Source of the DNA: an uncultured Myxococcales bacterium
GTDB lineage: Bacteria > Myxococcota_A > UBA9042 > DTJE01
DNA length: 59,209 nt
Assembly: GCA_903847405.1 (NCBI GenBank)
Contig: CAINDP010000202.1
Location: forward strand, 1-59,209
Direction: 5' to 3'
Made by a program: the position numbers and the translations under genes
Notes under the pieces: model-generated
Database searches by the model: none
What the model saw: only the letters and a program-made list of their open reading frames with translations
What the model was told of the DNA's origin: nothing
Shown: in pieces, positions 1-59,209 of the stretch
How positions within the stretch are numbered: position 1 is the stretch's first letter
How the letters are laid out: each line of letters opens with the position of its first letter

Positions 1-69
1 ACACCGATTTCCCCGGGGGGAAATCGGTGTCTGTCCCCATTTTCCCGGAGCCTGTCCCCATTTTCCCCG
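1..69. repeat. 30-bp perfect palindrome plus two 16-bp direct repeats
   Basis: Bases 1-14 and 17-30 are exact inverted repeats (ACACCGATTTCCCC and its complement) around a two-base centre. Two copies of CTGTCCCCATTTTCCC follow at 31-46 and 52-67 with a 21-bp period. The structure is directly visible. Its resemblance to REP-type palindromes mobilised by Y1 (TnpA-REP) transposases is an inference from memory of similar GTGTCTGTCCCC motifs in other genomes. It abuts, and seems to have replaced, the 5' part of the next gene. Confidence 0.75.
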
Positions 70-503
70 GGCTTCACGTGTCGGTCCCGCGCGGCCTGAC
101 GGACCTGGGCCGGGAACGCGCCGTGGCCGTCGCGGTGCGGGCCTGGGCCTGGGCCGGGCTGCTGGCCGAGGCCCGTCGCCACGCCGAAGAACTCGCCGCC
201 CGCCTGGGGATGCCCGTGACGGACGTCCGGCTGACCCGGGCCCGGTCCCGCTGGGGTTCGTGCAGTTCGACGGGCGTGATCCGGATCAACGTCGCCCTGG
301 CCGCGGCGCCCCCGGACCTGCTGGAGTACCTGGTCGCCCACGAGGTCGCGCACCTGCGCTGGCGCGGCCACGGCCCCCGCTTCTACGCGGCCCTCACGCG
401 CCTGCTGCCGGACTGGCAGGATCGGCGGGCGCGGCTGCGGATCTTCGAACGGGAGCACCCGGACCTGCTTCGAGGACCGAACGGGATTCCGTCCCCGACG
501 TGA
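27..503 (+). CDS. YgjP/SprT-like zinc metallohydrolase, probably 5'-truncated
   Basis: The frame encodes the C-terminal catalytic part of the YgjP family (DUF45, WLM-like metal-dependent hydrolases). Visible motifs are the family signature TRWGSCSS-like segment RSRWGSCSS followed by an HEVAH zinc motif (HExxH) and a downstream conserved HGPRF segment carrying the third ligand. The family is usually about 230 residues, but only 158 codons are open here. The first 17 or so codons are translated repeat sequence, and the GTG at 27 lies inside a palindrome. A GTG at 78 is an alternative start; neither has a clear Shine-Dalgarno. About 60-70 N-terminal residues of the usual family appear to be missing, so this may be a decaying gene. 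The substrate is unknown. The family assignment is firm; functionality is doubtful. Confidence 0.7.
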   Translation: MSVPIFPEPVPIFPGLHVSVPRGLTDLGRERAVAVAVRAWAWAGLLAEARRHAEELAARLGMPVTDVRLTRARSRWGSCSSTGVIRINVALAAAPPDLLEYLVAHEVAHLRWRGHGPRFYAALTRLLPDWQDRRARLRIFEREHPDLLRGPNGIPSPT

Positions 504-567
504 CCCCCGGAAAGCCTCGTCGCACAGCAGGTTGACTTTGCGCCGCCCCCGCACGAATGATCGCCGC

Positions 568-2067
568 ATGCTGGGCCGCCGGACAGGAAGCGCGCAGGAT
601 TCCGGGGGCCTTCGCGGCATGCTGCGGCACCGCGTGTCGCTGACCGGGCCGACCTGGGCCGCCGCGGCCCTCGTCACCCTCTTCTTCCTGTGCCTGTCCA
701 CCCTGGCCATCCTGCGGTTCGAGGCCTACAGGACGCGGTCGTTCGACCTGGCCATCGTGGTGCGCATGCTGTGGGGAATCCGCCACGGCGACTTCCAGGA
801 GTTCTTCACGAACCAACCCTGGATCGCGTACCACTTCGAGCCGCTGATGCTGGTCCTGTCGCTGTTCGATGCCCTGGCACCGGCCGTCCACGGGCTGCTG
901 GTCGCCCAGTCCGCCGCCCTCGCCGCCACGGGCGTGGTGGCCTACCGCCTGGGGGCGCGCCTCCTGGGCAGTCCGACGGCCGGTGTCTTTGCAACCGCCG
1001 TCGCGCTGCTGTACCCGGCCCTGGGCCACGTCGGTGTCTTCGACGTCCACATGGTGGCCTTCGCCATCGCCCCGGCCCTGTGGCTGCTGGACGCGCTGGA
1101 TCGCCGGGCCCGCTGGGAGGCCCTGCTGGCCGCCGCGCTGACCGTCGGGTGCCGGGAGGACGGGTTCGTGTTCGTGGCCCTGGCGCTGCTGGCGGTCCCG
1201 GCCCTGGACCACGCCGGAACCGTGAAGCGCACCGCCACCGCGGCCGCCTGCCTGGCCGCCTTCGCCGCCTACGTGCTGCTGGTCCAGCAGCCCCTGACCT
1301 CGGGCGGGGCCCTGAAGGCCCATTTCGCGGCCTTCGGCGCCACGCCCTCCGACATCCTGTGGACCCTGCTGACCCAGCCCGAACGGCTGGTCGACGCCCT
1401 GGTCACGCACCGGTCCGGCAAGTACCTCCTGACCCTCCTGCTGCCCCTGGCGTTCCTGCCCCTGGTCGCGCCGCGCCGGTCCCTGCCGGCGGCCTGGACC
1501 ATCGCCCTGAACCTCATCAGCCAGGCCCCCGGGACCGCGGACATCATCGATTCCCATTACAGCGCGCTGGCAATCCCGGGACTGCTGTACGGCGGGATCC
1601 ACGGCGCCGCGCGGCTGCAATCCTGGCTGGCCCGGGGTGCCTGGGCGCCGCGCATCCGGATCGCGGTTCCCGCCGTCCTGCTGGCGGCCTGCCTGGGCGG
1701 CCAGGCGGTCTGGGGCACCCTGCCCGGCGCGGGGGAATTCCTGCCCGACGACTTCCGCCTGACCCCGCGATCGACCCGGATGGACGCCCTGGTCGCCCGG
1801 ATCCAGGCCGACCCCGACGCGCCCTGCAGCCTGCCGATCGACGCCGTGGCCCACGTGGCGCAGCGGCCCCGGCCCAACGTGCTGCCCGACGGGTTGGCCG
1901 ACGCCACCTGGGTCCTGGCCGACCTCGATTCCCGCGGCGTCATCGGGGCCGACGCCGCCCGCTACCAGGCACGCATCCGCGGATGGATCGACCGGTCCCT
2001 GGCCGGCGGCATGGATGTCGTGGACCAGCAGGGTCCGCTGGTGCTGCTGCGACGCCGACTGCCGTGA
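568..2067 (+). CDS. DUF2079 polytopic membrane protein
   Basis: A 499-residue integral membrane protein. The segment from FEAYRTRSFDLAIVVRMLWG through the HFEPLMLVLS motif is characteristic of DUF2079, a family related to GT-C/ArnT-type glycosyltransferases that use lipid-linked sugars. About ten hydrophobic segments follow, with a conserved DxHM-type loop (GVFDVHMVAF) and a REDG motif (GCREDGFVF). The soluble C-terminal tail of about 110 residues is probably periplasmic. The ATG at 568 was chosen; an ATG at 619 just before the first transmembrane segment is equally possible, and the frame is open from a TTG at 532. It lies 21 bp upstream of a linalool dehydratase/isomerase-like lipoprotein gene, so the two probably form one transcript. 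The acceptor substrate cannot be deduced. Confidence 0.75.
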   Translation: MLGRRTGSAQDSGGLRGMLRHRVSLTGPTWAAAALVTLFFLCLSTLAILRFEAYRTRSFDLAIVVRMLWGIRHGDFQEFFTNQPWIAYHFEPLMLVLSLFDALAPAVHGLLVAQSAALAATGVVAYRLGARLLGSPTAGVFATAVALLYPALGHVGVFDVHMVAFAIAPALWLLDALDRRARWEALLAAALTVGCREDGFVFVALALLAVPALDHAGTVKRTATAAACLAAFAAYVLLVQQPLTSGGALKAHFAAFGATPSDILWTLLTQPERLVDALVTHRSGKYLLTLLLPLAFLPLVAPRRSLPAAWTIALNLISQAPGTADIIDSHYSALAIPGLLYGGIHGAARLQSWLARGAWAPRIRIAVPAVLLAACLGGQAVWGTLPGAGEFLPDDFRLTPRSTRMDALVARIQADPDAPCSLPIDAVAHVAQRPRPNVLPDGLADATWVLADLDSRGVIGADAARYQARIRGWIDRSLAGGMDVVDQQGPLVLLRRRLP

Positions 2068-2088
2068 GGTCGTGAAGGAGGTGCTGCC

Positions 2089-3696
2089 ATGGGCCCGGTT
2101 CATCGCGGTACGATCGTGCGGATCCCGGCGCAGGCCCTCGCGATCCTGGCCCTCGTGACGACCGCGTCATGCACCGCCGACCCGGTCACGCCCGTCCCGC
2201 CCGTGGACCCCGCGTCCTACCCGTCGCTGTCGCCCGAGGCCATGGGGCAACTTCGCTGGGTTCTGGACCTCGCCAACCGCCCCCTGGACGACTTCACGGA
2301 CCTCGAAGCGGCCAACCAGGGCGACCTGACGTCCTACCGCTACGGCATCGCGTTTTCGGGCTACTTCCTGTCCGTCGCGCAATACCACCACCTGCCCGCG
2401 TGGGACCAGGCGATCCGGCCCGCCATGGACGGGCTGATCCGCAAACTGCTGCAACGCCGCGTGTGGGAGTACTGGGCCGAAACCAGCAAGGGCATCGCCA
2501 CGCTGGAACCGCAGATGGATCTGCCCTACCCCGAGCGCCACGACCCCGTGGGCGAAAAGAACATCATGTATTCCGGCCACGTGGCCCACCTGGTGAACCT
2601 GTACGAATCCCTGTACCGGGACTTCGCCTGGGACCGCCCCGGGTCCATCGTCTACGAATGGGCGCCCGACGAAACATACGTGTACGACAACACCGCGCTG
2701 ATCGACGTGCTGCACCGGCAGATGGCGGACAACCCGTACCACGGCATCTGCTGCGAACCGAACGCGGTGTTCCCCGAATGCAACCAGCACCCCGTGCTGG
2801 CCTTCCGGCTGTATGACGCGACCCACGGCACCGACCGGTTCAAGGTCGCCGATCTGTTCTACGAATTCTTCATGCAGAAGGAACTGACGGACGCGAAAAC
2901 CGGCGAAACCGCCATGCTGTACCTGGTGAAGCAGGATTCGACGCTGTCGCAGGCGAACCCGCAGTATGGGAACTCCAACGACGACCTGATCCGGCAACTG
3001 GTGGACGAGGGGATCATCACCTTCGAATCCGCGACCGCGAACGGCTGGACCGGGACGTTCATGCACGCCTGGAAGCCGGATTTCGTCGAGGCGCGCTGGG
3101 CGGCCTGGAAGGCCCGCCACTACACTCCCACGGACGACGGGGCCGCCACCCTCAAGGAGGAAACCTGGGAGCCCCTGGTACGCTATGGCTTCTTCGCGAT
3201 GCTGGCGGGCGAGATGGGGGACGCCGAGGCGCGGGACCGCCTGCTGGCCCACGCGGACCGGACGTTCCCGAAGGAGTGGCGCGACGGAACGCTGCACTAC
3301 GTGTGCCCCCCGGTGTCCACGTCGCCCTGCACGAACCTGACGGACAAGCTGATCGCGTTCGCGCGGGTGAACCCGCCGGGCGGGTGGCTGGCCGTGCACC
3401 AGCGGCCGTTCGACGATGCGCATTTCGACCAGCCGAGGCTGGCGGGCGTGGACTTCCCGACGGTGCTGGTCACCCGGGCGATCTACGATCGGTCCAGGGA
3501 GGCGCTGGTGGCGTCCTTCCGGCCGGGGACCGGGACCGAGGGGTCGACGACCGTGCGCGCCGAGGGCCTGGACCCGGCCCGGACGTGGCGCGTGTCGGTG
3601 GACGGGACGGAGGTCGCAACGGTGGCGGGCGAAACGGCTGCCTCGGTCGCCCTGGGCCTGGACGGTCCCCACGACGTCGTGATCCAGGCCCTCTAG
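2089..3696 (+). CDS. Linalool dehydratase/isomerase-like (LinD-type) lipoprotein
   Basis: 535 residues. AAGGAGG sits 7 bp before the ATG. A hydrophobic signal ending TTASC resembles a lipobox. The body matches the linalool dehydratase/isomerase domain: NIMYSGHVAHLVNLYES at about 158-174 holds the conserved Met and His, and GICCEPNAVFPECNQHPVL at 219-237 holds the paired active-site-type cysteines (C222, C231) and an EPN motif. In the characterised Castellaniella enzyme these Cys and His residues line the active site that interconverts myrcene, geraniol and linalool. The (alpha/alpha)-barrel is followed by a short beta-rich C-terminal extension after about residue 430. The natural substrate here is unknown; many homologues occur in bacteria not known to use monoterpenes. 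Export fits the periplasmic location of the known enzyme. Confidence 0.78.
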   Translation: MGPVHRGTIVRIPAQALAILALVTTASCTADPVTPVPPVDPASYPSLSPEAMGQLRWVLDLANRPLDDFTDLEAANQGDLTSYRYGIAFSGYFLSVAQYHHLPAWDQAIRPAMDGLIRKLLQRRVWEYWAETSKGIATLEPQMDLPYPERHDPVGEKNIMYSGHVAHLVNLYESLYRDFAWDRPGSIVYEWAPDETYVYDNTALIDVLHRQMADNPYHGICCEPNAVFPECNQHPVLAFRLYDATHGTDRFKVADLFYEFFMQKELTDAKTGETAMLYLVKQDSTLSQANPQYGNSNDDLIRQLVDEGIITFESATANGWTGTFMHAWKPDFVEARWAAWKARHYTPTDDGAATLKEETWEPLVRYGFFAMLAGEMGDAEARDRLLAHADRTFPKEWRDGTLHYVCPPVSTSPCTNLTDKLIAFARVNPPGGWLAVHQRPFDDAHFDQPRLAGVDFPTVLVTRAIYDRSREALVASFRPGTGTEGSTTVRAEGLDPARTWRVSVDGTEVATVAGETAASVALGLDGPHDVVIQAL

Positions 3697-3708
3697 ACGG
3701 GGCACCGA

Positions 3709-6282
3709 CTACCTCAGGGCCATCGCCGCCCGGCGTCGCATCACCGCCTTGAACGCCTCGAAGATGAAGATGCTGGCCACGCCGGCCGCGATGCAGCCGA
3801 CGAGGTGCTGCGGGCCCGGAAGTTCGACCTTGAAGAGGTCCTTCAGGAACGGCACGAAGAGGACCAGGCACAGGAAGGACAGGCCGCCCGCGACCACCCA
3901 CCACTGGGGCCGGTTGGGCGTCCGCAGGCTCTGCAAGGCCGACAGCGTCCACGAGCGGTTCGTCACGATCAACGACAGGTTCGCGGCGATCAGGGTCGCG
4001 AAGGCCAGGCCTCGGGCCCCGTTTTCCCCGGCGTCCAGCACGTCGCGTCCGAACAGGAAGACCCCCACGGAAACCCCCAGCACGCACAGCCCCTGCAGCA
4101 GGCTCAGCAGCAGGCTGCGGCGCCCGAACAGCGGCGCGTCCGGGCGGCGCGGCGGACGCTTCATCACGTCGTTTTCGGCCCCCTCGGCCTCGAAGACCAG
4201 CGTGCACGACGGGTCGATGATCAGTTCCAGGAACACGACGTGCACCGGCAGCAGCAGCAGGGGCCACTGCGCCAGGACGGGGATCAGCGACAGGCCCGCG
4301 ATGGGCACGTGGATGGCGAAGATGTACGCCATCGCCTTCTGGAGGTTGTCGAAGATCCGGCGGCCCAGGCGCACCGCGGCGACGATCGACGTGAAGTCGT
4401 CGTCCAGCAGGACCAGGGACGCCGCCTCCCGGGCCACGTCGGTGCCGCGCCCCCCCATGGCGATGCCGATGTGCGCGGCCTTCAGCGCCGGCGCGTCGTT
4501 GACGCCGTCGCCCGTCATCGCCACGACCTCGCCGTTCGCCTGCAGGGCCTGCACCAGGCGCAGTTTCTGCTCCGGGACGACGCGGGCGAACAGGTCCACG
4601 TCGCAGATGCGCACCTTCAGTTCGTCGTCGGTCATCGCGTCCAGTTCGGGCCCGGTGATGACCGAATCCGGGCGCTGGAACCCGATGGTGCGCGCGATGC
4701 TGCGGGCGGTCCCCGGGTAGTCGCCCGTGATCATGACGACGCGGATTCCCGCTCCATAGCACTCCTGGATGGCCGCCGGCACCGTCGCCCGGACCGGGTC
4801 CGCCAGGCCCAGCAGGCCGACCATCTGGAAATCGAAATCATGCTGGCCCTCGGGCAGCCCGTTCGCGGGGACCTTCGCCCGGGCCACGCCCAGCACCCGC
4901 AGGCCGTCGTCGGCCATGCGCAGCACCATCGCCGTCAGCGCCTCGCGGCGTTCCTCCGGCAGGTGGCACAGGTCGAAGATGGCCTCCGGCGCGCCCTTGG
5001 TCGCCACCTCGACCTGGCGCCCGTCCGGCGAGCGCCACACCCGGGACAGGGCCAGCAGCGCCCGGGACAGCGGATACTCGCGCTGCAGTTCCCAGGCCGC
5101 GTGGTCGTGCTCGGTGCCGGTCAGCGACCGATCGCCCAGGCCGTCGATGGCGCGCTCCATCGGGTCGACCGGATCGCGCTGGCTGGCCAGCACGCCGTAC
5201 TCGACCACCGGGTGGAACGCCTCGGGAATGGAGGTCGTCGCTGCATCCAGTTCCAGGAACTCCCCGTCCGCCCACAGGCGCGTGACCGTCATGCGGTTTT
5301 CGGTCAGGGTGCCCGTCTTGTCCGTGCACAGGACCGTCGCCGCCCCCAGGGTCTCGATGGCCGGGATCCGGCGCGTCAGGACGCGGCTGCGCGAAATGCG
5401 CCAGGCGCCCAGGGCCAGAAAGATCGTCAGGACGACCGGGAACTCCTCGGGCAGCATGGCCATGGCCAGCGTGATGCCGGCCAGCGCGCCCTCGGTCCAG
5501 GACTTCTGGTCGTTCCCGTTCGTGAGGCCGTACGTCACCACGACCACGGCGCACATCGCCGCGCCCAGGATCGCCAGGTTGCGCACCAGCCGGCCGGTTT
5601 CCTTCTTCAGCGTCGAATCCTCGGGAATCAGCGACTGCAGGGCCTTGCCGATGCGCCCGATCTCGGTCCGCATGCCGGTCGACAGGGCCCGTGCCACCCC
5701 GCGGCCCTGCACGACCATCGTGCCGCTGAAGAGGAAGGGCAGATCGTCGCCGCCCGGGCGGCCCATGGCCTCGGGCGCCTCGCCTTCGTTCGCCGATTTG
5801 CGGACGGGCACCGATTCGCCGGTCAGCAGCGATTCGTCGGCGGCCAGGCTGACCCCGTCCAGGACCACGGCATCCGCCGGGACCCGGTCGCCTTCCGACA
5901 GCAGCAGGATGTCCCCGCGCGCCACGTCACGCCCCGCGATGCGGCGGGGCTGGCCGTCGCGGATCACCAGGGCCCGGGGGCTCGACAGGTCCCGCAGCGC
6001 CTCCAGGGCCCGCTCGGTGCGCCGCTCCTGGATGAACGTGATGGCCATGATCAGGAAGACGAAGCCCAGCAGCAGCAGGGCCTCCTTCCAGTCGCCCAGG
6101 GCCAGGTACAGCCCCCCGCAGGCCACCAGCAGCAGGAACATCGGTTCCTTGACGACGTCCAGCGCCGTCCCCAGCACGCCGCGCGGCTTCGAGGACGGCA
6201 GTTCGTTCAGGCCGTCCGCGACCAGGCGTCGTTGCGCCTCGTCCTCGGTCAGGCCAGGCCAGCGGCTCGGATCGATTTCCAT
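3709..6282 (-). CDS. P-type cation-transporting ATPase (P2-type, Ca2+-ATPase-like)
   Basis: 857 residues. Domains in order: N-terminal cation-ATPase segment (1-70), TM1-TM2, actuator domain with LTGES at 153-157, TM3-TM4 with PEEFP at 278-282, phosphorylation motif DKTGTLT at 321-327, nucleotide-binding domain (KGAPE), TGD and MTGDGVNDAPALK hinge motifs, and C-terminal TM5-TM10. It hydrolyses ATP to move a cation across the inner membrane. The PEEFP in place of the PEGLP of SERCA matches a bacterial subgroup often annotated as calcium or magnesium pumps; the ion cannot be assigned from this alone. No metal-binding N-terminal domain or CPC motif is present, which argues against a heavy-metal P1B type. 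It converges on the upstream gene with only 12 bp between stop codons. Confidence 0.88.
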   Translation of the reverse strand: MEIDPSRWPGLTEDEAQRRLVADGLNELPSSKPRGVLGTALDVVKEPMFLLLVACGGLYLALGDWKEALLLLGFVFLIMAITFIQERRTERALEALRDLSSPRALVIRDGQPRRIAGRDVARGDILLLSEGDRVPADAVVLDGVSLAADESLLTGESVPVRKSANEGEAPEAMGRPGGDDLPFLFSGTMVVQGRGVARALSTGMRTEIGRIGKALQSLIPEDSTLKKETGRLVRNLAILGAAMCAVVVVTYGLTNGNDQKSWTEGALAGITLAMAMLPEEFPVVLTIFLALGAWRISRSRVLTRRIPAIETLGAATVLCTDKTGTLTENRMTVTRLWADGEFLELDAATTSIPEAFHPVVEYGVLASQRDPVDPMERAIDGLGDRSLTGTEHDHAAWELQREYPLSRALLALSRVWRSPDGRQVEVATKGAPEAIFDLCHLPEERREALTAMVLRMADDGLRVLGVARAKVPANGLPEGQHDFDFQMVGLLGLADPVRATVPAAIQECYGAGIRVVMITGDYPGTARSIARTIGFQRPDSVITGPELDAMTDDELKVRICDVDLFARVVPEQKLRLVQALQANGEVVAMTGDGVNDAPALKAAHIGIAMGGRGTDVAREAASLVLLDDDFTSIVAAVRLGRRIFDNLQKAMAYIFAIHVPIAGLSLIPVLAQWPLLLLPVHVVFLELIIDPSCTLVFEAEGAENDVMKRPPRRPDAPLFGRRSLLLSLLQGLCVLGVSVGVFLFGRDVLDAGENGARGLAFATLIAANLSLIVTNRSWTLSALQSLRTPNRPQWWVVAGGLSFLCLVLFVPFLKDLFKVELPGPQHLVGCIAAGVASIFIFEAFKAVMRRRAAMALR

Positions 6283-6472
6283 GATTGCGTAATCCTCAGC
6301 ACAGGATGCCCATCACCAACCTTCCGGTCCGGGATGTCAGGACCGGCGGCGGCGCCGATGTCGGCGTAGGCAATCGCATCATGGCGCCTCCGGTGGCGAG
6401 ACCGTTAGGCCGAGGCGAGCCGATGACTAGCACATTCTTGACATCGGTCGGTCCCGATGAGAGGCTGCGGTC

Positions 6473-7381
6473 ATGGAACCCGGCGTCCCGCTCAACCGCA
6501 TGCGCGCCTCGGACGTGTTCCCCAAGGGGGACGCGCCCATCCAGGTGGAGCGCCTGCAGGCGGACAAGCTGTCCTACCCGCCCCACGACCACGACTTCTT
6601 CGAACTGACCGTCGTGTTCCGGGGCACGGGCATCCACCGAAGCATCCACGGGCAGGAGCCGTTCGAGCGCGGCCGGGCGGTCGTGCTGCGCCCCGGGACC
6701 TGGCACGAGCTGCGGCAGGGAAAGGGGCTGGACGTCGCGATCTGCAGCTTCCCGGCGGACCTGCTGCGGCACGAACTGGCGTGGACCCTCGAGGACCCCG
6801 GCCTCAGCTACCTGTTCTGGCGGGGGCCTCTGTCGCTGGATCGGCGGGGCCTGATGGCGCTGACCCTGGACGACGAGGCCCTGGCGGCCTGCGGGGACTG
6901 CCTGGACCGGCTGGAAGCGATCCAGCGGGATCCCGATCCACTGCGGCGCGGCGACCGGATCGCGCTGCTGCTGCTGCTGTTGGGCGAACTGGCCCGCCAC
7001 ACGGGCCCCGCGGATCGCGCCCCCGACCAGCGCAGCAGAAAGACCCACTCGGTGGTGGTTCGCGGCACGGAAATGCTGGAGCAGGACCTGGCCCAGGAAT
7101 GGACGCTGCTGGAACTGGCGGCACGCCTGCGGGTGTCGCAGGGACACCTGGTGCGGCTGTTCACGCGCTGGACCGGCCTGCCGCCCCTGGCCTACCTGGC
7201 CCATCGGCGTGCGGAAACGGCGGCGCTGCTGCTGGTGTCCACCGACCTTCCCGTCGGCGAGGTGGGGGAGCGCGTCGGCTATCCGGACGCGAACTATTTC
7301 GCCCGGCGGTTCCGTCGGCACTTCGGGCTGTCGGCCAGCGGGTACCGGGCCCGCTTCGCCCGGGGACACGATTCCCCGTAG
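6473..7381 (+). CDS. AraC-family transcriptional regulator with cupin sensor domain
   Basis: 302 residues. The N-terminal half is a cupin-like ligand-binding domain (HDHDFFELTVVFRGTGIH near residues 39-56, then RPGTWHEL). The C-terminal 100 residues hold two helix-turn-helix units, the second carrying the AraC signature (VGYPDANYFARRFRRHFG near 264-281). Such proteins usually sense sugars or other small molecules. It is divergent from the P-type ATPase across a 190-bp gap that contains a TTGACA (6438-6443) without a good -10 match. Its target is unknown; regulation of the divergent ATPase is possible but unsupported. Confidence 0.88.
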   Translation: MEPGVPLNRMRASDVFPKGDAPIQVERLQADKLSYPPHDHDFFELTVVFRGTGIHRSIHGQEPFERGRAVVLRPGTWHELRQGKGLDVAICSFPADLLRHELAWTLEDPGLSYLFWRGPLSLDRRGLMALTLDDEALAACGDCLDRLEAIQRDPDPLRRGDRIALLLLLLGELARHTGPADRAPDQRSRKTHSVVVRGTEMLEQDLAQEWTLLELAARLRVSQGHLVRLFTRWTGLPPLAYLAHRRAETAALLLVSTDLPVGEVGERVGYPDANYFARRFRRHFGLSASGYRARFARGHDSP

Positions 7382-7400
7382 GTCGCAGGGCGCCGGGACA

Positions 7401-8594
7401 TCAGCCGTCCCGGGACCGGTCCCGGGGGACGCGCGCCGCCCGGGCCACGACGTCGCCGAACCGCTCCCGCAGGGCATCGACGGCATGCTCCACCCGGGAC
7501 ACCCGCTCGGACCGCATCTCGTCGCCCGACGCCGCAAACAGATCGCCCTGCGCCGCCTGGCCGGATTCCTGCAAATCGAAGGCCGCGACCCCCACCAGGC
7601 GCATGGGCCGGTCCAGTTCCAGCCGCGGCAGCAGGCGGCAGGCCTCCCGGAACAGGGTCGCCGAGTCGTCGAACGGCGCGCCCGCACGCCCATCCCGCGT
7701 GGCCAGCACGAACCCCTTCGTATAGCGGACCTTCACGCGCACGCCGCAGGCCTTCAGGCCGCTGCCCCGCAGGTGCCGGGCGACCCGGTCGGCGTGGTCC
7801 CGCAGCAGGCGCTCCACACCCTCGCGCCCCGACACGTCCACGGCCAGCGTCTCCTCGGACCCCACCGACTTGCGCTCGCCGTCGGGCGACACCGGCCGGT
7901 CGTCCAGCCCCAGGGCCAGTCGGGCCACGTGATCGCCCAGGGATCCCAGGCGGGCGCGCAGGTTGGCCGGATCCGCGGCGGCGATGTCGGCGATCGTCAC
8001 CAGGCCCAGGCGCTGCAGACGCTCCGCCGTCTTGGGGCCCACGCCCCACAGTCGGCCGATGGGCAGGGGCGCCAGGAACGCCGCCTCGGTCCCCGCGGGC
8101 ACGATCGTGATCCCGTCGGGCTTGTGCAGGTCCGACGCGACCTTCGCCACGAATTTGTTCGACGCGACGCCCACCGAGCAGGTCAGCCGCACGGCCTCGG
8201 ACACCGCGTCCTTCAGCGCCCTCGCGAGGACATCGGGCGGGCCGAACAGCGTCTCGCACCCGGTCATGTCCAGGAAGGCCTCGTCCAGGCTGAGGGGCTC
8301 GACCGCGGGGCTGAAGCGGTGAAAGACCTCCATGATCCCGCGGCTGGCCTCGACGTACCGCGGCATGTCCACGGGAAGGTAGACGCCGTCCGGGCACCGG
8401 CGCAGGGCCTCGGCCATGGGCATCGCGCTGCGCACGCCGAACACGCGCGCCTCGTAGGACGCGGTGGACACGACCCCCCGCCGGACGGGTCCCCCGATGA
8501 TGACGGGACGGCCGACCAGTTCGGGCCGGTCGCGCTGCTCCACCGCCGCGTAGAACGCATCCATGTCCAGGTGGACGATGACTCGGCCGGCCAC
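7401..8594 (-). CDS. dinB: DNA polymerase IV (Y-family translesion polymerase)
   Basis: 397 residues. The GTG start at 8594 is chosen because AGGAGG lies 6 bp upstream and the next residues begin the Y-family core (VIVHLDMDAFYAAVEQ). Catalytic acidic motifs are DMD near residues 8-10 and SLDEAFLD near 105. A VSYEAR-type segment (TASYEARVFGVRSAMP), the SVGVASNKFVAKVASD motif, the helix-hairpin-helix (LWGVGPKTAERL) and the little-finger domain all follow in order. It performs error-prone bypass synthesis at DNA lesions. The C-terminus (QGDLF) resembles the beta-clamp-binding pentapeptide found in DinB proteins, though followed by about 40 further residues. It is divergent from a hydrolase gene. 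Confidence 0.93.
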   Translation of the reverse strand: MAGRVIVHLDMDAFYAAVEQRDRPELVGRPVIIGGPVRRGVVSTASYEARVFGVRSAMPMAEALRRCPDGVYLPVDMPRYVEASRGIMEVFHRFSPAVEPLSLDEAFLDMTGCETLFGPPDVLARALKDAVSEAVRLTCSVGVASNKFVAKVASDLHKPDGITIVPAGTEAAFLAPLPIGRLWGVGPKTAERLQRLGLVTIADIAAADPANLRARLGSLGDHVARLALGLDDRPVSPDGERKSVGSEETLAVDVSGREGVERLLRDHADRVARHLRGSGLKACGVRVKVRYTKGFVLATRDGRAGAPFDDSATLFREACRLLPRLELDRPMRLVGVAAFDLQESGQAAQGDLFAASGDEMRSERVSRVEHAVDALRERFGDVVARAARVPRDRSRDG

Positions 8595-8710
8595 GGGCTT
8601 CCTCCTGCCGCAGTGTAAGCGATCCCTGCGACCGCAAGGGTGGACAGCGGCCCCGATCGTGGCCACATTGCGTGCCTGACCCCCCATGCGATGCGGGAAG
8701 GAGGCGGACC

Positions 8711-9973
8711 ATGACACGTGTCTTGATCGGTACACTGTTGCTGACGACGGCCCTGGCTGCGTGCGGAGGCGGGTCGGGGTCCGACGTGACCGACGCGACG
8801 CTCGACATCGCCGACGCCCTCGACCTCCCGGACGTGCCGGAGGACCTGCCGGCCGCGGACGCTCCCATCGACATCGCGGACGCGCCCGACGCCCCCGACG
8901 CCCCCGACGCGACGGCCCCCTGCGCACCCTACGAGGGGTTCGGGCCCTTCGTGGTCGGCGTCCGCACCCTGTCGCTGCCCGATCGCAAGGTCGAAGTGTG
9001 GTATCCCGCCGTGGCCGGATCCCAGATCGGCAAGGCCCGGGACCGCTACGACATCCGCGAGTGGCTGCCGCCCGCGGAGGTCGCGAAGATCGCGGCCGAC
9101 GCCCCGACCTTCTTCGAAACCGAGGCCTACCGGGACCTGGACGCCGCGCCGGGCCCGTTCCCGCTGGCGCTGTTCAGCCACGGCGTGGCGTCGTTCCGCG
9201 ACCAGTCCTCGGCGCTGACCGCGCACCTGGCCTCCTGGGGGTTCGTGGTGGCAGCGCCGGATCACCTGGAGCGCGGGTTGGAGGCGTTCGTCGCGGATAC
9301 CTACGCGTTCGACGCGCTGGGCGACGCGGACCTGCGCGCCACCATCGACCTGCTGAAGGTCCAGGCCGCGGTCACCGACGGGCCCTTCGAGGGACGGCTG
9401 GACTTCACCCGGATCGTCGCAACCGGACATTCGATGGGAGGAGCGGCCGTCCTGAAACTGATGGAAAGCGAGGACGTGCTGGCCGGCGTCACCTGGGCCG
9501 GCGCTTCGCCCACGCAAACCGGCACCCGGGTCACGAAGCCCCTGCTGCAGATCAGCGGCTCCAACGACGGCATCGCGCCCCCCGGGGACTCCCGGGCGAC
9601 CTTCGATTCCATCGAGGCCTGGCCGAAGGGCTTCGCCGAAATCCTGGGCGCCGGGCACCTGGCGTTTTCGGACCTGTGCGTCATCGGCGCGGAGCAGGGC
9701 GGCGTGGTCGCGCTGGCGCTGTCCCTGGGCGTGACGGTGCCGGATCTGCTGGTGCTGCTGGGTTCGGACGGGTGCCAGCCGACCGACCTGCCCGCGGTGC
9801 AGGCCTGGCCGATCATCCGCAACTACACCGTGGCGCACCTGCGCCTGGCCCTGCACATCGACGCGACGCCCGTCGGTCTGGACGACGCGGCGAAGGCCTG
9901 CTTCGCGGCGCGGCTGAAGGACGCCGGGTACGAAACCCAGGCGCCGGTGGTTCCGGAAACCGCCGACAACTGA
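8711..9973 (+). CDS. Secreted alpha/beta-hydrolase lipoprotein (dienelactone hydrolase/PAF-acetylhydrolase-like)
   Basis: 420 residues. The ATG at 8711 has AAGGAGG upstream. A signal peptide ends LAAC (lipobox, lipid Cys18). A 45-residue Asp/Pro/Ala-rich linker follows, including tandem DAP units. The catalytic domain starts near 75. GHSMGG at 239-244 supplies the nucleophile Ser241; SGSNDG (Asp286) and GAGHLAF (His316) complete a plausible Ser-Asp-His triad. LFSHG at 154-158 is the oxyanion-side segment. The fold resembles PAF-acetylhydrolase/dienelactone-hydrolase-type esterases. The substrate is unknown. The lipid anchor suggests an outer-membrane or periplasmic location. Confidence 0.82.
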   Translation: MTRVLIGTLLLTTALAACGGGSGSDVTDATLDIADALDLPDVPEDLPAADAPIDIADAPDAPDAPDATAPCAPYEGFGPFVVGVRTLSLPDRKVEVWYPAVAGSQIGKARDRYDIREWLPPAEVAKIAADAPTFFETEAYRDLDAAPGPFPLALFSHGVASFRDQSSALTAHLASWGFVVAAPDHLERGLEAFVADTYAFDALGDADLRATIDLLKVQAAVTDGPFEGRLDFTRIVATGHSMGGAAVLKLMESEDVLAGVTWAGASPTQTGTRVTKPLLQISGSNDGIAPPGDSRATFDSIEAWPKGFAEILGAGHLAFSDLCVIGAEQGGVVALALSLGVTVPDLLVLLGSDGCQPTDLPAVQAWPIIRNYTVAHLRLALHIDATPVGLDDAAKACFAARLKDAGYETQAPVVPETADN

Positions 9974-9989
9974 TTGCCGACCGAATGCC

Positions 9990-10997
9990 TCAAGGCGGGT
10001 AGGTGATCGGGTCGGGGTTCGCGATCCGGACCGACCCGTTGACCGTGTCGCACTCGACCTCGTGCCAGGTGACGCCCGCCTCGTATAGCGGCGGCGTCTG
10101 GAAGAACTGCACGCCCTCCCAAACGTACGTCGCGAACGCATGCTGGTGGCCCATGAAGGCGGCGCGCACCACGGTCTTGTGCCGCTGGATGGCCCCCAGG
10201 ATCGGGTGCGGCGTTTCGCCCTGGGCGGGCAGCGGAATCCAGTGATGCCAGAACAGGATCGTCGGCTGCGTCGTCGCCAGTTGCGATTCCAGCCACTCGG
10301 CCTGCGCCGGGAGGATCGTGGGCGTGTCGTTTGTGGCGTGGTCCGTGGCGCCGTCGGTGGAATCCAGCACCACGAAGTGGAACCCGCGATGGTCGAAGGC
10401 GTACCACGGCGACGGGTAGAACGGCGTGCCCGCGAACGCCTGGGCCCAGGCCTGGTCGGGCAGGAGGTTCCCCTCGAACGTGTCGAAGAACCGGTTGTCG
10501 TGGTTGCCCTTCACCACGTGGAAGGACATCGGGTAGTTCGCCTGGATCAGGCCGCGGTAGACGCCCAGGACCTCGACGGGATCGCCGGCCTCGATGACCC
10601 CGGGGATGGTGAACAGGTCGTCCACGTCGTCCCCCGTGGACACCACGAAATCCGGGGGCGGGTCCAGGGCCGCGAAGGTCGCGCCGGCGGCCGCGAACGC
10701 GGTGTTGTGCGGGTCGTCCGCCAGCCGCACGTGGGTGTCCGACACCACGGCAAAGCGGAACGTGGGCGACAGGGGGGGCAGGTCGGGGGCGTGAAGTTCG
10801 TCCGCAGGAACATCCGCGGCCGGCAATTCTGCCGCAAGATCCAGGACCGGCAGGTCCTCCGCCAGACCGTCCGCGACGGGCACGTCCGGTCCCGCCGCAT
10901 CGGCCGGCCCCCCGACCGAACCGCAGGCCGCCAGGGCCAGCAGCAGCGCCAGTCCCGCGAACCCGACCACCCACTCCCATGCCCGCGGTCGATGCAT
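9990..10997 (-). CDS. Calcineurin-like metallophosphoesterase lipoprotein
   Basis: 335 residues. The ATG at 10997 has GGAG upstream; the longer open frame lacks a signal at its start. The signal peptide ends LALAAC. An Asp/Pro/Ala-rich linker (about 27-75) precedes the catalytic domain. The dimetal motifs appear in order: SDTH at 86-89, GDD at 122-124, GNHD at 164-167, then a WHHW segment and GHQH near the C-terminus. These coordinate two metal ions in the calcineurin-like superfamily (PA-phosphatase/UshA-like hydrolases). Its stop is 17 bp from that of the convergent alpha/beta-hydrolase gene. The substrate is not predictable. Confidence 0.85.
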   Translation of the reverse strand: MHRPRAWEWVVGFAGLALLLALAACGSVGGPADAAGPDVPVADGLAEDLPVLDLAAELPAADVPADELHAPDLPPLSPTFRFAVVSDTHVRLADDPHNTAFAAAGATFAALDPPPDFVVSTGDDVDDLFTIPGVIEAGDPVEVLGVYRGLIQANYPMSFHVVKGNHDNRFFDTFEGNLLPDQAWAQAFAGTPFYPSPWYAFDHRGFHFVVLDSTDGATDHATNDTPTILPAQAEWLESQLATTQPTILFWHHWIPLPAQGETPHPILGAIQRHKTVVRAAFMGHQHAFATYVWEGVQFFQTPPLYEAGVTWHEVECDTVNGSVRIANPDPITYPP

Positions 10998-11094
10998 ACG
11001 CGCCTCCACTCCGCCGGATGATACATCGCCGCGAAAAGGCGCTACGATCCTTCGCCGGGTGCCCGAACGCGACGACAGCGACGAGGTGATGGTG

Positions 11095-11613
11095 ATGGGC
11101 GGGCGGAAGTACCTTTTTTCCTGGGACATGATCGGCGACATCGGCCTGGGGCGACCGAACCTGGGCCCCCTGATGCGCCTGGAAACCTACCGCCTGATGG
11201 AATTCACCTTCCGGGACGTCATCGAGCGGCGCCACGGGACCGAGGAGGCCGACCGCATCTTCCACGAGGCCGGACTGCTGGCCGGCAAGGAGTTCTTCGA
11301 CCACGTCCTGCAGGGCGCCTCGGACTTCCCCGAGTTCGTCCGCAAGACCCAGCAGGCCCTGGCCGAACTGTCGATCGGCATCCTCCGGATCGAAAAGGCG
11401 GACCTCGCCGCCGGATCCCTGGTCCTCACCGTGTCCGAGGACCTCGACTGTTCGGGCCTTCCCGACATCGGGGACCAGATCTGCACCTACGACGAAGGAT
11501 TCCTGGCGGGCCTGCTGGGTGCCTTCACCGGAAAGACCTTCCGCGTGAAGGAGGTCGACTGCTGGTGCACCGGGGGTCGGACCTGCCGGTTCACGGCGGA
11601 CGTGGTGGCCTGA
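11095..11613 (+). CDS. V4R-domain (4-vinyl reductase) sensor protein
   Basis: 172 residues from an ATG at 11095 (GAGG 8 bp upstream; GTG at 11059 is an alternative start). The protein is a stand-alone V4R domain, a small-molecule-binding fold related to the DmpR/XylR sensor domain and to BchJ. CSGLP, ICTYDEGFLAGLL and the C-terminal Cys motif CWCTGGRTCRF, a likely metal-binding cluster, match the family. In many bacteria this V4R type sits beside or is fused to a GGDEF protein. Here the diguanylate cyclase gene follows 38 bp downstream on the same strand, so the pair probably forms a ligand-gated c-di-GMP switch. The ligand is unknown. Confidence 0.8.
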   Translation: MGGRKYLFSWDMIGDIGLGRPNLGPLMRLETYRLMEFTFRDVIERRHGTEEADRIFHEAGLLAGKEFFDHVLQGASDFPEFVRKTQQALAELSIGILRIEKADLAAGSLVLTVSEDLDCSGLPDIGDQICTYDEGFLAGLLGAFTGKTFRVKEVDCWCTGGRTCRFTADVVA

Positions 11614-11651
11614 CCGCCGGCAGGCGGGCGGACGATTCGGAAGGGAGATCC

Positions 11652-12539
11652 ATGGCAGACGGCCACGACAGATGCGGGACGGCCCTGAGCCTCCTGCGCA
11701 GCGTCCTGTACGACGCAACCCCCCCGGCGGAGGTCCCCCCGGAGTTCAAGGATGTCGCCGATTTCGAAACGCTGTTCCGGGAACTGATGTCCCTTCGGAC
11801 CTATACGACGGCCCTTTCCGAAGGCGATCTGAACGCCAGCCTGGACATGCGCGGGCGGGTGTCCGGGGCCTTGAAGGGACTCCAGGCCAACCTGCGCCAC
11901 CTGACGTGGCAGACCCAGGCCGTCGCCGCCGGTGACCTGACCCAGCGCGTGCAGTTCTTGGGCGAGTTCGCCACGGCCTTCAACACCATGGTGGACCACC
12001 TGCAGGAACTGCAGGACCAGCTGCGGGACCAGGCGGTTCGCGACCCACTGACCGGCCTGCTGAACCGCCGCTACCTGGCCGAGACGATGCCCAGGGAGCT
12101 GGCCCGGGCCACCCGCGAGGGCCGGCCCCTGGCGCTGTTGATGATCGACGTGGACCATTTCAAGCAGGTCAACGACGCCCTGGGACATGCCGCGGGCGAC
12201 CAGGTGCTGCGGGCGCTGGGCGGCCTGCTGCGGGCAATGACCCGGGCGTCCGACGTGGCCTGCCGCTGGGGAGGCGAGGAGTTCGTGGTGGTGCTGCCGG
12301 GAGCCCCTGCGGACGCCGGGGCGCGCCGGGCCGAGGACATGCGACTGGCCTTCCAGACGCTGGCGTTCCCGGACCAGGCGTCACGGGCCCACAGCACCTT
12401 TTCGGTCGGCCTGGCCGTGTTCCCGGCCCACGGCGACACCCCGGAGGCATTGCTGGAGGCTGCCGACCGCGCGCTGTACCGCGCCAAGGAGGGCGGCCGG
12501 AACTGCGTCCGGGTGGCGGCGCAGGCCACTTCCGCGTAA
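11652..12539 (+). CDS. Diguanylate cyclase (HAMP-like plus GGDEF)
   Basis: 295 residues with AGGGAGA before the ATG. Residues 40-120 form a helical region that looks HAMP-like (LSEGDLNASLDMRGRVSG and AVAAGDLTQRVQ) but has no transmembrane segment. The GGDEF domain covers about 128-290: DPLTGLLNRR at 131-140, DVDHFKQVND at 167-176 and the active-site GGEEF at 207-211. RASD at 198-201, exactly five residues before GGEEF, is a canonical RxxD inhibitory site, so product feedback is expected. It makes c-di-GMP from two GTP. A signal from the upstream V4R protein is the likely input. A PilZ protein 7 kb away could be an effector. Confidence 0.9.
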   Translation: MADGHDRCGTALSLLRSVLYDATPPAEVPPEFKDVADFETLFRELMSLRTYTTALSEGDLNASLDMRGRVSGALKGLQANLRHLTWQTQAVAAGDLTQRVQFLGEFATAFNTMVDHLQELQDQLRDQAVRDPLTGLLNRRYLAETMPRELARATREGRPLALLMIDVDHFKQVNDALGHAAGDQVLRALGGLLRAMTRASDVACRWGGEEFVVVLPGAPADAGARRAEDMRLAFQTLAFPDQASRAHSTFSVGLAVFPAHGDTPEALLEAADRALYRAKEGGRNCVRVAAQATSA

Positions 12540-12620
12540 CCATCCGACATCATGCACGAAGATTTTTTTTCAAACCGCTCTAAAGTTCCTGCGGCGGGAT
12601 GCCGATAGGTGCGGCAACGC

Positions 12621-13760
12621 CTACTTCCCGAACAGTTCCGCGACCTCCTGCAGACGTGCGCTGACGAGGATGGCCTGGGGGCAGGCCGTCTGGCACGCGC
12701 CGCATTCCGTGCACGCGGAGGCGTATTCCGGCGTGCCCGGGGACCCCTTGCACAGGAACTCGTAGCGGCCCCGGGCCAGGTCCACCGAATCGTACATGTG
12801 GGCGATGTTGAAGGACTCCAGGCACTCGGGGATGTTCACGCCCGACGGGCAGGGCATGCAGTAGCCGCAGGCCGTGCAGGGAACCCGCATCCGTCGCTCG
12901 TACTCGCCGCGCACCTCGTCCACCAGGGCCAGTTCCAGCGCCGTCAGCGAACCGGGATGTCCCTGGGCAGCGCACGCGATGTTTTCCACCGCCTGCTCGA
13001 TCGCCGAAAAGCCCGACAGCAGGAGGTGCACGTCCGGGTCGTTCCAGATCCAGCGGTGCGCCCAGTCCGCGGGGCTGCGATGGATCGGCGCCCGATCGTA
13101 GATCGTCCGGACGCTGGGGATTTCACGCGCCAGAACACCGCCGCGCAGGGGCTCCATGACGATGACGCCCAGGCCCCGGGCCGCCGCGTACCGGATCCCC
13201 TCGGCGCCCGCCTGGTACTGGCGATCCATGAAGTTGTACTGCACCTGGCAGAACGACCACCGCCGCGCGTCCACGATTTCGCGGAAGGACGGCAGGTCCC
13301 CGTGGAACGAAAAGCCCGCGTACCGGATCCGCCCATCCGCCAGGGCATCGTCCAGGAACGACTGGATCCCCATGCCCGCGATGCCCCGCCAGGACTCGCC
13401 GTTCAGGGCATGGACCAGGTAGAAGTCGATGTGGTCGGTCTGCAGACGCTCCAGTTGCAGCGCCAGGAAGCGGTCCATGTCGGCGCGGGAATGCACCAGC
13501 CACGTGGGCAGCTTGGTCGCCACCTGGACCCGTTCCCGGTACCCGTCACGCAACGCGCGCCCCACCAGCGGCTCGCTTTCGCCGCCGTGGTACGGCCAGG
13601 CCGTGTCCACGTAGTTCACGCCCTGGTCGATGGCGTATCGCAGCATCCTTGTCGCGTGGGGTTCGTCGATGCCGCCGTCCTCCCGCATCGGCAGGCGCAT
13701 GCACCCGGCGCCCAGGATCGACAGGGCGGGTTCCACGTTCGGCATCCGGCGATACAGCAT
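12621..13760 (-). CDS. Aldo/keto reductase with C-terminal ferredoxin-like 4Fe-4S domain
   Basis: 379 residues. Residues 1-280 form an aldo-keto reductase barrel with the tetrad residues visible (NYVDTAWPY: Asp and Tyr; ATKLP: Lys; YLVHAL: His). The C-terminal 100 residues carry cysteine clusters CTACGYCMPCPSGVNIPEC and CTECGACQTACP, as in the widespread AKR/4Fe-4S fusion proteins of anaerobes and facultative bacteria. It probably uses NAD(P)H and a cluster to reduce or oxidise a carbonyl compound; the substrate is unknown. It is downstream of and convergent with the diguanylate cyclase. The 80-bp gap before it holds only a T-run (12560-12567) without a stem. Confidence 0.88.
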   Translation of the reverse strand: MLYRRMPNVEPALSILGAGCMRLPMREDGGIDEPHATRMLRYAIDQGVNYVDTAWPYHGGESEPLVGRALRDGYRERVQVATKLPTWLVHSRADMDRFLALQLERLQTDHIDFYLVHALNGESWRGIAGMGIQSFLDDALADGRIRYAGFSFHGDLPSFREIVDARRWSFCQVQYNFMDRQYQAGAEGIRYAAARGLGVIVMEPLRGGVLAREIPSVRTIYDRAPIHRSPADWAHRWIWNDPDVHLLLSGFSAIEQAVENIACAAQGHPGSLTALELALVDEVRGEYERRMRVPCTACGYCMPCPSGVNIPECLESFNIAHMYDSVDLARGRYEFLCKGSPGTPEYASACTECGACQTACPQAILVSARLQEVAELFGK

Positions 13761-13849
13761 CCGGCGTCTCCGCAGTCGCGGACGGGATTCTAGCGCAGAC
13801 CTTGGGACCGCAGGCAGTCACGGGACGGGCAGCGCATCGCAGGGGCGGT

Positions 13850-15487
13850 TCACAGTTTGCGGTTGGGGTCGGGCTTGCCCTTCGCGGCCGCCTGGGCCAG
13901 GTTTTCGAACATCGCCCGCCTGGCCTTGAAGGCCGGGTTGCCCAGGCTGGGCACGGGCTTGTCGGGCGCCTTCGTCGCGGGCGGCTTCGGCAGGGGCTTC
14001 CTGGGCGGCGACGACAGGGCGGCCTGCGGTTCGACCACCGGTGCAGCAACGGCCGCGACCGCAGGTGCCGCGGCAGGCTTCGGCCGACGATGCGCGCCGA
14101 TCGCCGGGGCCGGGCCGGGGGCCTTTTTCGCGGCGGCGGGACGGTGCCGGTCGAACGTGTCCGCCGTCAGCGACGGCATGTCGTGGACCGCCTTCTCCAG
14201 ATGCTTCGGGACCTGGATGCCGACCGGCTTCGGGCGCCAGGCCGCGCCCTCCTCGGGCGTTTCCACCTTCAGGTCGGACCGCGGCCCCGCGGCCGCCGCC
14301 TCGGACGCCTGCTGGTAGTTCCGCACGGACCGGCCCAGGTACGACGACTCGCTTTCGGCTTCCTCGTCGTAGGTCGACCGGTCCCACGCCGCATGCTGCT
14401 GCCCTTCGCCGCCACCGACGACCGAGCCCGCCAGTTCCAGGAACCGCAGGCGCTCCTTGACGGCCTTCAGCCGCGCGATCGTGTCCTCGACCTCCTTCGG
14501 CGACAGCAGCGGCGTGATCCGCTTGCGCAGGTCGTCCTCGCCCAACTGCCGGATGCTGGCGGCGGTCGCGGCATCAACCAGTGTCGGCAGCCCCGCGTAG
14601 TGGCTGGCCCCCATGGTCGAGGTGGCGAACTTCCGCGGATCGTCCGAATCCCGCGACCCGAACGCCGCGTCGTTGTCGATGCCCTTCACGGCCCCCGACT
14701 GCGGGTCGATGAAGATGTTGCCGCCGTGGCGATCCACCTGCCCCGTGATCGAGTCGATCCACTGCAGGTCGTTCATTTCCTTCTGGGTTCGCGGGTTCGT
14801 CAGGTCGTGGGCCCGGATCTCCTGGACCGCGTTCTTCTGGTAGATCTTCCCGGTGTCCGGGTCCTTTCGGTACCGGCCGGGCACCCCGAACGGATCGATG
14901 CCCTTCGCGTCCCCGATGTACTCCTCCGGATGGGCCGCGATCTCGGCCAGCAGCTTCGCGTCCGTGACCTCCTTGTCGGAATTTTCGACCATCGACCGGC
15001 CGGCCGCCTTTTCGGACACGGATCCCTTCTTGCCGTCGTGGGTCGCAAACGCCGTCTTCGCGATGACGCCGCCGACACCCATTGCCTCGGCGGTCCGGCT
15101 GGTGGCGACGGAGCGGTTCTCCAGGCGGGGATCCGCCTCGTCGATCCCGATGCCCTGGGCGGCATCGCCGATGTTCTCGCCCGCCTTCGCCTCCTTGAAA
15201 TACCCCTGCCGGCCCTGGCCCAGTTGCAGGTCGCGGAACGTCAGCAGATCCACCTGGTTGATGTTGCCGCCGGCCGCCTGGTCCTTGGACCGCAGGGTGT
15301 CCACGTGCCGGTCCTGGTATTGGGTTCCCGGCTGCCAGCGGGGACTCAGGGCCCGTCGCCCCTCTTCGTAGGGCATCTGCCCGGCCTCGGCCAGCCGGGG
15401 ATCCCGCGCAGGGGCAGCGGGTTCCGGCGCCTTCGCACCCCCCTTCCCGGGGCCGCCATGCTTCTTGAAGCGGTCAAACAACCCCAT
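13850..15487 (-). CDS. PI3/4-kinase-like (actin-fragmin-kinase/HipA-like fold) protein
   Basis: 545 residues. The ATG at 15487 has GGAGG upstream. No signal peptide is present. After a charged, Gly/Pro/Ala-rich N-terminus, residues 80-400 look like a phosphatidylinositol-kinase-type catalytic domain. GYFKEAK (Lys98 or 101) may be the ATP lysine. SVATSRTAEAMG and a VIAKTAFA segment (126-148) come next, then DRHGGN at 252-257, the DRHxxN catalytic loop of PI3/4-kinases, and GIDND at 269-273, equivalent to the DFG-type metal site. The C-terminal third is low-complexity Pro/Lys/Ala (KPLPKPPATKAPDKPVP). Homologous architectures occur in secreted bacterial effectors and actin-fragmin-like kinases. 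No conserved neighbour points to its role. The kinase-fold call is moderately strong; the substrate (lipid or protein) is open. Confidence 0.65.
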   Translation of the reverse strand: MGLFDRFKKHGGPGKGGAKAPEPAAPARDPRLAEAGQMPYEEGRRALSPRWQPGTQYQDRHVDTLRSKDQAAGGNINQVDLLTFRDLQLGQGRQGYFKEAKAGENIGDAAQGIGIDEADPRLENRSVATSRTAEAMGVGGVIAKTAFATHDGKKGSVSEKAAGRSMVENSDKEVTDAKLLAEIAAHPEEYIGDAKGIDPFGVPGRYRKDPDTGKIYQKNAVQEIRAHDLTNPRTQKEMNDLQWIDSITGQVDRHGGNIFIDPQSGAVKGIDNDAAFGSRDSDDPRKFATSTMGASHYAGLPTLVDAATAASIRQLGEDDLRKRITPLLSPKEVEDTIARLKAVKERLRFLELAGSVVGGGEGQQHAAWDRSTYDEEAESESSYLGRSVRNYQQASEAAAAGPRSDLKVETPEEGAAWRPKPVGIQVPKHLEKAVHDMPSLTADTFDRHRPAAAKKAPGPAPAIGAHRRPKPAAAPAVAAVAAPVVEPQAALSSPPRKPLPKPPATKAPDKPVPSLGNPAFKARRAMFENLAQAAAKGKPDPNRKL

Positions 15488-15684
15488 GGAGTCCTCCGCG
15501 TCGCCGTTCGAACGGTGCCCGCATTGTCCCCCCGTCGGACGTTCGACACAACACCCCGACGTCACGCTCCGCCCGCGATCCGCCCCGTCCCCGGCTCCGC
15601 TTTCTTGACCGGGTCAGGGCCCGGGATCGACACTGGGCCCACAGGCATTCGACCGGCGGGACTCCAGGCATCGAGGGGGGCATC

Positions 15685-16455
15685 ATGATCCGGAAATTCG
15701 CGATCGCAACCGTCCTGGCGTCGATCCTGGCCACGCCCGTCCCCGGGTGGGCCCAGTCCCCGGCGGAAACGGATGCGCTGCGCCTGCTGTCGGCCTTCGC
15801 GTCCTACACGGACCTCCGCCTCCGCTCGGTCCAGGAAAGCCTGGAAATCCTGGCCGCGACCACCGAAGCGCGCTCCGGCCGGTGGGAAGGCATGAAGGGC
15901 CTGGTGGCGGGCTTCCAGGAGTCGGACGGCGGGCTGGTCGCGTGGTACGCCCGTCCCGACGGGACCTACTGGACCGGCGACAAGGGCCGGATGAGCGTGA
16001 CGCTGAGCGATCGGGACTACTTCCCGGACCTGATGGCGGGCAAGGACATCCTGGGCGCGCTGGTGATCAGCAAGAGCACCGGCCAGCGCTCCGCCGTGAT
16101 CGCCGTTCCCCTGAAGCGGGGCGGCAAGGTCGTCGGCGCGATCGGGGCCTCCGTCTTCCTGGAACGGCTGTCCAACGAGGTCGCTTCCGCCCTCTCCCTG
16201 GGGAAGAACGCGGCCTTCTACGCCCTGGCCCCGAATGGCCTGACCACCTTGCACAGGAAGGCGGACCGCCATTTCCTGGACCCCCGGGAACTGGGAAGCG
16301 ATTCGCTGAAGGCGGCCGCGAACGAGATGCTGTCGAAAACGTCGGGTACTGTCGCCTACGAGTTCGATCAGACCCTTAAGAAGGCCCTCTACCGGACCTC
16401 CCCGCTGACACAGTGGCGGTTCGTGCTGACCTTCGACGCCGCGCCCCAACCCTAG
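15685..16455 (+). CDS. Stand-alone periplasmic Cache (PDC) sensor-domain protein
   Basis: 256 residues. GAGGGGG precedes the ATG. A Sec signal peptide ends PGWAQ. The remainder looks like a dCache-type extracellular sensor: an N-terminal helix (LRLLSAFASYTDLRLRSV), then DGTYWTGD, LSDRDYF (cf. the DRDYF motif of Cache_1) and GALVISKSTGQ, a hallmark small-ligand pocket motif. No transmembrane anchor or signalling domain is attached, unlike normal chemoreceptors and histidine kinases. It may act as a soluble binding protein that hands a ligand to a membrane partner. Confidence 0.78.
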   Translation: MIRKFAIATVLASILATPVPGWAQSPAETDALRLLSAFASYTDLRLRSVQESLEILAATTEARSGRWEGMKGLVAGFQESDGGLVAWYARPDGTYWTGDKGRMSVTLSDRDYFPDLMAGKDILGALVISKSTGQRSAVIAVPLKRGGKVVGAIGASVFLERLSNEVASALSLGKNAAFYALAPNGLTTLHRKADRHFLDPRELGSDSLKAAANEMLSKTSGTVAYEFDQTLKKALYRTSPLTQWRFVLTFDAAPQP

Positions 16456-16577
16456 CGCCCCCGGCCATGACAGTGCGCCACGCACAGGAATTTGACCGGC
16501 AGTTCCGAGGCGCGTATGTTTTCCGAACGGCCAAGCCGGGCGGGTTTTCGTTGAAGGGTTCAGACAGGGGGATTTCC

Positions 16578-16823
16578 GTGAAGAAGCTGATCGCAACGAT
16601 GGTCCTGGGTCTGGGTCTGGCTCTGGCGGCCTGCAGCGGCCCCACCTCGTCCGCATGCGGCGACGAGTCCGACGTGGGCAAGTGCACCGATGTCGAGTAC
16701 TGCTGCACCGCCAACCTTTCGAACACGTCCTGCTACTGGAAGGCGAACGGCAAGAAGTACTCCTGTTCGGGCGTCACGGACTGCACCGCAGCAGTGGAGC
16801 AGATGAACCTCGACTGCCAGTAG
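16578..16823 (+). CDS. Small Cys-rich lipoprotein
   Basis: 81 residues from a GTG at 16578 with AGGGGGA upstream. A Lys-containing signal peptide ends LALAAC. Besides the lipid cysteine there are eight cysteines in about 60 mature residues (including SAC, KC, YCC and SC twice), enough for four disulfides. No homologous family is recognised. It precedes another secreted Cys-containing protein by 52 bp, so the two may be cotranscribed. Confidence 0.7.
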   Translation: MKKLIATMVLGLGLALAACSGPTSSACGDESDVGKCTDVEYCCTANLSNTSCYWKANGKKYSCSGVTDCTAAVEQMNLDCQ

Positions 16824-16875
16824 TCGTCCTTCAGTCCGGCCTATGGATGCCGCCCCCATCGCCGAAGGAGCCCGG

Positions 16876-18207
16876 ATGAACATCCCGGAATCATTTTGCC
16901 GAACCAGCCTCCTTGGAACCGGCTTTCTGCTGGTCGCAGCGCTCCTCGCATCCCCGTCCGCATCGGCAGACGAACCGAAGGCGGCCGATGCGGCCGTCGC
17001 GGCGCAGCCCGACGCGGCGGTGGCCTGGGGACTGGACTTCCTGACGACGTCGGCCTGTCGCGACCAGAAGGCCGGCAGCGGCCTCAAAGGCTTTGGCAGC
17101 AGTTTCGAGTACACGGATTCCCGCCAGGGGACGCTGATGTCCGCCCTGGCGATCGCGGCGCAGATCGTCCGGGTCGCGTGCCTGGATCCGGTCACGTCAC
17201 AAGGGGACTTCAGTTTCTACTGCGGCACCCTGACCGGGTTGTTCGGCCCCGCGGCCGGGGCCATCGGCGCCGAACGGCTGGCATTTCGCGACTTCATCCG
17301 CAAGTTCGGCGCGGCAGCGCGCGATGAGCGCAAGGCGCTGGTGAAGTCCGTCGTCGCGCAGTTCGAGCAATGCGGCCGGCAGGACGAACTGAAACGACTG
17401 GCGGCCGTCCTGTACCAGGGGCTGTTGGAATACGAACGACTGGAGGGCCCCCTCGACCTGGCCCGATGCCGCGCGAAATGCGATCCGCGCAGCAAGAAGG
17501 ACTGGGGCGTGGGTCGCCAGTACGTGCGCAGCAAGAACCGGGAAATCATCCCGACCACCGAGGCGTGCTTCGTGAACTGCAGCGCGGACTTCTACGGCGC
17601 GTCGGCCCTGGTCAAGTTCATCCACCGTCGTGTCCTGCAGGGGATTTCCGTCGAGGAGTTGCGGGAACTGACGGGCCTGCTGACTCCTGTGAATCCGCGG
17701 GCGAAAGCCGAGGCCAACCAGCCTGGTACGGCCCTCAACTGGCTTCTGTGCGCCGTCGGCCAGACGTGGGACGGCAAGGCCTGCACGGGTGCCGCGGCGG
17801 ACAGGAACTGGGCGGAGGCTGCGTCTGCCTGTCCCGCGGGGTACCGGCTCCCCACGGCGGCCGAATTCCGGACGCTGCTGGGATGCCCGGACGCAACCGG
17901 GACGTCCGACGGGGAAGCCGCGACCTGCCGGGCCTGCCAGACGGAACCCGCGTGCCTGGGCCTCTTCGGCCGGGATGCCGGAAAGTACTGGTCCCGCTCG
18001 CCCGCGGGCATGTTCCACCGGGCCGCCGACGTGTCGTTTGCGACAGGCCAGTTTTCCAGGCCGACCGTCGGAACGGGGTACGGGTACGCCGCAGTCCGGT
18101 GTGTCCGCTGGGTTCCCGCCGAATTGCGTGACCTCCCCCAGGCGCCGGGACAGCCGTCGGGACCGCCCGCGCGCAAGGGTCCCGTCCGGAAGACCCCGGG
18201 CGGGTGA
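16876..18207 (+). CDS. Secreted protein with C-terminal Lcl_C/DUF1566-like domain
   Basis: 443 residues. The ATG at 16876 is preceded by GAAGGAG. The signal peptide ends SASA. Residues 20-290 are a helical, Cys-containing region with no recognised family. Residues 295-425 look like the Lcl_C (DUF1566) fold: CPAGYRLPTAAEFRTLLGC, then KYWSRSP and a final AAVRCVR strand, a C-type-lectin-like module frequent in exported proteins. The C-terminus is Pro/Lys-rich. It is probably extracytoplasmic; binding to surface or matrix glycans is a speculation from the fold. Confidence 0.7.
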   Translation: MNIPESFCRTSLLGTGFLLVAALLASPSASADEPKAADAAVAAQPDAAVAWGLDFLTTSACRDQKAGSGLKGFGSSFEYTDSRQGTLMSALAIAAQIVRVACLDPVTSQGDFSFYCGTLTGLFGPAAGAIGAERLAFRDFIRKFGAAARDERKALVKSVVAQFEQCGRQDELKRLAAVLYQGLLEYERLEGPLDLARCRAKCDPRSKKDWGVGRQYVRSKNREIIPTTEACFVNCSADFYGASALVKFIHRRVLQGISVEELRELTGLLTPVNPRAKAEANQPGTALNWLLCAVGQTWDGKACTGAAADRNWAEAASACPAGYRLPTAAEFRTLLGCPDATGTSDGEAATCRACQTEPACLGLFGRDAGKYWSRSPAGMFHRAADVSFATGQFSRPTVGTGYGYAAVRCVRWVPAELRDLPQAPGQPSGPPARKGPVRKTPGG

Positions 18208-18312
18208 CGGTTCCCGCAACGGCAACACACGGAGCTCGAACCCGCCCGCACCGTTGGCGAGGGCCTGCGGCTCCGTGGTATCCTCGTTCCGCGTCGACTG
18301 GGCGGACCACGA

Positions 18313-19041
18313 ATGGACGATCGCGAATACGAAATCATGGCGGCGGTCGAAGACTGCCACTTCTGGTTCGTGGGGATTCGCGGCATCGTGCGGGACGCCT
18401 ACCTGGCGGCCGGCCTGGGTCCGGAGTCCAGGGTCCTCGACGTGGGCTGCGCCACTGGCGGCATGATGCGGATGATGCAGGGGCTGGGCCGGTTCACCGG
18501 CCTGGACGCCAACCCGAAGGCCGCGGCGATGGCCCGGGAGCGCTCGGGAAACCCGGTGATCGTCAGCAGCGCGACGGACATGCCCTTCGAAACCGCCTCC
18601 TTCGACGCGGTGACGGCGCTGGACGTCCTGGAGCACATCGAGGACCACGCGGCCGCGGTGCGCGAAATCCGCCGCGTCCTGAAGCCCGGGGGGCCCCTGA
18701 TCGCGACCGTGCCCTGTCACCCGGCGCTGTATTCGGCCCACGACGCCGCGATGCACCACGTCCGCCGGTACACCCGGCCGGAATTCCTGGCCCTGCTGCA
18801 GGCCGGCGGCTTCACCGTCGAACGGGTCACCTGGACGAACAGCCTGCTGTATCCCGTGGCCGCGGCCCACCGCTTTGCGACGCGCCTGATCCACGGGAAG
18901 GACGGCGGAACGCACAGCGACGCCGGGACCACCGTGGGCCCGCTGAATGCCCTGCTGACCAGGGTGTTCCAGGCCGAGCGGCGGATGGTGCAGCGGCACG
19001 ACCTGCCGTTCGGTTTGAGCCTGATGGTGGTGGCGCGGTGA
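18313..19041 (+). CDS. Class I SAM-dependent methyltransferase
   Basis: 242 residues. The Rossmann methyltransferase motifs are clear: VLDVGCATGG (motif I, about 42-51), FTGLDANP (acidic loop), SATDMPFETASFDAVTALDV (motif II) and LKPGG (motif III). A Methyltransf_11-type domain of this length with HFWFVGIRGIV at the N-terminus (cf. the common HxWFxxRRxxI start) is typical of enzymes that modify sugars or lipids near cell-surface gene sets. The stop overlaps the GTG of the next gene (GTGA), implying translational coupling. The substrate is unknown. Confidence 0.85.
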   Translation: MDDREYEIMAAVEDCHFWFVGIRGIVRDAYLAAGLGPESRVLDVGCATGGMMRMMQGLGRFTGLDANPKAAAMARERSGNPVIVSSATDMPFETASFDAVTALDVLEHIEDHAAAVREIRRVLKPGGPLIATVPCHPALYSAHDAAMHHVRRYTRPEFLALLQAGGFTVERVTWTNSLLYPVAAAHRFATRLIHGKDGGTHSDAGTTVGPLNALLTRVFQAERRMVQRHDLPFGLSLMVVAR

Positions 19042-19670
19042 GTACGACCGGAACAATCCGGGCATCCACCGCCCGTGCCGGCCTGTGCGCACTGGCCTTC
19101 TTTGCCCTGGAATCCTGCGGGGGCAAGGATGTCGTCGTCCGTGACGCCGCCGGCCCGACCACGACGGCCCCGATCCCGGCAGTCGCCCCGGGTGCCGCCC
19201 CGACGGCCCCCCTGCACGCCGCGTCGCCCGCCCGGTCCATCCCCGCGATCGGCGGATGCAACGACGACTGCGCCGATGCCCGCACGGCCGTGACGCGCTT
19301 CCTGGACGCGACGGCCCGGGCCGACGGGACCCAGGCAGCCGCCCGGTTCCTGGACTCGACACGCCTGGTCCTGGACGGGCGCGCGCTGGGCGAGCGTTGG
19401 GCAGGTTTGTGGCGGGACCTAAAGTCCGCGACCCGAAGGGACGAAATGGACGAGGTTCTCCGAGACCTCGCCCAGTGGACCACGGGACTCTCCCCTGCCC
19501 AGGTGAGGGACGCCCTCACCGCAGGACCCAAGAGTGTGAGGAACTGGAGCACCGAAGCCGAATTCGAATTCCAACCCCCGGGAGCACCCCCATGGACACT
19601 GGTCTTCGCACCCAGGGGAGTCGAGTGGCTGCTCATCGAGGTCCGGCGCGGCCGGGAGGAGACCCCATGA
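19038..19670 (+). CDS. Exported protein of unknown function, possible lipoprotein
   Basis: 210 residues. It starts at a GTG overlapping the methyltransferase stop, and its own stop overlaps the ATG of the PilZ gene (ATGA). A hydrophobic segment ends ALESC; the Glu at -2 is unusual for a lipobox. A Pro/Ala/Thr-rich linker follows, then a CNDDCADA segment. The C-terminal 150 residues are a helical and strand domain resembling small DUF4878/NTF2-like lipoproteins in length and pattern. No family is confidently assigned. The double overlap makes cotranslation with its neighbours likely. Confidence 0.65.
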   Translation: MSTTGTIRASTARAGLCALAFFALESCGGKDVVVRDAAGPTTTAPIPAVAPGAAPTAPLHAASPARSIPAIGGCNDDCADARTAVTRFLDATARADGTQAAARFLDSTRLVLDGRALGERWAGLWRDLKSATRRDEMDEVLRDLAQWTTGLSPAQVRDALTAGPKSVRNWSTEAEFEFQPPGAPPWTLVFAPRGVEWLLIEVRRGREETP

Positions 19671-20026
19671 ACTTCGATGGCCGCGACAAGCGGATCGCCG
19701 CCCGATACACCACGCGGGTCTTCGGCATCTTCGGCCGCGACATCGACCTCGACGAAACCGAGATGCTCATGATGAACATGAGCCTCGGCGGGGCCTTCGT
19801 GCGGACGGACACGCCGGTCCCCCCGGGCCAGCCGGTCATGCTGCGCATCTACCTGGACGAATCCTCGCAGCCGATTTCGATCGCCGGGGAGGTCGTCTGG
19901 TGGCGGGCCCCAGGCCAGGGCAAGGAGCCGGGCATGGGCGTGAAGTTCACGCAGATGTCGGCTGCCGAGTCGGCGCGTTTCAAGGGCTTCCTGGCGGACC
20001 TGATCGAGGAAGACCTGTTCCGCTAA
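19667..20026 (+). CDS. PilZ-domain c-di-GMP receptor
   Basis: 119 residues, a single PilZ domain. The ligand motifs are present: KRIAAR at about 8-13 fits RxxxR and NMSLGG at 38-43 fits the (D/N)xSxxG motif. GGGAGGA-like purine-rich sequence precedes the ATG, which overlaps the upstream stop. It should bind c-di-GMP and act through a partner protein. The myxobacterial PlpA-type PilZ proteins with the C-terminal sequence GMGVKF are similar in size. A diguanylate cyclase lies 7 kb upstream. Confidence 0.9.
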   Translation: MNFDGRDKRIAARYTTRVFGIFGRDIDLDETEMLMMNMSLGGAFVRTDTPVPPGQPVMLRIYLDESSQPISIAGEVVWWRAPGQGKEPGMGVKFTQMSAAESARFKGFLADLIEEDLFR

Positions 20027-20029
20027 TCC

Positions 20030-21394
20030 CTATTTCCCCAGGCAGAATCGCGAAAAAATCCGATCCAGCACCTCGTCGGTGATCCGGGATCCGTCGATTT
20101 CGCCCAGGTGCTCCACCGCCCGTCGCAGTTCGGCCGCCACCGCCTCCAGGGGCGCGTCGCCGGCCTGCCCCTCGACGGCCGCCTCGACGCATCGCAGGGC
20201 CGAGTGCAGCGCCTGGGCCTGCCGCTCGCCGACCACGACGGCACGCGCGGTGTCGCCGGATCGGACGGCAGCGGCGGCGCGATCCGCCAGCAGCGCCCGC
20301 AGCCGTTCGATCCCCCGGCCGTCCCGCGCCGAGGTGAACACCACCGGAACCCCGGACGGAGCATCCACGCGCGGAGGGTCCTTCCCCGGCCAGAGGTCGG
20401 CCTTGGTCATCGCCACGATGTCCACGCGTTCCGTGAACCCGTCGGACGGCGCCGCGCCGGAACCGTCCACCACGTGGATCACCACGTCGGCATCCCGGGC
20501 AGCTTCCCGGGCGCGGAGGACCCCCTCGGCCTCCACCTCGCCGGCCCCGGCATCCCGCAGTCCCGCCGTGTCCAGCACCAGGCAGGGCGCGCCGGCCAGC
20601 GGCAGCATCTCGCCGACCACGTCCCGCGTCGTGCCCGCCTCGGCGTGGACGATGGCCCGGTCGCGTCCCAGGAGGGCGTTGAACAGGCTGGACTTCCCGG
20701 CGTTCGGAGCGCCGATCAGCGCGACCCGCACCCCCGAAACGGCCGGCCGCAGCGCCCGGGCGGCCTCCCACCAGCCCCGCAGGCGTTCGGCCTGGACGAC
20801 CAACCGCGTCGCCACCTCGTCCAGCGCGACGACGACGCCGTCCTCCTCGGCATGATCCAGGGCCGCCTCGACGTCCGCCAGCACGTCCAGCAGGGCCTCG
20901 CGGGCGGCGGAAACCTCGGCGGACGGACGCCCCGACAGGGCCGACAGTCCCGCGTCCAGGGCCGGATCCGTTTCGGCCGACGCCAGCAGCGCCACGGCCT
21001 CGGCCTGCACCAGGTCCAGCCGCCCGGCCGCCACCGCGCGCCGCGTGAACTCGCCGGGCCGCGCCGGCCGGGCCCCGCCGTCCAGGCACGCCCGCAGGAC
21101 GCGGTCCAGCAGGGCGGGACCGCCGTGGCAGTACAGTTCGACGGATTCCTCGCCGGTGTAGGACGCGCCCGCCGCGAAGAAGGCCGTCATCGCCTGGTCC
21201 AGGAGGCGGCCGGTCCGGGGTTCGGCCAGCCACGACAGGGCCAGATGGCGTTCCGGGGGCGGCACGGTCCGATCCCGGCACAACGACAGGGCGATCCCCC
21301 AGGACCCCGGCCCCGACAGGCGCACCACGCCGATCGCCGCGCTCCCGGCACCCGACGCAACCGCTGCAATGACGTCCACCGCCGCCTCCATGGC
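20030..21394 (-). CDS. mnmE: tRNA modification GTPase MnmE
   Basis: 454 residues from the ATG at 21394 (an in-frame ATG at 21415 is an alternative; no strong Shine-Dalgarno for either). The N-terminal tetrahydrofolate-binding domain begins IAAVASGAGSAAIGVVRLSG. A helical domain is interrupted by the G domain: Walker A GAPNAGKSSL, AGTTRD switch I, LDTAGLRD G3, and TKAD in place of NKxD. The C-terminal FCLGK is the invariant C(I/L/V)GK motif whose cysteine is needed for activity. With MnmG it forms the cmnm5U/nm5U modification at tRNA wobble uridines. It converges on the PilZ gene with 3 bp between stops. Confidence 0.95.
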   Translation of the reverse strand, partial: AMEAAVDVIAAVASGAGSAAIGVVRLSGPGSWGIALSLCRDRTVPPPERHLALSWLAEPRTGRLLDQAMTAFFAAGASYTGEESVELYCHGGPALLDRVLRACLDGGARPARPGEFTRRAVAAGRLDLVQAEAVALLASAETDPALDAGLSALSGRPSAEVSAAREALLDVLADVEAALDHAEEDGVVVALDEVATRLVVQAERLRGWWEAARALRPAVSGVRVALIGAPNAGKSSLFNALLGRDRAIVHAEAGTTRDVVGEMLPLAGAPCLVLDTAGLRDAGAGEVEAEGVLRAREAARDADVVIHVVDGSGAAPSDGFTERVDIVAMTKADLWPGKDPPRVDAPSGVPVVFTSARDGRGIERLRALLADRAAAAVRSGDTARAVVVGERQAQALHSALRCVEAAVEGQAGDAPLEAVAAELRRAVEHLGEIDGSRITDEVLDRIFSRFCLGK

Positions 21395-21522
21395 GCCGAG
21401 GATACCATTGTCCATCCTCGGGACGATCGGACAGCATCGCCAATCCACACCGGGGTTCCGGTTCTGCTAGAATCCGCCGTGCTTTCAGGGGCCTTCCGGG
21501 GGTCCCGGCAGCGGAGGTGCTT

Positions 21523-22446
21523 GTGGGATTGCGATCGGAAGTGCGGTGGTCGGTGCCGCTGGTCCTGCTGGCGCTGGCCGGCGGGTGCGGCCGGCCCGCC
21601 GAGGAAGCGTGGGTCGTCCCGGAGGTCCCGGGATCCTCCCTGGCGGAAGGCCTGACGGCGACCGTCCCCGAATCGGGGCGGCTGGAACTGCGACGCGCCC
21701 CGACCCATGACGTCACCCGGACCTATGCTGTCGCGCTGGAACACGACGTGAAGCTGCGCGGACGCGGGCAGTCCCCCCTGGCGATCTCGCTGCGGGAGGA
21801 GTTCGACGTCCAGGAGACGGAAACGGTGATCGCAGGCGCCGGCGCGACGGTCGCGTGGAGCGTCGGATCCTCCGACGTCACCGTGGACCCGGCCGGCGTC
21901 GAGACCGGCCCCGCCATCGAGGACGACCTGGACGGCGTGACCCTGAAGCGCCCCGTTTCCGGCAGCGGCGTGACGGCCGGCGAGCCCGTCGGCGGATCGG
22001 CCCGGGAGGTTTCGGACGCGATGGATCGCCTGCTGGCGACGCTGCCCGACCGGCTGGTCGCCCCCGGCGAAACGTGGGAATTCCGGAAGGCGTCCCTGAG
22101 GTCCCTGGAAGGCGGCACCCCGGCCCGCGTGGAACGCACCGGGACGATTCACTTCGAGGGGATGGTGACGGAAGGCGAACGGGATCTGGCGCTGCTGGAA
22201 GCCGAATGGGACATCCGGATGTCCGGCGAAGGGCTGCTGGCCGGCCGCAAGGGTCGCGTGATCGAAGGCACGGGCAGCGGGCGGGCGTCCTACCTGGTCG
22301 AGCCCCTGACCGGCGTCACGGTCCGGGCCGAGGCCGCCGAGGCGACGCACCTGCGCCTGGAAGTGGACAACGGCGGGAAACCCCAGGTGCTCGAGCAGAC
22401 GTCGGTCCTGTCGTCGGACCTGCGTCTGGAGGACGAGGACGAGTGA
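21523..22446 (+). CDS. Lipoprotein of unknown function coupled to a Fur regulator
   Basis: 307 residues from a GTG at 21523 with GGAGG 5 bp upstream. The signal ends LAGGC (lipobox). The mature protein is beta-rich and Glu/Val-rich with no recognised family. A repeated TWEF/VERTGTIHFEG-type strand pattern in the second half resembles periplasmic lipoproteins of the DUF6263 kind, but this is weak. Its stop overlaps the GTG of the fur-family gene (GTGA), so the two are cotranslated. The context suggests a role tied to metal or peroxide response, without direct evidence. Confidence 0.65.
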   Translation: MGLRSEVRWSVPLVLLALAGGCGRPAEEAWVVPEVPGSSLAEGLTATVPESGRLELRRAPTHDVTRTYAVALEHDVKLRGRGQSPLAISLREEFDVQETETVIAGAGATVAWSVGSSDVTVDPAGVETGPAIEDDLDGVTLKRPVSGSGVTAGEPVGGSAREVSDAMDRLLATLPDRLVAPGETWEFRKASLRSLEGGTPARVERTGTIHFEGMVTEGERDLALLEAEWDIRMSGEGLLAGRKGRVIEGTGSGRASYLVEPLTGVTVRAEAAEATHLRLEVDNGGKPQVLEQTSVLSSDLRLEDEDE

Positions 22447-22949
22447 GCACCAGAAGCGACCGCAAAGGCTGGCAGGAGCGCCTGACCGCCCACATCCGGG
22501 CCCAGGGCGGGCGGGTGACGCGACCGCGCCTGGAGATCGCCGAGGTGTTCTTCGGCATGCGGGGCCACCCGGGTGTCGAGGAGGTGGCCGCCGCCGTGCA
22601 CAAGCGGTGGCCCGGCGTGGGCAACGCCACGGTCTACCGCACGCTGCACCTGCTCAGCGACGCCGGCCTGGTCGAGGCGCGGCAGTTCGGTGAGGGGTTC
22701 GCCCGGTACGAGGCCGCGGCCACCCGCGAGCACCACGACCACCTGGTCTGCACGGCCTGCGGCACGATCCTGGAGTTCGAGGACGACGCCATCGAGGACC
22801 TCCAGCGCCAGGCCAGCGAACGCCACGGGTTCCTGATGAAAAGCCACCGGATGGAAATCTACGGCGTCTGCTCGAAGTGCCAGGCCCGGGGCAGCGACGG
22901 ACCGGCCCAGCGCCATGCCCGCCCCCGGAAAGCCCGCGCCCGGCGCTGA
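22443..22949 (+). CDS. Fur-family metal-dependent transcriptional regulator
   Basis: 168 residues. A winged helix (RVTRPRLEIAEVFFGMRGHPGVEEV, then NATVYRTLHLLSDAGL) is followed by the metal-binding dimerisation domain with HHDHLVC, CTAC and CSKC. The two CxxC pairs form the structural zinc site of Fur, Zur and PerR. Residue choice does not separate iron, zinc or peroxide sensing with confidence. The C-terminal 20 residues are Arg/Lys/Ala-rich. Translation is probably coupled to the upstream lipoprotein. Confidence 0.9.
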   Translation: MSTRSDRKGWQERLTAHIRAQGGRVTRPRLEIAEVFFGMRGHPGVEEVAAAVHKRWPGVGNATVYRTLHLLSDAGLVEARQFGEGFARYEAAATREHHDHLVCTACGTILEFEDDAIEDLQRQASERHGFLMKSHRMEIYGVCSKCQARGSDGPAQRHARPRKARARR

Positions 22950-23083
22950 GCGATCCCCTCAAATCCAGAAAGGGTCTTCGGAACCCTCGGCGGCGACCCG
23001 ATCGGGGTGACCCTGTTCCCGCAGATGGGCCACCCTTGCCCACGAACTTGATCCCCTCGCGGTGGGCCTCGATAATCCCGCAG

Positions 23084-24733
23084 ATGTTCACGCCTTCCAC
23101 ATGGCTGGCTGGCCCCTGGCGTCGTCGCGTGGCCGCGATGATATCGTTGACTCTTGTGGCCATCGCCGGCTCCGTGCATCTTCCGCAGCCCATCAGCGGC
23201 GATGCGGCGCTTTACCAACTGGGCGCGATCGCCATGTCCCAGGGCGACGTCCTGTACCGCGATTTCTGGGACCTGAAGAAGCCGGGTATCTACCTGTTCC
23301 ACCTCGCTGCTGGAGAACTCTTCGGCCACGACGAGTTCGGCTTGCACCTGTTCGAACTGATCTACCTGCTGGGACTTTCTGCGCTGCTGCTCGTCGCGCT
23401 GCGCGACGTGTTCCGCACGAAGGTGCTGCGCTGGATGGCCCCCCTCGCCACCGTGGGGGCGTACTACGTGGTCAGCAGCGATTTTCACCTGACACAGCCG
23501 GCCATCCTGGTGTCGCTGCCCGTCTTCCTGACCGGGTGGATGGCGATGAAGAGTGGCGAGGGCCTGCTGCGTCGGTGGCTGTGGAGCGCCGGCGCCGGGA
23601 TGGCAGGTGCCTGTGCGCTGCTGTTCAAGGACTCGCTGGTGCCGTTGGTCCTGACGTTGCTGGTCGCCGGCCCATTTCTGGCCGGGGATCGCACCCCGTT
23701 GCGCCGGATCGGGCTGTCGCTGGGCATCCTGGCCGCGAGCCTCGGCTTCGTACTGCTCTGGATGGGGCTGCACGGAGCCGGCGAGGAATTCCTCTGGACC
23801 GTGTTCCAGTATCCTTCCCAGGCCATGGCGCTGCACCAGGTCCGCCCGCTCTACCGCCTCAGGGACTCGCTGACCTGGTTCGCGCAACACTTCTGGCCGT
23901 TCGGGCTGGCGGTCCTGTTGGTCCCCCTTGGGTGGCAGGGCCTGCGCCGCGAGCGCGAGTTCACCATGTGCGCCCTGTGGCTCGGGGTCGGATTCGTGTG
24001 CATCGTCCTGGAGCCCTTCGCCTGGTGGCAGTTCGACATGCTCCTGCTGACCGTGCCGCTGGGGCTCCTGGCCCTGCGGGGCATCGACGGCCTGATCGAA
24101 TTCCTTGCCGGCCACCAGGAGTGGTCCTTCCCCAACCGCCTCGCGTTCGTTGCCGCCGCTGTTTCCCTGCTGGTGCTGCCCGCAGTCGGCGATTGGAGCG
24201 AGAAGGCCGGAACCCTGACGACCTGGTCCTCGTCTACGGGAGGCGCCCTCGGACTCCAGTTGCGGGTCAGCCCACGCTATCGCGAGATCTGGACGTCCAC
24301 CCGCTTCCTGGATGCCGCGGACGCCCTGCCCGGTCCGATCTACGTCTTTGGCGACCCGCTGGTCCTTCGGATCGCGGGACGCGAGTCTGCCGGCCGCGTG
24401 AACGGCTGGGGCTGGGAGATATTCCTGCCGGAGCAGTGGGTTGAGATCGAGCGCGAATTCCGGGCCGCGCCGCCGTCGTACATCTTCATCGACCACGAAT
24501 ACCAGGCGCTGGTCGTCGAGCGAGCACCGAGCCTGTTGCCGTGGTTGGCCGAAACCTACGTGGTCCAATCCGAGGACTCGCTGGGCACCTGGCATCGACG
24601 GGCGACCTCCGAGGATCCCGGGTGTCCTGCCGGCCCGGCGGCCCCGCCCGACGGTCTTGACAGCCCCGCGGGGAGGGCGCTAGACTCCTCCTCGCTTTGT
24701 GTGCCACGCGGGAATAACTCAGTGGTAGAGTGA
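23084..24733 (+). CDS. GT39/ArnT-like polytopic glycosyltransferase, 3' end running into a tRNA gene
   Basis: 549 residues from the ATG at 23084; an ATG at 23138 directly before TM1 is also possible and no Shine-Dalgarno is seen for either. The GT-C signature is visible after the first transmembrane helix: SGDAALYQLGAIAMSQG then VLYRDFWDLKKPGIYLFH, i.e. the acidic first loop and the KPG/KPP motif that in ArnT/PMT enzymes bind the lipid-phosphate sugar donor. About ten transmembrane segments follow and the C-terminal 120 residues are soluble. The last 26 bp of the frame lie inside tRNA-Gly, and the tRNA promoter lies inside the gene. The natural stop may have been lost and replaced by one in the tRNA D-arm. 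Confidence 0.72.
   Translation: MFTPSTWLAGPWRRRVAAMISLTLVAIAGSVHLPQPISGDAALYQLGAIAMSQGDVLYRDFWDLKKPGIYLFHLAAGELFGHDEFGLHLFELIYLLGLSALLLVALRDVFRTKVLRWMAPLATVGAYYVVSSDFHLTQPAILVSLPVFLTGWMAMKSGEGLLRRWLWSAGAGMAGACALLFKDSLVPLVLTLLVAGPFLAGDRTPLRRIGLSLGILAASLGFVLLWMGLHGAGEEFLWTVFQYPSQAMALHQVRPLYRLRDSLTWFAQHFWPFGLAVLLVPLGWQGLRREREFTMCALWLGVGFVCIVLEPFAWWQFDMLLLTVPLGLLALRGIDGLIEFLAGHQEWSFPNRLAFVAAAVSLLVLPAVGDWSEKAGTLTTWSSSTGGALGLQLRVSPRYREIWTSTRFLDAADALPGPIYVFGDPLVLRIAGRESAGRVNGWGWEIFLPEQWVEIEREFRAAPPSYIFIDHEYQALVVERAPSLLPWLAETYVVQSEDSLGTWHRRATSEDPGCPAGPAAPPDGLDSPAGRALDSSSLCVPRGNNSVVE
24657..24686 (+). promoter_or_regulatory. Predicted sigma70 promoter for tRNA-Gly
   Basis: TTGACA at 24657-24662 is spaced 18 bp from TAGACT at 24681-24686. 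The tRNA begins 21 bp after the -10 element, leaving a short leader. It lies within the 3' end of the membrane-protein frame. Confidence 0.65.
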
Positions 24734-24782
24734 CAGCTTCCCAAGCTGTAGGTCGCGGGTTCGACTCCCGTTTCCCGCTCCA
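24708..24782 (+). tRNA. tRNA-Gly (anticodon CCC)
   Basis: The acceptor stem GCGGGAA pairs with TTCCCGC. The anticodon stem ACAGC/GCTGT encloses the loop TTCCCAA, giving anticodon CCC. The T-arm GCGGGTTCGACTCCCG is canonical and the CCA end is encoded (24780-24782). It reads the GGG codon. Its 3' half and the following terminator are partly duplicated about 8.2 kb downstream (32902-33083), so it is a probable integration site. Confidence 0.95.
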
Positions 24783-24785
24783 ACG

Positions 24786-24812
24786 AAAGCCCCGGTGACG
24801 CCGGGGCTTTTT
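24786..24812 (+). terminator. Rho-independent terminator after tRNA-Gly
   Basis: AAAGCCCCGG, a five-base loop TGACG, then CCGGGGCTTTTT. A 7-bp GC stem extended by A-T pairs and a T5 tract, starting 4 bp after the tRNA. Confidence 0.9.
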
Positions 24813-24962
24813 CGTATCCTCGCCCCCCCTCCATCCACGCAGGGTCACACCAGTAGCACCGGATCACACCCAGCCTTCATCTGATCCGGAAAATCCACGG
24901 CATCCAGACGGAATGGACCTGAGGGTCAACACCCTGTCGCCATCTGTCATGTAAAGCAAATC

Positions 24963-24991
24963 TTGACACGCACTGCGGGCATCTGTAGGTT
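24963..24991 (+). promoter_or_regulatory. Predicted promoter of the Xre/DUF6036 pair
   Basis: TTGACA at 24963-24968, a 17-bp spacer and TAGGTT at 24986-24991. A short inverted repeat GCAAA (24956-24960) / TTTGC (24990-24994) brackets the promoter and could serve autoregulation by the HTH protein. The start codon is 16 bp after the -10 box, so the leader is very short. Confidence 0.5.
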
Positions 24992-25007
24992 TGCGTTGGA
25001 GGCAGGG

Positions 25008-25595
25008 ATGAGCGGCTTCGCCACACGACTGGAGTCCGCAATGCGTGGCCGGGGCATGGGCGTGATGGAACTGGCCCAGCGCGCCTCGGTCTCCCGCCAG
25101 ACGGTCTACAACCTGCTTCGCCCCGACTTCGACCCCTTGAGCCCGGGCATCCGGAAGGTCGCAGGGGCCCTCGACATGGACCCGGTCGACCTCCTGCCCC
25201 GCGCAAGCGATCCAACCGGAGGCGCGGGAAAAGTGATGCGACTGCTGCAGGCAGCGTCGGGAAGAAAGGATGCCCGGGCGTTCGAACTGCTGCCCGCTGC
25301 ATTGGCCGCCCTGGACGTTGCGGCGGTGGAGACACTGCATCCCACCACGGATGCCGGGATCCGGGTCCTGGGGGCCGCCGCCGCGATGGCGGCCGACCTG
25401 ACGTCCAGCGGCCCCCTCCGTTCGTTGGCCGAGACCCTGCGGCGGCAGGAGGACCCCCACCAGGCGCTCTTCTTCGGCCGGGGTCTGGCGGATCCTGTCC
25501 GGGTCGTCGAGGAGACGCCCGCGCCGCTGCGGCGTCACAAGGTCTTCGGGGCCTTCGACACCGACCTGTTCAGGAGGCACCTTGGCAAGGTCTGA
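25008..25595 (+). CDS. Xre-type HTH regulator, probable antitoxin partner
   Basis: 195 residues. The ATG at 25008 has GGAGGCAGG upstream. Residues 1-65 form a Cro/C1-type helix-turn-helix (MELAQRASVSRQTVYNLL). The C-terminal 130 residues are helical with no recognised family. Its stop overlaps the next gene by 14 bp, an arrangement typical of toxin-antitoxin or phage-defence pairs. The pair sits next to the tRNA integration site, supporting acquisition with a mobile element. The antitoxin role is inferred from arrangement, not from a named family. Confidence 0.68.
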   Translation: MSGFATRLESAMRGRGMGVMELAQRASVSRQTVYNLLRPDFDPLSPGIRKVAGALDMDPVDLLPRASDPTGGAGKVMRLLQAASGRKDARAFELLPAALAALDVAAVETLHPTTDAGIRVLGAAAAMAADLTSSGPLRSLAETLRRQEDPHQALFFGRGLADPVRVVEETPAPLRRHKVFGAFDTDLFRRHLGKV

Positions 25596-26178
25596 TGCGC
25601 CGATGCTGTCCCTGAAGGATCTGGAGGACTTCCTGGACGCGGTGGACCGCGCCTTGGGGCCGCCTATCGATCTGGTCCTGGTGGGCGGAACCGCGGTCCA
25701 ACTGCTGTGCCGGGATCCGGATCGGCGTACGCGGGACATCGACACCCTGTCCACCGACACGATCCCGGTCCTGGTCCAGATCGCGGCGACCCATCTCCAA
25801 CCGATCGATATCAACGATCGTGCCGCCCTCTTCGAGTCGTACCTGCCCGACGATTGGCAGGACCGGGTCCGCCTGGTGTTCGATGGCCCGCGAAAGCGGC
25901 TGCGGGTCGTTGTCCCCTGCCCCGAGGATCTGGCCATCATGAAGGTCTTCCGGATGGGCCCGAAGGACGAGGATGACCTCCTCAAGCTGGCCTCCCTGCC
26001 CGGATTCGACCGTGAGGGTTTCCGGGACCGCTTCCTCCGGCTCCTCCCCGTCGCCATCGGGCCCGAGCGACGCCACGCCCAATTCTTCGCTGAGGCATGG
26101 AACGGGCTCTTCCCGGACGAACTGCCCCTGGACATCGACGACGTCCTGAAGGCCGCGGGTGCGGTTCGATCGGCGTGA
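25582..26178 (+). CDS. DUF6036-like nucleotidyltransferase (possible toxin)
   Basis: 198 residues from a TTG at 25582 with AGGAGG 4 bp upstream; an ATG at 25603 is an alternative. VLVGGTAVQLL at about 33-43 and RRTRDIDTLS at about 49-58 match the GG..A..L / R.T.DID pattern of nucleotidyltransferases related to AbiEii, MNT-type and DUF6036 proteins. EDLAIMKVFRMGPKDEDDL in the C-terminal half matches the conserved Lys and acidic segment of that group. Such enzymes transfer nucleotides to tRNA or protein targets. Coupling to the Xre gene suggests a toxin-antitoxin or defence pair; this is an inference. Confidence 0.68.
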   Translation: MARSDAPMLSLKDLEDFLDAVDRALGPPIDLVLVGGTAVQLLCRDPDRRTRDIDTLSTDTIPVLVQIAATHLQPIDINDRAALFESYLPDDWQDRVRLVFDGPRKRLRVVVPCPEDLAIMKVFRMGPKDEDDLLKLASLPGFDREGFRDRFLRLLPVAIGPERRHAQFFAEAWNGLFPDELPLDIDDVLKAAGAVRSA

Positions 26179-26310
26179 ATCCTTCCGTGCCTATGGGTTG
26201 TCTACGGGAGCGGCGGCAGGACGGCAACGGGCGTGCCCAGGTCGTCGATGCGGGCGGCGCGGATCTCGTCGAAGGCCACGCTGCAAACCCAGTCGCCCAT
26301 GAACACCAAC

Positions 26311-26439
26311 CGGGTACGGTTCAGGTACGGTTTGCCCGTCCAGGCGGGCATTTTCCAGCCCAACGGGCTCTTCCCGGCGCTGCAATATCAGATAGTTGTA
26401 TGATTCCGCAGGCTATGGCCCATATTCCCAGGCTGTAGG
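26311..26439. repeat. 129-bp direct repeat, left copy (flanks cassette A)
   Basis: Matches 32788-32916 with about 8 mismatches in 129 bases and no gaps. It begins with a doubled GGTACGGTT motif, contains a GCCCG/CGGGC hairpin, and ends with TTCCCAGGCTGTAGG, nearly the tRNA-Gly anticodon segment TTCCCAAGCTGTAGG. The 130 bp between the nucleotidyltransferase stop and this repeat show no gene. Confidence 0.9.
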
Positions 26440-26575
26440 GCAACCCGTCATCGGCCTCCGGCCGTTCCGCCCAAGGGAATCCGACCCGGCAACGGTCTTT
26501 CGACGTCACCACGACGAACTTGAAACGATCGCGTACTCGGCTGCGACCTACAATCGGGACCGCTGGGGGGGGAGC

Positions 26576-27613
26576 GTGTCGACGATAGGGGCAGGGGGCC
26601 GTTGGACCCTGGTGGTTTTGGTGCTGCTGGTGCTGACGGCGGCACCGCCCGCCTCAGCCGCGTTCCTGTGCATCGTCCGGGTCGCGCCGGTGCCGGGTCT
26701 CGAGCCGGGAGTCCTGGATTCGGCCCTGGCGCTGGAGCGCCGGAAGTGGGACCTGGCGTTCGACCAGGTGGAGTCGGCGAATCTCGAGGCCTGTCCGGCG
26801 GCCCTGACCGGCGAGCCGAGGACCGTCCTGGTGATCGGACCCGGCGCCACCGGCCGGCTGCTGGATGCATCGGGGACGCCTCGCTTCGTGGATCTCGAGA
26901 CGACCGCACCCGGGGAACGCGCGTCCGAACTGGCCCGCTTCACGCTGGCGCTGATGCCGTCCCCCCGCACCGCGTCGCCGACCGCCCTGGTCCCCGGCCC
27001 GGTCCCCGGGCACTCCCGCATCCCGGCCGAGGCCACCATGCCACCGCCGCGCGCGGCCCTGAGCGGCTATGTCGAGGCCGGCGGGTGGTACGCCTGGCAA
27101 CGCGAGCCCCGCATCCATGCCGCTGGGCTGTCGATCGAGACCGGCGTCGCGGCGTTCGACGAGCGGCTGCTGGCGGGCCTCCGAGTCGGGTACCAGACTC
27201 CCGCGGACATCGCGGGGGGCGGCAGCCGCGTGCAGGCGGTGCCCGTGACGGTCGTGGTCCACGGCGGCTTCCGGTGGACGGCCGCGCTCCTGCGCCTGGT
27301 CCTGGAGGCCGGCCTGGAGTGGCGGCGCATCGAGGTCGAGCCCTCCGCGTGGGCGGGAAGCGTGTCGGATCGGTCCCTGGCCGGGGTCCTGGGCGGCGAG
27401 GTGGAGGCGGTGTTCCCGGTCTCCGAGAACCTGCGGATCGGAGTGGCCGTCACGGCGCGGGGATACGTGGGCGGACCGTCCCTGGCGTGGAACGGCGAGC
27501 AGGTGTACCGCGCCCCGTCCCTCGCGGTCGGGGCGGCGGTGCGGCTTGGCGGGGTCTTCCCGTCGCGACGTGCGGGAGAACCTGCGGGAAGGGGCGATGG
27601 ACGCGGACGTTGA
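26576..27613 (+). CDS. Cassette A protein 1: secreted protein with predicted beta-barrel half
   Basis: 345 residues from a GTG at 26576 with GGGGGGGAG directly upstream. The Sec signal peptide ends PPASA. Residues 30-130 form a small globular domain (FLCIVR, PGLEPG, LERRKWDLAF, VLVIGPG) shared with cassette B protein 1 (LEQRKWGIAF, ALVVGPG). After a Pro-rich linker, residues 160-330 alternate polar and apolar residues in strands (GYVEAGGWYAWQ, AGLRVGYQ, GVAVTARGYVGG), suggesting an outer-membrane barrel. No named family is recognised. Its 3' end overlaps the sigma-factor gene by 17 bp. The place of the gene suggests it is the surface sensor for the following sigma/anti-sigma pair. Confidence 0.7.
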   Translation: MSTIGAGGRWTLVVLVLLVLTAAPPASAAFLCIVRVAPVPGLEPGVLDSALALERRKWDLAFDQVESANLEACPAALTGEPRTVLVIGPGATGRLLDASGTPRFVDLETTAPGERASELARFTLALMPSPRTASPTALVPGPVPGHSRIPAEATMPPPRAALSGYVEAGGWYAWQREPRIHAAGLSIETGVAAFDERLLAGLRVGYQTPADIAGGGSRVQAVPVTVVVHGGFRWTAALLRLVLEAGLEWRRIEVEPSAWAGSVSDRSLAGVLGGEVEAVFPVSENLRIGVAVTARGYVGGPSLAWNGEQVYRAPSLAVGAAVRLGGVFPSRRAGEPAGRGDGRGR

Positions 27614-28190
27614 GGTGATCGCACGCTGCCGACGCGGAGATCCGGCCGCCTGGATCGAGCTGTACCGACGCCATGCGCCCACCGTGGCCCGCTTCCTGCG
27701 TCGGCTGGCCGGCTCGTCGGCCGACGTGGACGACCTCGTCCAGCAGGTCTTCGTCGAACTGGTGGCGTCCCTGGACCGGTTCCGCGGCGACGCGCGGTTC
27801 ACCACCTGGCTGTATGGGATCGCGTCGCACGTCGCGGGCAGCCACCTGCGCGGCGAGTCCCTGTGGCGCCGGCACAAGCAGGAGTATGCGGAGTGGTGCG
27901 CCCCCGACGGCGGCGCGGGTTCGGACCCCGCGGCCGTCGCACAGGCGCGCGCGATGCTGGCGTGCACCGGCCGGGCCGTCGGCGCGCTGCGCTTCGAGCA
28001 TCGCGTCGTGTGGATCCTGCACGAGATGGAAGGGCTGGGGGGCGAGGGGATCGCGGCCGCCCTCGGCATCCCCGCGGCCACCGCCCGAGTGCGGCTGTTC
28101 CGAGCGCGCCGCGAGGTGGTGGATGCGCTCGTACGCGAGGGGTTCGCCGCGGACCTGGGAAGGAGGTTCGAATGCGCTGCGAACGACTGA
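27597..28190 (+). CDS. Cassette A protein 2: ECF RNA polymerase sigma factor
   Basis: 197 residues from the ATG at 27597 (GGAAGGGG upstream). Sigma2 region: HAPTVARFLRRL, then DVDDLVQQVFVEL and RFTTWLYGIA, the ECF hallmarks. Sigma4 region: GEGIAAALGIPAATARVRLFRARREV. There is no sigma3. It directs RNA polymerase to unknown promoters and should be held by the anti-sigma protein encoded next. Translation overlaps both neighbours (17 and 19 bp). The paralogue in cassette B shares the same length and motif order. Confidence 0.9.
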   Translation: MDADVEVIARCRRGDPAAWIELYRRHAPTVARFLRRLAGSSADVDDLVQQVFVELVASLDRFRGDARFTTWLYGIASHVAGSHLRGESLWRRHKQEYAEWCAPDGGAGSDPAAVAQARAMLACTGRAVGALRFEHRVVWILHEMEGLGGEGIAAALGIPAATARVRLFRARREVVDALVREGFAADLGRRFECAAND

Positions 28191-29803
28191 CGGTGTGGCT
28201 CGACGGCTGGGACGCGGAGTCGCCCCTGTCCCCGGAGTTCGTCGCGCACCTCGAGACCTGCGACTCCTGCCGGGGGGCCATGCGGGCCTACCGGGACGCC
28301 CTCTCCCTGGCGACGCGAGCGACCGCGCAGACGGCGATCCCCCTGCCGCCCCGGGCCGGAACGCTGGACGCGCGCCTTCGCAGCCGGTTGCGGCGCCGCG
28401 CCATCCGCCGCTGGGCCCCGGCCGTCCTCCTTCCCGCCGCGGCCCTCCTGGCCGTGGCGCTGCGGGTCGCGTGGCCGGGTGCCCCCGTGACCGACGGAAT
28501 CGGGGTCAACGGCCCCCCGGCGGCTGCCGATCCCGCAAGGTCCGGCGCCACCCTCGCCGTTCGGCCCGGCCAGACGGTCTTGTCGGGGACCGAGGGAGCG
28601 GTCGTGGCCGACCCCCGGACGGGGCGGATCGCCCTGGGGCCCGAGACGCGCCTCACGTTCGACGCCTGGAGTCCGGAGGCCACCGCGCTCCGCCTGGAGA
28701 CGGGCGTCGTGCAGGCCGAGGTCGAGCATCGCGCGCCGGGGGAGAGGTTCGAGGTCCGCACGCCATACGTCGTCGTTCGGGTCACGGGGACCCGCTTCGA
28801 GGTGACGCACCGCCCGGGCCTCGATTCCGTGGTGACGGTCCAGGAAGGCGAGGTGGAGGTCGACCGGCCGTCGGGGGAACTGCTCGCCCGGCTTCCGGCC
28901 GGGGGCACGATCCGGGTCGAGAGGCCGAGCTCCGCCCTCGAACCGCCGGTCCCGGCCGAGTCCCCCGCGACCCGGCAGGCCGAGTCCGGGTCTCGCACGC
29001 CGGAAGACGCGGTCGCGCGGGTCCGCCTCCCGTCGCCGGCGACCCCTCTCGCGACGGCGCGAACAGGTCCCGCACCCCGACCCGGCCCGCCGCATCCTCC
29101 CGGAACCGAGGACCTGCTGGCCCGAGTCCGCGCGCTGGCCGCCGACGGCCGCACGGACGAGGCGCTGGCGCTGCTGTCCCTCCGCGACGACCAACCGGAG
29201 GGCCGGGAGCGGCTGCTGGCCGCCCTGGGTGATGCGCTCTGGGTCGCCGGCCGACCGGAGGAGGCCCGGGCGACATACGAACGGGCCCTCGTGCTCTGGA
29301 GCAAGGCCCCCCCGGAGGGCCTCTTCCTGGACCTCGCGATCCTGGTGGGCCAGCGGATGGACCGGCCCATCGAGGCGGGGTCCGTCTGGCGTCGATACCT
29401 GGAGGCCTGGCCCTCGGGCCGGTACGCCGGCCGCGCGCTGCGCGACCTGGCCGCCATCGAGGACACGGCCGGTCGCCCGGACGCCGCCCGCGACCTCCGC
29501 CGTCGGCTCCTGACGGTTGCCCCCCACTCGCCCGAGGCCGCGTCCGCTTTCGCCCGCCTGGGACGGGACCTGCTGGAGGGGCCCGACCTCGACGCCGCCG
29601 CCCGCTGGTTCGCGGCCCGCCTGGACGACCCCGATCGCCTGGTTGCCGAGGCGGCGCTGGTCGGGCTGATGAGGGTGCGCCTGGCCCAGGACCGCCCGCG
29701 CGAGGTCCGGTCCCTGGCGTCCGAGTATGAGCGCCGGTTCCGGGCCGGGACCCGCCGGGACGAGGTCCGTCGCGTCCTCGATGCAGTCCCCCCGTCCCCG
29801 TGA
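28172..29803 (+). CDS. Cassette A protein 3: zinc-finger/TM/FecR/TPR anti-sigma regulator
   Basis: 543 residues. AGGAGG lies 5 bp before the ATG. Order of parts: N-terminal anti-sigma zinc finger HLETCDSC (HxxxCxxC) at about 26-33, one transmembrane helix near 70-95, then a periplasmic FecR domain at about 125-255 (TEGAVVADPRTGRIALG, VVVRVTGTRFEV, VQEGEVEV). A Pro-rich linker is followed by TPR-like helices from about 320 to the end (DALWVAGRPEEARATYERAL). Classical FecR proteins end after the FecR domain and interact with a TonB receptor; here the output face is replaced by TPRs. It probably binds the sigma factor in the cytoplasm and senses a surface signal. Confidence 0.82.
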   Translation: MRCERLTVWLDGWDAESPLSPEFVAHLETCDSCRGAMRAYRDALSLATRATAQTAIPLPPRAGTLDARLRSRLRRRAIRRWAPAVLLPAAALLAVALRVAWPGAPVTDGIGVNGPPAAADPARSGATLAVRPGQTVLSGTEGAVVADPRTGRIALGPETRLTFDAWSPEATALRLETGVVQAEVEHRAPGERFEVRTPYVVVRVTGTRFEVTHRPGLDSVVTVQEGEVEVDRPSGELLARLPAGGTIRVERPSSALEPPVPAESPATRQAESGSRTPEDAVARVRLPSPATPLATARTGPAPRPGPPHPPGTEDLLARVRALAADGRTDEALALLSLRDDQPEGRERLLAALGDALWVAGRPEEARATYERALVLWSKAPPEGLFLDLAILVGQRMDRPIEAGSVWRRYLEAWPSGRYAGRALRDLAAIEDTAGRPDAARDLRRRLLTVAPHSPEAASAFARLGRDLLEGPDLDAAARWFAARLDDPDRLVAEAALVGLMRVRLAQDRPREVRSLASEYERRFRAGTRRDEVRRVLDAVPPSP

Positions 29804-29869
29804 TCGAGGGGGATGAAACGGAATCGCCCCGGGTCGCTACCTACGGGGCAGGTTAAAACGGAGGCGGCC

Positions 29870-32146
29870 ATGAGCCGTGCATTGCGGACCGGGTTCCGGG
29901 CGTGGATGTGGGTCGGACTCGCGGGGTTCCTCGCGTGCGCCGGCGGGACGAAAGAACTGAATCCCAAGGGGGGGCTTGAGTCGAGCCCCCTCTCCCTGGC
30001 GGACGTCGCGACGCTGGGGGGAGACGCGTTCACGCTGTGCGACGACGGCGAGGCGGACCTGGACTTCGATCGGGCCGGCCGGGTGTACGCGTTCCCGGTG
30101 ATCCTGGAAACCGGGAAGACGGTGGTCGTCGAGACCGCCGGAACCGGTGACCTCGACACGGTCGTGGCGCTGTACGGCCCGTTCCCGCAGGGGAGCGTGG
30201 CGGCACTGATCCCCGTGGTGGCGGACGACGACGGCGGCTCGGGGACGGCCTCGCGCCTCTCCTGGACCGTCAAGGAAGCGGGCTTGTACGTTGTCGTCGC
30301 CACGACCTGGAAGGGCCAGGGGCTCGGGACGGCCCAGCTACAGGTGCGGGTGGACGGGACGCCCGGCTGCCAGGCCGTGCCGTGCGTCGGAAGCCAGTGC
30401 GGGTCTGATGCGGACGCCATCGACGTCCCCTCGGTGGACGGCGTGACGGACAGCGAGGGGACCCACGAGCCCTACCTGTTCCGGCTCGTGGCGCTGGACG
30501 ACCCTCACCAGGTGCAACCGAACGTTGCGGTCCCGCTGCAGGTGCAGCTGATCTCGCCCACCGGGGCCGAGCGGCCGGCCGGCACGGCGATCCGGTTCGA
30601 GATCCTGCCCGTGACCGAACTGGATGGCCACACCGTCGAAGGGACCGGGCACCTCTCGGACTCCCGGGTGGAGCCGGACTCGGATGGGATCGCCCAGGTG
30701 TCGTTCACGGTCCAGGACGGCCGCGAATTTGAGATCCAGGTGACGGCGGAGTCCGGCGAGGGAACTCTCGCGGACCCCATCGTGCTCCACCTGAGGGTCG
30801 GGAACGGGTGCTTCACCGTCCGGTTCCTGCAGGCCGACCCCCCCGCGCCCGCCGCGCTCGGGGACGTGAGGGTGCTGGCGTTCCGCGGCGTCTTGTGCAA
30901 GGACCTCGAGCACGGCGCCCTCCCGGAACCCTACTTCGCGTCGGAGCCCACCAGCGTGTCCGGCGACGGGCTCCGGTTCGACGACCTGCCCCCGAACGCC
31001 ACCTTCGCGGTGGTGGCCGTCGACGCCACCGCCTCGGGATGCCCGGTGCTGAGGGGCTGCACCCTGGCCCTCGCGGCGGATGTCGACGCGAGCGAGTGCA
31101 TGGAAGCGCGCCTGAACATGACGGCGGTGCCCGGGACGGTCACGGGCACGTACGACGCGGTCGATCAGCTCTATGTCCCGCTGCCGCTCGACTGCTCGAC
31201 GCTGACATGCTCCCCGTGGGAGCTGTCCGTCAGCAGTCGCGCCTGCTGCACGCAGAACGAGATCAGGAAGCTCTTCAGCACGCCGGAGACCACGATCACG
31301 GACCGGATCGTCGAGTCCGCACGGCACTGGCCCGAGTCGATCCTGACGGACGACAAGGTTCCGCTGTTCCGGGACGCGGTGAGCCAGGCCGTGACGTCGT
31401 GCCTGGTCGAGAACGCCCCTTCGTGGGTGGCCGCGTTCGGGTCGCCGTCGTTCTCCCCCCTGGACATCGCGGTCACGGTGGAGGCGGATTCCACGATCGA
31501 GATCGTGCGGCAGTCCTCGGACGAGAATCTGCAGATGGTCCGCAAGTGGAACAGCCTGACCCTGTTCCGCGAGTCCGGGTACACCCCCCAGGACGGGACC
31601 GGTCCGATCCCGATGCCCCTCGCCGACATGCAGGACCCGGACGCGCCGATCCTCGGGGAGTCCGTCCTGTCGTTGCGCAACGACTGGGACGGGCTGCACC
31701 TTCCCCAGGTGCCCGCGCAGCCGCTGCTGGAGTGGGGTCGCCTGGCCCGGTACGTCATGGACCGGAGGATCGCTGAGGTGACGGGCGGCGGACCGTGGCT
31801 GTCCACGGCTGCCGATGCGGGCCAGATCTGGATCGACTGCAACTGCCTCTCCGACGCGGTGATGCCGACCTTCTCGGCACAGGGCGGCACCCTGGGGCAG
31901 TTCCTGGGGCCGTGCGAGGAGGCCCGGAAGTCCCTGATCGCGCCCGTACGGGATGCCATGATTTCCATGGACAGGACCGATCCGGCGAGGATCTGGGGGA
32001 CCCTGTACGCCGCCGATGACCAGTGCGACCAGGTCTCGGACAGCATCTCGGGGCGCCTGATCGGGCAGTTCGGCGCACCGGACCAGTCGATGTTCACGGC
32101 GGACTTCCAAGCGGTCCGGACGGACTCGTCAACCCAGGGCGACTGA
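29870..32146 (+). CDS. Cassette A protein 4: large lipoprotein
   Basis: 758 residues from the ATG at 29870 with GGAGG upstream. The signal ends GFLACAGG, a plausible lipobox at LAC. Residues 40-160 resemble a pre-peptidase C-terminal (PPC-like) beta sandwich (LDTVVALYGP, LSWTVKEAGLYVVVATTW). Ig-like strands follow to about 300, then a Cys-rich region with the VTGTYDAVDQLYVPL motif also present in cassette B protein 4 as IVGSYDMTTTLDM. The C-terminal 300 residues are largely helical. No named function is known. As the last cassette gene it could be the regulated product or the surface ligand-binding part. Confidence 0.7.
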   Translation: MSRALRTGFRAWMWVGLAGFLACAGGTKELNPKGGLESSPLSLADVATLGGDAFTLCDDGEADLDFDRAGRVYAFPVILETGKTVVVETAGTGDLDTVVALYGPFPQGSVAALIPVVADDDGGSGTASRLSWTVKEAGLYVVVATTWKGQGLGTAQLQVRVDGTPGCQAVPCVGSQCGSDADAIDVPSVDGVTDSEGTHEPYLFRLVALDDPHQVQPNVAVPLQVQLISPTGAERPAGTAIRFEILPVTELDGHTVEGTGHLSDSRVEPDSDGIAQVSFTVQDGREFEIQVTAESGEGTLADPIVLHLRVGNGCFTVRFLQADPPAPAALGDVRVLAFRGVLCKDLEHGALPEPYFASEPTSVSGDGLRFDDLPPNATFAVVAVDATASGCPVLRGCTLALAADVDASECMEARLNMTAVPGTVTGTYDAVDQLYVPLPLDCSTLTCSPWELSVSSRACCTQNEIRKLFSTPETTITDRIVESARHWPESILTDDKVPLFRDAVSQAVTSCLVENAPSWVAAFGSPSFSPLDIAVTVEADSTIEIVRQSSDENLQMVRKWNSLTLFRESGYTPQDGTGPIPMPLADMQDPDAPILGESVLSLRNDWDGLHLPQVPAQPLLEWGRLARYVMDRRIAEVTGGGPWLSTAADAGQIWIDCNCLSDAVMPTFSAQGGTLGQFLGPCEEARKSLIAPVRDAMISMDRTDPARIWGTLYAADDQCDQVSDSISGRLIGQFGAPDQSMFTADFQAVRTDSSTQGD

Positions 32147-32147
32147 T

Positions 32148-32560
32148 CGCCGGCCGTACTGGACACGATCCCGGCGCCGCCCCGGGCCCACAAATTCCAG
32201 CACCTGCCTGTACGCCAAGTCGAGGTGCTCGCCCACACGGGCGGCAGCCGCAGCCTTCGAGCCTCGAACCTTCTTGCGTACTGCGAGGGCGGTCGGCGTC
32301 CACAAGGGGCCTACGAAGTCCGGCACGTAGTGCTTCGCGACCGCCTGGACCACGACACCGTCGGATTCTGCGCGGGCAGCCGGGTCAAGCGGGTTCCTTC
32401 CCCACTCCCTTCCACACGGCTGATCAGGTTCTCGGACTCCACGTCCGGAACCGGTTGGGTTTCCTTTTCGCGTCCGAGTTCCGGCACCCGGAAGCGCATG
32501 TTCTGGCAATGGGCCACGATGCGGGCGAACTTGACGAGGCTGCTCGACACCTCGTCCATC
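32148..32560 (-). pseudogene. Decayed reverse-strand ORF after cassette A
   Basis: Two reverse-strand stretches read as coherent protein but in different frames. One, about 32400-32560, contains KFARIVAHCQNMRFRVP and VPDVESENLISRVEG. The other, about 32150-32390, contains AKHYVPDFVGPLWTP and a KAAAAARVGEHLD segment. A single frameshift near 32395 would join them. No family is recognised. The region is otherwise intergenic and borders a dispersed repeat. Confidence 0.4.
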
Positions 32561-32654
32561 GGGTCCTCGGCAACGCCCCCTTTTCTTCCGCCCCCGCCTT
32601 TCCTCCTGCGGGCGCAGGGGCTCATCGCGTGTTTCCTTCCTCTGCATGACCCAC

Positions 32655-32785
32655 CTGCTGGAACTGCTGGAGCAGAAGTTGAAGAACCTGACCGCCGATG
32701 CCGCCCAGGAACCTTTGCACGTCGCGATGGACCACGCCGCGTGACCACCCTCGCCTGCCCGTTCAGAAGGCGATCGCGGGTACGG
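32655..32785. repeat. Dispersed repeat, copy 1 (after cassette A)
   Basis: CTGCTGGAACTGCTGGAGCA begins a block also found at 39188 after cassette B. It encodes in the plus direction a short open tail ending PLHV-x-MDHAA-stop. The last 55 bases (GGACCACGCCGC...CCCGTTCAGAAGG...ATCGCGGG) occur a third time at 43769. It probably represents the end of a lost mobile or accessory gene. Confidence 0.7.
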
Positions 32786-32787
32786 AC

Positions 32788-32916
32788 CGGGTACGGTTCA
32801 GGTACGGTTCGCCCGTCCAGGCGGGCTTTTTCCAGCCCAGCAGGCTCTTCCCGGCGCTGCAATATCAGATAGTTGTATGATTCCGCAGACTACGGGCCAT
32901 ATTCCCAAGCTGTAGG
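32788..32916. repeat. 129-bp direct repeat, right copy
   Basis: Partner of 26311-26439. Here the terminal TTCCCAAGCTGTAGG is identical to tRNA-Gly and runs without a break into the duplicated 3' half of the tRNA. Confidence 0.9.
32811..32831 (+). terminator. Weak terminator-like hairpin inside the 129-bp repeat
   Basis: GCCCG, a six-base loop TCCAGG, then CGGGC followed by TTTTT. The left copy has the same stem but only TTTT interrupted by an A. The stem of five pairs is short. Confidence 0.4.
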
Positions 32917-32926
32917 TCGCGGGTTC

Positions 32927-32986
32927 CAGACGCTGCGGGCTTCGCCCTACGCGTTGCAGACGCTGCGGGCTTCGCCCTACGCGTTC
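32927..32986. repeat. Two tandem 30-bp palindromic units
   Basis: The two units are identical except for the final base. Each contains GGGCTTCGCCC (a 4-bp stem with a TTC loop) inside outer CGC/GCG arms, a REP-like small palindrome. Confidence 0.9.
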
Positions 32987-33009
32987 GACTCCCGTTTCCC
33001 GCTCCAACG

Positions 33010-33036
33010 AAAGCCCCGGTGACGCCGGGGCTTTTT
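33010..33036 (+). terminator. Second copy of the tRNA-Gly terminator
   Basis: AAAGCCCCGG-TGACG-CCGGGGCTTTTT, identical to the hairpin at 24786-24812. Confidence 0.85.
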
Positions 33037-33084
33037 CGTATCTGCGTACCCCCTCCATCAACGTCGGGTCACACCATTGGATCA

Positions 33085-33219
33085 AGCGAGATCTGCGCCC
33101 GGGCGGACCTGGACACGAAACACCAGACCCTGGAGCGCGCCGGCACATCGACCATTACCTTCGCGCTGGAGTCCTGGCAGGAGGACGAGAGCCTGATCGA
33201 ATGGCTTCGAGCCCTTTAG
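33085..33219 (+). pseudogene. Remnant resembling a tyrosine-recombinase C-terminus
   Basis: The last 40 codons read ARADLDTKHQTLERA and end SWQEDESLIEWLRAL-stop. This matches the common tail of integrases of the ADLxxKxxALEK...W.PDxSLLxWLxxL type that follows the catalytic tyrosine. No upstream catalytic domain is present. Its position just after the tRNA-derived repeat supports, but does not prove, an integrase origin. Confidence 0.45.
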
Positions 33220-33228
33220 AGTTCGAGG

Positions 33229-33597
33229 CTAATCGATGCATTCAGCAGAAAGGCATCGCTCATCGATGCAGAGGAGGCAGTAGCAGCCCTGGGGACCACT
33301 GGGATCGGGCTTCCGGGTGCAGCCGGAATTGCCGCCGCACTGGGCAACCGAATAGGACGGGTCCAATGCCAGGAAGTCCCTGCAGACATCGGAATGAGCG
33401 CGACAACATGCCCGCGTCGCCTCGTTCGGGAAACCTTCGAGAGCGTCATCCGGTTGAGTATCTGCTCCAGCAAGGTCGTCCTTGGCGCCCAGGCCGGACG
33501 AGCAGGCAACCACGACGGCAAGGAGTGGCCCGGCAAGGATCACGCCGAAGCCCGTTCCTGCCGGCGGCAGAGGGAAAGACCCGTTGAACATTGCCAC
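33229..33597 (-). CDS. Small Cys-rich lipoprotein between the cassettes
   Basis: 122 residues. The start is the GTG at 33597 or the ATG at 33591; no good Shine-Dalgarno is seen. A hydrophobic signal ends AVVVAC, a good lipobox. The mature part has about ten cysteines in motifs RACCRAH, VCRDF, QCGGNSGC, GCYCLLC and a C-terminal CLSAECID. No family is recognised. It is divergent from cassette B protein 1 with a 218-bp gap that shows no other gene. Confidence 0.65.
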   Translation of the reverse strand: MAMFNGSFPLPPAGTGFGVILAGPLLAVVVACSSGLGAKDDLAGADTQPDDALEGFPNEATRACCRAHSDVCRDFLALDPSYSVAQCGGNSGCTRKPDPSGPQGCYCLLCIDERCLSAECID

Positions 33598-33815
33598 ACC
33601 ACCGCCGTTTGACAGTGTTCATCGTACGAAACGGGAGGGGGGGATTCAAGCGCTTCGTCCGCACGAATGAAGCCCTCTCCCGGCGGAACGAGCATCACGC
33701 CGGACTCCGACAGATGCCCCGCCAGGAGCAGTCCGCGATTGCACCCCCCGATGAAACGATCCACGCTGATCCGGCAAATCACGCTGCGAAGAGTTGCGCG
33801 GGGGATTCCGGGACC

Positions 33816-34829
33816 ATGGGGGCCAGTCGTCCAGACATCGCGGCCGTCCCGTTCGTCCTGGCCGTGGTGCTGGCAGCGGCATGCGCCTGGGCAGCCCCGC
33901 CGACCTCGATCCTGTGCGTCGTGCGATCGGGGACTCCCCCGGGCCTTGAGCCGGCGCCCCTGGACGGTGCTCTGTCCCTGGAACAGCGGAAATGGGGGAT
34001 CGCGTTCCGGCGGGTGGACGCCGACTCCCTGGACGCCTGCGCGCCGCCGGACGCCATCGATGCGAACGTGGCCCTGGTCGTGGGCCCGGGGGAATCCGCG
34101 CTGGTCCGGGGCCGGGACGGTACGCGCCGCCCGCTGGACCTGTCTGCCGTGGATGTCCGCTCACGCGCCCAGGACGTGGCTCTGACGGTCATGCGCGAGT
34201 TTCCGCGGACGGGGCGTCCCGCGATGGCATCCCTGGTCGAGTCGAAGCTTCCCGCGTTTCCGCGCCCCCGTCCCGCGCCTGGATCGGTCCTGGCCCGCCC
34301 CTCCTTCGGGGCCTATGTCCAAGTGGGAGGCTGGTACACGTACCAGACGGGGCCGGGGCTGCACGCTGCCGGTCCCGAGGTGGAGGGCGGACTGACCTGG
34401 CTGGAGGAACGCGTCGCCCTGGGCATCCGGCTGGGCTGGCAGCCTTCGAGTACCCTGGCCCAGGCCCCCGTGCCCACCCGCGTGCAGGCCGTGCCCGTGT
34501 CCGTGACCCTCCACGCAGGCGTCCGGCTGGCCTCGGTCCGGGTCCGCGTCGGCCTCGAGATCGGCGCGGAATGGCGGCGGATCACGGCGGGTCCCGCCGG
34601 CCAGGCGCAGCGCACAGGGACCGGGACCGTTGCGCTGCTGGGCGGCGAAGTCGACGTCGTGGTGCCGGTCGGCACGTGGCTGCGGCTGGGGGGCGGAGTG
34701 CTGTTCCGCGGGTACCTGGGCGGGGACAACTGGGACTGGCACGGGCGCACTGCCTATGCCGCTCCCCGCTTCGGGGTGGGTGGAGTCCTGCGGATCGGGC
34801 TGGCCGTGCCCATCGGAAAGGGGGGCTGA
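33816..34829 (+). CDS. Cassette B protein 1: secreted protein with predicted beta-barrel half
   Basis: 337 residues from the ATG at 33816; upstream sequence is G-rich without a clear Shine-Dalgarno. The signal peptide ends CAWAAP. Residues 30-120 carry the conserved SILCVVR, PGLEPAPLDGALSLEQRKWG and ALVVGPG segments shared with cassette A. The barrel-like half repeats the order of cassette A: AYVQVGGWYTYQ, LGIRLGWQ, RVQAVPVSVTLHAG, GAEWRRI, GVLFRGYLGG. The motif RVQAVPV(S/T)V is identical in position. The stop lies 3 bp before the sigma-factor GTG. Function is inferred only from the conserved cassette. Confidence 0.7.
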   Translation: MGASRPDIAAVPFVLAVVLAAACAWAAPPTSILCVVRSGTPPGLEPAPLDGALSLEQRKWGIAFRRVDADSLDACAPPDAIDANVALVVGPGESALVRGRDGTRRPLDLSAVDVRSRAQDVALTVMREFPRTGRPAMASLVESKLPAFPRPRPAPGSVLARPSFGAYVQVGGWYTYQTGPGLHAAGPEVEGGLTWLEERVALGIRLGWQPSSTLAQAPVPTRVQAVPVSVTLHAGVRLASVRVRVGLEIGAEWRRITAGPAGQAQRTGTGTVALLGGEVDVVVPVGTWLRLGGGVLFRGYLGGDNWDWHGRTAYAAPRFGVGGVLRIGLAVPIGKGG

Positions 34830-34832
34830 AGC

Positions 34833-35456
34833 GTGCTCCCGAAGCGTCCCGAAATCCCCCGTCCCGGCCCGGACCCCACCGAAACCCTGGTCGCGCGTTG
34901 CCAGGCGGGCGACGAGCAGGCCTGGCAGGAACTGTATCGCCTGCACGCTCCCACGACCGCGCGGTTCCTGAAGTGCATCCTGGGCCCGGGCCCCGAAATC
35001 GACGACCTCGTCCAGGAGGTCTTCTCGCGCCTTGTCGGATGCCTGGGCCAGTTCCGCCCGGGTCCCCGGTTCACGACCTGGCTGTACGGCATCGCCTCGA
35101 ACGTCGCCCGCGAGCACGCACGCGGCGAGGCGAGGCGGATCCGGCGTTCCCTGGCCTTCCTGGCCTGGTCCTCGGGATCGACAGCCCCGGATCCCATCGA
35201 AGCCATGGAGGCCCGGGAGGACGTGGCCACGATCCTGGCGGCGCTCGAGGGCATGAGCCTCGCGAACCGCACGGTGTGGGTGCTGGGAGAACTGGAGGGC
35301 CTTCCGTCGGACGAGATCGGAAGGGCGCTCCAGACGACGGCGATCACAGTGCGGGTCCGCCTGATGCGGGCCCGGCGGATCGTGGTCAGGGCCCTGCTGG
35401 ACTCCGGTTCGGACCGGCCCCTGGGACCGCCTCGCGACCTTGCGGAGGAGACATGA
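34833..35456 (+). CDS. Cassette B protein 2: ECF RNA polymerase sigma factor
   Basis: 207 residues from a GTG with AAGGGGGG upstream. Sigma2: HAPTTARFLKCI, EIDDLVQEVFSRLV and RFTTWLYGIAS. Sigma4: SDEIGRALQTTAITVRVRLMRARRIV. Its stop overlaps the ATG of the anti-sigma gene (ATGA). It shares the RFTTWLYGIAS block exactly with the cassette A factor but differs in the linker and sigma4 helices, so promoter preference may differ. Confidence 0.9.
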   Translation: MLPKRPEIPRPGPDPTETLVARCQAGDEQAWQELYRLHAPTTARFLKCILGPGPEIDDLVQEVFSRLVGCLGQFRPGPRFTTWLYGIASNVAREHARGEARRIRRSLAFLAWSSGSTAPDPIEAMEAREDVATILAALEGMSLANRTVWVLGELEGLPSDEIGRALQTTAITVRVRLMRARRIVVRALLDSGSDRPLGPPRDLAEET

Positions 35457-37069
35457 ACTGCACGCGACTCCATGACTGGCTGCAGGGATCCCCCGGGTCG
35501 CCGGCCGCGTTCCCGGCCGACCATCTGAGGGACTGCACCGACTGCCAGGAACTGGCGGCGCGACATGAGCGGGCGAAGGTTCTGTTGCGGCAGTTGGCCC
35601 AGGATGAAGCGCCGCCCTGGCCGGGACTGGCCACGTTGCGGACCCGGGCCCGGGCACGCACGCGAGCAAGGCGGCTCGGCTGGATCGCCTTCGGGCTGCC
35701 GATGGCCGCGGGTCTCGCCGTCGCGCTTCGGCTGCTGATGCCGTCGGCGGCCCCCGAGGGGACGGTTCGGATGACCGCGCCCACCGAGGAAACACGGCCG
35801 GAAACGGGCGGTAACCTCGCCGTCGTCGCCGGGACGGTGCTGGACGCGCAGGCGGGCCAGGAGATCCAGACGGGAGATTCGGATGCGACCCTCGCCCGGA
35901 GGGGGACCGGCGTCGTTCGACTGGCGGCCCGTTCGCGGCTGCGCGTCGAGGTGTACTCGGAGGACGCGACCTCGCTGCGACTGGAGGACGGGCTGCTGGA
36001 AGCCCGCGTGGAACACCGCGCCCCCGGTCAATCATTCGAGATTCGCACCGAGTACGCCACGGTCCGGGTCGTCGGGACCCGGTTCACGGTCTCCCACCAC
36101 CCGGGGGCAGACACCGAGGTGCGGGTCGAGGAAGGCGAGGTCGTGGTCGATGCACCGGGAGGCGGACGGTTGGCCCGCATCCCGGCAGGTGGGGCCGCAC
36201 GCTTCGAATCGTCGGATTCCACGGTGCCGATGTCGGCCCAGATGCCGGATCCAGGACTCCCGGGAGACGCCTGCGCGATGGTCGAAGCCCCCAGGAACTC
36301 CGAGCCCTCCCTCCTTCACCGGGCGATTGCGGCCTCCCGACCACTGTCCCAGCCTGCCGTCGCGGACCTCCTGGCGATGGCCCAGGATCTGCTGTCGGCC
36401 GGACACGGCCAGCAGGCTCTGGATCTGCTGGCGACGGCCGCGGACCTTCCGCCCGCCCAGAAGAGCCGGGCCCTGACGATTTCCGGGGACGCGCACCGGG
36501 CGGCCGGAAAGCCCGAGGATGCCCTGCGCGCCTACGAACAGGCCGTGCAGTCCTGGTCGGGGACACCCCCCGAAACGCTGCTGCTCGACCTGTCCTTGGT
36601 GCTGGACGAACTGGGTCGCTCGTCGGAAGCGGCTTCGGTCTGGCAGCGATACCTGGCCGCCTGGCCGAACGGGCGGTTCGTCGGACAGGCCCTGGACGGC
36701 CTGGCGCACGCGGACGAGGCCGCGGGCCGTTTCGACGAGGCGAGGATGCGAATCAACCGGCTGCTGGATCAGGCGCCGTCTGCCCCCGAAGCGATGCCGG
36801 CCTTCGTTCGCATCGGGCGCGTCCTGGTGGATCGCGGGGATCTGGAAGGTGCGGCACGGTGGTTCCAGTCCCGCCTCGACAGCCCCGGCACGGCCCTGGC
36901 CGAGACCGCCCTGGTCGGGCTGATGCGCGTGCGGCTGCAGGAGGGACGCGCGGAAGAAGTCCGCAATCTCGCCGCCGAGCATGGGCGCCGCTTTCCCGAC
37001 GCCCTTCGCAATTCCGAGGTGCGGCGCCTGGTGGAGGCCCTCGCGCCCCCGGTCCAGCCGGCGATGTAA
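35453..37069 (+). CDS. Cassette B protein 3: zinc-finger/TM/FecR/TPR anti-sigma regulator
   Basis: 538 residues with GGAGGAG before the ATG. N-terminal zinc finger HLRDCTDC, a transmembrane helix near 80-97, a FecR domain (TVRVVGTRFTVSHHPG and VRVEEGEVVVDAPGGGRLARIPAGG) and TPR-like repeats from about 310 (GDAHRAAGKPEDALRAYEQAV). The last 60 residues (ALVGLMRVRLQEGRAEEVRNLA) align directly with those of cassette A (ALVGLMRVRLAQDRPREVRSLA), showing common descent. The role is as proposed for the cassette A copy. Confidence 0.82.
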   Translation: MNCTRLHDWLQGSPGSPAAFPADHLRDCTDCQELAARHERAKVLLRQLAQDEAPPWPGLATLRTRARARTRARRLGWIAFGLPMAAGLAVALRLLMPSAAPEGTVRMTAPTEETRPETGGNLAVVAGTVLDAQAGQEIQTGDSDATLARRGTGVVRLAARSRLRVEVYSEDATSLRLEDGLLEARVEHRAPGQSFEIRTEYATVRVVGTRFTVSHHPGADTEVRVEEGEVVVDAPGGGRLARIPAGGAARFESSDSTVPMSAQMPDPGLPGDACAMVEAPRNSEPSLLHRAIAASRPLSQPAVADLLAMAQDLLSAGHGQQALDLLATAADLPPAQKSRALTISGDAHRAAGKPEDALRAYEQAVQSWSGTPPETLLLDLSLVLDELGRSSEAASVWQRYLAAWPNGRFVGQALDGLAHADEAAGRFDEARMRINRLLDQAPSAPEAMPAFVRIGRVLVDRGDLEGAARWFQSRLDSPGTALAETALVGLMRVRLQEGRAEEVRNLAAEHGRRFPDALRNSEVRRLVEALAPPVQPAM

Positions 37070-37136
37070 CGCCGGGGACGCGGGCGGCCAATCATCAGCG
37101 AACATCGAAGGGCCCGGAAACGGGCAGGGAGAGGAC

Positions 37137-39143
37137 ATGAGGCGGACTGTTCTGGCGTTGGTCATTCCGTGTTTCCTGGCGCTTTCGTCCTGTACCGGGG
37201 GTCACCGGGAACTGGATCCCGACACGTCCAAGGCCGAGTTGCCGGGGGACGTGCCCGACTCCGCGACGACCGATCGGCCGGAGGTCGGGGCACCGGACGA
37301 CTCGGCGTGCCCCTGGATCCTCGGCTATGCCGATCCGATCATGGACGACCCCGACAACGGGTACCAGCTTGAACTGGCCTACAACGGCCAGCGGGACATG
37401 CGGGCCCTCGTCACGTCCTGCGGCACCGCCGTCCCGGACGTGGACGTCACGTTCGCGGAGACGGAGGACCCCGACAACACCTGCCAGCTCGACCTGGGGT
37501 CCACCCCGACGGGCGACACGCCGAACGACCTCGGCGTCGCTTCCGTGGTCGTCAGCAGCCCACAGGACACGATGGACGGGGTCTGCAGGTTCAAGGCGTG
37601 CATCTCGGGCACCGATACCTGCATCACATTCGCGGTTCACGTCGAAGCGACGGTGAAGTCGCCACTGAGCGTTGGTTTCGGAGCCTATGAGGGGACCGAC
37701 TCCAACATCAGCCAGGGCAAGGTCCGCCTGTTCAGGAAGGACGCCCCCGAAGCATTCCGATGCAACAGCCTGAAGGCCAACGCCCTTCCCGTCGCAACCG
37801 AGGGAAAGGGCCCGGTCGACCTCCAGACGTCGGTCCAGTTCGTAACCTTGCCGAACCTCGAAACCGACGTGACGCAGTCCTACACCGTCTTCTGCATCGC
37901 CACCCAGCCGGGCGACGCCACCCCCCGGGCCCAGGGTTGCGTGGACGACGTCGCCGTGGAGTTCAACGCCCATCGATACATCGAGTGCCCGCTGGTCGAC
38001 ATCCCCCCGAAGATCGTTGGTTCGTACGACATGACCACGACGCTGGACATGGAGTCAGGGCTGCCGCCGACTGTGGCGTCGGTGGTCAACTTCGTCATCG
38101 ACTTCTCGAACGCGCCGACCGAAGCGATCCTGAAACTGGTGTGCGACCCGAACCTCCGGGCGACCAACGACAGCGCTCTCGGGCCGTTGTGCGAGGCAGC
38201 CTTCATCGATCCAGCCCACCCCGACCTCAGCGGCCTGACGAGCATCGGCCTGATCATGCAGCAGATCATGGACGACAATCTCACGGCCCTGCTGAAACAG
38301 CAGTGTCCGGACAAGTCCAATCCCGACACGTGCTACTCCTACACGAGCACTGGGGTCAACGACGTCATCCGGAGGATATCGCTGCTGTCCACGATGACCT
38401 GCAAGAACGAGCCCGACGCGGACGGCCTGATCGCGCTGGGCGGCTGCAGCGAGAAGTGGCACTCCGTCGTCGTCCGCTGGACGCTCGGCAAGAACTGCGA
38501 CCCGAGCGACCCGACGTGCGGAAATGTCCATCTGTCACTGGCCTCGCTGCCCGGCATGTCCGGTCTGATCACCGCGGACATCGAGGCCAGGCTGGTCGAA
38601 AAGAACACCAGGCTGGCCATCACCAGGCACGCGTTGAACTTGCAGTACGGCGCGTTGCTCGACTTCGTGCTGGAAAAGATCCTGCTGCCCCAGGTGTTCG
38701 GCGACGGCACGGACAGCCTGCCCTCGGTGGATTCGTTCGAGGCGCTGATGTCGGCCTTGATGGCCGGAAGGGCGTGCCTGGTCGCCGGGACCTGTTGCCA
38801 CGACTTCGCTGCCAATCTGGTCGCGCAGTCCGGAGGCGCCGTCGAAGCCACCCTGGTCGAGACGGCCTGCGACTCGCTGATCCCGTCGGGCGGCACCTAC
38901 ATCCGCGAGTTCGTGACCGACCTCGACACCCCGACCGGTGGATTCACGATCGGCACGCCGGTCGCCGACGGCACGAAGTACCTGACCGATCAGCCGTGCC
39001 TGATCACCGACATCGGCAACGACATGCGGTTCGATGCCCTGGGGGGACAGTCCGCCGACATGCAGTGCGCCTGGGATGCCTCGCTGACGCTGGGTGGCTT
39101 CGACTACCGCCCCTCCGCCACCTTCTACGGCAACCGGCAATGA
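37137..39143 (+). CDS. Cassette B protein 4: large lipoprotein
   Basis: 668 residues; GGGAGAGG precedes the ATG. The signal ends ALSSC, a good lipobox. Residues 45-180 hold Ig-like strands with Cys pairs (DNTCQLDLG, GVCRFKACISGTDTC). Residues 290-310 hold the IVGSYDMTTTLDM motif shared with cassette A protein 4. The helical C-terminal half carries many cysteines. The N-terminal PPC-like domain of cassette A protein 4 is absent, so the two lipoproteins share the core but differ at the N-terminus. Function is unknown. Confidence 0.7.
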   Translation: MRRTVLALVIPCFLALSSCTGGHRELDPDTSKAELPGDVPDSATTDRPEVGAPDDSACPWILGYADPIMDDPDNGYQLELAYNGQRDMRALVTSCGTAVPDVDVTFAETEDPDNTCQLDLGSTPTGDTPNDLGVASVVVSSPQDTMDGVCRFKACISGTDTCITFAVHVEATVKSPLSVGFGAYEGTDSNISQGKVRLFRKDAPEAFRCNSLKANALPVATEGKGPVDLQTSVQFVTLPNLETDVTQSYTVFCIATQPGDATPRAQGCVDDVAVEFNAHRYIECPLVDIPPKIVGSYDMTTTLDMESGLPPTVASVVNFVIDFSNAPTEAILKLVCDPNLRATNDSALGPLCEAAFIDPAHPDLSGLTSIGLIMQQIMDDNLTALLKQQCPDKSNPDTCYSYTSTGVNDVIRRISLLSTMTCKNEPDADGLIALGGCSEKWHSVVVRWTLGKNCDPSDPTCGNVHLSLASLPGMSGLITADIEARLVEKNTRLAITRHALNLQYGALLDFVLEKILLPQVFGDGTDSLPSVDSFEALMSALMAGRACLVAGTCCHDFAANLVAQSGGAVEATLVETACDSLIPSGGTYIREFVTDLDTPTGGFTIGTPVADGTKYLTDQPCLITDIGNDMRFDALGGQSADMQCAWDASLTLGGFDYRPSATFYGNRQ

Positions 39144-39187
39144 TGTTGCGGGTCTGGATGGCCGCGAAGACCGGCCAGGCCGACCCC

Positions 39188-39330
39188 CTGCTGGAACTGC
39201 TGGAGCAGAATCTGAAGAACCTGTCCGCCGCCGACGCTCGGGAACCCCTGCACGTCCCCATGGACCACGCCGCCTGACCGGCCTCGCGTGCCCGTTCGGA
39301 CCGCAATCGCGGTACGTCCGGGTACGGTCC
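39188..39330. repeat. Dispersed repeat, copy 2 (after cassette B)
   Basis: Same block as 32655-32785, again just after the cassette lipoprotein and again ending in an MDHAA-stop tail and a GGTACG/GGGTACGG doublet. About 100 bp to the next gene (39430) show nothing else. Confidence 0.7.
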
Positions 39331-39429
39331 ACTTTGCCGGCTGCAGCGAAACTGTCCAACCGCGTGAACAGGCACGCATCGGTTGCGGACAGGCACGCGG
39401 AATCGTGGCGGCACGGCCGACGCACCCGC

Positions 39430-41565
39430 TCAGGTCCCCGTTCCCCACGAAATCAGAAGGTAGGCGGTCCCCTCTCCCAGGGCGGCGCAGGCTCCGTCCA
39501 CCGGCCTGGCGGTCGAGAAGGCAGTCACGTAAGCCCCGGCTGCCTGGCCTTTCGCACCGGGTTCGATCTGGAACGGCCAGCCATTATTCAGGTCCGAAAA
39601 GACCACCGGAGGATGATCCACCAGGCCACAACCCGGCACATCGTCCGGGGCGCACCCGGTGTTGCCGAAGGATAGGCTCGGGCAGGAGGGCTGCCCGACG
39701 CAGTCCGGAAGTTCCCCCAGAACGCCCGAGCCGCCCAGGAAGACCACTCGGTGCGTGTACATCTCATTCGGGTCCCACGCTGCGAAGACCTGTCGTGGTG
39801 CCGCGCCGCCCGCCCCCGGGGTCCTGGAGGCCTTCAGCGAAACGGCGTCACCGGGAACCAGCGGCAGGCGCGACGGGGGCGGCAGGTCCACCGTGAAGCG
39901 GTGGATGCCCGATGGACCCGTTACCTCCAGCGTCCCAGGTGCCCCTGCCGCCGGGTCCGTCACTGCCGTCACGGTCACGTCCTCCGCCAGGTCGTAGGCC
40001 TCCCCGGCTCCGTCGAGGGTCACGGAAGGAACGACCGCCAGCGGGGCCTGGGCCAGGCAGGTCCCGACCGGGCAGAACCCCGAGGGACAGGCCCTGGATG
40101 CGATGCGAAGGACCGCCTTTCGGGGATCGACCCAGGAGGCCACCGGGTGCATCGTCCCGGCCGGATCGCCCGCCATCAGGGTCACCCCGGCAGGGCCACG
40201 GTCCTGCGATACCAGTGAATGCCGCAGGTCGCCGCTCCAGACGGATGGGACGCCTCCGCCTGCGACCCGGCCACCATCGGTCCCGGTGGCTGCGTCCACC
40301 AGTCGCGCCTGGCGGGGGAAGTACCTGACCATGTCCGTGCCCGTGGTCATCTGGTACTCGACCACCAGCAGGCGATCCCGGGCGTCGGAAACGTCAAAAG
40401 ATGCCGGGTCGTAGGTGGAACGTGGCGACGACCAGACGGTCTGGAGGTCGCCAGCCTTCGCGCCGACACGGGCGATCCTCACGCCGGTCGAATTGTCCAC
40501 GGGGCCCGTGCTCGCCAGTACGAATACCTCGGTCGCTCCGTCGCACGCGTGAACCTGCCCCAGCGAACCGCCCGCATCCACTTCGCGCGAGGTGCCATCG
40601 GCGTCGATGCGCAGTTGCGACATCGTCGTCATCGTGTGGTCTGCGAAGGCCAGCGTCCGACCATCGCGGGAAATGTTTCGGACCTCGCCCGTGGGCGTCC
40701 AGGTCTGGACCAGTCGGCCCTCCGTCGCCGACTCAAGACAGGTCGCCGATTCCATCGCGCACCGGACCAGCGGGTGCTGGGTGGGGTCGGACTGGTCCCG
40801 TCGGTACGCCTCCAGCGCCACCTGCCCGTCATTGGAGACCGAGGCCTGTTGTATGTCCAGGAACGCCTGGGGGTCGTCCCAGGGCAGGACGATCGAAACA
40901 TCCCGCACGGCAACCCCGTCCCACGACAGGGCATGGGGTAGCACCGCTGTCCCGCAAGACGCCAGATCGGCGCCCGTCGCGAAGTTCGCGAGCACGTATC
41001 CTCCGGCGACCCCGCCGTCGCAGAAGACCCCGGAGCGCTTGCCCGACCGCCCCGCCGCCAGGTCGAAAAAGGCCACGCCGGTTTCGTCCGCCGCCGCCAG
41101 CACGGACGTCGGTCCCTTCAGGAACCGCACGATGGAATAGTGCCCCTCGGCCAGGAACGATTCGGCCACCACCTGTCGATCCCAGGAGTACAGGCGGACG
41201 TAGGACTCCGGAGTCGCCAGCCCGTAGACCAGGAAACGGTCGTCGGGCGACGGCAGGAACCACTGCAGGTAGGTGTCCGGATTCCCCGCTTCCAGTCCCG
41301 AGGTCCCGTCCGGGGCCGCGTCGTCCAGGGGAAGGCTGGCCCCCGGGAGGCGCTCCCGGGTCAGGACATCGGTCTGAAGGTCGTATCGCAGCATGCGTCG
41401 CCCATCGTAGATCCAGGCCGTTGGCGCTGCCTCCGGCGCTACCGCTGGCAAGACATGGCTGTCGGAGCATGACGGCAGGACCCCGAGGATCGCGACAAGC
41501 AAGGCGGGGATTGGGGCCCAACCCGGACATCGGGTGCGACAGGCGGCGCGTTCGTCCACGGTCAT
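39430..41565 (-). CDS. Beta-propeller-like lipoprotein
   Basis: 711 residues. AGGAGG precedes the ATG by 4 bp. The signal ends VLPSC (lipobox). Repeated blade-like segments (MLRYDLQTDVL, VRLYSWDRQVV, FDLAAGRSGKRSG, LAFADHTMTTMSQLRI) suggest a six- to eight-bladed WD40/PD40-type propeller over residues 45-480. An Ig-like C-terminal region follows with paired cysteines (CPSGFCPVGTC). It lies 9 bp downstream of another propeller-like lipoprotein, so the two are one operon. No enzymatic motif is seen. Confidence 0.68.
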   Translation of the reverse strand: MTVDERAACRTRCPGWAPIPALLVAILGVLPSCSDSHVLPAVAPEAAPTAWIYDGRRMLRYDLQTDVLTRERLPGASLPLDDAAPDGTSGLEAGNPDTYLQWFLPSPDDRFLVYGLATPESYVRLYSWDRQVVAESFLAEGHYSIVRFLKGPTSVLAAADETGVAFFDLAAGRSGKRSGVFCDGGVAGGYVLANFATGADLASCGTAVLPHALSWDGVAVRDVSIVLPWDDPQAFLDIQQASVSNDGQVALEAYRRDQSDPTQHPLVRCAMESATCLESATEGRLVQTWTPTGEVRNISRDGRTLAFADHTMTTMSQLRIDADGTSREVDAGGSLGQVHACDGATEVFVLASTGPVDNSTGVRIARVGAKAGDLQTVWSSPRSTYDPASFDVSDARDRLLVVEYQMTTGTDMVRYFPRQARLVDAATGTDGGRVAGGGVPSVWSGDLRHSLVSQDRGPAGVTLMAGDPAGTMHPVASWVDPRKAVLRIASRACPSGFCPVGTCLAQAPLAVVPSVTLDGAGEAYDLAEDVTVTAVTDPAAGAPGTLEVTGPSGIHRFTVDLPPPSRLPLVPGDAVSLKASRTPGAGGAAPRQVFAAWDPNEMYTHRVVFLGGSGVLGELPDCVGQPSCPSLSFGNTGCAPDDVPGCGLVDHPPVVFSDLNNGWPFQIEPGAKGQAAGAYVTAFSTARPVDGACAALGEGTAYLLISWGTGT

Positions 41566-41574
41566 GGGTCCTCC

Positions 41575-43107
41575 TCAGTCACAAACCCCGTCGAAGAACA
41601 GGAGGTCCGGGGGTACGCCGGGGCTCATCATCGAACAATCCCAAGGTGCCATCGTACCTGGGATCGACAGGCTCCAGAGCCGCGATGTTGGCGGGGCCCG
41701 GAAGACGCCGCCGCCATAATCGCGGGTCCAGTGGACCGCCCCGTCGGCACCCAGGCGGACGAAGACCTCGTCCACGCCGTCTGACGGCCACTGGCTCGGG
41801 TGGGGCTTCACCGCGTCAGGCTTCAGCACTCTGGCATGGATGAGGGATCCGTCGGCCAGGTCCCACCACCCGGCCAGCCGCCACTCGCGCCCTCCGGCAA
41901 AGGCGTCCTGGAAGGCAGGCCCGTCGAGGACCGGCGCACCACCGGTCGTCGGGAAGACAACCCGCATCGGGCGCCAGTGGAACTGGGCGTCCGCGACATT
42001 CGCCACCACCACCACGGCCCCGTCCTCGCGTACGGTGGCGCGGGTCGGGTTTTCAAAGTCGAATCCATCGAGGGTCGGCACGGCGTTCGGGACCTGCCAC
42101 GAGGCACGCCCGTCCAGGGGGACGCGCCAAGCCTGGTACGCGATGGTTTGTTCGGGCTTGGGACCGGGGATGGCGGTCCACACGAGGTACCCTTCCGGTT
42201 CCGGATCCAGCGCCCACGCGAAGACCCGGCCTTCGGCGAGTTGGTTCCAGCGGAACGGGCCGATCTCGACCCGACCGCTTTCGACACCGTCCCAGCCGAC
42301 CTGGACCGCCACGAAACGGGCGACGACGTCGTTGTTGTCGGCTTCCAGCGGCGTGTAGACGGACCACCAGCGCCCGGTGTCGGGCAAAGGCTCACGGGCG
42401 GGCAGGGGCACCGTCAGCACGCGTCGCTCGGCGATCTGGCCGTCAGCGGTGATCCGGAGCAGCGCGGTTTCGCTGCCGGTTCCGGTGGAGGCTGGGCCAA
42501 TCACCAGCACGTACAGGTCCAGGGAACCCTGCCGCACCAAGCGCGTCAGGCCGGAGGGGGTGCCCAGGTCGTCCGACGACAGGCGCCAGGTCCGCGACAG
42601 GTCCGGCGCCACCGCCTCCAGCGACAGGGGGCCGTCCCAGGAAGGGGTGGAGGTTCCGTAGGTCTTCACGACCAGCACGCCGCCGGTGCCGAACGGCCAC
42701 AGGGACTGGGCGATGGCCCCCTGGGGCATCAAGCCGTTGAACTCCCAGTGCTCGCTGGCGACCAGGGCCCCCGCCGGATCCAGGTGCACCAGCGCGGAGC
42801 GGAATTCGTCGGTGCAGCACAGGCCCACGCCGCCGAATACCAGCCAGCCGCCATCGGGCAACCGGACCACGTCCTGGGGACTGACCCAGGGCGACTCCTG
42901 GCAGCGGCTGCCCGCGCCCATGTCGTGAGGCACGCCCGACAGGTGCGCAAGGGGCGTCCCGCCCAGGCATCCCGTAGGACCCGGGTCGAATGCATCCCCG
43001 ACGTCCGCGTTTTCCACGGCGTCTGCGGAACCATCACCGGTCCCCGGACATCCCGGGAGCACCAGGCCGATCAAACCGGCCACCAGGCTCAGCGTCTTGC
43101 GGTCCAC
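41575..43107 (-). CDS. Beta-propeller-like lipoprotein
   Basis: 510 residues from a GTG at 43107 with TGAGGA upstream; an ATG at 43137 would extend the N-terminus before the signal. The signal ends VLPGC (lipobox), then a DAVENADVGDAFDPG acidic linker. Blade-like repeats (VVRLPDGGWLVFGG, ALVHLDPAGALVASEHW, ALLRITADGQIAERRVL) recur about every 45 residues, as in propellers of delta-60-repeat or PQQ-like type. No catalytic motif is visible. First gene of a two-gene operon. Confidence 0.68.
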   Translation of the reverse strand: MDRKTLSLVAGLIGLVLPGCPGTGDGSADAVENADVGDAFDPGPTGCLGGTPLAHLSGVPHDMGAGSRCQESPWVSPQDVVRLPDGGWLVFGGVGLCCTDEFRSALVHLDPAGALVASEHWEFNGLMPQGAIAQSLWPFGTGGVLVVKTYGTSTPSWDGPLSLEAVAPDLSRTWRLSSDDLGTPSGLTRLVRQGSLDLYVLVIGPASTGTGSETALLRITADGQIAERRVLTVPLPAREPLPDTGRWWSVYTPLEADNNDVVARFVAVQVGWDGVESGRVEIGPFRWNQLAEGRVFAWALDPEPEGYLVWTAIPGPKPEQTIAYQAWRVPLDGRASWQVPNAVPTLDGFDFENPTRATVREDGAVVVVANVADAQFHWRPMRVVFPTTGGAPVLDGPAFQDAFAGGREWRLAGWWDLADGSLIHARVLKPDAVKPHPSQWPSDGVDEVFVRLGADGAVHWTRDYGGGVFRAPPTSRLWSLSIPGTMAPWDCSMMSPGVPPDLLFFDGVCD

Positions 43108-43613
43108 GATTGTCCTCAGGTGCGTCGATAGAACCATACGGATCCGTGGGGGGGGGTTACAAGCGGGGGCGGACCGTGACGGGCGGGAAGGTTGAACCAT
43201 GGCTGAAATCCCGCCCGGCAGGGCCCGAAAACGCGACTGACATCTACAGTAGCTGTCAGTCACGGCCCCGATTCCGGCCACCTGTTCTGAGGTAAATCCA
43301 GTAGTTGAGTGAGTCCCGTACCCAGAACCACACGCTCGTGGGTACGGTCCTGGGTACGGTTTTTCATTTTTCGGCCTTTTACACGGCTTCGCGGACCCCC
43401 TGGACCACGGTTCCTTCGGTCCCCCAGGCCTCCTTTGCCCGGACCTCCGCCGCGCTCACGGGTGAAGTGAAGCTGACGGCGTTCCTGGCCGCCGCCAGCG
43501 AACCCCTGCACGTTGCAATTCGCCATCCCCGCTGATCGAACCCAGGGGCGAGCACCGGCTGCGGGAACACCTTCTTGCCGAGTACCCAGTTCGCTACCCA
43601 GTTGAGCCCGCCA

Positions 43614-43790
43614 CTACCCAATTCGAGTTCGCCGCCACGCTGCGGCCTGCCCGCGCCCGAGGCATTCCACTTCCCCGGCGGTCCGCAGGTCCTTCAACAC
43701 GCGGCGAACGAGGTCCACACTGACTCCCGGGCACACGGCAAGCAGGTCCGCCACCCGGAAGTTGCCGGTGGACCACGCCGCATGACCGCG
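43614..43790 (-). pseudogene. Winged-helix fragment
   Basis: Reads TGNFRVADLLAVCPGVSVDL then VRRVLKDLRTAGEVECLGRG and ends in WRRTRIG, a helix-turn-helix plus wing as found at the C-terminus of Fic-domain and similar proteins. No start with a ribosome site or other domain is attached. Confidence 0.45.
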
Positions 43791-43825
43791 CTCTCCTGCC
43801 CGTTCAGAAGGCAATCGCGGGCACA
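43769..43825. repeat. Dispersed repeat, copy 3 (core only)
   Basis: The 55-bp core GGACCACGCCGC...TGCCCGTTCAGAAGGC...ATCGCGGG matches copies at 32728 and 39260, without the preceding CTGCTGGAACTG part. Confidence 0.7.
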
Positions 43826-43863
43826 GTAAAATCAGGGGTCGAGGGTGAGGCAAGTGGATTCCG

Positions 43864-46500
43864 TCAGGGAATGTCCCAGGGGGCGCCGTCCTGGTGGATG
43901 GGCGTGTAGCCGCCGCCGTCCACGTCGATGAAGACGGGGTTGGTGACGGACACGGGCAGCTTGGGGCTGACGGGGGTCATCTGGTGGGCGTCCTGCAGGG
44001 ACCCGACCACGGCAACGATGTGGGCGTCGGTCTCCAGCGGGATCTCGAAGACGTGGTCCAGGCGCACGGTGTCGGTCGTGTCCGCCAGGGCGGGCTCCAG
44101 CACGATCTGCCCGTTCACGTAGATCCGCGCGAAGCCCAGCGGCATCCACGCGGGCGCCAGGACCTGCAGCCGCACCTGCACCGTGCCGCCCAGGGCCGTC
44201 ACCGTGTCGCCCATGCCTGCGCCGTCCACGTCGATGCGCAACAGAGGCCCGCCCATGACCAGGCCCCGGAAGCCGTTCATGCGGTCGAACAGTTCGGTCC
44301 GCTGGACGTCCTTCGGGCCCGCGGCGGTGACCGGGACCAGGTTGCGGGGGTTGCCGTAGTTGCCGTTGTAGCCGTGCTCGTCGGACCCGCCGATGGCCGC
44401 CACGTGGTAGCCGCGGTTCAGCAGGTTGAACCACGCCGGCAGGTTCAGGTCCAGCACGGTGCTGATGTCGTCGCTCTTGTTGTAGACCTCCATGGCGTCC
44501 ACCAGGTTCAGGTCCAGTTCGGCCGCCACGTCGGCCGGGTTCGAGGTGCCCGTGACGCCGTAGTACTCGAAGGTCGCCTGGCCGCGGTAGGGGTGGTTGA
44601 CCGCCACCAGGGCGCAGGACATGAGGTCGCGGGACTGCCGGTAGATCTCGTTGGCGGTCAGGTTCCGCACGGCCATGCCGTCGGCGTCGTACTCCAGGAA
44701 GTCCAGCGTGTAGTACTGATCGTAGAAGCCGGGAGGCGGCAGGCACCCGTTGTTCGTCGTGTGCCCCCACATGGGCGACACCTCGCAGCCGAAGAAGCTG
44801 ACGACCTGCTCCTGCAGGCCCAGGTGCTCGATGTTCGGCTGGTGGGTGCCATAGTGGTCGTGGTCCGTGGGGTTCATCACCTGGATGCCGTTGGCGATGG
44901 CGTTGTAGATGCGGTTCTCGGCCGCCACGGTGCTGTCGATGCTGTATTCGCAGTGCTCGTGGGTGTTCACCATCACGTGGCCCGCGACGTCGTAGGCCGG
45001 CCGGATGACGCCCTCCAGCACCGTTTCGAAACCGGCCGTGACCGTGACGTTCTTCCGGTCGATGGTCCAGGCCAGGCCCCGGGCCACGGTGGCCGTGTAG
45101 TCGCCGGCCGCCACCGGGATCCGCCAGTCGCCGTTCCGGATGGCCTCGAACCGCGCGACACCTGAAATCCAGGCAGCGTCGGCACCATGCTGCAGGGTCA
45201 GGGCCGCGGTGATGGGCGTCCCTTCGCCGTCCGTCGCCTTCACCCGCAGCCAGCCCGCGGGGCTCGCCGTCGCCTGGACGTCGTTCGGCCCCTCGGCGGT
45301 CACCACGACGCCGGACGTCGTCGCGTCGTCCGCACCGGGCACCGACAACTCCAGGTCGTAGGTCCCGGGCGGCAGGTGCAGCATCGCCTTCCCCTCGTCG
45401 TCCGGAATCGTGGCCGACGCGTAGCCGGCCGTCGCGTCGTCGGTCCGCAGGGCCCGGACCCGCACGTCGCCCCGGGACGACAGGGTGTCGGACATCGCCA
45501 CCGTCACCGGCACCGCGACACCGGGGGCCTCGCCCCGCAGGGCCTGCAGGATCGGCACCACGTCATCCACGGTGCCCGGGCCCACCGCCAGGTACTGCCG
45601 GAAGGTCGCGGACTGGTCCTTCGCCAGCGTGACGGTCCCGGACTGCAGCAGCATCAGTTCCTCGACGGCCAGCAGCAGCGAGATGGCGCCGTCGTCTGCC
45701 GCCGCGAAGCCGTACGACACGTCGCCGTCGTGGGCCGCCAGCCAGCGCACGTCGTCGCGGCTGGACAGGCAGTCCTGGTCGGAACCGCAGTGGTCGTGGA
45801 ACTTGTCCAGGCGCTTGCCGAACTGCAGGATCTGGCCCACGACGATGGGGCCGGACCAGTCCCCGGAATTCCGGATCGTGGTGGCGATCTCGATGGCCCG
45901 GGCGTCGGGGGCCAGGATGTAGTCCGTCGTCACGTCCAGGAACTGGGGCGCCGTGGGCATCAGCGAGTCGATGATGGTCATGCCGCCGTCGGTGCCCGTG
46001 AAACGCACCACCGCGGTCCCCGAGATCGTGCCGTCGTCCACGATTTCCATGTGCGTGGGCTTGAAGACGCGGCCGAAGCCCGTCATCGGGAAGACCTCCA
46101 GGAACCGGTCGTGGCCCTCCTGGCCCAAGGGGCGCACGATGTCCGCGTCGACCAGGGCGCCGCCGTACGGCGAAAAGAGGCTGCGCGCCTGGTTGCGCAC
46201 CACGAAGCGCACGTGCGTGTTCTGCAGCACCAGGTCCCCCACGACCCCCGCCGCCTGCAGCCCGCCGATCAACTGGTCTGCCGACGTGGACACGAACGCC
46301 TTCGCCCCGTCGACGTAGGGGGGCACGTCCTCCGGGACATCCGAGGCGTCGGGCGGGACTGCGACCAAATCGCCGGGAACATCCACCGCGTCGGGCACAT
46401 CCGTCGCGTCCCCGACCACGTCGGCCGCCGAGCCGCTGTCCGAGCAAGCCGCCACCGACAGGAGTCCGATCGCCATCGCAATGGCCAGCATTCGCTTCAT
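43864..46500 (-). CDS. CehA/McbA-like PHP-fold metallohydrolase lipoprotein
   Basis: 878 residues. AGAGGGAA precedes the ATG. The signal ends LSVAAC (lipobox), then an Asp/Val/Pro-rich linker to about residue 62. Residues 65-480 are beta-rich with Ig-like segments. Residues 495-760 are a PHP-type domain: NTHEHCEYS with metal-ligand histidines, NGIQVMNPTDHDHYGTHQPN, FGCEVSP, VNHPYRG and GGSDEHGYNG. This set matches the CehA/McbA family (carbaryl hydrolase and relatives), which uses two or three metal ions to hydrolyse esters or phosphoesters. The C-terminal 110 residues are a beta domain. The natural substrate is unknown; secretion suggests extracellular nutrient or matrix turnover. Confidence 0.82.
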   Translation of the reverse strand: MKRMLAIAMAIGLLSVAACSDSGSAADVVGDATDVPDAVDVPGDLVAVPPDASDVPEDVPPYVDGAKAFVSTSADQLIGGLQAAGVVGDLVLQNTHVRFVVRNQARSLFSPYGGALVDADIVRPLGQEGHDRFLEVFPMTGFGRVFKPTHMEIVDDGTISGTAVVRFTGTDGGMTIIDSLMPTAPQFLDVTTDYILAPDARAIEIATTIRNSGDWSGPIVVGQILQFGKRLDKFHDHCGSDQDCLSSRDDVRWLAAHDGDVSYGFAAADDGAISLLLAVEELMLLQSGTVTLAKDQSATFRQYLAVGPGTVDDVVPILQALRGEAPGVAVPVTVAMSDTLSSRGDVRVRALRTDDATAGYASATIPDDEGKAMLHLPPGTYDLELSVPGADDATTSGVVVTAEGPNDVQATASPAGWLRVKATDGEGTPITAALTLQHGADAAWISGVARFEAIRNGDWRIPVAAGDYTATVARGLAWTIDRKNVTVTAGFETVLEGVIRPAYDVAGHVMVNTHEHCEYSIDSTVAAENRIYNAIANGIQVMNPTDHDHYGTHQPNIEHLGLQEQVVSFFGCEVSPMWGHTTNNGCLPPPGFYDQYYTLDFLEYDADGMAVRNLTANEIYRQSRDLMSCALVAVNHPYRGQATFEYYGVTGTSNPADVAAELDLNLVDAMEVYNKSDDISTVLDLNLPAWFNLLNRGYHVAAIGGSDEHGYNGNYGNPRNLVPVTAAGPKDVQRTELFDRMNGFRGLVMGGPLLRIDVDGAGMGDTVTALGGTVQVRLQVLAPAWMPLGFARIYVNGQIVLEPALADTTDTVRLDHVFEIPLETDAHIVAVVGSLQDAHQMTPVSPKLPVSVTNPVFIDVDGGGYTPIHQDGAPWDIP

Positions 46501-46682
46501 GGTCCGTTCCCTCTGTGCAACAGTTCCGCGGCGTGATGGTGACAGAATCGTGACGTTCTTGGAACTCCAGAGCGGGGGTTCGCTGATTCGCCGGGTGGAA
46601 TCCGACTGCCCGTGGATTGACCGACGCCCCCCCGGGAACTACGATCCGCACGATTCACCCCTGACGGTCAAGGAGGTCCCGA

Positions 46683-46946
46683 ATGCGACGACTGGCATCG
46701 ATCCTGGCGCTGGTGTTCGTTCTGGCTCCGCTGGGGGCGCTGGCAGCCCCCCGTATGGGCTCCCCCGGCAAGGGGGGCGCGGTCCACCCGAAGGAAGCCC
46801 CTGCCAAGGCGCAGGAAACCGGCAAGAAGGCCCGGGGCGGCAAGACCGATCCCCATGGCATGGAAGTGGAACCGGTGGACTTCAAGAGTCCGAAGCCCGG
46901 CGGGTCCGGAAAGCCCCCTTCGGACCGCGGGACCCGTCCCAGGTGA
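46683..46946 (+). CDS. Small secreted Lys/Gly/Pro-rich protein
   Basis: 87 residues. AAGGAGG lies 7 bp before the ATG. The signal peptide ends GALAAP. The mature 65 residues are low-complexity (GKGGAVHPKEAPAKAQ and GGSGKPPSD) and likely disordered and basic. No family. It is divergent from the PHP-fold gene across 182 bp and 70 bp upstream of the beta-helix gene. Confidence 0.6.
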   Translation: MRRLASILALVFVLAPLGALAAPRMGSPGKGGAVHPKEAPAKAQETGKKARGGKTDPHGMEVEPVDFKSPKPGGSGKPPSDRGTRPR

Positions 46947-47016
46947 ACCGGCCGGCGCAACGAACCGGACGGGTTTCGATGACACCAGAGTCCTGATTCA
47001 ACGGAGGGAATCGCCG

Positions 47017-48315
47017 ATGAAGTCTGCCACGCTGTTTGTCACGGTCCTGTTACTGGGCTCGCCGGCTCTTGGCGCCGAGTACTACGTCTCGATGAACACC
47101 GGGGACAATTCCGGCGCAGGAAGCAGGGAAGCGCCATTCCAGAACCTCGCGACGGCGCTGGAAAAGGCCGGGGCAGGCGACGTCGTCCACGTCGCGAAGG
47201 GCAACTACTTCGGGCTGCGGGGCAAGGGCTACCTGGAGGTCAAGGCGCCCGTGACCATCATCGGCGGCTATGCGGACGATTTTTCCCGGCGCGACGTGGC
47301 GGCCTTTCCGACGCTGATCCAGCCGGACAACGCCAGCGCCGCCAAGTCCAGCAATGCCCTGATGACCCTGAAGCAGAGCGCACCGGGCCAGAAATTCGTG
47401 GTGGACGGCCTGGTCTTCGACATGGGAATGCGCAGTTCGTATGCCCGGGCCGAAGGGAAACCCGAGGGTGTCCAGACCGGCATGTTGCTGCTGGCCCCGG
47501 ACAAGGCCGACGGCGACAACCCGACCATCGCGAAGCAATGCCTGACGATCGAGAATCCGGCCGCCGCGGGCGACGTGCTGGTGCAGAACTGCGTCTTCGT
47601 GAATTGCGTGAACTTCGCCATCCAGGGCGCCCACAAGCAGGGCGACTTCATCATTCGCAACAACGTGTTCGTCGCCAACCGCATGGCCGCCATCGAGGTC
47701 TTCGGGACGGGTGGGAAGAAGGGTCCCAAGGGCCCGACCGAAAAGGACGGCCACGTCGAGATTTCGAACAACACCATCCTGTTGACCTGGTCGCGCCTGA
47801 AGGATTTCCAGGACATGGGCTATGGCGCCCGCATCATGACCAACCTGTCGTACGACATCCGCGGCAACATCTTCGGACTCAACGTCATCACCGGCATCGA
47901 CAATACCCGCTTCAACCCTCTGGAATGGGCCCGGATCGACAACAACCTCTTCTTCGGCAACAAGCAGGGCGACCTGCTGCTTTCCGAAAGCGGGAACATC
48001 CAGATGGAACGGGTGATGGCGAAGGATCTGTCCACCATCCGCTTCGCTTCGGTGAAGGGAAACAAGGGCACGACCGCCAGGCTTCCCGTCGACAAGGCGT
48101 ACCTGGAGGGCTTCATGGGCGCGAGGTACAGCGAAGAGGCGGACTATCACGCCGACTCGTCCGCCAACCTGATGCGCGAGGCGCTGGGCATGAACAAGCA
48201 GGGCAAACTGACCACCAGCGTGACCATGTTCGCGAACCGCTATCCCTGGAAGGAAGCGCTGAGGCTGTTCGGGGCGACCGCCGAGGCCGGCGCCCAGGCG
48301 CTGCCGAAAAACTAG
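47017..48315 (+). CDS. Secreted right-handed parallel beta-helix protein
   Basis: 432 residues with ACGGAGGGAA before the ATG. The signal peptide ends SPALGA. EYYVSMNTGDNSGAGSREAP at the mature start is the DUF1565/pectate-lyase-like entry (YYVS..G.D...G....P). Helix rungs follow: FVVDGLVFD, VLVQNCVFVN, FIIRNNVFVANRMAAIEV, VEISNNTILL, IRGNIFGLN, IDNNLFFGN. No catalytic residues are obvious. Probably a carbohydrate-binding or -cleaving surface protein; it precedes a larger beta-helix lipoprotein by 45 bp. Confidence 0.8.
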   Translation: MKSATLFVTVLLLGSPALGAEYYVSMNTGDNSGAGSREAPFQNLATALEKAGAGDVVHVAKGNYFGLRGKGYLEVKAPVTIIGGYADDFSRRDVAAFPTLIQPDNASAAKSSNALMTLKQSAPGQKFVVDGLVFDMGMRSSYARAEGKPEGVQTGMLLLAPDKADGDNPTIAKQCLTIENPAAAGDVLVQNCVFVNCVNFAIQGAHKQGDFIIRNNVFVANRMAAIEVFGTGGKKGPKGPTEKDGHVEISNNTILLTWSRLKDFQDMGYGARIMTNLSYDIRGNIFGLNVITGIDNTRFNPLEWARIDNNLFFGNKQGDLLLSESGNIQMERVMAKDLSTIRFASVKGNKGTTARLPVDKAYLEGFMGARYSEEADYHADSSANLMREALGMNKQGKLTTSVTMFANRYPWKEALRLFGATAEAGAQALPKN

Positions 48316-48360
48316 ACGCCTGCAAGCGGGCGTGGGTCATCGTGAAAGAGGAGTCACGTC

Positions 48361-51300
48361 ATGCGGGCCAATGCGTTCATGGTCCTGGTGCTGGCTTGCG
48401 GGCTTGGGGGGATTCCCGCCTGTTCCGGGTCGACGGTTCCACCCGGGGCGGGCGACACGGGCGACACGGGCATCGCGGATGACGCGCTGCCCTTCGGTGA
48501 TCCGGACCCGATGGAGGACCCCGGAAATGGGCCGGATGCGGGCGCCGAGTTCGGCACGGACCCGTCCGTGAGCGACGAACCCGACGGCGAAGACGACGCC
48601 GCAATTGCGGGAGACGAGGCCCCGGGTGACGAAGCGTGGACCGAACTGGATACCGGCCCGATCGGCGACGCGACCGACGACGTCGATACCGTGACGCCTC
48701 CGACCGGCACCTGGTACGTGGACGCGGCGGCCAGGGGTGGCAACAACGGCACGTCCTGGACCAACGCCTTCACCCAGTTGCAGTCCGCCCTGGACGTCGC
48801 GGTCGCCGGCGAGGAGATCCGCGTGGCCCAGGGGCGCTACCTGCCGACGCTGGGCCGGGTCGCCGGCGACAACCGCTCCCGCAGTTTCGTGCTGAAGGCG
48901 GGGGTCAGGATCCTGGGCGGCCATGGCGGCCTGCTGAACAAGGTCCGGAACCCGGCCCTCTACAAGACGATCCTCAGCGGCGACCTCGATCGCAACGACC
49001 TGGACAAGGACGGCAACACCATCGCCGAGACCTGGGAGGACATCGTCGGCGACAACGCCTACAGCGTGGTCGTCTGCAACGGGCTCGACGACACGACGGT
49101 GCTGGACGGCTTCGTGGTCACCGGTGGCTTCGCCGATCACCCGGAGAACTCGGAACTCCAGGCGGGAGCGGGCATCCGCATCATCGGCGGCGCGCCCATC
49201 CTGAGAAACCTGACGGTGACCGGCAATGCCGCGAAGTACTACCGCCACCGGGGGGGCGGGATGTACGTGGAGGGCGGCGGGCCCCGGGTCGAGGACTCGA
49301 CCTTTTCGGGCAACTTCGCGTACAGCGGCGGCGGCATCGGCCTGTATACCGGCAGCCACGCGACGATCCGGGGCTGCACGCTGCAGGACAACTTCGCGCG
49401 GACCCTGGGCGGGGCCCTGTTGCTGTGGGAGGGGGATCTGGTCCTCGAGAACGTGCTGGCGCAGCGCAACGTCGCCCGGAACGAGGGCGGCGTCCTCTAT
49501 GCCAACTCGGCGAAGACCATCCTGGTCACCGGCTCGACGTTCCTGGACAACCGCGAGGGGGCCGTCGCGGTCATCGCCTCCCAGGGCGGCGCGGGAACGG
49601 ACCTCCGGGTGCAGAACACGCGGTTCGCCGGCAACCGCGGCGGCAACCTCTCCGGCGGCGCCATGGTCCTGTCGTCGGTCCGGACGGAGCTGACCAACGT
49701 CCTGTTCAGCGGCAACTACGCCTACGGCGCCGGGGGCGCGATCCAGGCGTACAAGGGAACGCTGCTGGCGACGAACGTCACCTTCGCGGCCAACCGAGCC
49801 ACCACCGAGGGCAGCGCCGTGCGCCTGTGGGATGCCACCGCGACCTTCCGGAACTGCCTCTTCTGGGACAACGGTGTCGACCTGGTGTCGGGGACGCCGG
49901 CGGCGATCTACCAGAACGTCTTCCACGACAAGGGCGTCGATCCGGGCTTCAACGCGGCGCTGGCGGCCTCCGAGGCCCCGACCGTCGAGGGGGACTACCG
50001 CCTGCGGAAGAGCGCCTCGTTCCTGGTGGTGGACGCGGGAGAAGACGCGTTCAATTCCACCCGCCTGGACCTCGACGGCCTGCCGCGCATCGCGGGCTCC
50101 GCCATCGACCTGGGCGCCTACGAACTGCAACCGTCCAAGCCCGCACACCCCGCATCGACGGGAACCGTCCGGACGGCCCGTGCCCTGGCGGTCCGGCCAC
50201 CCCCGGCCCCGTTCCGGACCGGGGGCCGCCCGTCGGCCTTCGCCGCGGTCCTTGGGGCAGCCCCCGGCAGGACGATCCGCGTGGACTCCCGGGCGGTCGG
50301 CGCCGGGGACGGCAGTTCCTGGGCCAATGCCTTCGTGACGCTGGACGCCGCACTGTCGGCCGCGGTCGCAGGCGACCAGGTCTGGGTGGCGGCCGGGGTG
50401 TACGTCCCGAGCATCCGCCAGGATGCGTCCCAGGCCGGGTCCGAAACCTTCCTGCTGCCGGCCGACGTCGCCGTGCACGGCGGGTTCGCCGGCACCGAAA
50501 CGGACCTGGGGCAGCGCGACTGGCTGGCCCACCGGACCATCCTCAGCGGCGACCTGGACGGCGATGACCTGGACGCCGACGGCGATTCCGTCGCGCAGGC
50601 TGTCCAGGATCTGGTCGGCACGAACGCCGGCCACGTGGTCACCGTGTCGGGGGGGACGGGCAGCCTCGACGGCCTGGTCATCACGGCCGGCATGGCGGCT
50701 TCGGTGGTCATCGGCGGGGGGGCGACGACGCAGGGGAACGGCGGCGGGATCTGGGTGAAGGACAGTCCCGCCCTGGCGCTGCAGGACATCGTATTCAGCG
50801 GCAACTACGGCCAGCATGGCGGGGCCGTGTACGCCCTGTACCGCTCGTCCTTGACCTTCCGGAACGTCACCTTCACCGGCAACGCGGCGGGCTACGGAGC
50901 GGCGTGCTACCTGGAGATGGACACGACGGCGACGTTCGACGGTTCCTGGTTCCAGGACAACCTCTCCGAAGGCGGGGGGACCCTCTACGCCCAGGACTAC
51001 GCGGAAGTCCGGGTGAACGGCTCGACCCTGGACGGCAACACGGCGTCCCAGTCCGAGGGATTGGGCGGGGCCGTCGCACTGGCATACGACGGCCGCGGCG
51101 ACATCCAGGACTCGTCCATCCTTCGCAACGTCGCCGCCGGCGCCAGCGCCGCGTACGCCTTCGAGCACTCCTACCTGAAGATGGTCGGCGTGGAGGTGCG
51201 AGGCAACCGGTCGGCGGGCTCGGGCATGGGCGGGGCACTTGGGGTGCTAGACTCGCACGCGGACCTGGTGAACACGCTCATTTCCGGCAACACCTCGGTG

Positions 51301-51717
51301 GGCTCGGGCGGCGGGCTGACGATGTACGGCCCCAGCGACTTCGACCCCCCGACGGTGACCCTGGATCAGGTCACCCTGGCCGGCAACCGCTCCGACCTGG
51401 GCTCGGGCATCTCCAACGGCGCCAGCCAGTCGAACGGAATCCTGACGGCAAGGAACAGCCTGATCGTGGACGCGGTGTGGACCAGGGGCGGCGTCTTCGA
51501 GCGCGTGAGTTGCGGCACCGGCGACCCGATGTTCGTCGCCCCCGGAGCGGCCGGCAGCGCGCCCACCGTCGACGGCGACTACCACCTGAAGGCGGGCTCG
51601 CCGGCCGTCAACGCCGGGAGCAACGCGCTGGTGCCGGCCGGCATCACGACCGACCTGGACGGCCTGCCGCGCGTGGTCGGAGGCACGGTCGACCAGGGAG
51701 CCTACGAGCGGCAGTGA
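48361..51717 (+). CDS. Large lipoprotein with two tandem beta-helix/choice-of-anchor Q modules
   Basis: 1118 residues; AGAGGAG before the ATG. The signal ends GIPAC (lipobox). An acidic Gly/Asp/Pro linker runs to about 115. Module 1 (about 117-580) and module 2 (about 625-1118) repeat the same order: entry strand (WYVDAAARGGNNGTSWTNAF / IRVDSRAVGAGDGSSWANAF), AGEEIRVAQGRYLPT / AGDQVWVAAGVYVPS, KTILSGDLDRNDLDKDGN / RTILSGDLDGDDLDADGD, about ten helix rungs, and exit DLDGLPRIAGSAIDLGAYE / DLDGLPRVVGGTVDQGAYE. The exit is the choice-of-anchor Q signature. The DLDGDDLDADGD segment is a probable Ca2+-binding loop. It is an adhesin-like surface protein by architecture. Confidence 0.82.
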   Translation: MRANAFMVLVLACGLGGIPACSGSTVPPGAGDTGDTGIADDALPFGDPDPMEDPGNGPDAGAEFGTDPSVSDEPDGEDDAAIAGDEAPGDEAWTELDTGPIGDATDDVDTVTPPTGTWYVDAAARGGNNGTSWTNAFTQLQSALDVAVAGEEIRVAQGRYLPTLGRVAGDNRSRSFVLKAGVRILGGHGGLLNKVRNPALYKTILSGDLDRNDLDKDGNTIAETWEDIVGDNAYSVVVCNGLDDTTVLDGFVVTGGFADHPENSELQAGAGIRIIGGAPILRNLTVTGNAAKYYRHRGGGMYVEGGGPRVEDSTFSGNFAYSGGGIGLYTGSHATIRGCTLQDNFARTLGGALLLWEGDLVLENVLAQRNVARNEGGVLYANSAKTILVTGSTFLDNREGAVAVIASQGGAGTDLRVQNTRFAGNRGGNLSGGAMVLSSVRTELTNVLFSGNYAYGAGGAIQAYKGTLLATNVTFAANRATTEGSAVRLWDATATFRNCLFWDNGVDLVSGTPAAIYQNVFHDKGVDPGFNAALAASEAPTVEGDYRLRKSASFLVVDAGEDAFNSTRLDLDGLPRIAGSAIDLGAYELQPSKPAHPASTGTVRTARALAVRPPPAPFRTGGRPSAFAAVLGAAPGRTIRVDSRAVGAGDGSSWANAFVTLDAALSAAVAGDQVWVAAGVYVPSIRQDASQAGSETFLLPADVAVHGGFAGTETDLGQRDWLAHRTILSGDLDGDDLDADGDSVAQAVQDLVGTNAGHVVTVSGGTGSLDGLVITAGMAASVVIGGGATTQGNGGGIWVKDSPALALQDIVFSGNYGQHGGAVYALYRSSLTFRNVTFTGNAAGYGAACYLEMDTTATFDGSWFQDNLSEGGGTLYAQDYAEVRVNGSTLDGNTASQSEGLGGAVALAYDGRGDIQDSSILRNVAAGASAAYAFEHSYLKMVGVEVRGNRSAGSGMGGALGVLDSHADLVNTLISGNTSVGSGGGLTMYGPSDFDPPTVTLDQVTLAGNRSDLGSGISNGASQSNGILTARNSLIVDAVWTRGGVFERVSCGTGDPMFVAPGAAGSAPTVDGDYHLKAGSPAVNAGSNALVPAGITTDLDGLPRVVGGTVDQGAYERQ

Positions 51718-51811
51718 AGCCCCGGACCGATCCCCCGCATCTTCGAGTGGCCCTTCGTAACCAACTGCGACGACGGGAACGGGGGCCCGATTCCCGGGCC
51801 CGCCTGACGAA

Positions 51812-53485
51812 CTAGCGACAGCGGACGAGCGGGTTCTCCGTCTCCTCCAGGAGGCAGGACTTATCCGGCTTTCCGGGAGGCGCGGCCGGTTCCAGGGTGC
51901 AATGGTAGCCTCCCCCCTCCAGGCCGCAGGCATCTTCCCGCGGCCAATCCCTCCAGCATCCCGTAAGACCCTTGAGCCAGATGGATCGGTCTCCGATTGC
52001 GGTGCACTTGTCGATCTTCACCTGGAGAACGGTACCCCCAATGTAGATGCCCATGAACTCCGTCGTCAGTTCGCACGCGTCGGAGTCGATGCAACCGCAC
52101 ATGTCCGCGGTGGACGTGACCTTCCCGTCGCAGTCGTAGTCCCATGCTGCGATGCCGGTCCGGCCCGCCATCGGAACCTGGCTGAAGCCCTTCTGGCCCG
52201 GGTAGGCCAGGTACGCTCCATCGTTGCAGTCGGTCGTTCCCACACCAGGGGGTGTCAGGGTCCAACCGCCGGTCGCGCAACCGGTGGGCCCGGCGGCCGG
52301 CTTCGCGCACTGGGTGACGGTCTTGGCCCCGGCGGCCGCGAAGGTGTCGAGGTCGCAATCGGCATACCACGTCAGGGCCACGGCGCCCTCGTCGGTGGAA
52401 CCATCGCAGTCGTTGTCCTTCAAGTCGCAGATTTCCGCATGCACGGTGTGGACCTGCGAGTCGCTGTCGTTGCAGTCGTAGCGCTTGGGATTGATGGATG
52501 GCGCGTTCGACGTCCAGGATCCTCCCGCCGTGCACCCGGTCGGCTTGCCGTCAGGGTAGTCGCCACAATTGATCACGCTGGCCAGCCCCATGACCGGGAC
52601 TCCGTCGCCGTCGCAATCCGGGTACCACCAGACCGTGCCGCCCCCCTCGTCCTCGTCCGTCTGGCCGTCGCAATCGTTGTCGACGCCGTCGCACGTGTCC
52701 GCGACGCCGGGATGGACCGCCGAATCCCCGTCGTCGCAATCGGCCGTTCCGGTTCCCGCGACCGGAACGACGTCGGTCCAGGTCCCCTGGGGGCAGAACT
52801 TGGGGAGCACCGGCTTCGCGCAGGTCTTGACCAGGGACGAATCGACGGCGGCGATCCCATCGCCGTCGCAGTCCAGGAAGCGGCCGCTGGCGACGCCCTC
52901 GGGGTCGTCGTCGTCCGTCTGCCCGTCGCAGTCGTCATCGATCGAATTGCACACTTCCGGATTCCCGGGGAACCGGGCCGGATCCTTGGGCGCGCAGTCG
53001 TCGTCGTCGGCCGCGCCGTCCTTGTCGGAGTCCTTCCGGCAGTCCGACATGCAGGCCGAACCGGGCATGCCGTTGGCCAGACCGTCGTCGCACTGCTCGC
53101 CGGAGTTCAGTCGGTTGTTGCCGCAGTTCTTGATCGCGTCGGGGCCCGTGTCAGTCGGAGTGCCGGGATCCATCGCGGGATCCACCCCCGGATCCTGCGC
53201 CGCGTCGTCACCCGGGTCGGGAAGACCCGGGTCCACCGGCGGGACGTCGATGGCGTCGATCATCGGTACATCCGGCTCGACCGCGTCCTCGGCAGGCCCG
53301 TCCCGCGTACCGGGGTCGGTTCCCGCGACATCGGTTCCCGGGAGGTCCGGGTCGGCGTCCGCCGGGGTATCGGTGGAAACTCCGGGATCCACGGTTCCCG
53401 TGTCCGGACCGCTCGAAGACGAGCATCCGCCGGCGGCCACCAGGGCCAAGGCCACGACCGTTCGAAGCAGTGTTCGGCGCATCAT
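51812..53485 (-). CDS. MopE-related lipoprotein with Asp/Cys-rich metal-binding repeats
   Basis: 557 residues. GGGAGGAA lies directly before the ATG at 53485 (ATG at 53482 also possible). The signal ends AAGGC (lipobox). The long Asp/Pro/Gly linker (27-115) is followed by CGNNRLNSGEQCDDG (a myxobacterial Cys-rich repeat entry) and then three or four units of D-C-x-D-x-D ... CDGVDNDCDGQTDEDE, the putative metal-binding (MopE) motif. Alternate segments read WYPDCDGDGVPV and WYADCDLDTFA. The C-terminus is a Cys-containing domain. Such proteins probably bind Ca2+ at the cell surface. Confidence 0.85.
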   Translation of the reverse strand: MMRRTLLRTVVALALVAAGGCSSSSGPDTGTVDPGVSTDTPADADPDLPGTDVAGTDPGTRDGPAEDAVEPDVPMIDAIDVPPVDPGLPDPGDDAAQDPGVDPAMDPGTPTDTGPDAIKNCGNNRLNSGEQCDDGLANGMPGSACMSDCRKDSDKDGAADDDDCAPKDPARFPGNPEVCNSIDDDCDGQTDDDDPEGVASGRFLDCDGDGIAAVDSSLVKTCAKPVLPKFCPQGTWTDVVPVAGTGTADCDDGDSAVHPGVADTCDGVDNDCDGQTDEDEGGGTVWWYPDCDGDGVPVMGLASVINCGDYPDGKPTGCTAGGSWTSNAPSINPKRYDCNDSDSQVHTVHAEICDLKDNDCDGSTDEGAVALTWYADCDLDTFAAAGAKTVTQCAKPAAGPTGCATGGWTLTPPGVGTTDCNDGAYLAYPGQKGFSQVPMAGRTGIAAWDYDCDGKVTSTADMCGCIDSDACELTTEFMGIYIGGTVLQVKIDKCTAIGDRSIWLKGLTGCWRDWPREDACGLEGGGYHCTLEPAAPPGKPDKSCLLEETENPLVRCR

Positions 53486-53524
53486 TTCCTCCCCTCGGGA
53501 CGGGCCGCGGGCCCGCCCGATCCA

Positions 53525-54124
53525 TCACTGAACGCAGCGCACGTTCGTCTTGCCGTTCGTCTTCGTGGAGAACGGGAATGCGCTCGCGAAATCGATCGCC
53601 CAGGCATAGTCCGCTTGGGACCCGTGCAGCGTCGAGGTCCAGTAGAACCCGCAGGCGCCCTGGGTGCCGGCGGCCCAGTAGCATCCGTTTTCCGGACCCA
53701 GGGTCCTGGGGCAGCCGGTGCAATCGCCCGGGCAGAAGTCGGTGCAGGTGTCCGTCACTCCGCACGATCCCGTCGCCTCGGTGACGGGGCAGCCGCGCAG
53801 GAAGCTCCGCAGTTCGCACAGGGTCGGCACCCGCATGCCCTGGTCCCCGCAATACGTGGTCGCCTCGGCCAGGGTGACCAGGGTCATGGGTTCGGCCTTC
53901 CACTGCAGGCTGCCCACGGGCGGACATCCCCCGGTCGGTGCGTCAGCCGGCGGCACGTCCTCGGTCGCGTCGGGGCCGGCCGTGTCGGTTCCCACGTCCG
54001 AGGGGACGTCGCCGGACATGGCGACGTCATCCGGTGCGCCATTCCCCCCGCCGCAAGCATCCCCCCCGATCGCGACGGCAAGGGCAAACACGAGCACCCT
54101 AAGCCGGGATCGGCTGCGCTTCAT
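53525..54124 (-). CDS. Lcl_C/DUF1566-domain lipoprotein
   Basis: 199 residues from the ATG at 54124. The signal ends GGDAC; the Asp at -2 is unusual for a lipobox. An acidic linker with DVPSDVGTDT and DATEDVPPADAP follows. The domain carries MRVPTLCELRSFLRGCP, FYWTSTLHGSQADYAWAIDF and a terminal NVRCVQ, the Lcl_C fold also seen at 16876-18207. Five disulfides are possible. Thirty-nine base pairs separate it from the MopE-like gene downstream on the same strand, a likely operon. Confidence 0.75.
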   Translation of the reverse strand: MKRSRSRLRVLVFALAVAIGGDACGGGNGAPDDVAMSGDVPSDVGTDTAGPDATEDVPPADAPTGGCPPVGSLQWKAEPMTLVTLAEATTYCGDQGMRVPTLCELRSFLRGCPVTEATGSCGVTDTCTDFCPGDCTGCPRTLGPENGCYWAAGTQGACGFYWTSTLHGSQADYAWAIDFASAFPFSTKTNGKTNVRCVQ

Positions 54125-54194
54125 GACGATGATTCTCCGGGTACCTCTGGCGGGATGATCCTCGATCGCGGCCGGAGAAGTCAATGCGCAACTG

Positions 54195-54216
54195 CCTGTT
54201 TCACAACAGGTTGACA
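54195..54216. promoter_or_regulatory. Palindrome next to a -35-like element
   Basis: CCTGTT-TCAC-AACAGG (54195-54210) is a perfect 6-bp inverted repeat that abuts TTGACA (54211-54216) on the plus strand. It lies between divergent genes at 54124 and 54277. No good -10 is seen at the usual spacing. It could be an operator; the spacing does not fit the E. coli LexA box. Confidence 0.35.
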
Positions 54217-54276
54217 GCGGCCCGGCATCATGCAAACGTCGCCTGACGAACACCCACTTCGCACAGGAGGAACCCG

Positions 54277-55005
54277 ATGCGCGTTTCGACCAGGGCCATT
54301 CTGCCGGGGATCGTGCTGGTGCTTGCGTCCGCGACAGCGGGGGCCAAGCCATCGACCGACCTGTGCGGAAAGTTCTTCACCCCCATCGTTCCCGGCGAAA
54401 AGGTCCTGGACTGCAAGTACGTGGGGGGCGATCGGCCCACCCACGAACTGAACGGCCAGCAGTACCTGACGGCCGTCGGGACCTGCTGGGATTTCGACCT
54501 GACGGCGGTGCAGCGCTGCGGCTGCCGGCTGTTCATGAAATCCAGCATCTGCTGCCGGAACGGGTCCACGAAGGAATGCGAATGGCGCGTCGGCGACTCG
54601 AAACTGGTGGACTGCAAGCCTTTCGGCCAGCCGCCCTTCGGCCTGTCCGGAACCACCGAACCCGAGGAATGCCGCATCCGTCGCAATGCCTCCGACTGCT
54701 TCAAGGACAAGAACCTGTCGTTCGCGGGGATCACGCTGGGGCCCTGCGCAGTGGGCCCGCGGTTCGTTTGCCCCAAGGGGGACGACACGCTTTCGGAGTT
54801 CCTTGAAAACCGTTGCGGCCCCACCCCCGAGGACTGCGGTTGCACGCTGGCCGAGCCCTGCTCGAAGTCCGAGGAAATCGCCTGCTACAAGGCCTGGAAG
54901 GCGGACCCCGAGGCAATGGCCTGCTTCGACGCGAAGGCGAATCCTTCGGGCTGGGCCCGCACCGAGTGCTACCGCAAGTTGCAGGAATCCCGCGCCGGGA
55001 AGTGA
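54277..55005 (+). CDS. Secreted Cys-rich protein of unknown function
   Basis: 242 residues; AGGAGG lies 6 bp before the ATG. The signal peptide ends ATAGA. The mature chain has about 22 cysteines spaced in motifs such as RCGCRLF, SSICCRNG, DCGCTLAEPC and IACYKAW. The Cys are spread evenly, suggesting several disulfide-rich modules. No family is recognised. No partner is evident apart from the divergent Lcl_C-domain lipoprotein. Confidence 0.68.
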   Translation: MRVSTRAILPGIVLVLASATAGAKPSTDLCGKFFTPIVPGEKVLDCKYVGGDRPTHELNGQQYLTAVGTCWDFDLTAVQRCGCRLFMKSSICCRNGSTKECEWRVGDSKLVDCKPFGQPPFGLSGTTEPEECRIRRNASDCFKDKNLSFAGITLGPCAVGPRFVCPKGDDTLSEFLENRCGPTPEDCGCTLAEPCSKSEEIACYKAWKADPEAMACFDAKANPSGWARTECYRKLQESRAGK

Positions 55006-55104
55006 CCCCGTTCTGCACCGGAACGCCGCGACGGGCCGAAGGGCTGCCGGAAGGCGGCGAATCTTCCGCGGCTTTTCCGGCCTTGCGGAGGGACGCGGCA
55101 GATG

Positions 55105-55131
55105 GTATTACCCAACCCACTTTCGTAATAC
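55105..55131. promoter_or_regulatory. Candidate NikR operator
   Basis: GTATTAC at 55105-55111 and GTAATAC at 55125-55131 form a perfect inverted repeat with a 13-bp spacer; the flanking G and C extend it to 8 bp arms. The layout fits the GTRTTAC-N12/13-GTAAYAC type of site proposed for deltaproteobacterial NikR proteins (recalled, not searched). It is 30 bp before the first start of the operon that converges on nikR. Confidence 0.65.
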
Positions 55132-55161
55132 CCGGTTCACCCGGGGCAAGTGGGGGGATCC

Positions 55162-55641
55162 ATGGTGGTGAAGAGGCTGTGGTGGGTCGGGATCGGGCTG
55201 GCGTTCGCCCTGGGCTGTGACAGCGGCGATGGCGGCAGCGCGACCGTCAGCGTCAAGAACGACTTCGGGGCCATGCCCCCCTGGACGATCTGCCACGCGA
55301 ACTACCTGGACGTGGAGTTCGGGAAGATCGCCATCGGGGCGACGTCGGGCCCGCAGAAGGTCCAGCCGGGCCTGGACTATGTGCTGATGGTCGCGGCCTG
55401 GAATGACCCGGACTGCACCCCGGCCCACTGCCTGCCCATCGCGACCAGGACCGAGGAAGAGGTCGTGGACGGGCAGACGCGGACCATCACCGTTGCGATG
55501 GCGAACCACCAGGGCCCATGCCCGCCCGAGGGTGTCGCGCCCATCCCGCAGGCCCAGTACGAACGGATCCTCCAGTTGTACCCGGAATACGGGTTCACGC
55601 CGTACGCCGACCGGGCCCAGAACCCGAAGTGCGCACAGTGA
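55162..55641 (+). CDS. Small lipoprotein, first gene of the NikR-linked operon
   Basis: 159 residues from the ATG at 55162 with GGGGGGA upstream. The signal ends AFALGC (lipobox). The mature domain is a small beta protein (ATVSVKNDFGAM, TICHANYLDVEFGKI, TRTITVAMA) with four cysteines and several His. No family is named. Its stop overlaps the next gene (GTGA). It probably lies in the periplasm or on the outer membrane and assists metal uptake; that role is inferred from the operator and from the receptor in the operon. Confidence 0.7.
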   Translation: MVVKRLWWVGIGLAFALGCDSGDGGSATVSVKNDFGAMPPWTICHANYLDVEFGKIAIGATSGPQKVQPGLDYVLMVAAWNDPDCTPAHCLPIATRTEEEVVDGQTRTITVAMANHQGPCPPEGVAPIPQAQYERILQLYPEYGFTPYADRAQNPKCAQ

Positions 55642-56075
55642 CACAGGCCTTGCCGACATGGGCCGCCCGCAGCCGCGCGGTCATCGTGTGCATCCTGCTG
55701 GCGCCGGCCACGCTGGTGACGGGCTGCGACCTGGACTACCCCGAGGTCGTCGTCGTCAACCGCATCGCGGCGGACGTGGTGATCCGCGACCCCGGTTTCA
55801 ACGGGTGCCGGTGGAACGTGACCCTGAACTTCGGGGACGCCACGGTGCCGAAGCGCTGCCTGCCCGGGGAGGATCGGATCCACTTCCAGAAACTGGACCT
55901 CGGGAAGTACGCGGCAGACCTGGCTGCGGCCGGGGCCGACGTCCCGGAGCCGATGTGGTTCAACTACCAGACGGTCAGCGTCCGGACGGTCGGCCAGGGG
56001 GACTTCCGGGTGTTCGAAGTGACCACCGACGATCTGGAACAGGACTTTTCGATCCCGGGGCCCTACGGGCACTGA
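55638..56075 (+). CDS. Small lipoprotein, second gene of the NikR-linked operon
   Basis: 145 residues from a GTG overlapping the upstream stop. A hydrophobic signal ends LVTGC (lipobox). The mature part is a single beta domain (PEVVVVNRIAADVVIRD, CRWNVTLNFGDATVPKRC) with one Cys pair. It resembles the first lipoprotein in size and strand order and may be a distant paralogue. It is followed 10 bp later by the TonB-dependent receptor. Confidence 0.7.
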   Translation: MTQALPTWAARSRAVIVCILLAPATLVTGCDLDYPEVVVVNRIAADVVIRDPGFNGCRWNVTLNFGDATVPKRCLPGEDRIHFQKLDLGKYAADLAAAGADVPEPMWFNYQTVSVRTVGQGDFRVFEVTTDDLEQDFSIPGPYGH

Positions 56076-56085
56076 AGGGGGGCGG

Positions 56086-57978
56086 GTGCATCGGATGCTG
56101 CCCATGGCGGTCCTGGCCCTGGCGGTGTGCTCGACCGCCCGGGCGCAATCCGCCCAGGAACCCCCGCCCGGGCCCCTCCCGGAGGAAGCGCCTCCGGCCA
56201 ACCAGACCGTGATCCAGGCACCCCGCCCCGTTTCGCCCGACCGGACCCAGGACCAACTGGTGATTCCGGGCGATCGCCTGCGGGAAAGTCCCAAGCCGAA
56301 CCTGTTCGAGGCGCTGGCCCAGGAGTCCGCCTCCATCCACGTGACCCGGCGTGGCGTCGGCCCGGCGGGGGTGTCCTCGGGCGCCTCCGGGGGCCTGACG
56401 ATCCGGGGCCTGGGCGGCAGCCCCAACACGCAGGTCGTGGTGGTCGAGGACGGGGTGCCGGACGTGCAGGGCATCTTCGGCCATCCGTTGCCGGACGCGT
56501 ACGTTCCGGCCCTGATCGACCAGATCGCCGTCGTGGAGGGCGGGGACTCGGTCCTGTACGGGACGAACGCCATGGGCGCGGCGATCGTGATCCGCAGCCG
56601 TTGGCGGGAGTTCGACGGCTGGGAGGTCGGGTCGGACACGTCCTACGGCAGTTACACGACCCTGGGCGAAACCGCGACCGCGCTGGTGCGGCACGGCCCG
56701 TGGGACGGCGCCTTCGCGCTGCATGCCCTGCGGACGGACGGGCACCGGGACGGGGCCGGAGGGTCGAACCTGGTCCTGCAGAGCGCGGGTCGGTACCGGT
56801 TCGACGACGGCTGGAGCATCGCCCTGCGAAACAAGGCGGTCCACGTCACGGGGGGCGACCCGGGAACGGTCCAGCACCCGTACACCGACCACACGTTCGA
56901 CGTCTGGCGGGACAACCTGTCGGCGACCGTCGAGTACAACCGCCCCGGGCTGCGCGTGACCCTGCTGCCCTACGCGAACGTCGGGCGCCACCGGTTGTAC
57001 GACGGCTTCCAGTCCAAGGACTGGACAGTGGGTGGGAACGTCGAGGCGTCCATCCGGCTGCACCGGGACGTGGACCTGCTGCTGGGCCTCAACGGGCAGG
57101 ACGTGGACGGGACGGTCGACAACCGCATCCAGGGCACGTCCCGGGCCGTCGATGCCACGGTGGACTTCGCGCACTACAACCAGTTGACGTGGCGGCCGGT
57201 GAAGGGCCTGTCCTTCGTGGCGGGGACGCGGGAACTGGTCAGCCTGAAGTACGGGTTCGTGTTCCTGGGCAAGGCCGGGTTCCGGTGGAACTTCTGGGAC
57301 GGGATGTACGTGCGATCCCGCGTGACCCGCAACTTCCGCCAACCGACGATCCGGGAACTGTACCTGCCCTACCCCGTGGCCAACCCGGACCTGAAACCCG
57401 AAACGTCGCTGAACTGGGACGCGACCATCGGCTATAGCGACTACCGCCACGTCGAGGTCTCGGTGACAGGCTTCCGGACGCAGGCGAAGGATCTGATCAA
57501 GACCTTCGGCGCCTGGCCCGCGGCCGAGGTGGTCAACATCGACCAGATCGTGGTCTGGGGCGTGGAGGGGCGCGTGGCCGTCCGCGACCTGGGGCCGTTC
57601 GGGGCATCGGTGTCGGGGATGTGGCAGGACGTGGGGCGCTACACCCGGCAGAACCCCAGCGCGAAACTGAACGTCACGCTGTCCCTGGCACACGAGTTCG
57701 GCAGCCACCGGATCGCCGGGAGCGTCACGGGGGAGTGGGACCACGGGCTGTTCGCGAACAACCATGGCCGGGACCCGATCCCCGACCCGTTCTTCCTGGA
57801 CGTCGACGTGCGCTACCGGTTCGCGGATCCGGGCCGGGGCTGGGCGGTCGAACCGTACCTGGTCCTGCGCAACGTCCTGAACCGGAACTACGAGTTCATC
57901 CGGGGCTACCAGATGCCCGGGTTCAACCTGCTGGCCGGCCTGAAGGTCGCCCTGGACGGGAAATGGTCGACACCCTGA
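56086..57978 (+). CDS. TonB-dependent outer-membrane receptor, probably for nickel
   Basis: 630 residues from a GTG with GGGGGGCGG upstream. The signal ends ARAQ. A Pro-rich stretch precedes the candidate TonB-box NQTVIQAP (about 40-47). The plug spans about 55-170 with LTIRGLGGSPNTQVVVVEDG and IDQIAVVEGGDSVLYGTNAMGAAIVI, classic plug signatures. The 22-strand barrel runs to the C-terminus, which ends with the usual alternation (FNLLAGLKVAL). It imports a metal complex at the expense of the TonB-dependent proton gradient. Assignment to nickel rests on the NikR-type site upstream and nikR downstream. Confidence 0.85.
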   Translation: MHRMLPMAVLALAVCSTARAQSAQEPPPGPLPEEAPPANQTVIQAPRPVSPDRTQDQLVIPGDRLRESPKPNLFEALAQESASIHVTRRGVGPAGVSSGASGGLTIRGLGGSPNTQVVVVEDGVPDVQGIFGHPLPDAYVPALIDQIAVVEGGDSVLYGTNAMGAAIVIRSRWREFDGWEVGSDTSYGSYTTLGETATALVRHGPWDGAFALHALRTDGHRDGAGGSNLVLQSAGRYRFDDGWSIALRNKAVHVTGGDPGTVQHPYTDHTFDVWRDNLSATVEYNRPGLRVTLLPYANVGRHRLYDGFQSKDWTVGGNVEASIRLHRDVDLLLGLNGQDVDGTVDNRIQGTSRAVDATVDFAHYNQLTWRPVKGLSFVAGTRELVSLKYGFVFLGKAGFRWNFWDGMYVRSRVTRNFRQPTIRELYLPYPVANPDLKPETSLNWDATIGYSDYRHVEVSVTGFRTQAKDLIKTFGAWPAAEVVNIDQIVVWGVEGRVAVRDLGPFGASVSGMWQDVGRYTRQNPSAKLNVTLSLAHEFGSHRIAGSVTGEWDHGLFANNHGRDPIPDPFFLDVDVRYRFADPGRGWAVEPYLVLRNVLNRNYEFIRGYQMPGFNLLAGLKVALDGKWSTP

Positions 57979-57997
57979 AACCGATTGGGAGGTTTTG

Positions 57998-58474
57998 ATG
58001 ACACGCCTGCTCACGCTCGCAGCCCTGTGCCTGGTCCTCGTTTCCGCCGCAGCCTGCCGCGAGATATCACCCCCCACGGCCCTGCCCCGGGTGGTTGCGC
58101 CCCGGCAGCCTGCGGCACCGGCCACCGCGCCGTCGCCGGGGGGACAACCGTCGAACCTCGTGTACCAGCGCTTCGTCCTGAATCCCGAGCCGGTCTACCA
58201 GGAACTGCTGGTCGGGGCGCCGCAGACAGGCGGCATGCGGTCGGGGCGCGTGGTGCTGCTGGCGGGCCAGGAGATGGCGCGCCACTCCACGAAGGACAAC
58301 GAGGAGATGCTGGTCTTCCTGAAGGGGAAGGGGCGCGTCGTGCTGGGCTCCGAGCCCATCCTGATGGAGGAAGGCCAGGCGCTGTACGTCCCGCCGCAGA
58401 ACGAGCACGGGATCTTCAACGACGGTCCCGGGGAACTGCGCTACATGTACATCGTGGCACCGGCCGGGCGCTGA
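57998..58474 (+). CDS. Cupin-domain lipoprotein
   Basis: 158 residues; GGGAGG 5 bp before the ATG. The signal ends LVSAAAC (lipobox), then a Pro/Ala-rich linker. The cupin_2 barrel has motif 1 GQEMARHSTKDNEEMLVFLK and motif 2 GQALYVPPQNEHGIFNDG, with His and Glu residues placed as metal ligands. It may bind or deliver a metal, or sense a ligand in the periplasm. Last gene of the NikR-linked operon; its stop is 19 bp from that of nikR. Confidence 0.78.
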   Translation: MTRLLTLAALCLVLVSAAACREISPPTALPRVVAPRQPAAPATAPSPGGQPSNLVYQRFVLNPEPVYQELLVGAPQTGGMRSGRVVLLAGQEMARHSTKDNEEMLVFLKGKGRVVLGSEPILMEEGQALYVPPQNEHGIFNDGPGELRYMYIVAPAGR

Positions 58475-58493
58475 CGGGAACGCGGGGGCCCGC

Positions 58494-58910
58494 CTACTTC
58501 AGGCGCTTGCCGGTCGTGGTCGCCGTCAGCCTGCCGTGCTTCACGCCCCGCGTGCCCACCAGGGCGTCCGCGATGGGCTGCACGACCGAGGCCCGTCCCT
58601 GGACCGCGATGACCTCCAGGCAGTTGTCGTGGTCCAGGTGGACGTGCAGGGACGACAGGATCACGTCGTGATGGTCGTGCTGCAGGTGGGTCAGACGCTC
58701 GGACAGTTCGCGCACGTGGTGGTCGTACACCAGCGTGACGGTGCCGACGATTTCCTGGTCCCCTTCCCATTCCTCGCGGACCAGCGAATCGCGGATCAGG
58801 TCGCGCAGGGCCTCGGAGCGGTTCGAGTAGCCCCGGCGCAGGGTGGCCTCCTGGAACTGTTCCAGCAGGTCGGCATCCAGCGAGGCGCTGAACCGCACGA
58901 TGTTGCCCAT
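58494..58910 (-). CDS. nikR: Nickel-responsive regulator NikR
   Basis: 138 residues. An N-terminal ribbon-helix-helix (VRFSASLDADLLEQFQEA, then NRSEALRDLIRD) is followed by the ACT-type metal-binding domain. SSLHVHLDHDNCLEV aligns with the high-affinity site of E. coli NikR (His87, His89, Cys95) and HHDVILSS supplies the His76 equivalent; all four Ni ligands are present. It represses nickel uptake genes when nickel is sufficient. It converges on the TonB-receptor operon. No GTATTAC-type site is seen upstream of nikR itself. Confidence 0.93.
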   Translation of the reverse strand: MGNIVRFSASLDADLLEQFQEATLRRGYSNRSEALRDLIRDSLVREEWEGDQEIVGTVTLVYDHHVRELSERLTHLQHDHHDVILSSLHVHLDHDNCLEVIAVQGRASVVQPIADALVGTRGVKHGRLTATTTGKRLK

Positions 58911-59031
58911 GGATGTCCTCCCGGTCCTCGGACCACGACTGCCCGACGATAGCCGATCGACCCGATGGAGGCGAGCCGGGGACGGGGCCGAAGCCAGGGG
59001 CCTTTACTCATCGAGGACGACCCGCCCGGGT

Positions 59032-59209
59032 TCAGAACGGGCAGCAGAGCATCGCGATGCTGTTCGTTGCGGTGTCGTCCCCGCCGCTCCCCTGGTCGCC
59101 CTCGACCTTCTGCTCGAGGCCGCAGACGTAGGTCTTGGCGGGGCAGTAGGCCCGGCCCCGCCACGAACCAAAGGCGCCGCCGCCCGGCGCCTCCACCCAG
59201 GACACGTTC
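59032..59209 (-). CDS. C-terminus of a VMO-I-like secreted protein (cut by the window edge)
   Basis: Reverse-strand frame open from the window edge to a TGA at 59032-59034. The 58 visible residues include GSWRGRAYCPAKTYVCGLEQ, KVEGDQGSGGDDTATNSIAM and end LCCPF. CPxxxYVxGLxxKVExxQGxGDDTAxNxI matches the repeat of the vitelline membrane outer-layer protein I (VMO-I) fold, which is found in secreted bacterial proteins as well as egg proteins. The N-terminus and signal lie outside the window. Confidence 0.7.
   Translation of the reverse strand, partial: NVSWVEAPGGGAFGSWRGRAYCPAKTYVCGLEQKVEGDQGSGGDDTATNSIAMLCCPF

Follow-up and report, generated by a model that had tools for sequence, protein, structure and literature searches.

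A FecR-linked sigma factor cassette with a predicted small outer-membrane barrel, present as seven diverged paralogues in a Myxococcales genome

FecR-type signalling as described in the literature is tied to TonB-dependent receptors, mostly those for iron carriers. In the Fec, Fpv, Fox and Pup systems, the outer-membrane receptor is composed of an N-terminal periplasmic domain, a flexible linker and a barrel (PMC9249621, PMC11637429), a layout that is found again in the proteins named A below. PUMA3 (VreA-VreI-VreR) of Pseudomonas aeruginosa is a cell-surface signalling system whose small receptor departs from the standard type (PMC2729926), and RsiW, a zinc-binding class I anti-sigma factor, carries the motif H-x3-C-x2-C (PMC7406223), as do the proteins named F.

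The gene cassettes analyzed here (predicted barrel protein A, ECF sigma factor S, FecR protein F and lipoprotein D; Table 1) share with Fec/Fpv/Fox/Pup the ECF sigma factor and a single-pass anti-sigma protein with a periplasmic FecR domain. They differ in that a predicted 8-stranded, plug-less barrel stands in the place of the TonB transducer, in that the N-terminal domain of A is another alpha/beta domain, with no STN domain among its 50 best fold matches, and in that F has a TPR tail instead of the STN-like C-terminal subdomain as well as an anti-sigma domain of the zinc type. VreA of PUMA3 keeps the STN-type signalling domain and has no barrel, whereas A has a predicted barrel and no STN. 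Compared with RsiW, F adds the periplasmic FecR domain and the TPR tail; we know of no RsiW protein with either. With OmpA, OmpX and NspA, A shares the predicted 8-stranded barrel fold, but it has a separate N-terminal domain before the barrel and its gene goes together with those of a sigma/anti-sigma pair. As two features that define Fec/TonB-transducer systems were looked for and are lacking, we regard the cassette as a variant of these systems, not as a member.

The window (the whole stretch of DNA analyzed, 59,209 nucleotides) is contig C202 of a 5.65-Mb genome assembled in 273 contigs. Two clusters, both in the order A-S-F-D, occupy positions 26576-39143. Their junctions measure -17, -19 and +66 bp in cassette 1 (A1/S1, S1/F1, F1/D1; hereafter W1) and +3, -4 and +67 bp in cassette 2 (A2/S2, S2/F2, F2/D2; W2), and the gene models agree with a previous sequence-only reading of the window in the shared gene order and the overlapping or near-abutting junctions. 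That reading had also reported recognizable identity in all four genes, which held for three of them in BLASTP (A1 vs A2, 38%, E 3e-56; S1 vs S2, 46%, E 3e-49; F1 vs F2, 44%, E 3e-90) but not for the lipoproteins: the BLAST match of D1 and D2 (E = 0.098) is confined to the signal peptide, and against shuffles their score reaches z = 2.2 to 3.4. These scores give no support to D1 and D2 as homologues, and the likeness previously seen between GTYD and GSYD is not significant.

Table 1. Coordinates of the two cassettes of the window and of associated features.
Feature	Position	Strand	Description
A1	26576..27613	+	Signal peptide, conserved-Cys alpha/beta domain, linker, predicted 8-stranded outer-membrane barrel; structure model made for paralogue A2
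S1	27597..28190	+	ECF sigma factor, regions 2 and 4; 17-bp overlap with A1
F1	28172..29803	+	Zinc anti-sigma domain, one TM helix, FecR domain, TPR tail
D1	29870..32146	+	Large lipoprotein; cassette-specific PPC-like N-terminal domain
A2	33816..34829	+	A1 paralogue; protein modelled
S2	34833..35456	+	ECF sigma factor
F2	35453..37069	+	Zinc anti-sigma domain, TM helix, FecR domain, TPR tail
D2	37137..39143	+	Large lipoprotein without D1-type N-terminal domain
tRNA-Gly(ccc)-related repeat	window 24708-24782, 24756-24852, 32902-32926, 32980-33076		
Short secreted barrel-like protein	L075 7494-7997, L077 4525-5046, L086 5780-6244		

Seven FecR-domain matches were found in the genome, every one within an A-S-F set: two in the window, a tandem pair on C17 (L008; C17a and C17b) and single sets on C65 (L009), C169 (L010) and C99 (L011). 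In the identity matrix, A1 and A2 share 37% identity, the A pairs of this genome span 27-39%, and A orthologues in a genome of the same genus (G001) reach 71-74%. The two cassettes of the window are adjacent, yet the identity of A1 and A2 lies within the range of the other pairs, so that their adjacency is not a sign of recent tandem duplication, an origin that the identity matrix rules out. On these values, W1 and W2 are about as distant from each other as from the remaining paralogues, and judged by their divergence the cassettes are seven ancient paralogues, not the outcome of a single specificity duplication. The sequence-only reading had spoken of a "duplicated" cassette in "two copies" and had seen in these a duplication of specificity; both statements had to be abandoned, because the genome holds seven deeply diverged cassettes and W1 and W2 are no closer than other paralogues.

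Profiles of A matched G000 (7), G001 (2), G006 (1), G007 (1) and G015 (1; a genome of a different family with 54% GC), all in the order A-S-F, and full-length F profiles gave exactly these five genomes again, with as many copies in each (7, 2, 1, 1, 1). A wider A profile added six further homologues from five genomes of one genus of another family, all in the order S-F-A. The A homologues detected thus number 18, in 10 genomes of the class, and each of them adjoins S and F (A-S-F in 12, S-F-A in 6, with 4-bp overlaps usual); that other genomes carry the gene set too, on which the sequence-only reading depended, is borne out. Apart from these, the first A profile gave a single weak match among 379 sampled genomes of the phylum, with few candidates scored per genome. 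A description of the A-S-F gene set was not found in the open-access subset of the literature that was searched. For A, S and F, distances are strongly correlated across clade I (r 0.69-0.86, p 0.0002) and weakly so among the seven paralogues of the genome (r 0.41-0.43, p 0.03-0.11), a covariation to be expected anyway because neighbours are inherited together. In three genomes having sigma-FecR pairs without A, a short secreted barrel-like protein (Table 1) is encoded after a DNA-ligase-like gene, convergent with FecR.

The A proteins consist of a signal peptide, an alpha/beta domain of ~100 aa, a disordered linker and a predicted 8-stranded barrel of the OmpA/OmpX type. They matched no Pfam or NCBIfam family, and a profile search of solved structures returned no sequence match to any chain. 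The AlphaFold2 model of A2, which was built from four sequences only (pLDDT 76, pTM 0.50), comprises a signal helix, the N-domain (31-126), the disordered linker (132-160) and eight long strands (164-333; pLDDT mostly 80-94). Foldseek matched this model to OmpA, NspA, OprF and OmpX (E 3e-8 to 1e-5; E 3.4e-8 for OmpA, and TM 0.71 by target length for OmpX). A is thereby predicted to be an OmpA-type barrel with eight antiparallel membrane strands, and the model concurs with the barrel in an exported protein that had been read from the sequence. When modelled alone, the N-domain reached pLDDT 87 and pTM 0.81, with the order beta-alpha-beta-beta-beta-beta-alpha (one short helix left out); its weak fold matches were to anticodon-binding regions of aminoacyl-tRNA synthetases and to the lipoprotein PelC, and the STN domain was absent from the 50 best. 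Two cysteines are invariant in A across clade I, which suggests a disulphide.

S1 and S2 scored above the cut-offs of PF04542, PF08281 and TIGR02937, with sigma regions 2 and 4 detected in both, and none of the narrow NCBIfam models shown for them reached its cut-off. In F, a zinc anti-sigma domain is followed by one membrane helix, a FecR domain and a TPR tail (in F1, HLETCDSC at residue 26, the helix at ~82-100, FecR at 152-229 and TPR at ~310-541). The pattern C-x(~22)-H-x3-C-x2-C stands at the start of all 18 F proteins, the F profile matches the anti-sigma domain of RsiW (E 0.007), the single predicted membrane helix starts at residue 74-116, and PF04773 was above cut-off in the seven F proteins of the genome and in ten others scanned. 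The ECF sigma factors, the zinc finger and the TPRs beside FecR, all named by the sequence-only reading, were recovered, and the zinc-finger anti-sigma domain extends to every F protein. From what is known of the family, this domain would hold the cognate S inactive. No Pfam match to an STN-like C-terminal subdomain was obtained in F, the tail of which is TPR. The TPR tail is present in 18 of 18 F proteins adjoining A (E 7e-5 to 1e-6 in clade II) and in none of ten A-less sigma-FecR pairs of the class (best E 0.011), a linkage that was sampled in two clades and so amounts to few independent events. G017 and G025 hold both types of FecR protein, TPR-tailed beside A and tail-less without A.

A lipoprotein gene accompanies all seven cassettes of the genome, downstream in W1, W2, C17b and C65 and upstream in C17a, C169 and C99, and in two orthologous cassettes of G001 both the lipoprotein and its side are conserved (53% and 71% identity). 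The lipobox pattern was found in seven of the ten D proteins, including D1 and D2, in accordance with the large lipoprotein previously read as the last gene; in the other three, a Cys occupies the expected position. D1 shares a weakly PPC-like N-terminal domain with the lipoproteins of C17a, C65, C169, C99, G001a and G015 (the D protein of C99 is scarcely more than this domain), whereas D2 and the lipoprotein of C17b lack it. This domain occurs in five copies in the whole genome, each at a cassette, and across the class strong matches (>215 bits) were obtained at cassettes only, the next best scoring 80 bits. A, S and F form the core of the unit, to which an exchangeable lipoprotein gene is added upstream or downstream. 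Immediately before the S-F-A cassette of G045 lies a lipoprotein gene (L083 5944-7248), and clade II cassettes may also have a lipoprotein partner.

Upstream of the cassettes, the -35-like motif SCGGCRAC was found in seven of nine independent cassettes and 0 of 500 shuffles reached seven, for a motif that was chosen post hoc; an unbiased k-mer search did not rise above shuffles and left it unsupported, and the canonical GGAAC/CGTC ECF pattern was not above chance. A CCGGCRAC-type element that precedes several cassettes (e.g., L008 7160-7200, L010 110-150, L024 3510-3550) is strongly conserved between orthologue pairs, and is a candidate sigma promoter.

Several repeats surround the cassettes. 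The 3' part of a tRNA-Gly(ccc) together with its terminator is repeated 8.2 kb off (92% over 97 nt; Table 1), and since these tRNA-derived direct repeats flank cassette 1 and the preceding genes, the segment resembles an insertion at a tRNA site; no integrase was seen. The same segment includes, at 25056-26178, a small HTH-like gene and, after it, one for a DUF6036/AbiEii-like nucleotidyltransferase, which together resemble a toxin-antitoxin pair. A 131-nt repeat (94%; 26309-26439 and 32786-32916) brackets cassette 1, a 129-nt repeat follows D1 and D2 (32651-32779, 39184-39312 and 43766-43824), and copies of both were found in the genome on the contig of the window only. Right after the C169 cassette, two small genes (L010 6129-6712) appear from their sequences to be of the MazE/MazF type. 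Two consecutive beta-helix proteins (46855-51717) lie near several further large lipoprotein genes of the window, which also encodes a Fur-family regulator (22443-22949) and a TonB-dependent receptor (56086-57978) in which no STN domain was detected.

There is about an even chance that the cassettes are cell-surface signalling units, each complete in itself and acting from A through F to S. A would reside in the outer membrane as a small plug-less barrel with its periplasmic alpha/beta N-domain on a flexible linker, and F would cross the inner membrane: in the cytoplasm its zinc domain would keep the ECF sigma factor S inactive, and in the periplasm its FecR domain and TPR tail would extend to the N-domain of A. 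Should A, or the lipoprotein D associated with it, undergo a change, the A-F contact would be altered, upon which F would release S or be degraded (proteolytic release being what family knowledge suggests), and the freed S would transcribe its targets, probably including its own cassette, hence A and D. The A-F contact, the signal, the role of D and the autoregulation are what we infer here. In favour of the route from A through F to S stand the position of all 18 A genes beside S and F, the TPR tail that tracks A, the receptor-like layout of A and the lack of an STN-bearing TonB receptor; against it, the 8-stranded barrel is plug-less in the model, which would offer no evident route for an inward ligand signal. 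From the cell-surface signalling unit of the sequence-only reading, the exported predicted barrel, the recurrence, the zinc domain and the absence of an STN transducer stood, but its four genes have become a three-gene core with a lipoprotein. Slightly below an even chance we place the fuller reading, in which the two contact halves of Fec were replaced jointly: a plug-less 8-stranded barrel with an alpha/beta signalling domain of its own would have taken over from the STN-bearing TonB transducer, and a TPR tail from the STN-like anti-sigma subdomain. The result would be a TonB-independent family of Myxococcota-like bacteria, expanded to seven parallel channels, each with its own surface lipoprotein.

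The same observations bear on other explanations. Neighbours that are co-transcribed often belong to the regulon, both the position and the sequence of D vary, and sigma-FecR pairs without A occur in the same class, so A and D might be outputs only of an ordinary ECF/anti-sigma pair in which F senses a periplasmic signal by its TPR tail; we consider this unlikely, although worth serious thought, as every A found lies with S and F (18/18), the TPR tail goes along with A, and N-domain, linker and barrel are arranged in A as in a signalling receptor. More doubtful still is a monitor of assembly, in which F would bind the A N-domain or unassembled A or D and a failure of lipoprotein or barrel export would free S, in the manner of RpoE or Rcs: the small, plug-less, OmpA-like barrel and the exported lipoprotein of all seven cassettes (five with the cassette-specific domain) would fit it, but the six clade II cassettes have no dedicated lipoprotein domain alongside and no link between the cassettes and BAM, Lol or proteases emerged. 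It is hardly credible that we are dealing with an ordinary iron system of the Fec type whose TonB-dependent transducer was missed by annotation. Such a system would account for the FecR domain of F and for the Fur-family regulator and TonB receptor elsewhere in the window, but no STN-bearing TonB receptor, the classical partner of FecR, was found in the genome, in agreement with the earlier claim that no Fec-type transducer fills this slot: none of the three TonB barrels has an STN match, the sole STN match lies in a 1927-aa frame on C273 without a match to the TonB-receptor barrel, and no cassette contains a TonB receptor.

Our best reading is that the cassettes work like cell-surface signalling systems, as a variant in which the receptor and the anti-sigma contact domain are both replaced, and the model predicts that the N-domain of A binds the TPR tail of F. 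If this is true, the sigma/FecR core can be re-plumbed to a different outer-membrane sensor, and a single genome would run seven such signalling channels.

Follow-up and report, generated by a model that had tools for sequence, protein, structure and literature searches.

A tandem 30-bp unit splits the T-loop of a displaced tRNA-Gly fragment in a putative accreted island of an uncultured Myxococcales bacterium

The window analyzed here, the whole 59,209-nt stretch of contig C202 from an uncultured Myxococcales bacterium, carries an intact tRNA-Gly(CCC) gene at positions 24708-24782 of the forward strand (identified by ARAGORN and as Rfam tRNA), which is the putative integration target. A promoter-like sequence (TTGACA-18-TAGACT, sigma-70-like; 24657-24686) lies directly 5' of the gene, and a terminator hairpin (24783-24818) and a 36-bp flank (24819-24854) follow it on the same strand. 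The 3' half of the gene, its terminator and these 36 bp are repeated at 32902-33078, in two matching blocks (24738-24758 with 32902-32922, and 24759-24854 with 32983-33078) separated by 60 extra bases. The repeat, also on the forward strand, thus comprises a fragment running from the anticodon loop to the GTTC of the T-loop (32902-32926, identical to 24738-24762), the remaining tRNA 3' end from GTTCGA to CCA (32983-33006, 24/24 identical to 24759-24782), a displaced terminator (33007-33042, 36/36 identical to 24783-24818) and a flank with GGGTCACACCA (33043-33078), which is present beside a further copy on contig C87 of this genome and differs at 8/36 positions both from 24819-24854 and from C87. 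The intact locus and the fragment agree at all 81 bp between the start of the fragment in the anticodon loop and the end of the terminator, 21 before the split and 60 after it, and only the intact tRNA scores above its gathering score in an Rfam search. Sequence comparison therefore confirms the initial annotation of a duplicated tRNA-Gly 3' half split in the T-loop by two 30-bp units. The unusual length that it had ascribed to the copy also stands, since the terminator and 36 bp of sequence beyond it are included.

The 60-bp interruption consists of two tandem 30-bp units, 29/30 identical, lying between the GTTC and the GA of the T-loop. The first unit (32927-32956, forward strand) ends in GTTG and the second (32957-32986, forward strand) in GTTC, which is at the same time the GTTC of the T-loop, and the two units are accordingly bracketed by GTTC, GTTG and GTTC. 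A scan of the window for tandem repeats with periods of 15 to 69 (adjacent copies about 93% alike) returned this as the sole case, and no 30-bp case appeared in the five first-order Markov sequences used as control. The units had been described as palindromic, which is true only loosely: folded as DNA, they yield z values of -1.22 and -1.53, and 23 and 18 of 200 shuffles, respectively, fold at least as well.

The genome contains three copies of the unit, the two in the window and one at C87:6805-6834, and all of them lie at tRNA-Gly T-loop junctions. The C87 unit is identical to the window unit at 23/24 positions and inserted at the same nucleotide; it is followed by GTTCGACTCC and then by terminator and flank (118 bp, 89% identity), and beyond this tRNA-Gly remnant the cargo encodes an acetyltransferase of the GNAT family and a protein of the ribbon-helix-helix type. 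There is no tRNA gene on C87, and a truncated radC piece (L013, 6670-6816) is joined to the left of the unit, so that no GTTC occurs there. We considered radC as a source of the unit and rejected it: the C87 radC piece ends at the unit start, and the two have only GACGC in common. A small decayed radC piece is present on contig C31 of the congener G002 as well. The initial description had asked if GTTCGA or T-loops are the target of the unit; in this genome the answer is a limited yes, at two of two loci.

Allowing up to two mismatches, we detected the unit in this genome alone among 52 genomes of the class, and in a phylum sample of 377 genomes, 10 others presented one two-mismatch match each, which is at chance level (6 genomes with the reversed control). 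Exact scans of a genome-contig collection with two patterns and exact scans of a viral-contig collection gave no unit match, and a phage search gave no match. A plasmid search elicited one 43-bp Pseudomonas match, which spans query positions 103-145, corresponding to the acceptor-and-terminator part, and was set aside. The absence of the unit from the class genomes and the collections, and its chance-level occurrence in the phylum, speak against a dispersed repeat.

These data bear on the proposal that a REP-like element inserted into the fragment. As described in PMC3733652, REPs are GTAG- and CGTC-tagged palindromes of high copy number; the unit resembles them in size class and in occurring as a pair and departs from them in having three copies at one site type. 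The chance insertion of a REP or other dispersed palindrome in an attR, which could invoke the 30-bp size, the loose hairpin, the tandem pair and the presence of a Y1 transposase gene in the genome, is extremely improbable in light of the confinement of the only three copies to tRNA-Gly T-loops, a hairpin fold that is only mildly better than that of shuffles, about 10% of which match it, and the bounding of the transposase gene by other, unrelated terminal inverted repeats. The unit is neither abundant nor scattered, and no cognate RAYT gene with the unit on its flanks was found. The single Y1 transposase gene (L090, C82:35045-35383) lies between 21-25-bp inverted repeats, AAGTGGGACAGTCACCCTTTC. 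An assembly or binning artefact might be suspected in a draft genome of 273 contigs, but it is very unlikely, given that two distinct contigs carry the unit/T-loop junction, each in its own sequence context.

The surroundings of the fragment contain repeated element ends. A 131-bp element-end repeat occurs twice on the forward strand: the first copy (26309-26439, 94% identical to 32786-32916) terminates in TTCCCAGGCTGTAGG, 15 bp of the same tRNA core in decayed form and a putative decayed att junction, and the second (32786-32916), in which GGTACGG direct repeats were discerned by eye, leads into the tRNA fragment, which begins right after it. A relic of the same element-end region lies at 39182-39331 on the forward strand (84% identical to 32648-32800). 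The two copies and the relic place several element ends in tandem at this one tRNA locus, as in a tandem accretion array. The left flank of the locus (12.6-22.9 kb) is syntenic with G001:C54 upstream of that contig's tRNA-Gly, and positions 59014-59209 match G002:C31 beyond G002's own fragment with 99% identity. On the basis of this synteny, with the congener G001 on the left and the congener G002 on the right, we read the interval from 24.8 to 59.0 kb (about 34 kb) as an accreted island. Its tRNA-proximal segment carries as cargo a DUF6036 nucleotidyltransferase gene (25582-26178, forward strand), preceded by a 210-aa ORF (24963-25595) with no Pfam match. Four PF00589 integrase genes were found in the genome and none on C202, and because no integrase gene lies within the island, we class it as non-autonomous or a remnant and not as intact.

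The first base of the fragment corresponds to tRNA position 31, two nucleotides 5' of the CCC anticodon, and this start coincides with the anticodon loop, one of the crossover subsites listed in PMC4383910. An intact tRNA-Gly gene with a downstream 3' fragment on the same strand is also the arrangement by which a tRNA-targeted integrative island is recognized. The suggestion that the fragment represents an attR is hence supported: the fragment begins within the anticodon loop, a repeated element end precedes it, and the island around it is bounded by synteny. A plain segmental duplication, which had been put forward as the alternative, is unlikely because the left boundary of homology is the anticodon loop, a tRNA crossover site.

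The same locus was compared in relatives, as the initial annotation had advised, revealing nine cut tRNA-Gly fragments in addition to the syntenic flanks of G001:C54 and G002:C31. The tRNA-region search covered 36 genomes (this one and 35 relatives), and all nine counted junctions were inspected. Seven fragments, from six other genomes of the 35, are cut in the anticodon loop (query start 38 or 39), and two, from two genomes of the 35 (G025 and G034), are cut in the T-loop (query start 58). The count excludes matches across most of the tRNA, contig-edge matches and about ten weaker ones that start elsewhere (e.g. query 13, 16, 28, 43, 47, 51 and 84); one excluded weak match, on C191, is an intact tRNA-Asp. 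PF00589 genes were searched for in nine genomes (G001, G002, G009, G011, G017, G022, G025, G026 and G034). By coordinate subtraction, 4/9 fragments have an integrase gene on the same contig at a distance of 148-1,785 bp (148 and 213 bp in G034:C24, 797 bp in G002:C77 and 1,785 bp in G025:C134), and the remaining 5/9 have no PF00589 gene on their contig in this nine-genome search.

The T-loop-cut fragments are those lying 213 bp (G034) and 1,785 bp (G025) from an integrase gene, a proximity that would favour a larger element using the T-loop subsite, with the unit as its outer end, deleted in the window and partly surviving on C87, where the unit followed by GTTCGA has an attR-like appearance. 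We deem this possible but rather unlikely, as the sequence upstream of the G034 and G025 junctions is unlike the unit and, at E 0.1, C87 and the window share only the unit upstream of the T-loop.

In all three copies of this genome, the terminator and flank go with the fragment. The tRNA-Gly fragment of G002:C77 retains its terminator, followed by exact direct repeats, as expected of an integrase arm. An exact-repeat test was positive for 6/13 stretches and for 0/3 copies of this genome, in which imperfect GGGTCACACC repeats only were discerned by eye. The terminator and flank were examined as a candidate element arm, for which this test gave no confirmation in the copies of this genome; the integrase-arm reading is no more than plausible. 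In G001, G002 and G009 a ACAAGCAGTT-type arm follows the tRNA, and none follows the window tRNA.

To the divergence of the copies, the tRNA and terminator contribute differently from the flank. The intact tRNA locus and the window fragment differ at 0/81 positions in tRNA and terminator and at 8/36 in the flank (Fisher p 4e-5), and the intact locus and C87 differ at 6/60 and 6/36, respectively. Within the flank, three bases common to the window fragment and C87 set them apart from the tRNA copy, and five common to the tRNA copy and C87 set those two apart from the window fragment. The identity at 81/81 positions, as opposed to 6/60 differences, suggests that the window fragment was displaced recently or homogenised and that the C87 fragment was displaced long ago, with the unit present in both. 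The characterization of the attR as old is for this reason doubtful. Judging from these small numbers of sequence differences, a single event followed by conversion and two insertions would both fit.

A recent window fragment and a diverged C87 fragment with the unit at the same nucleotide would also be expected if the unit were a miniature sequence with a site preference for T-loops, inserting there 3' of GTTC, and had reached the C87 fragment and (twice) the window fragment in independent events. Every such insertion would recreate GTTS, accounting for the tandem array. This scenario is nonetheless improbable: it is represented by two loci only, no GTTC lies left of the C87 unit, where the truncated radC is joined, no enzyme has been identified, and the three flank bases common to the fragment and C87 allow for a unit-bearing ancestor followed by conversion. 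A miniature unit directed to tRNA attachment sites, in which about 26 bp private to this genome would be inserted time and again into the T-loops of displaced tRNA-Gly fragments, always exactly 3' of GTTC, appears quite improbable.

Taken together, these observations suggest that the locus is probably an ordinary integration scar in which a small T-loop remnant was duplicated by slippage on GTTC. A crossover in the anticodon loop would have brought an integrative element into tRNA-Gly(CCC), and the element's own 3' half would have restored the tRNA gene. The former 3' half, together with terminator and flank, would have been pushed about 8.2 kb downstream, where it would now join successive accreted elements. 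The length of the copy, whose extent is read directly from the alignment, could be explained by a displaced or element-borne arm comprising the terminator and about 36 bp. The 60-bp interruption would have begun with about 26 bp of foreign DNA left behind at the T-loop, which is the second known integrase subsite; slippage between the flanking GTTC copies may then have duplicated this remnant as a 30-bp step. Against this explanation count the lack of a PF00589 gene on the window contig, the imperfect arm repeats, negative in a test passed by other stretches, and the absence of the arm that might be expected after the tRNA for the element whose end lies at 32786. Furthermore, placing the origin of the remnant in the T-loop draws on two T-loop-cut fragments in another family (G025 and G034), and no source of the unit was found in the collections searched. 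The scar probably has no present function.

Integrase subsites in tRNA genes are reportedly treated by Williams (2002). In the available part of the Islander report these subsites are the anticodon loop, the T loop and the junction of the T and acceptor stems, tandem islands are known, and fragments with a small deletion are mentioned (PMC4383910). The window has in common with Islander tRNA islands the intact tRNA, the downstream same-strand 3' fragment and the anticodon-loop crossover, and differs in lacking an integrase and in having its fragment split by 60 bp, an insertion that this part of PMC4383910 does not mention. The scar itself is of a known type, with the 60-bp split of its fragment as an odd detail; among the literature titles searched, none describes a T-loop-split tRNA fragment, which is no proof of absence. 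The staphylococcal Ccr recombinases belong to the serine family. They are compared with the integrase of Dehalococcoides, where, as in the window, several tandem islands marked by 3'-end repeats follow one RNA gene (there ssrA), and where 31 islands are reported, the 15 that lack integration modules being read as possibly cis-mobilizable or fixed (PMC3146451). Crossover there takes place in the tmRNA T-loop (PMC3146451), whereas the main junction of the window is at the anticodon loop. The T-loop of a tRNA gene is the site of strand exchange for mycobacteriophage Ms6, with the difference that Ms6 concerns phage vectors with an integrase, for which the abstract of PMC1762012 describes no residual short unit, and the window has a short unit and no integrase.

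The tRNA-Gly gene emerges from these comparisons as an integration hot spot used at two subsites across one bacterial class. Should the unit truly be aimed at T-loops, very small DNA units would find a target in displaced tRNA fragments; if not, the locus offers a well-resolved example of accreted-island decay.

PADLOC reported one weak match, which was set aside. Elsewhere in the window, two paralogous gene clusters (26396-29800 and 33588-37069) share 38-46% amino acid identity, FecR and TPR domains being present in the second, and a block encoding a TonB-dependent receptor and NikR (55207-58984) is inverted within the G002 tRNA-Gly island. Direct repeats of GGGTACGG at 43311-43498, with no tRNA piece, resemble those after the G001 tRNA-Gly and perhaps mark a further decayed element end.
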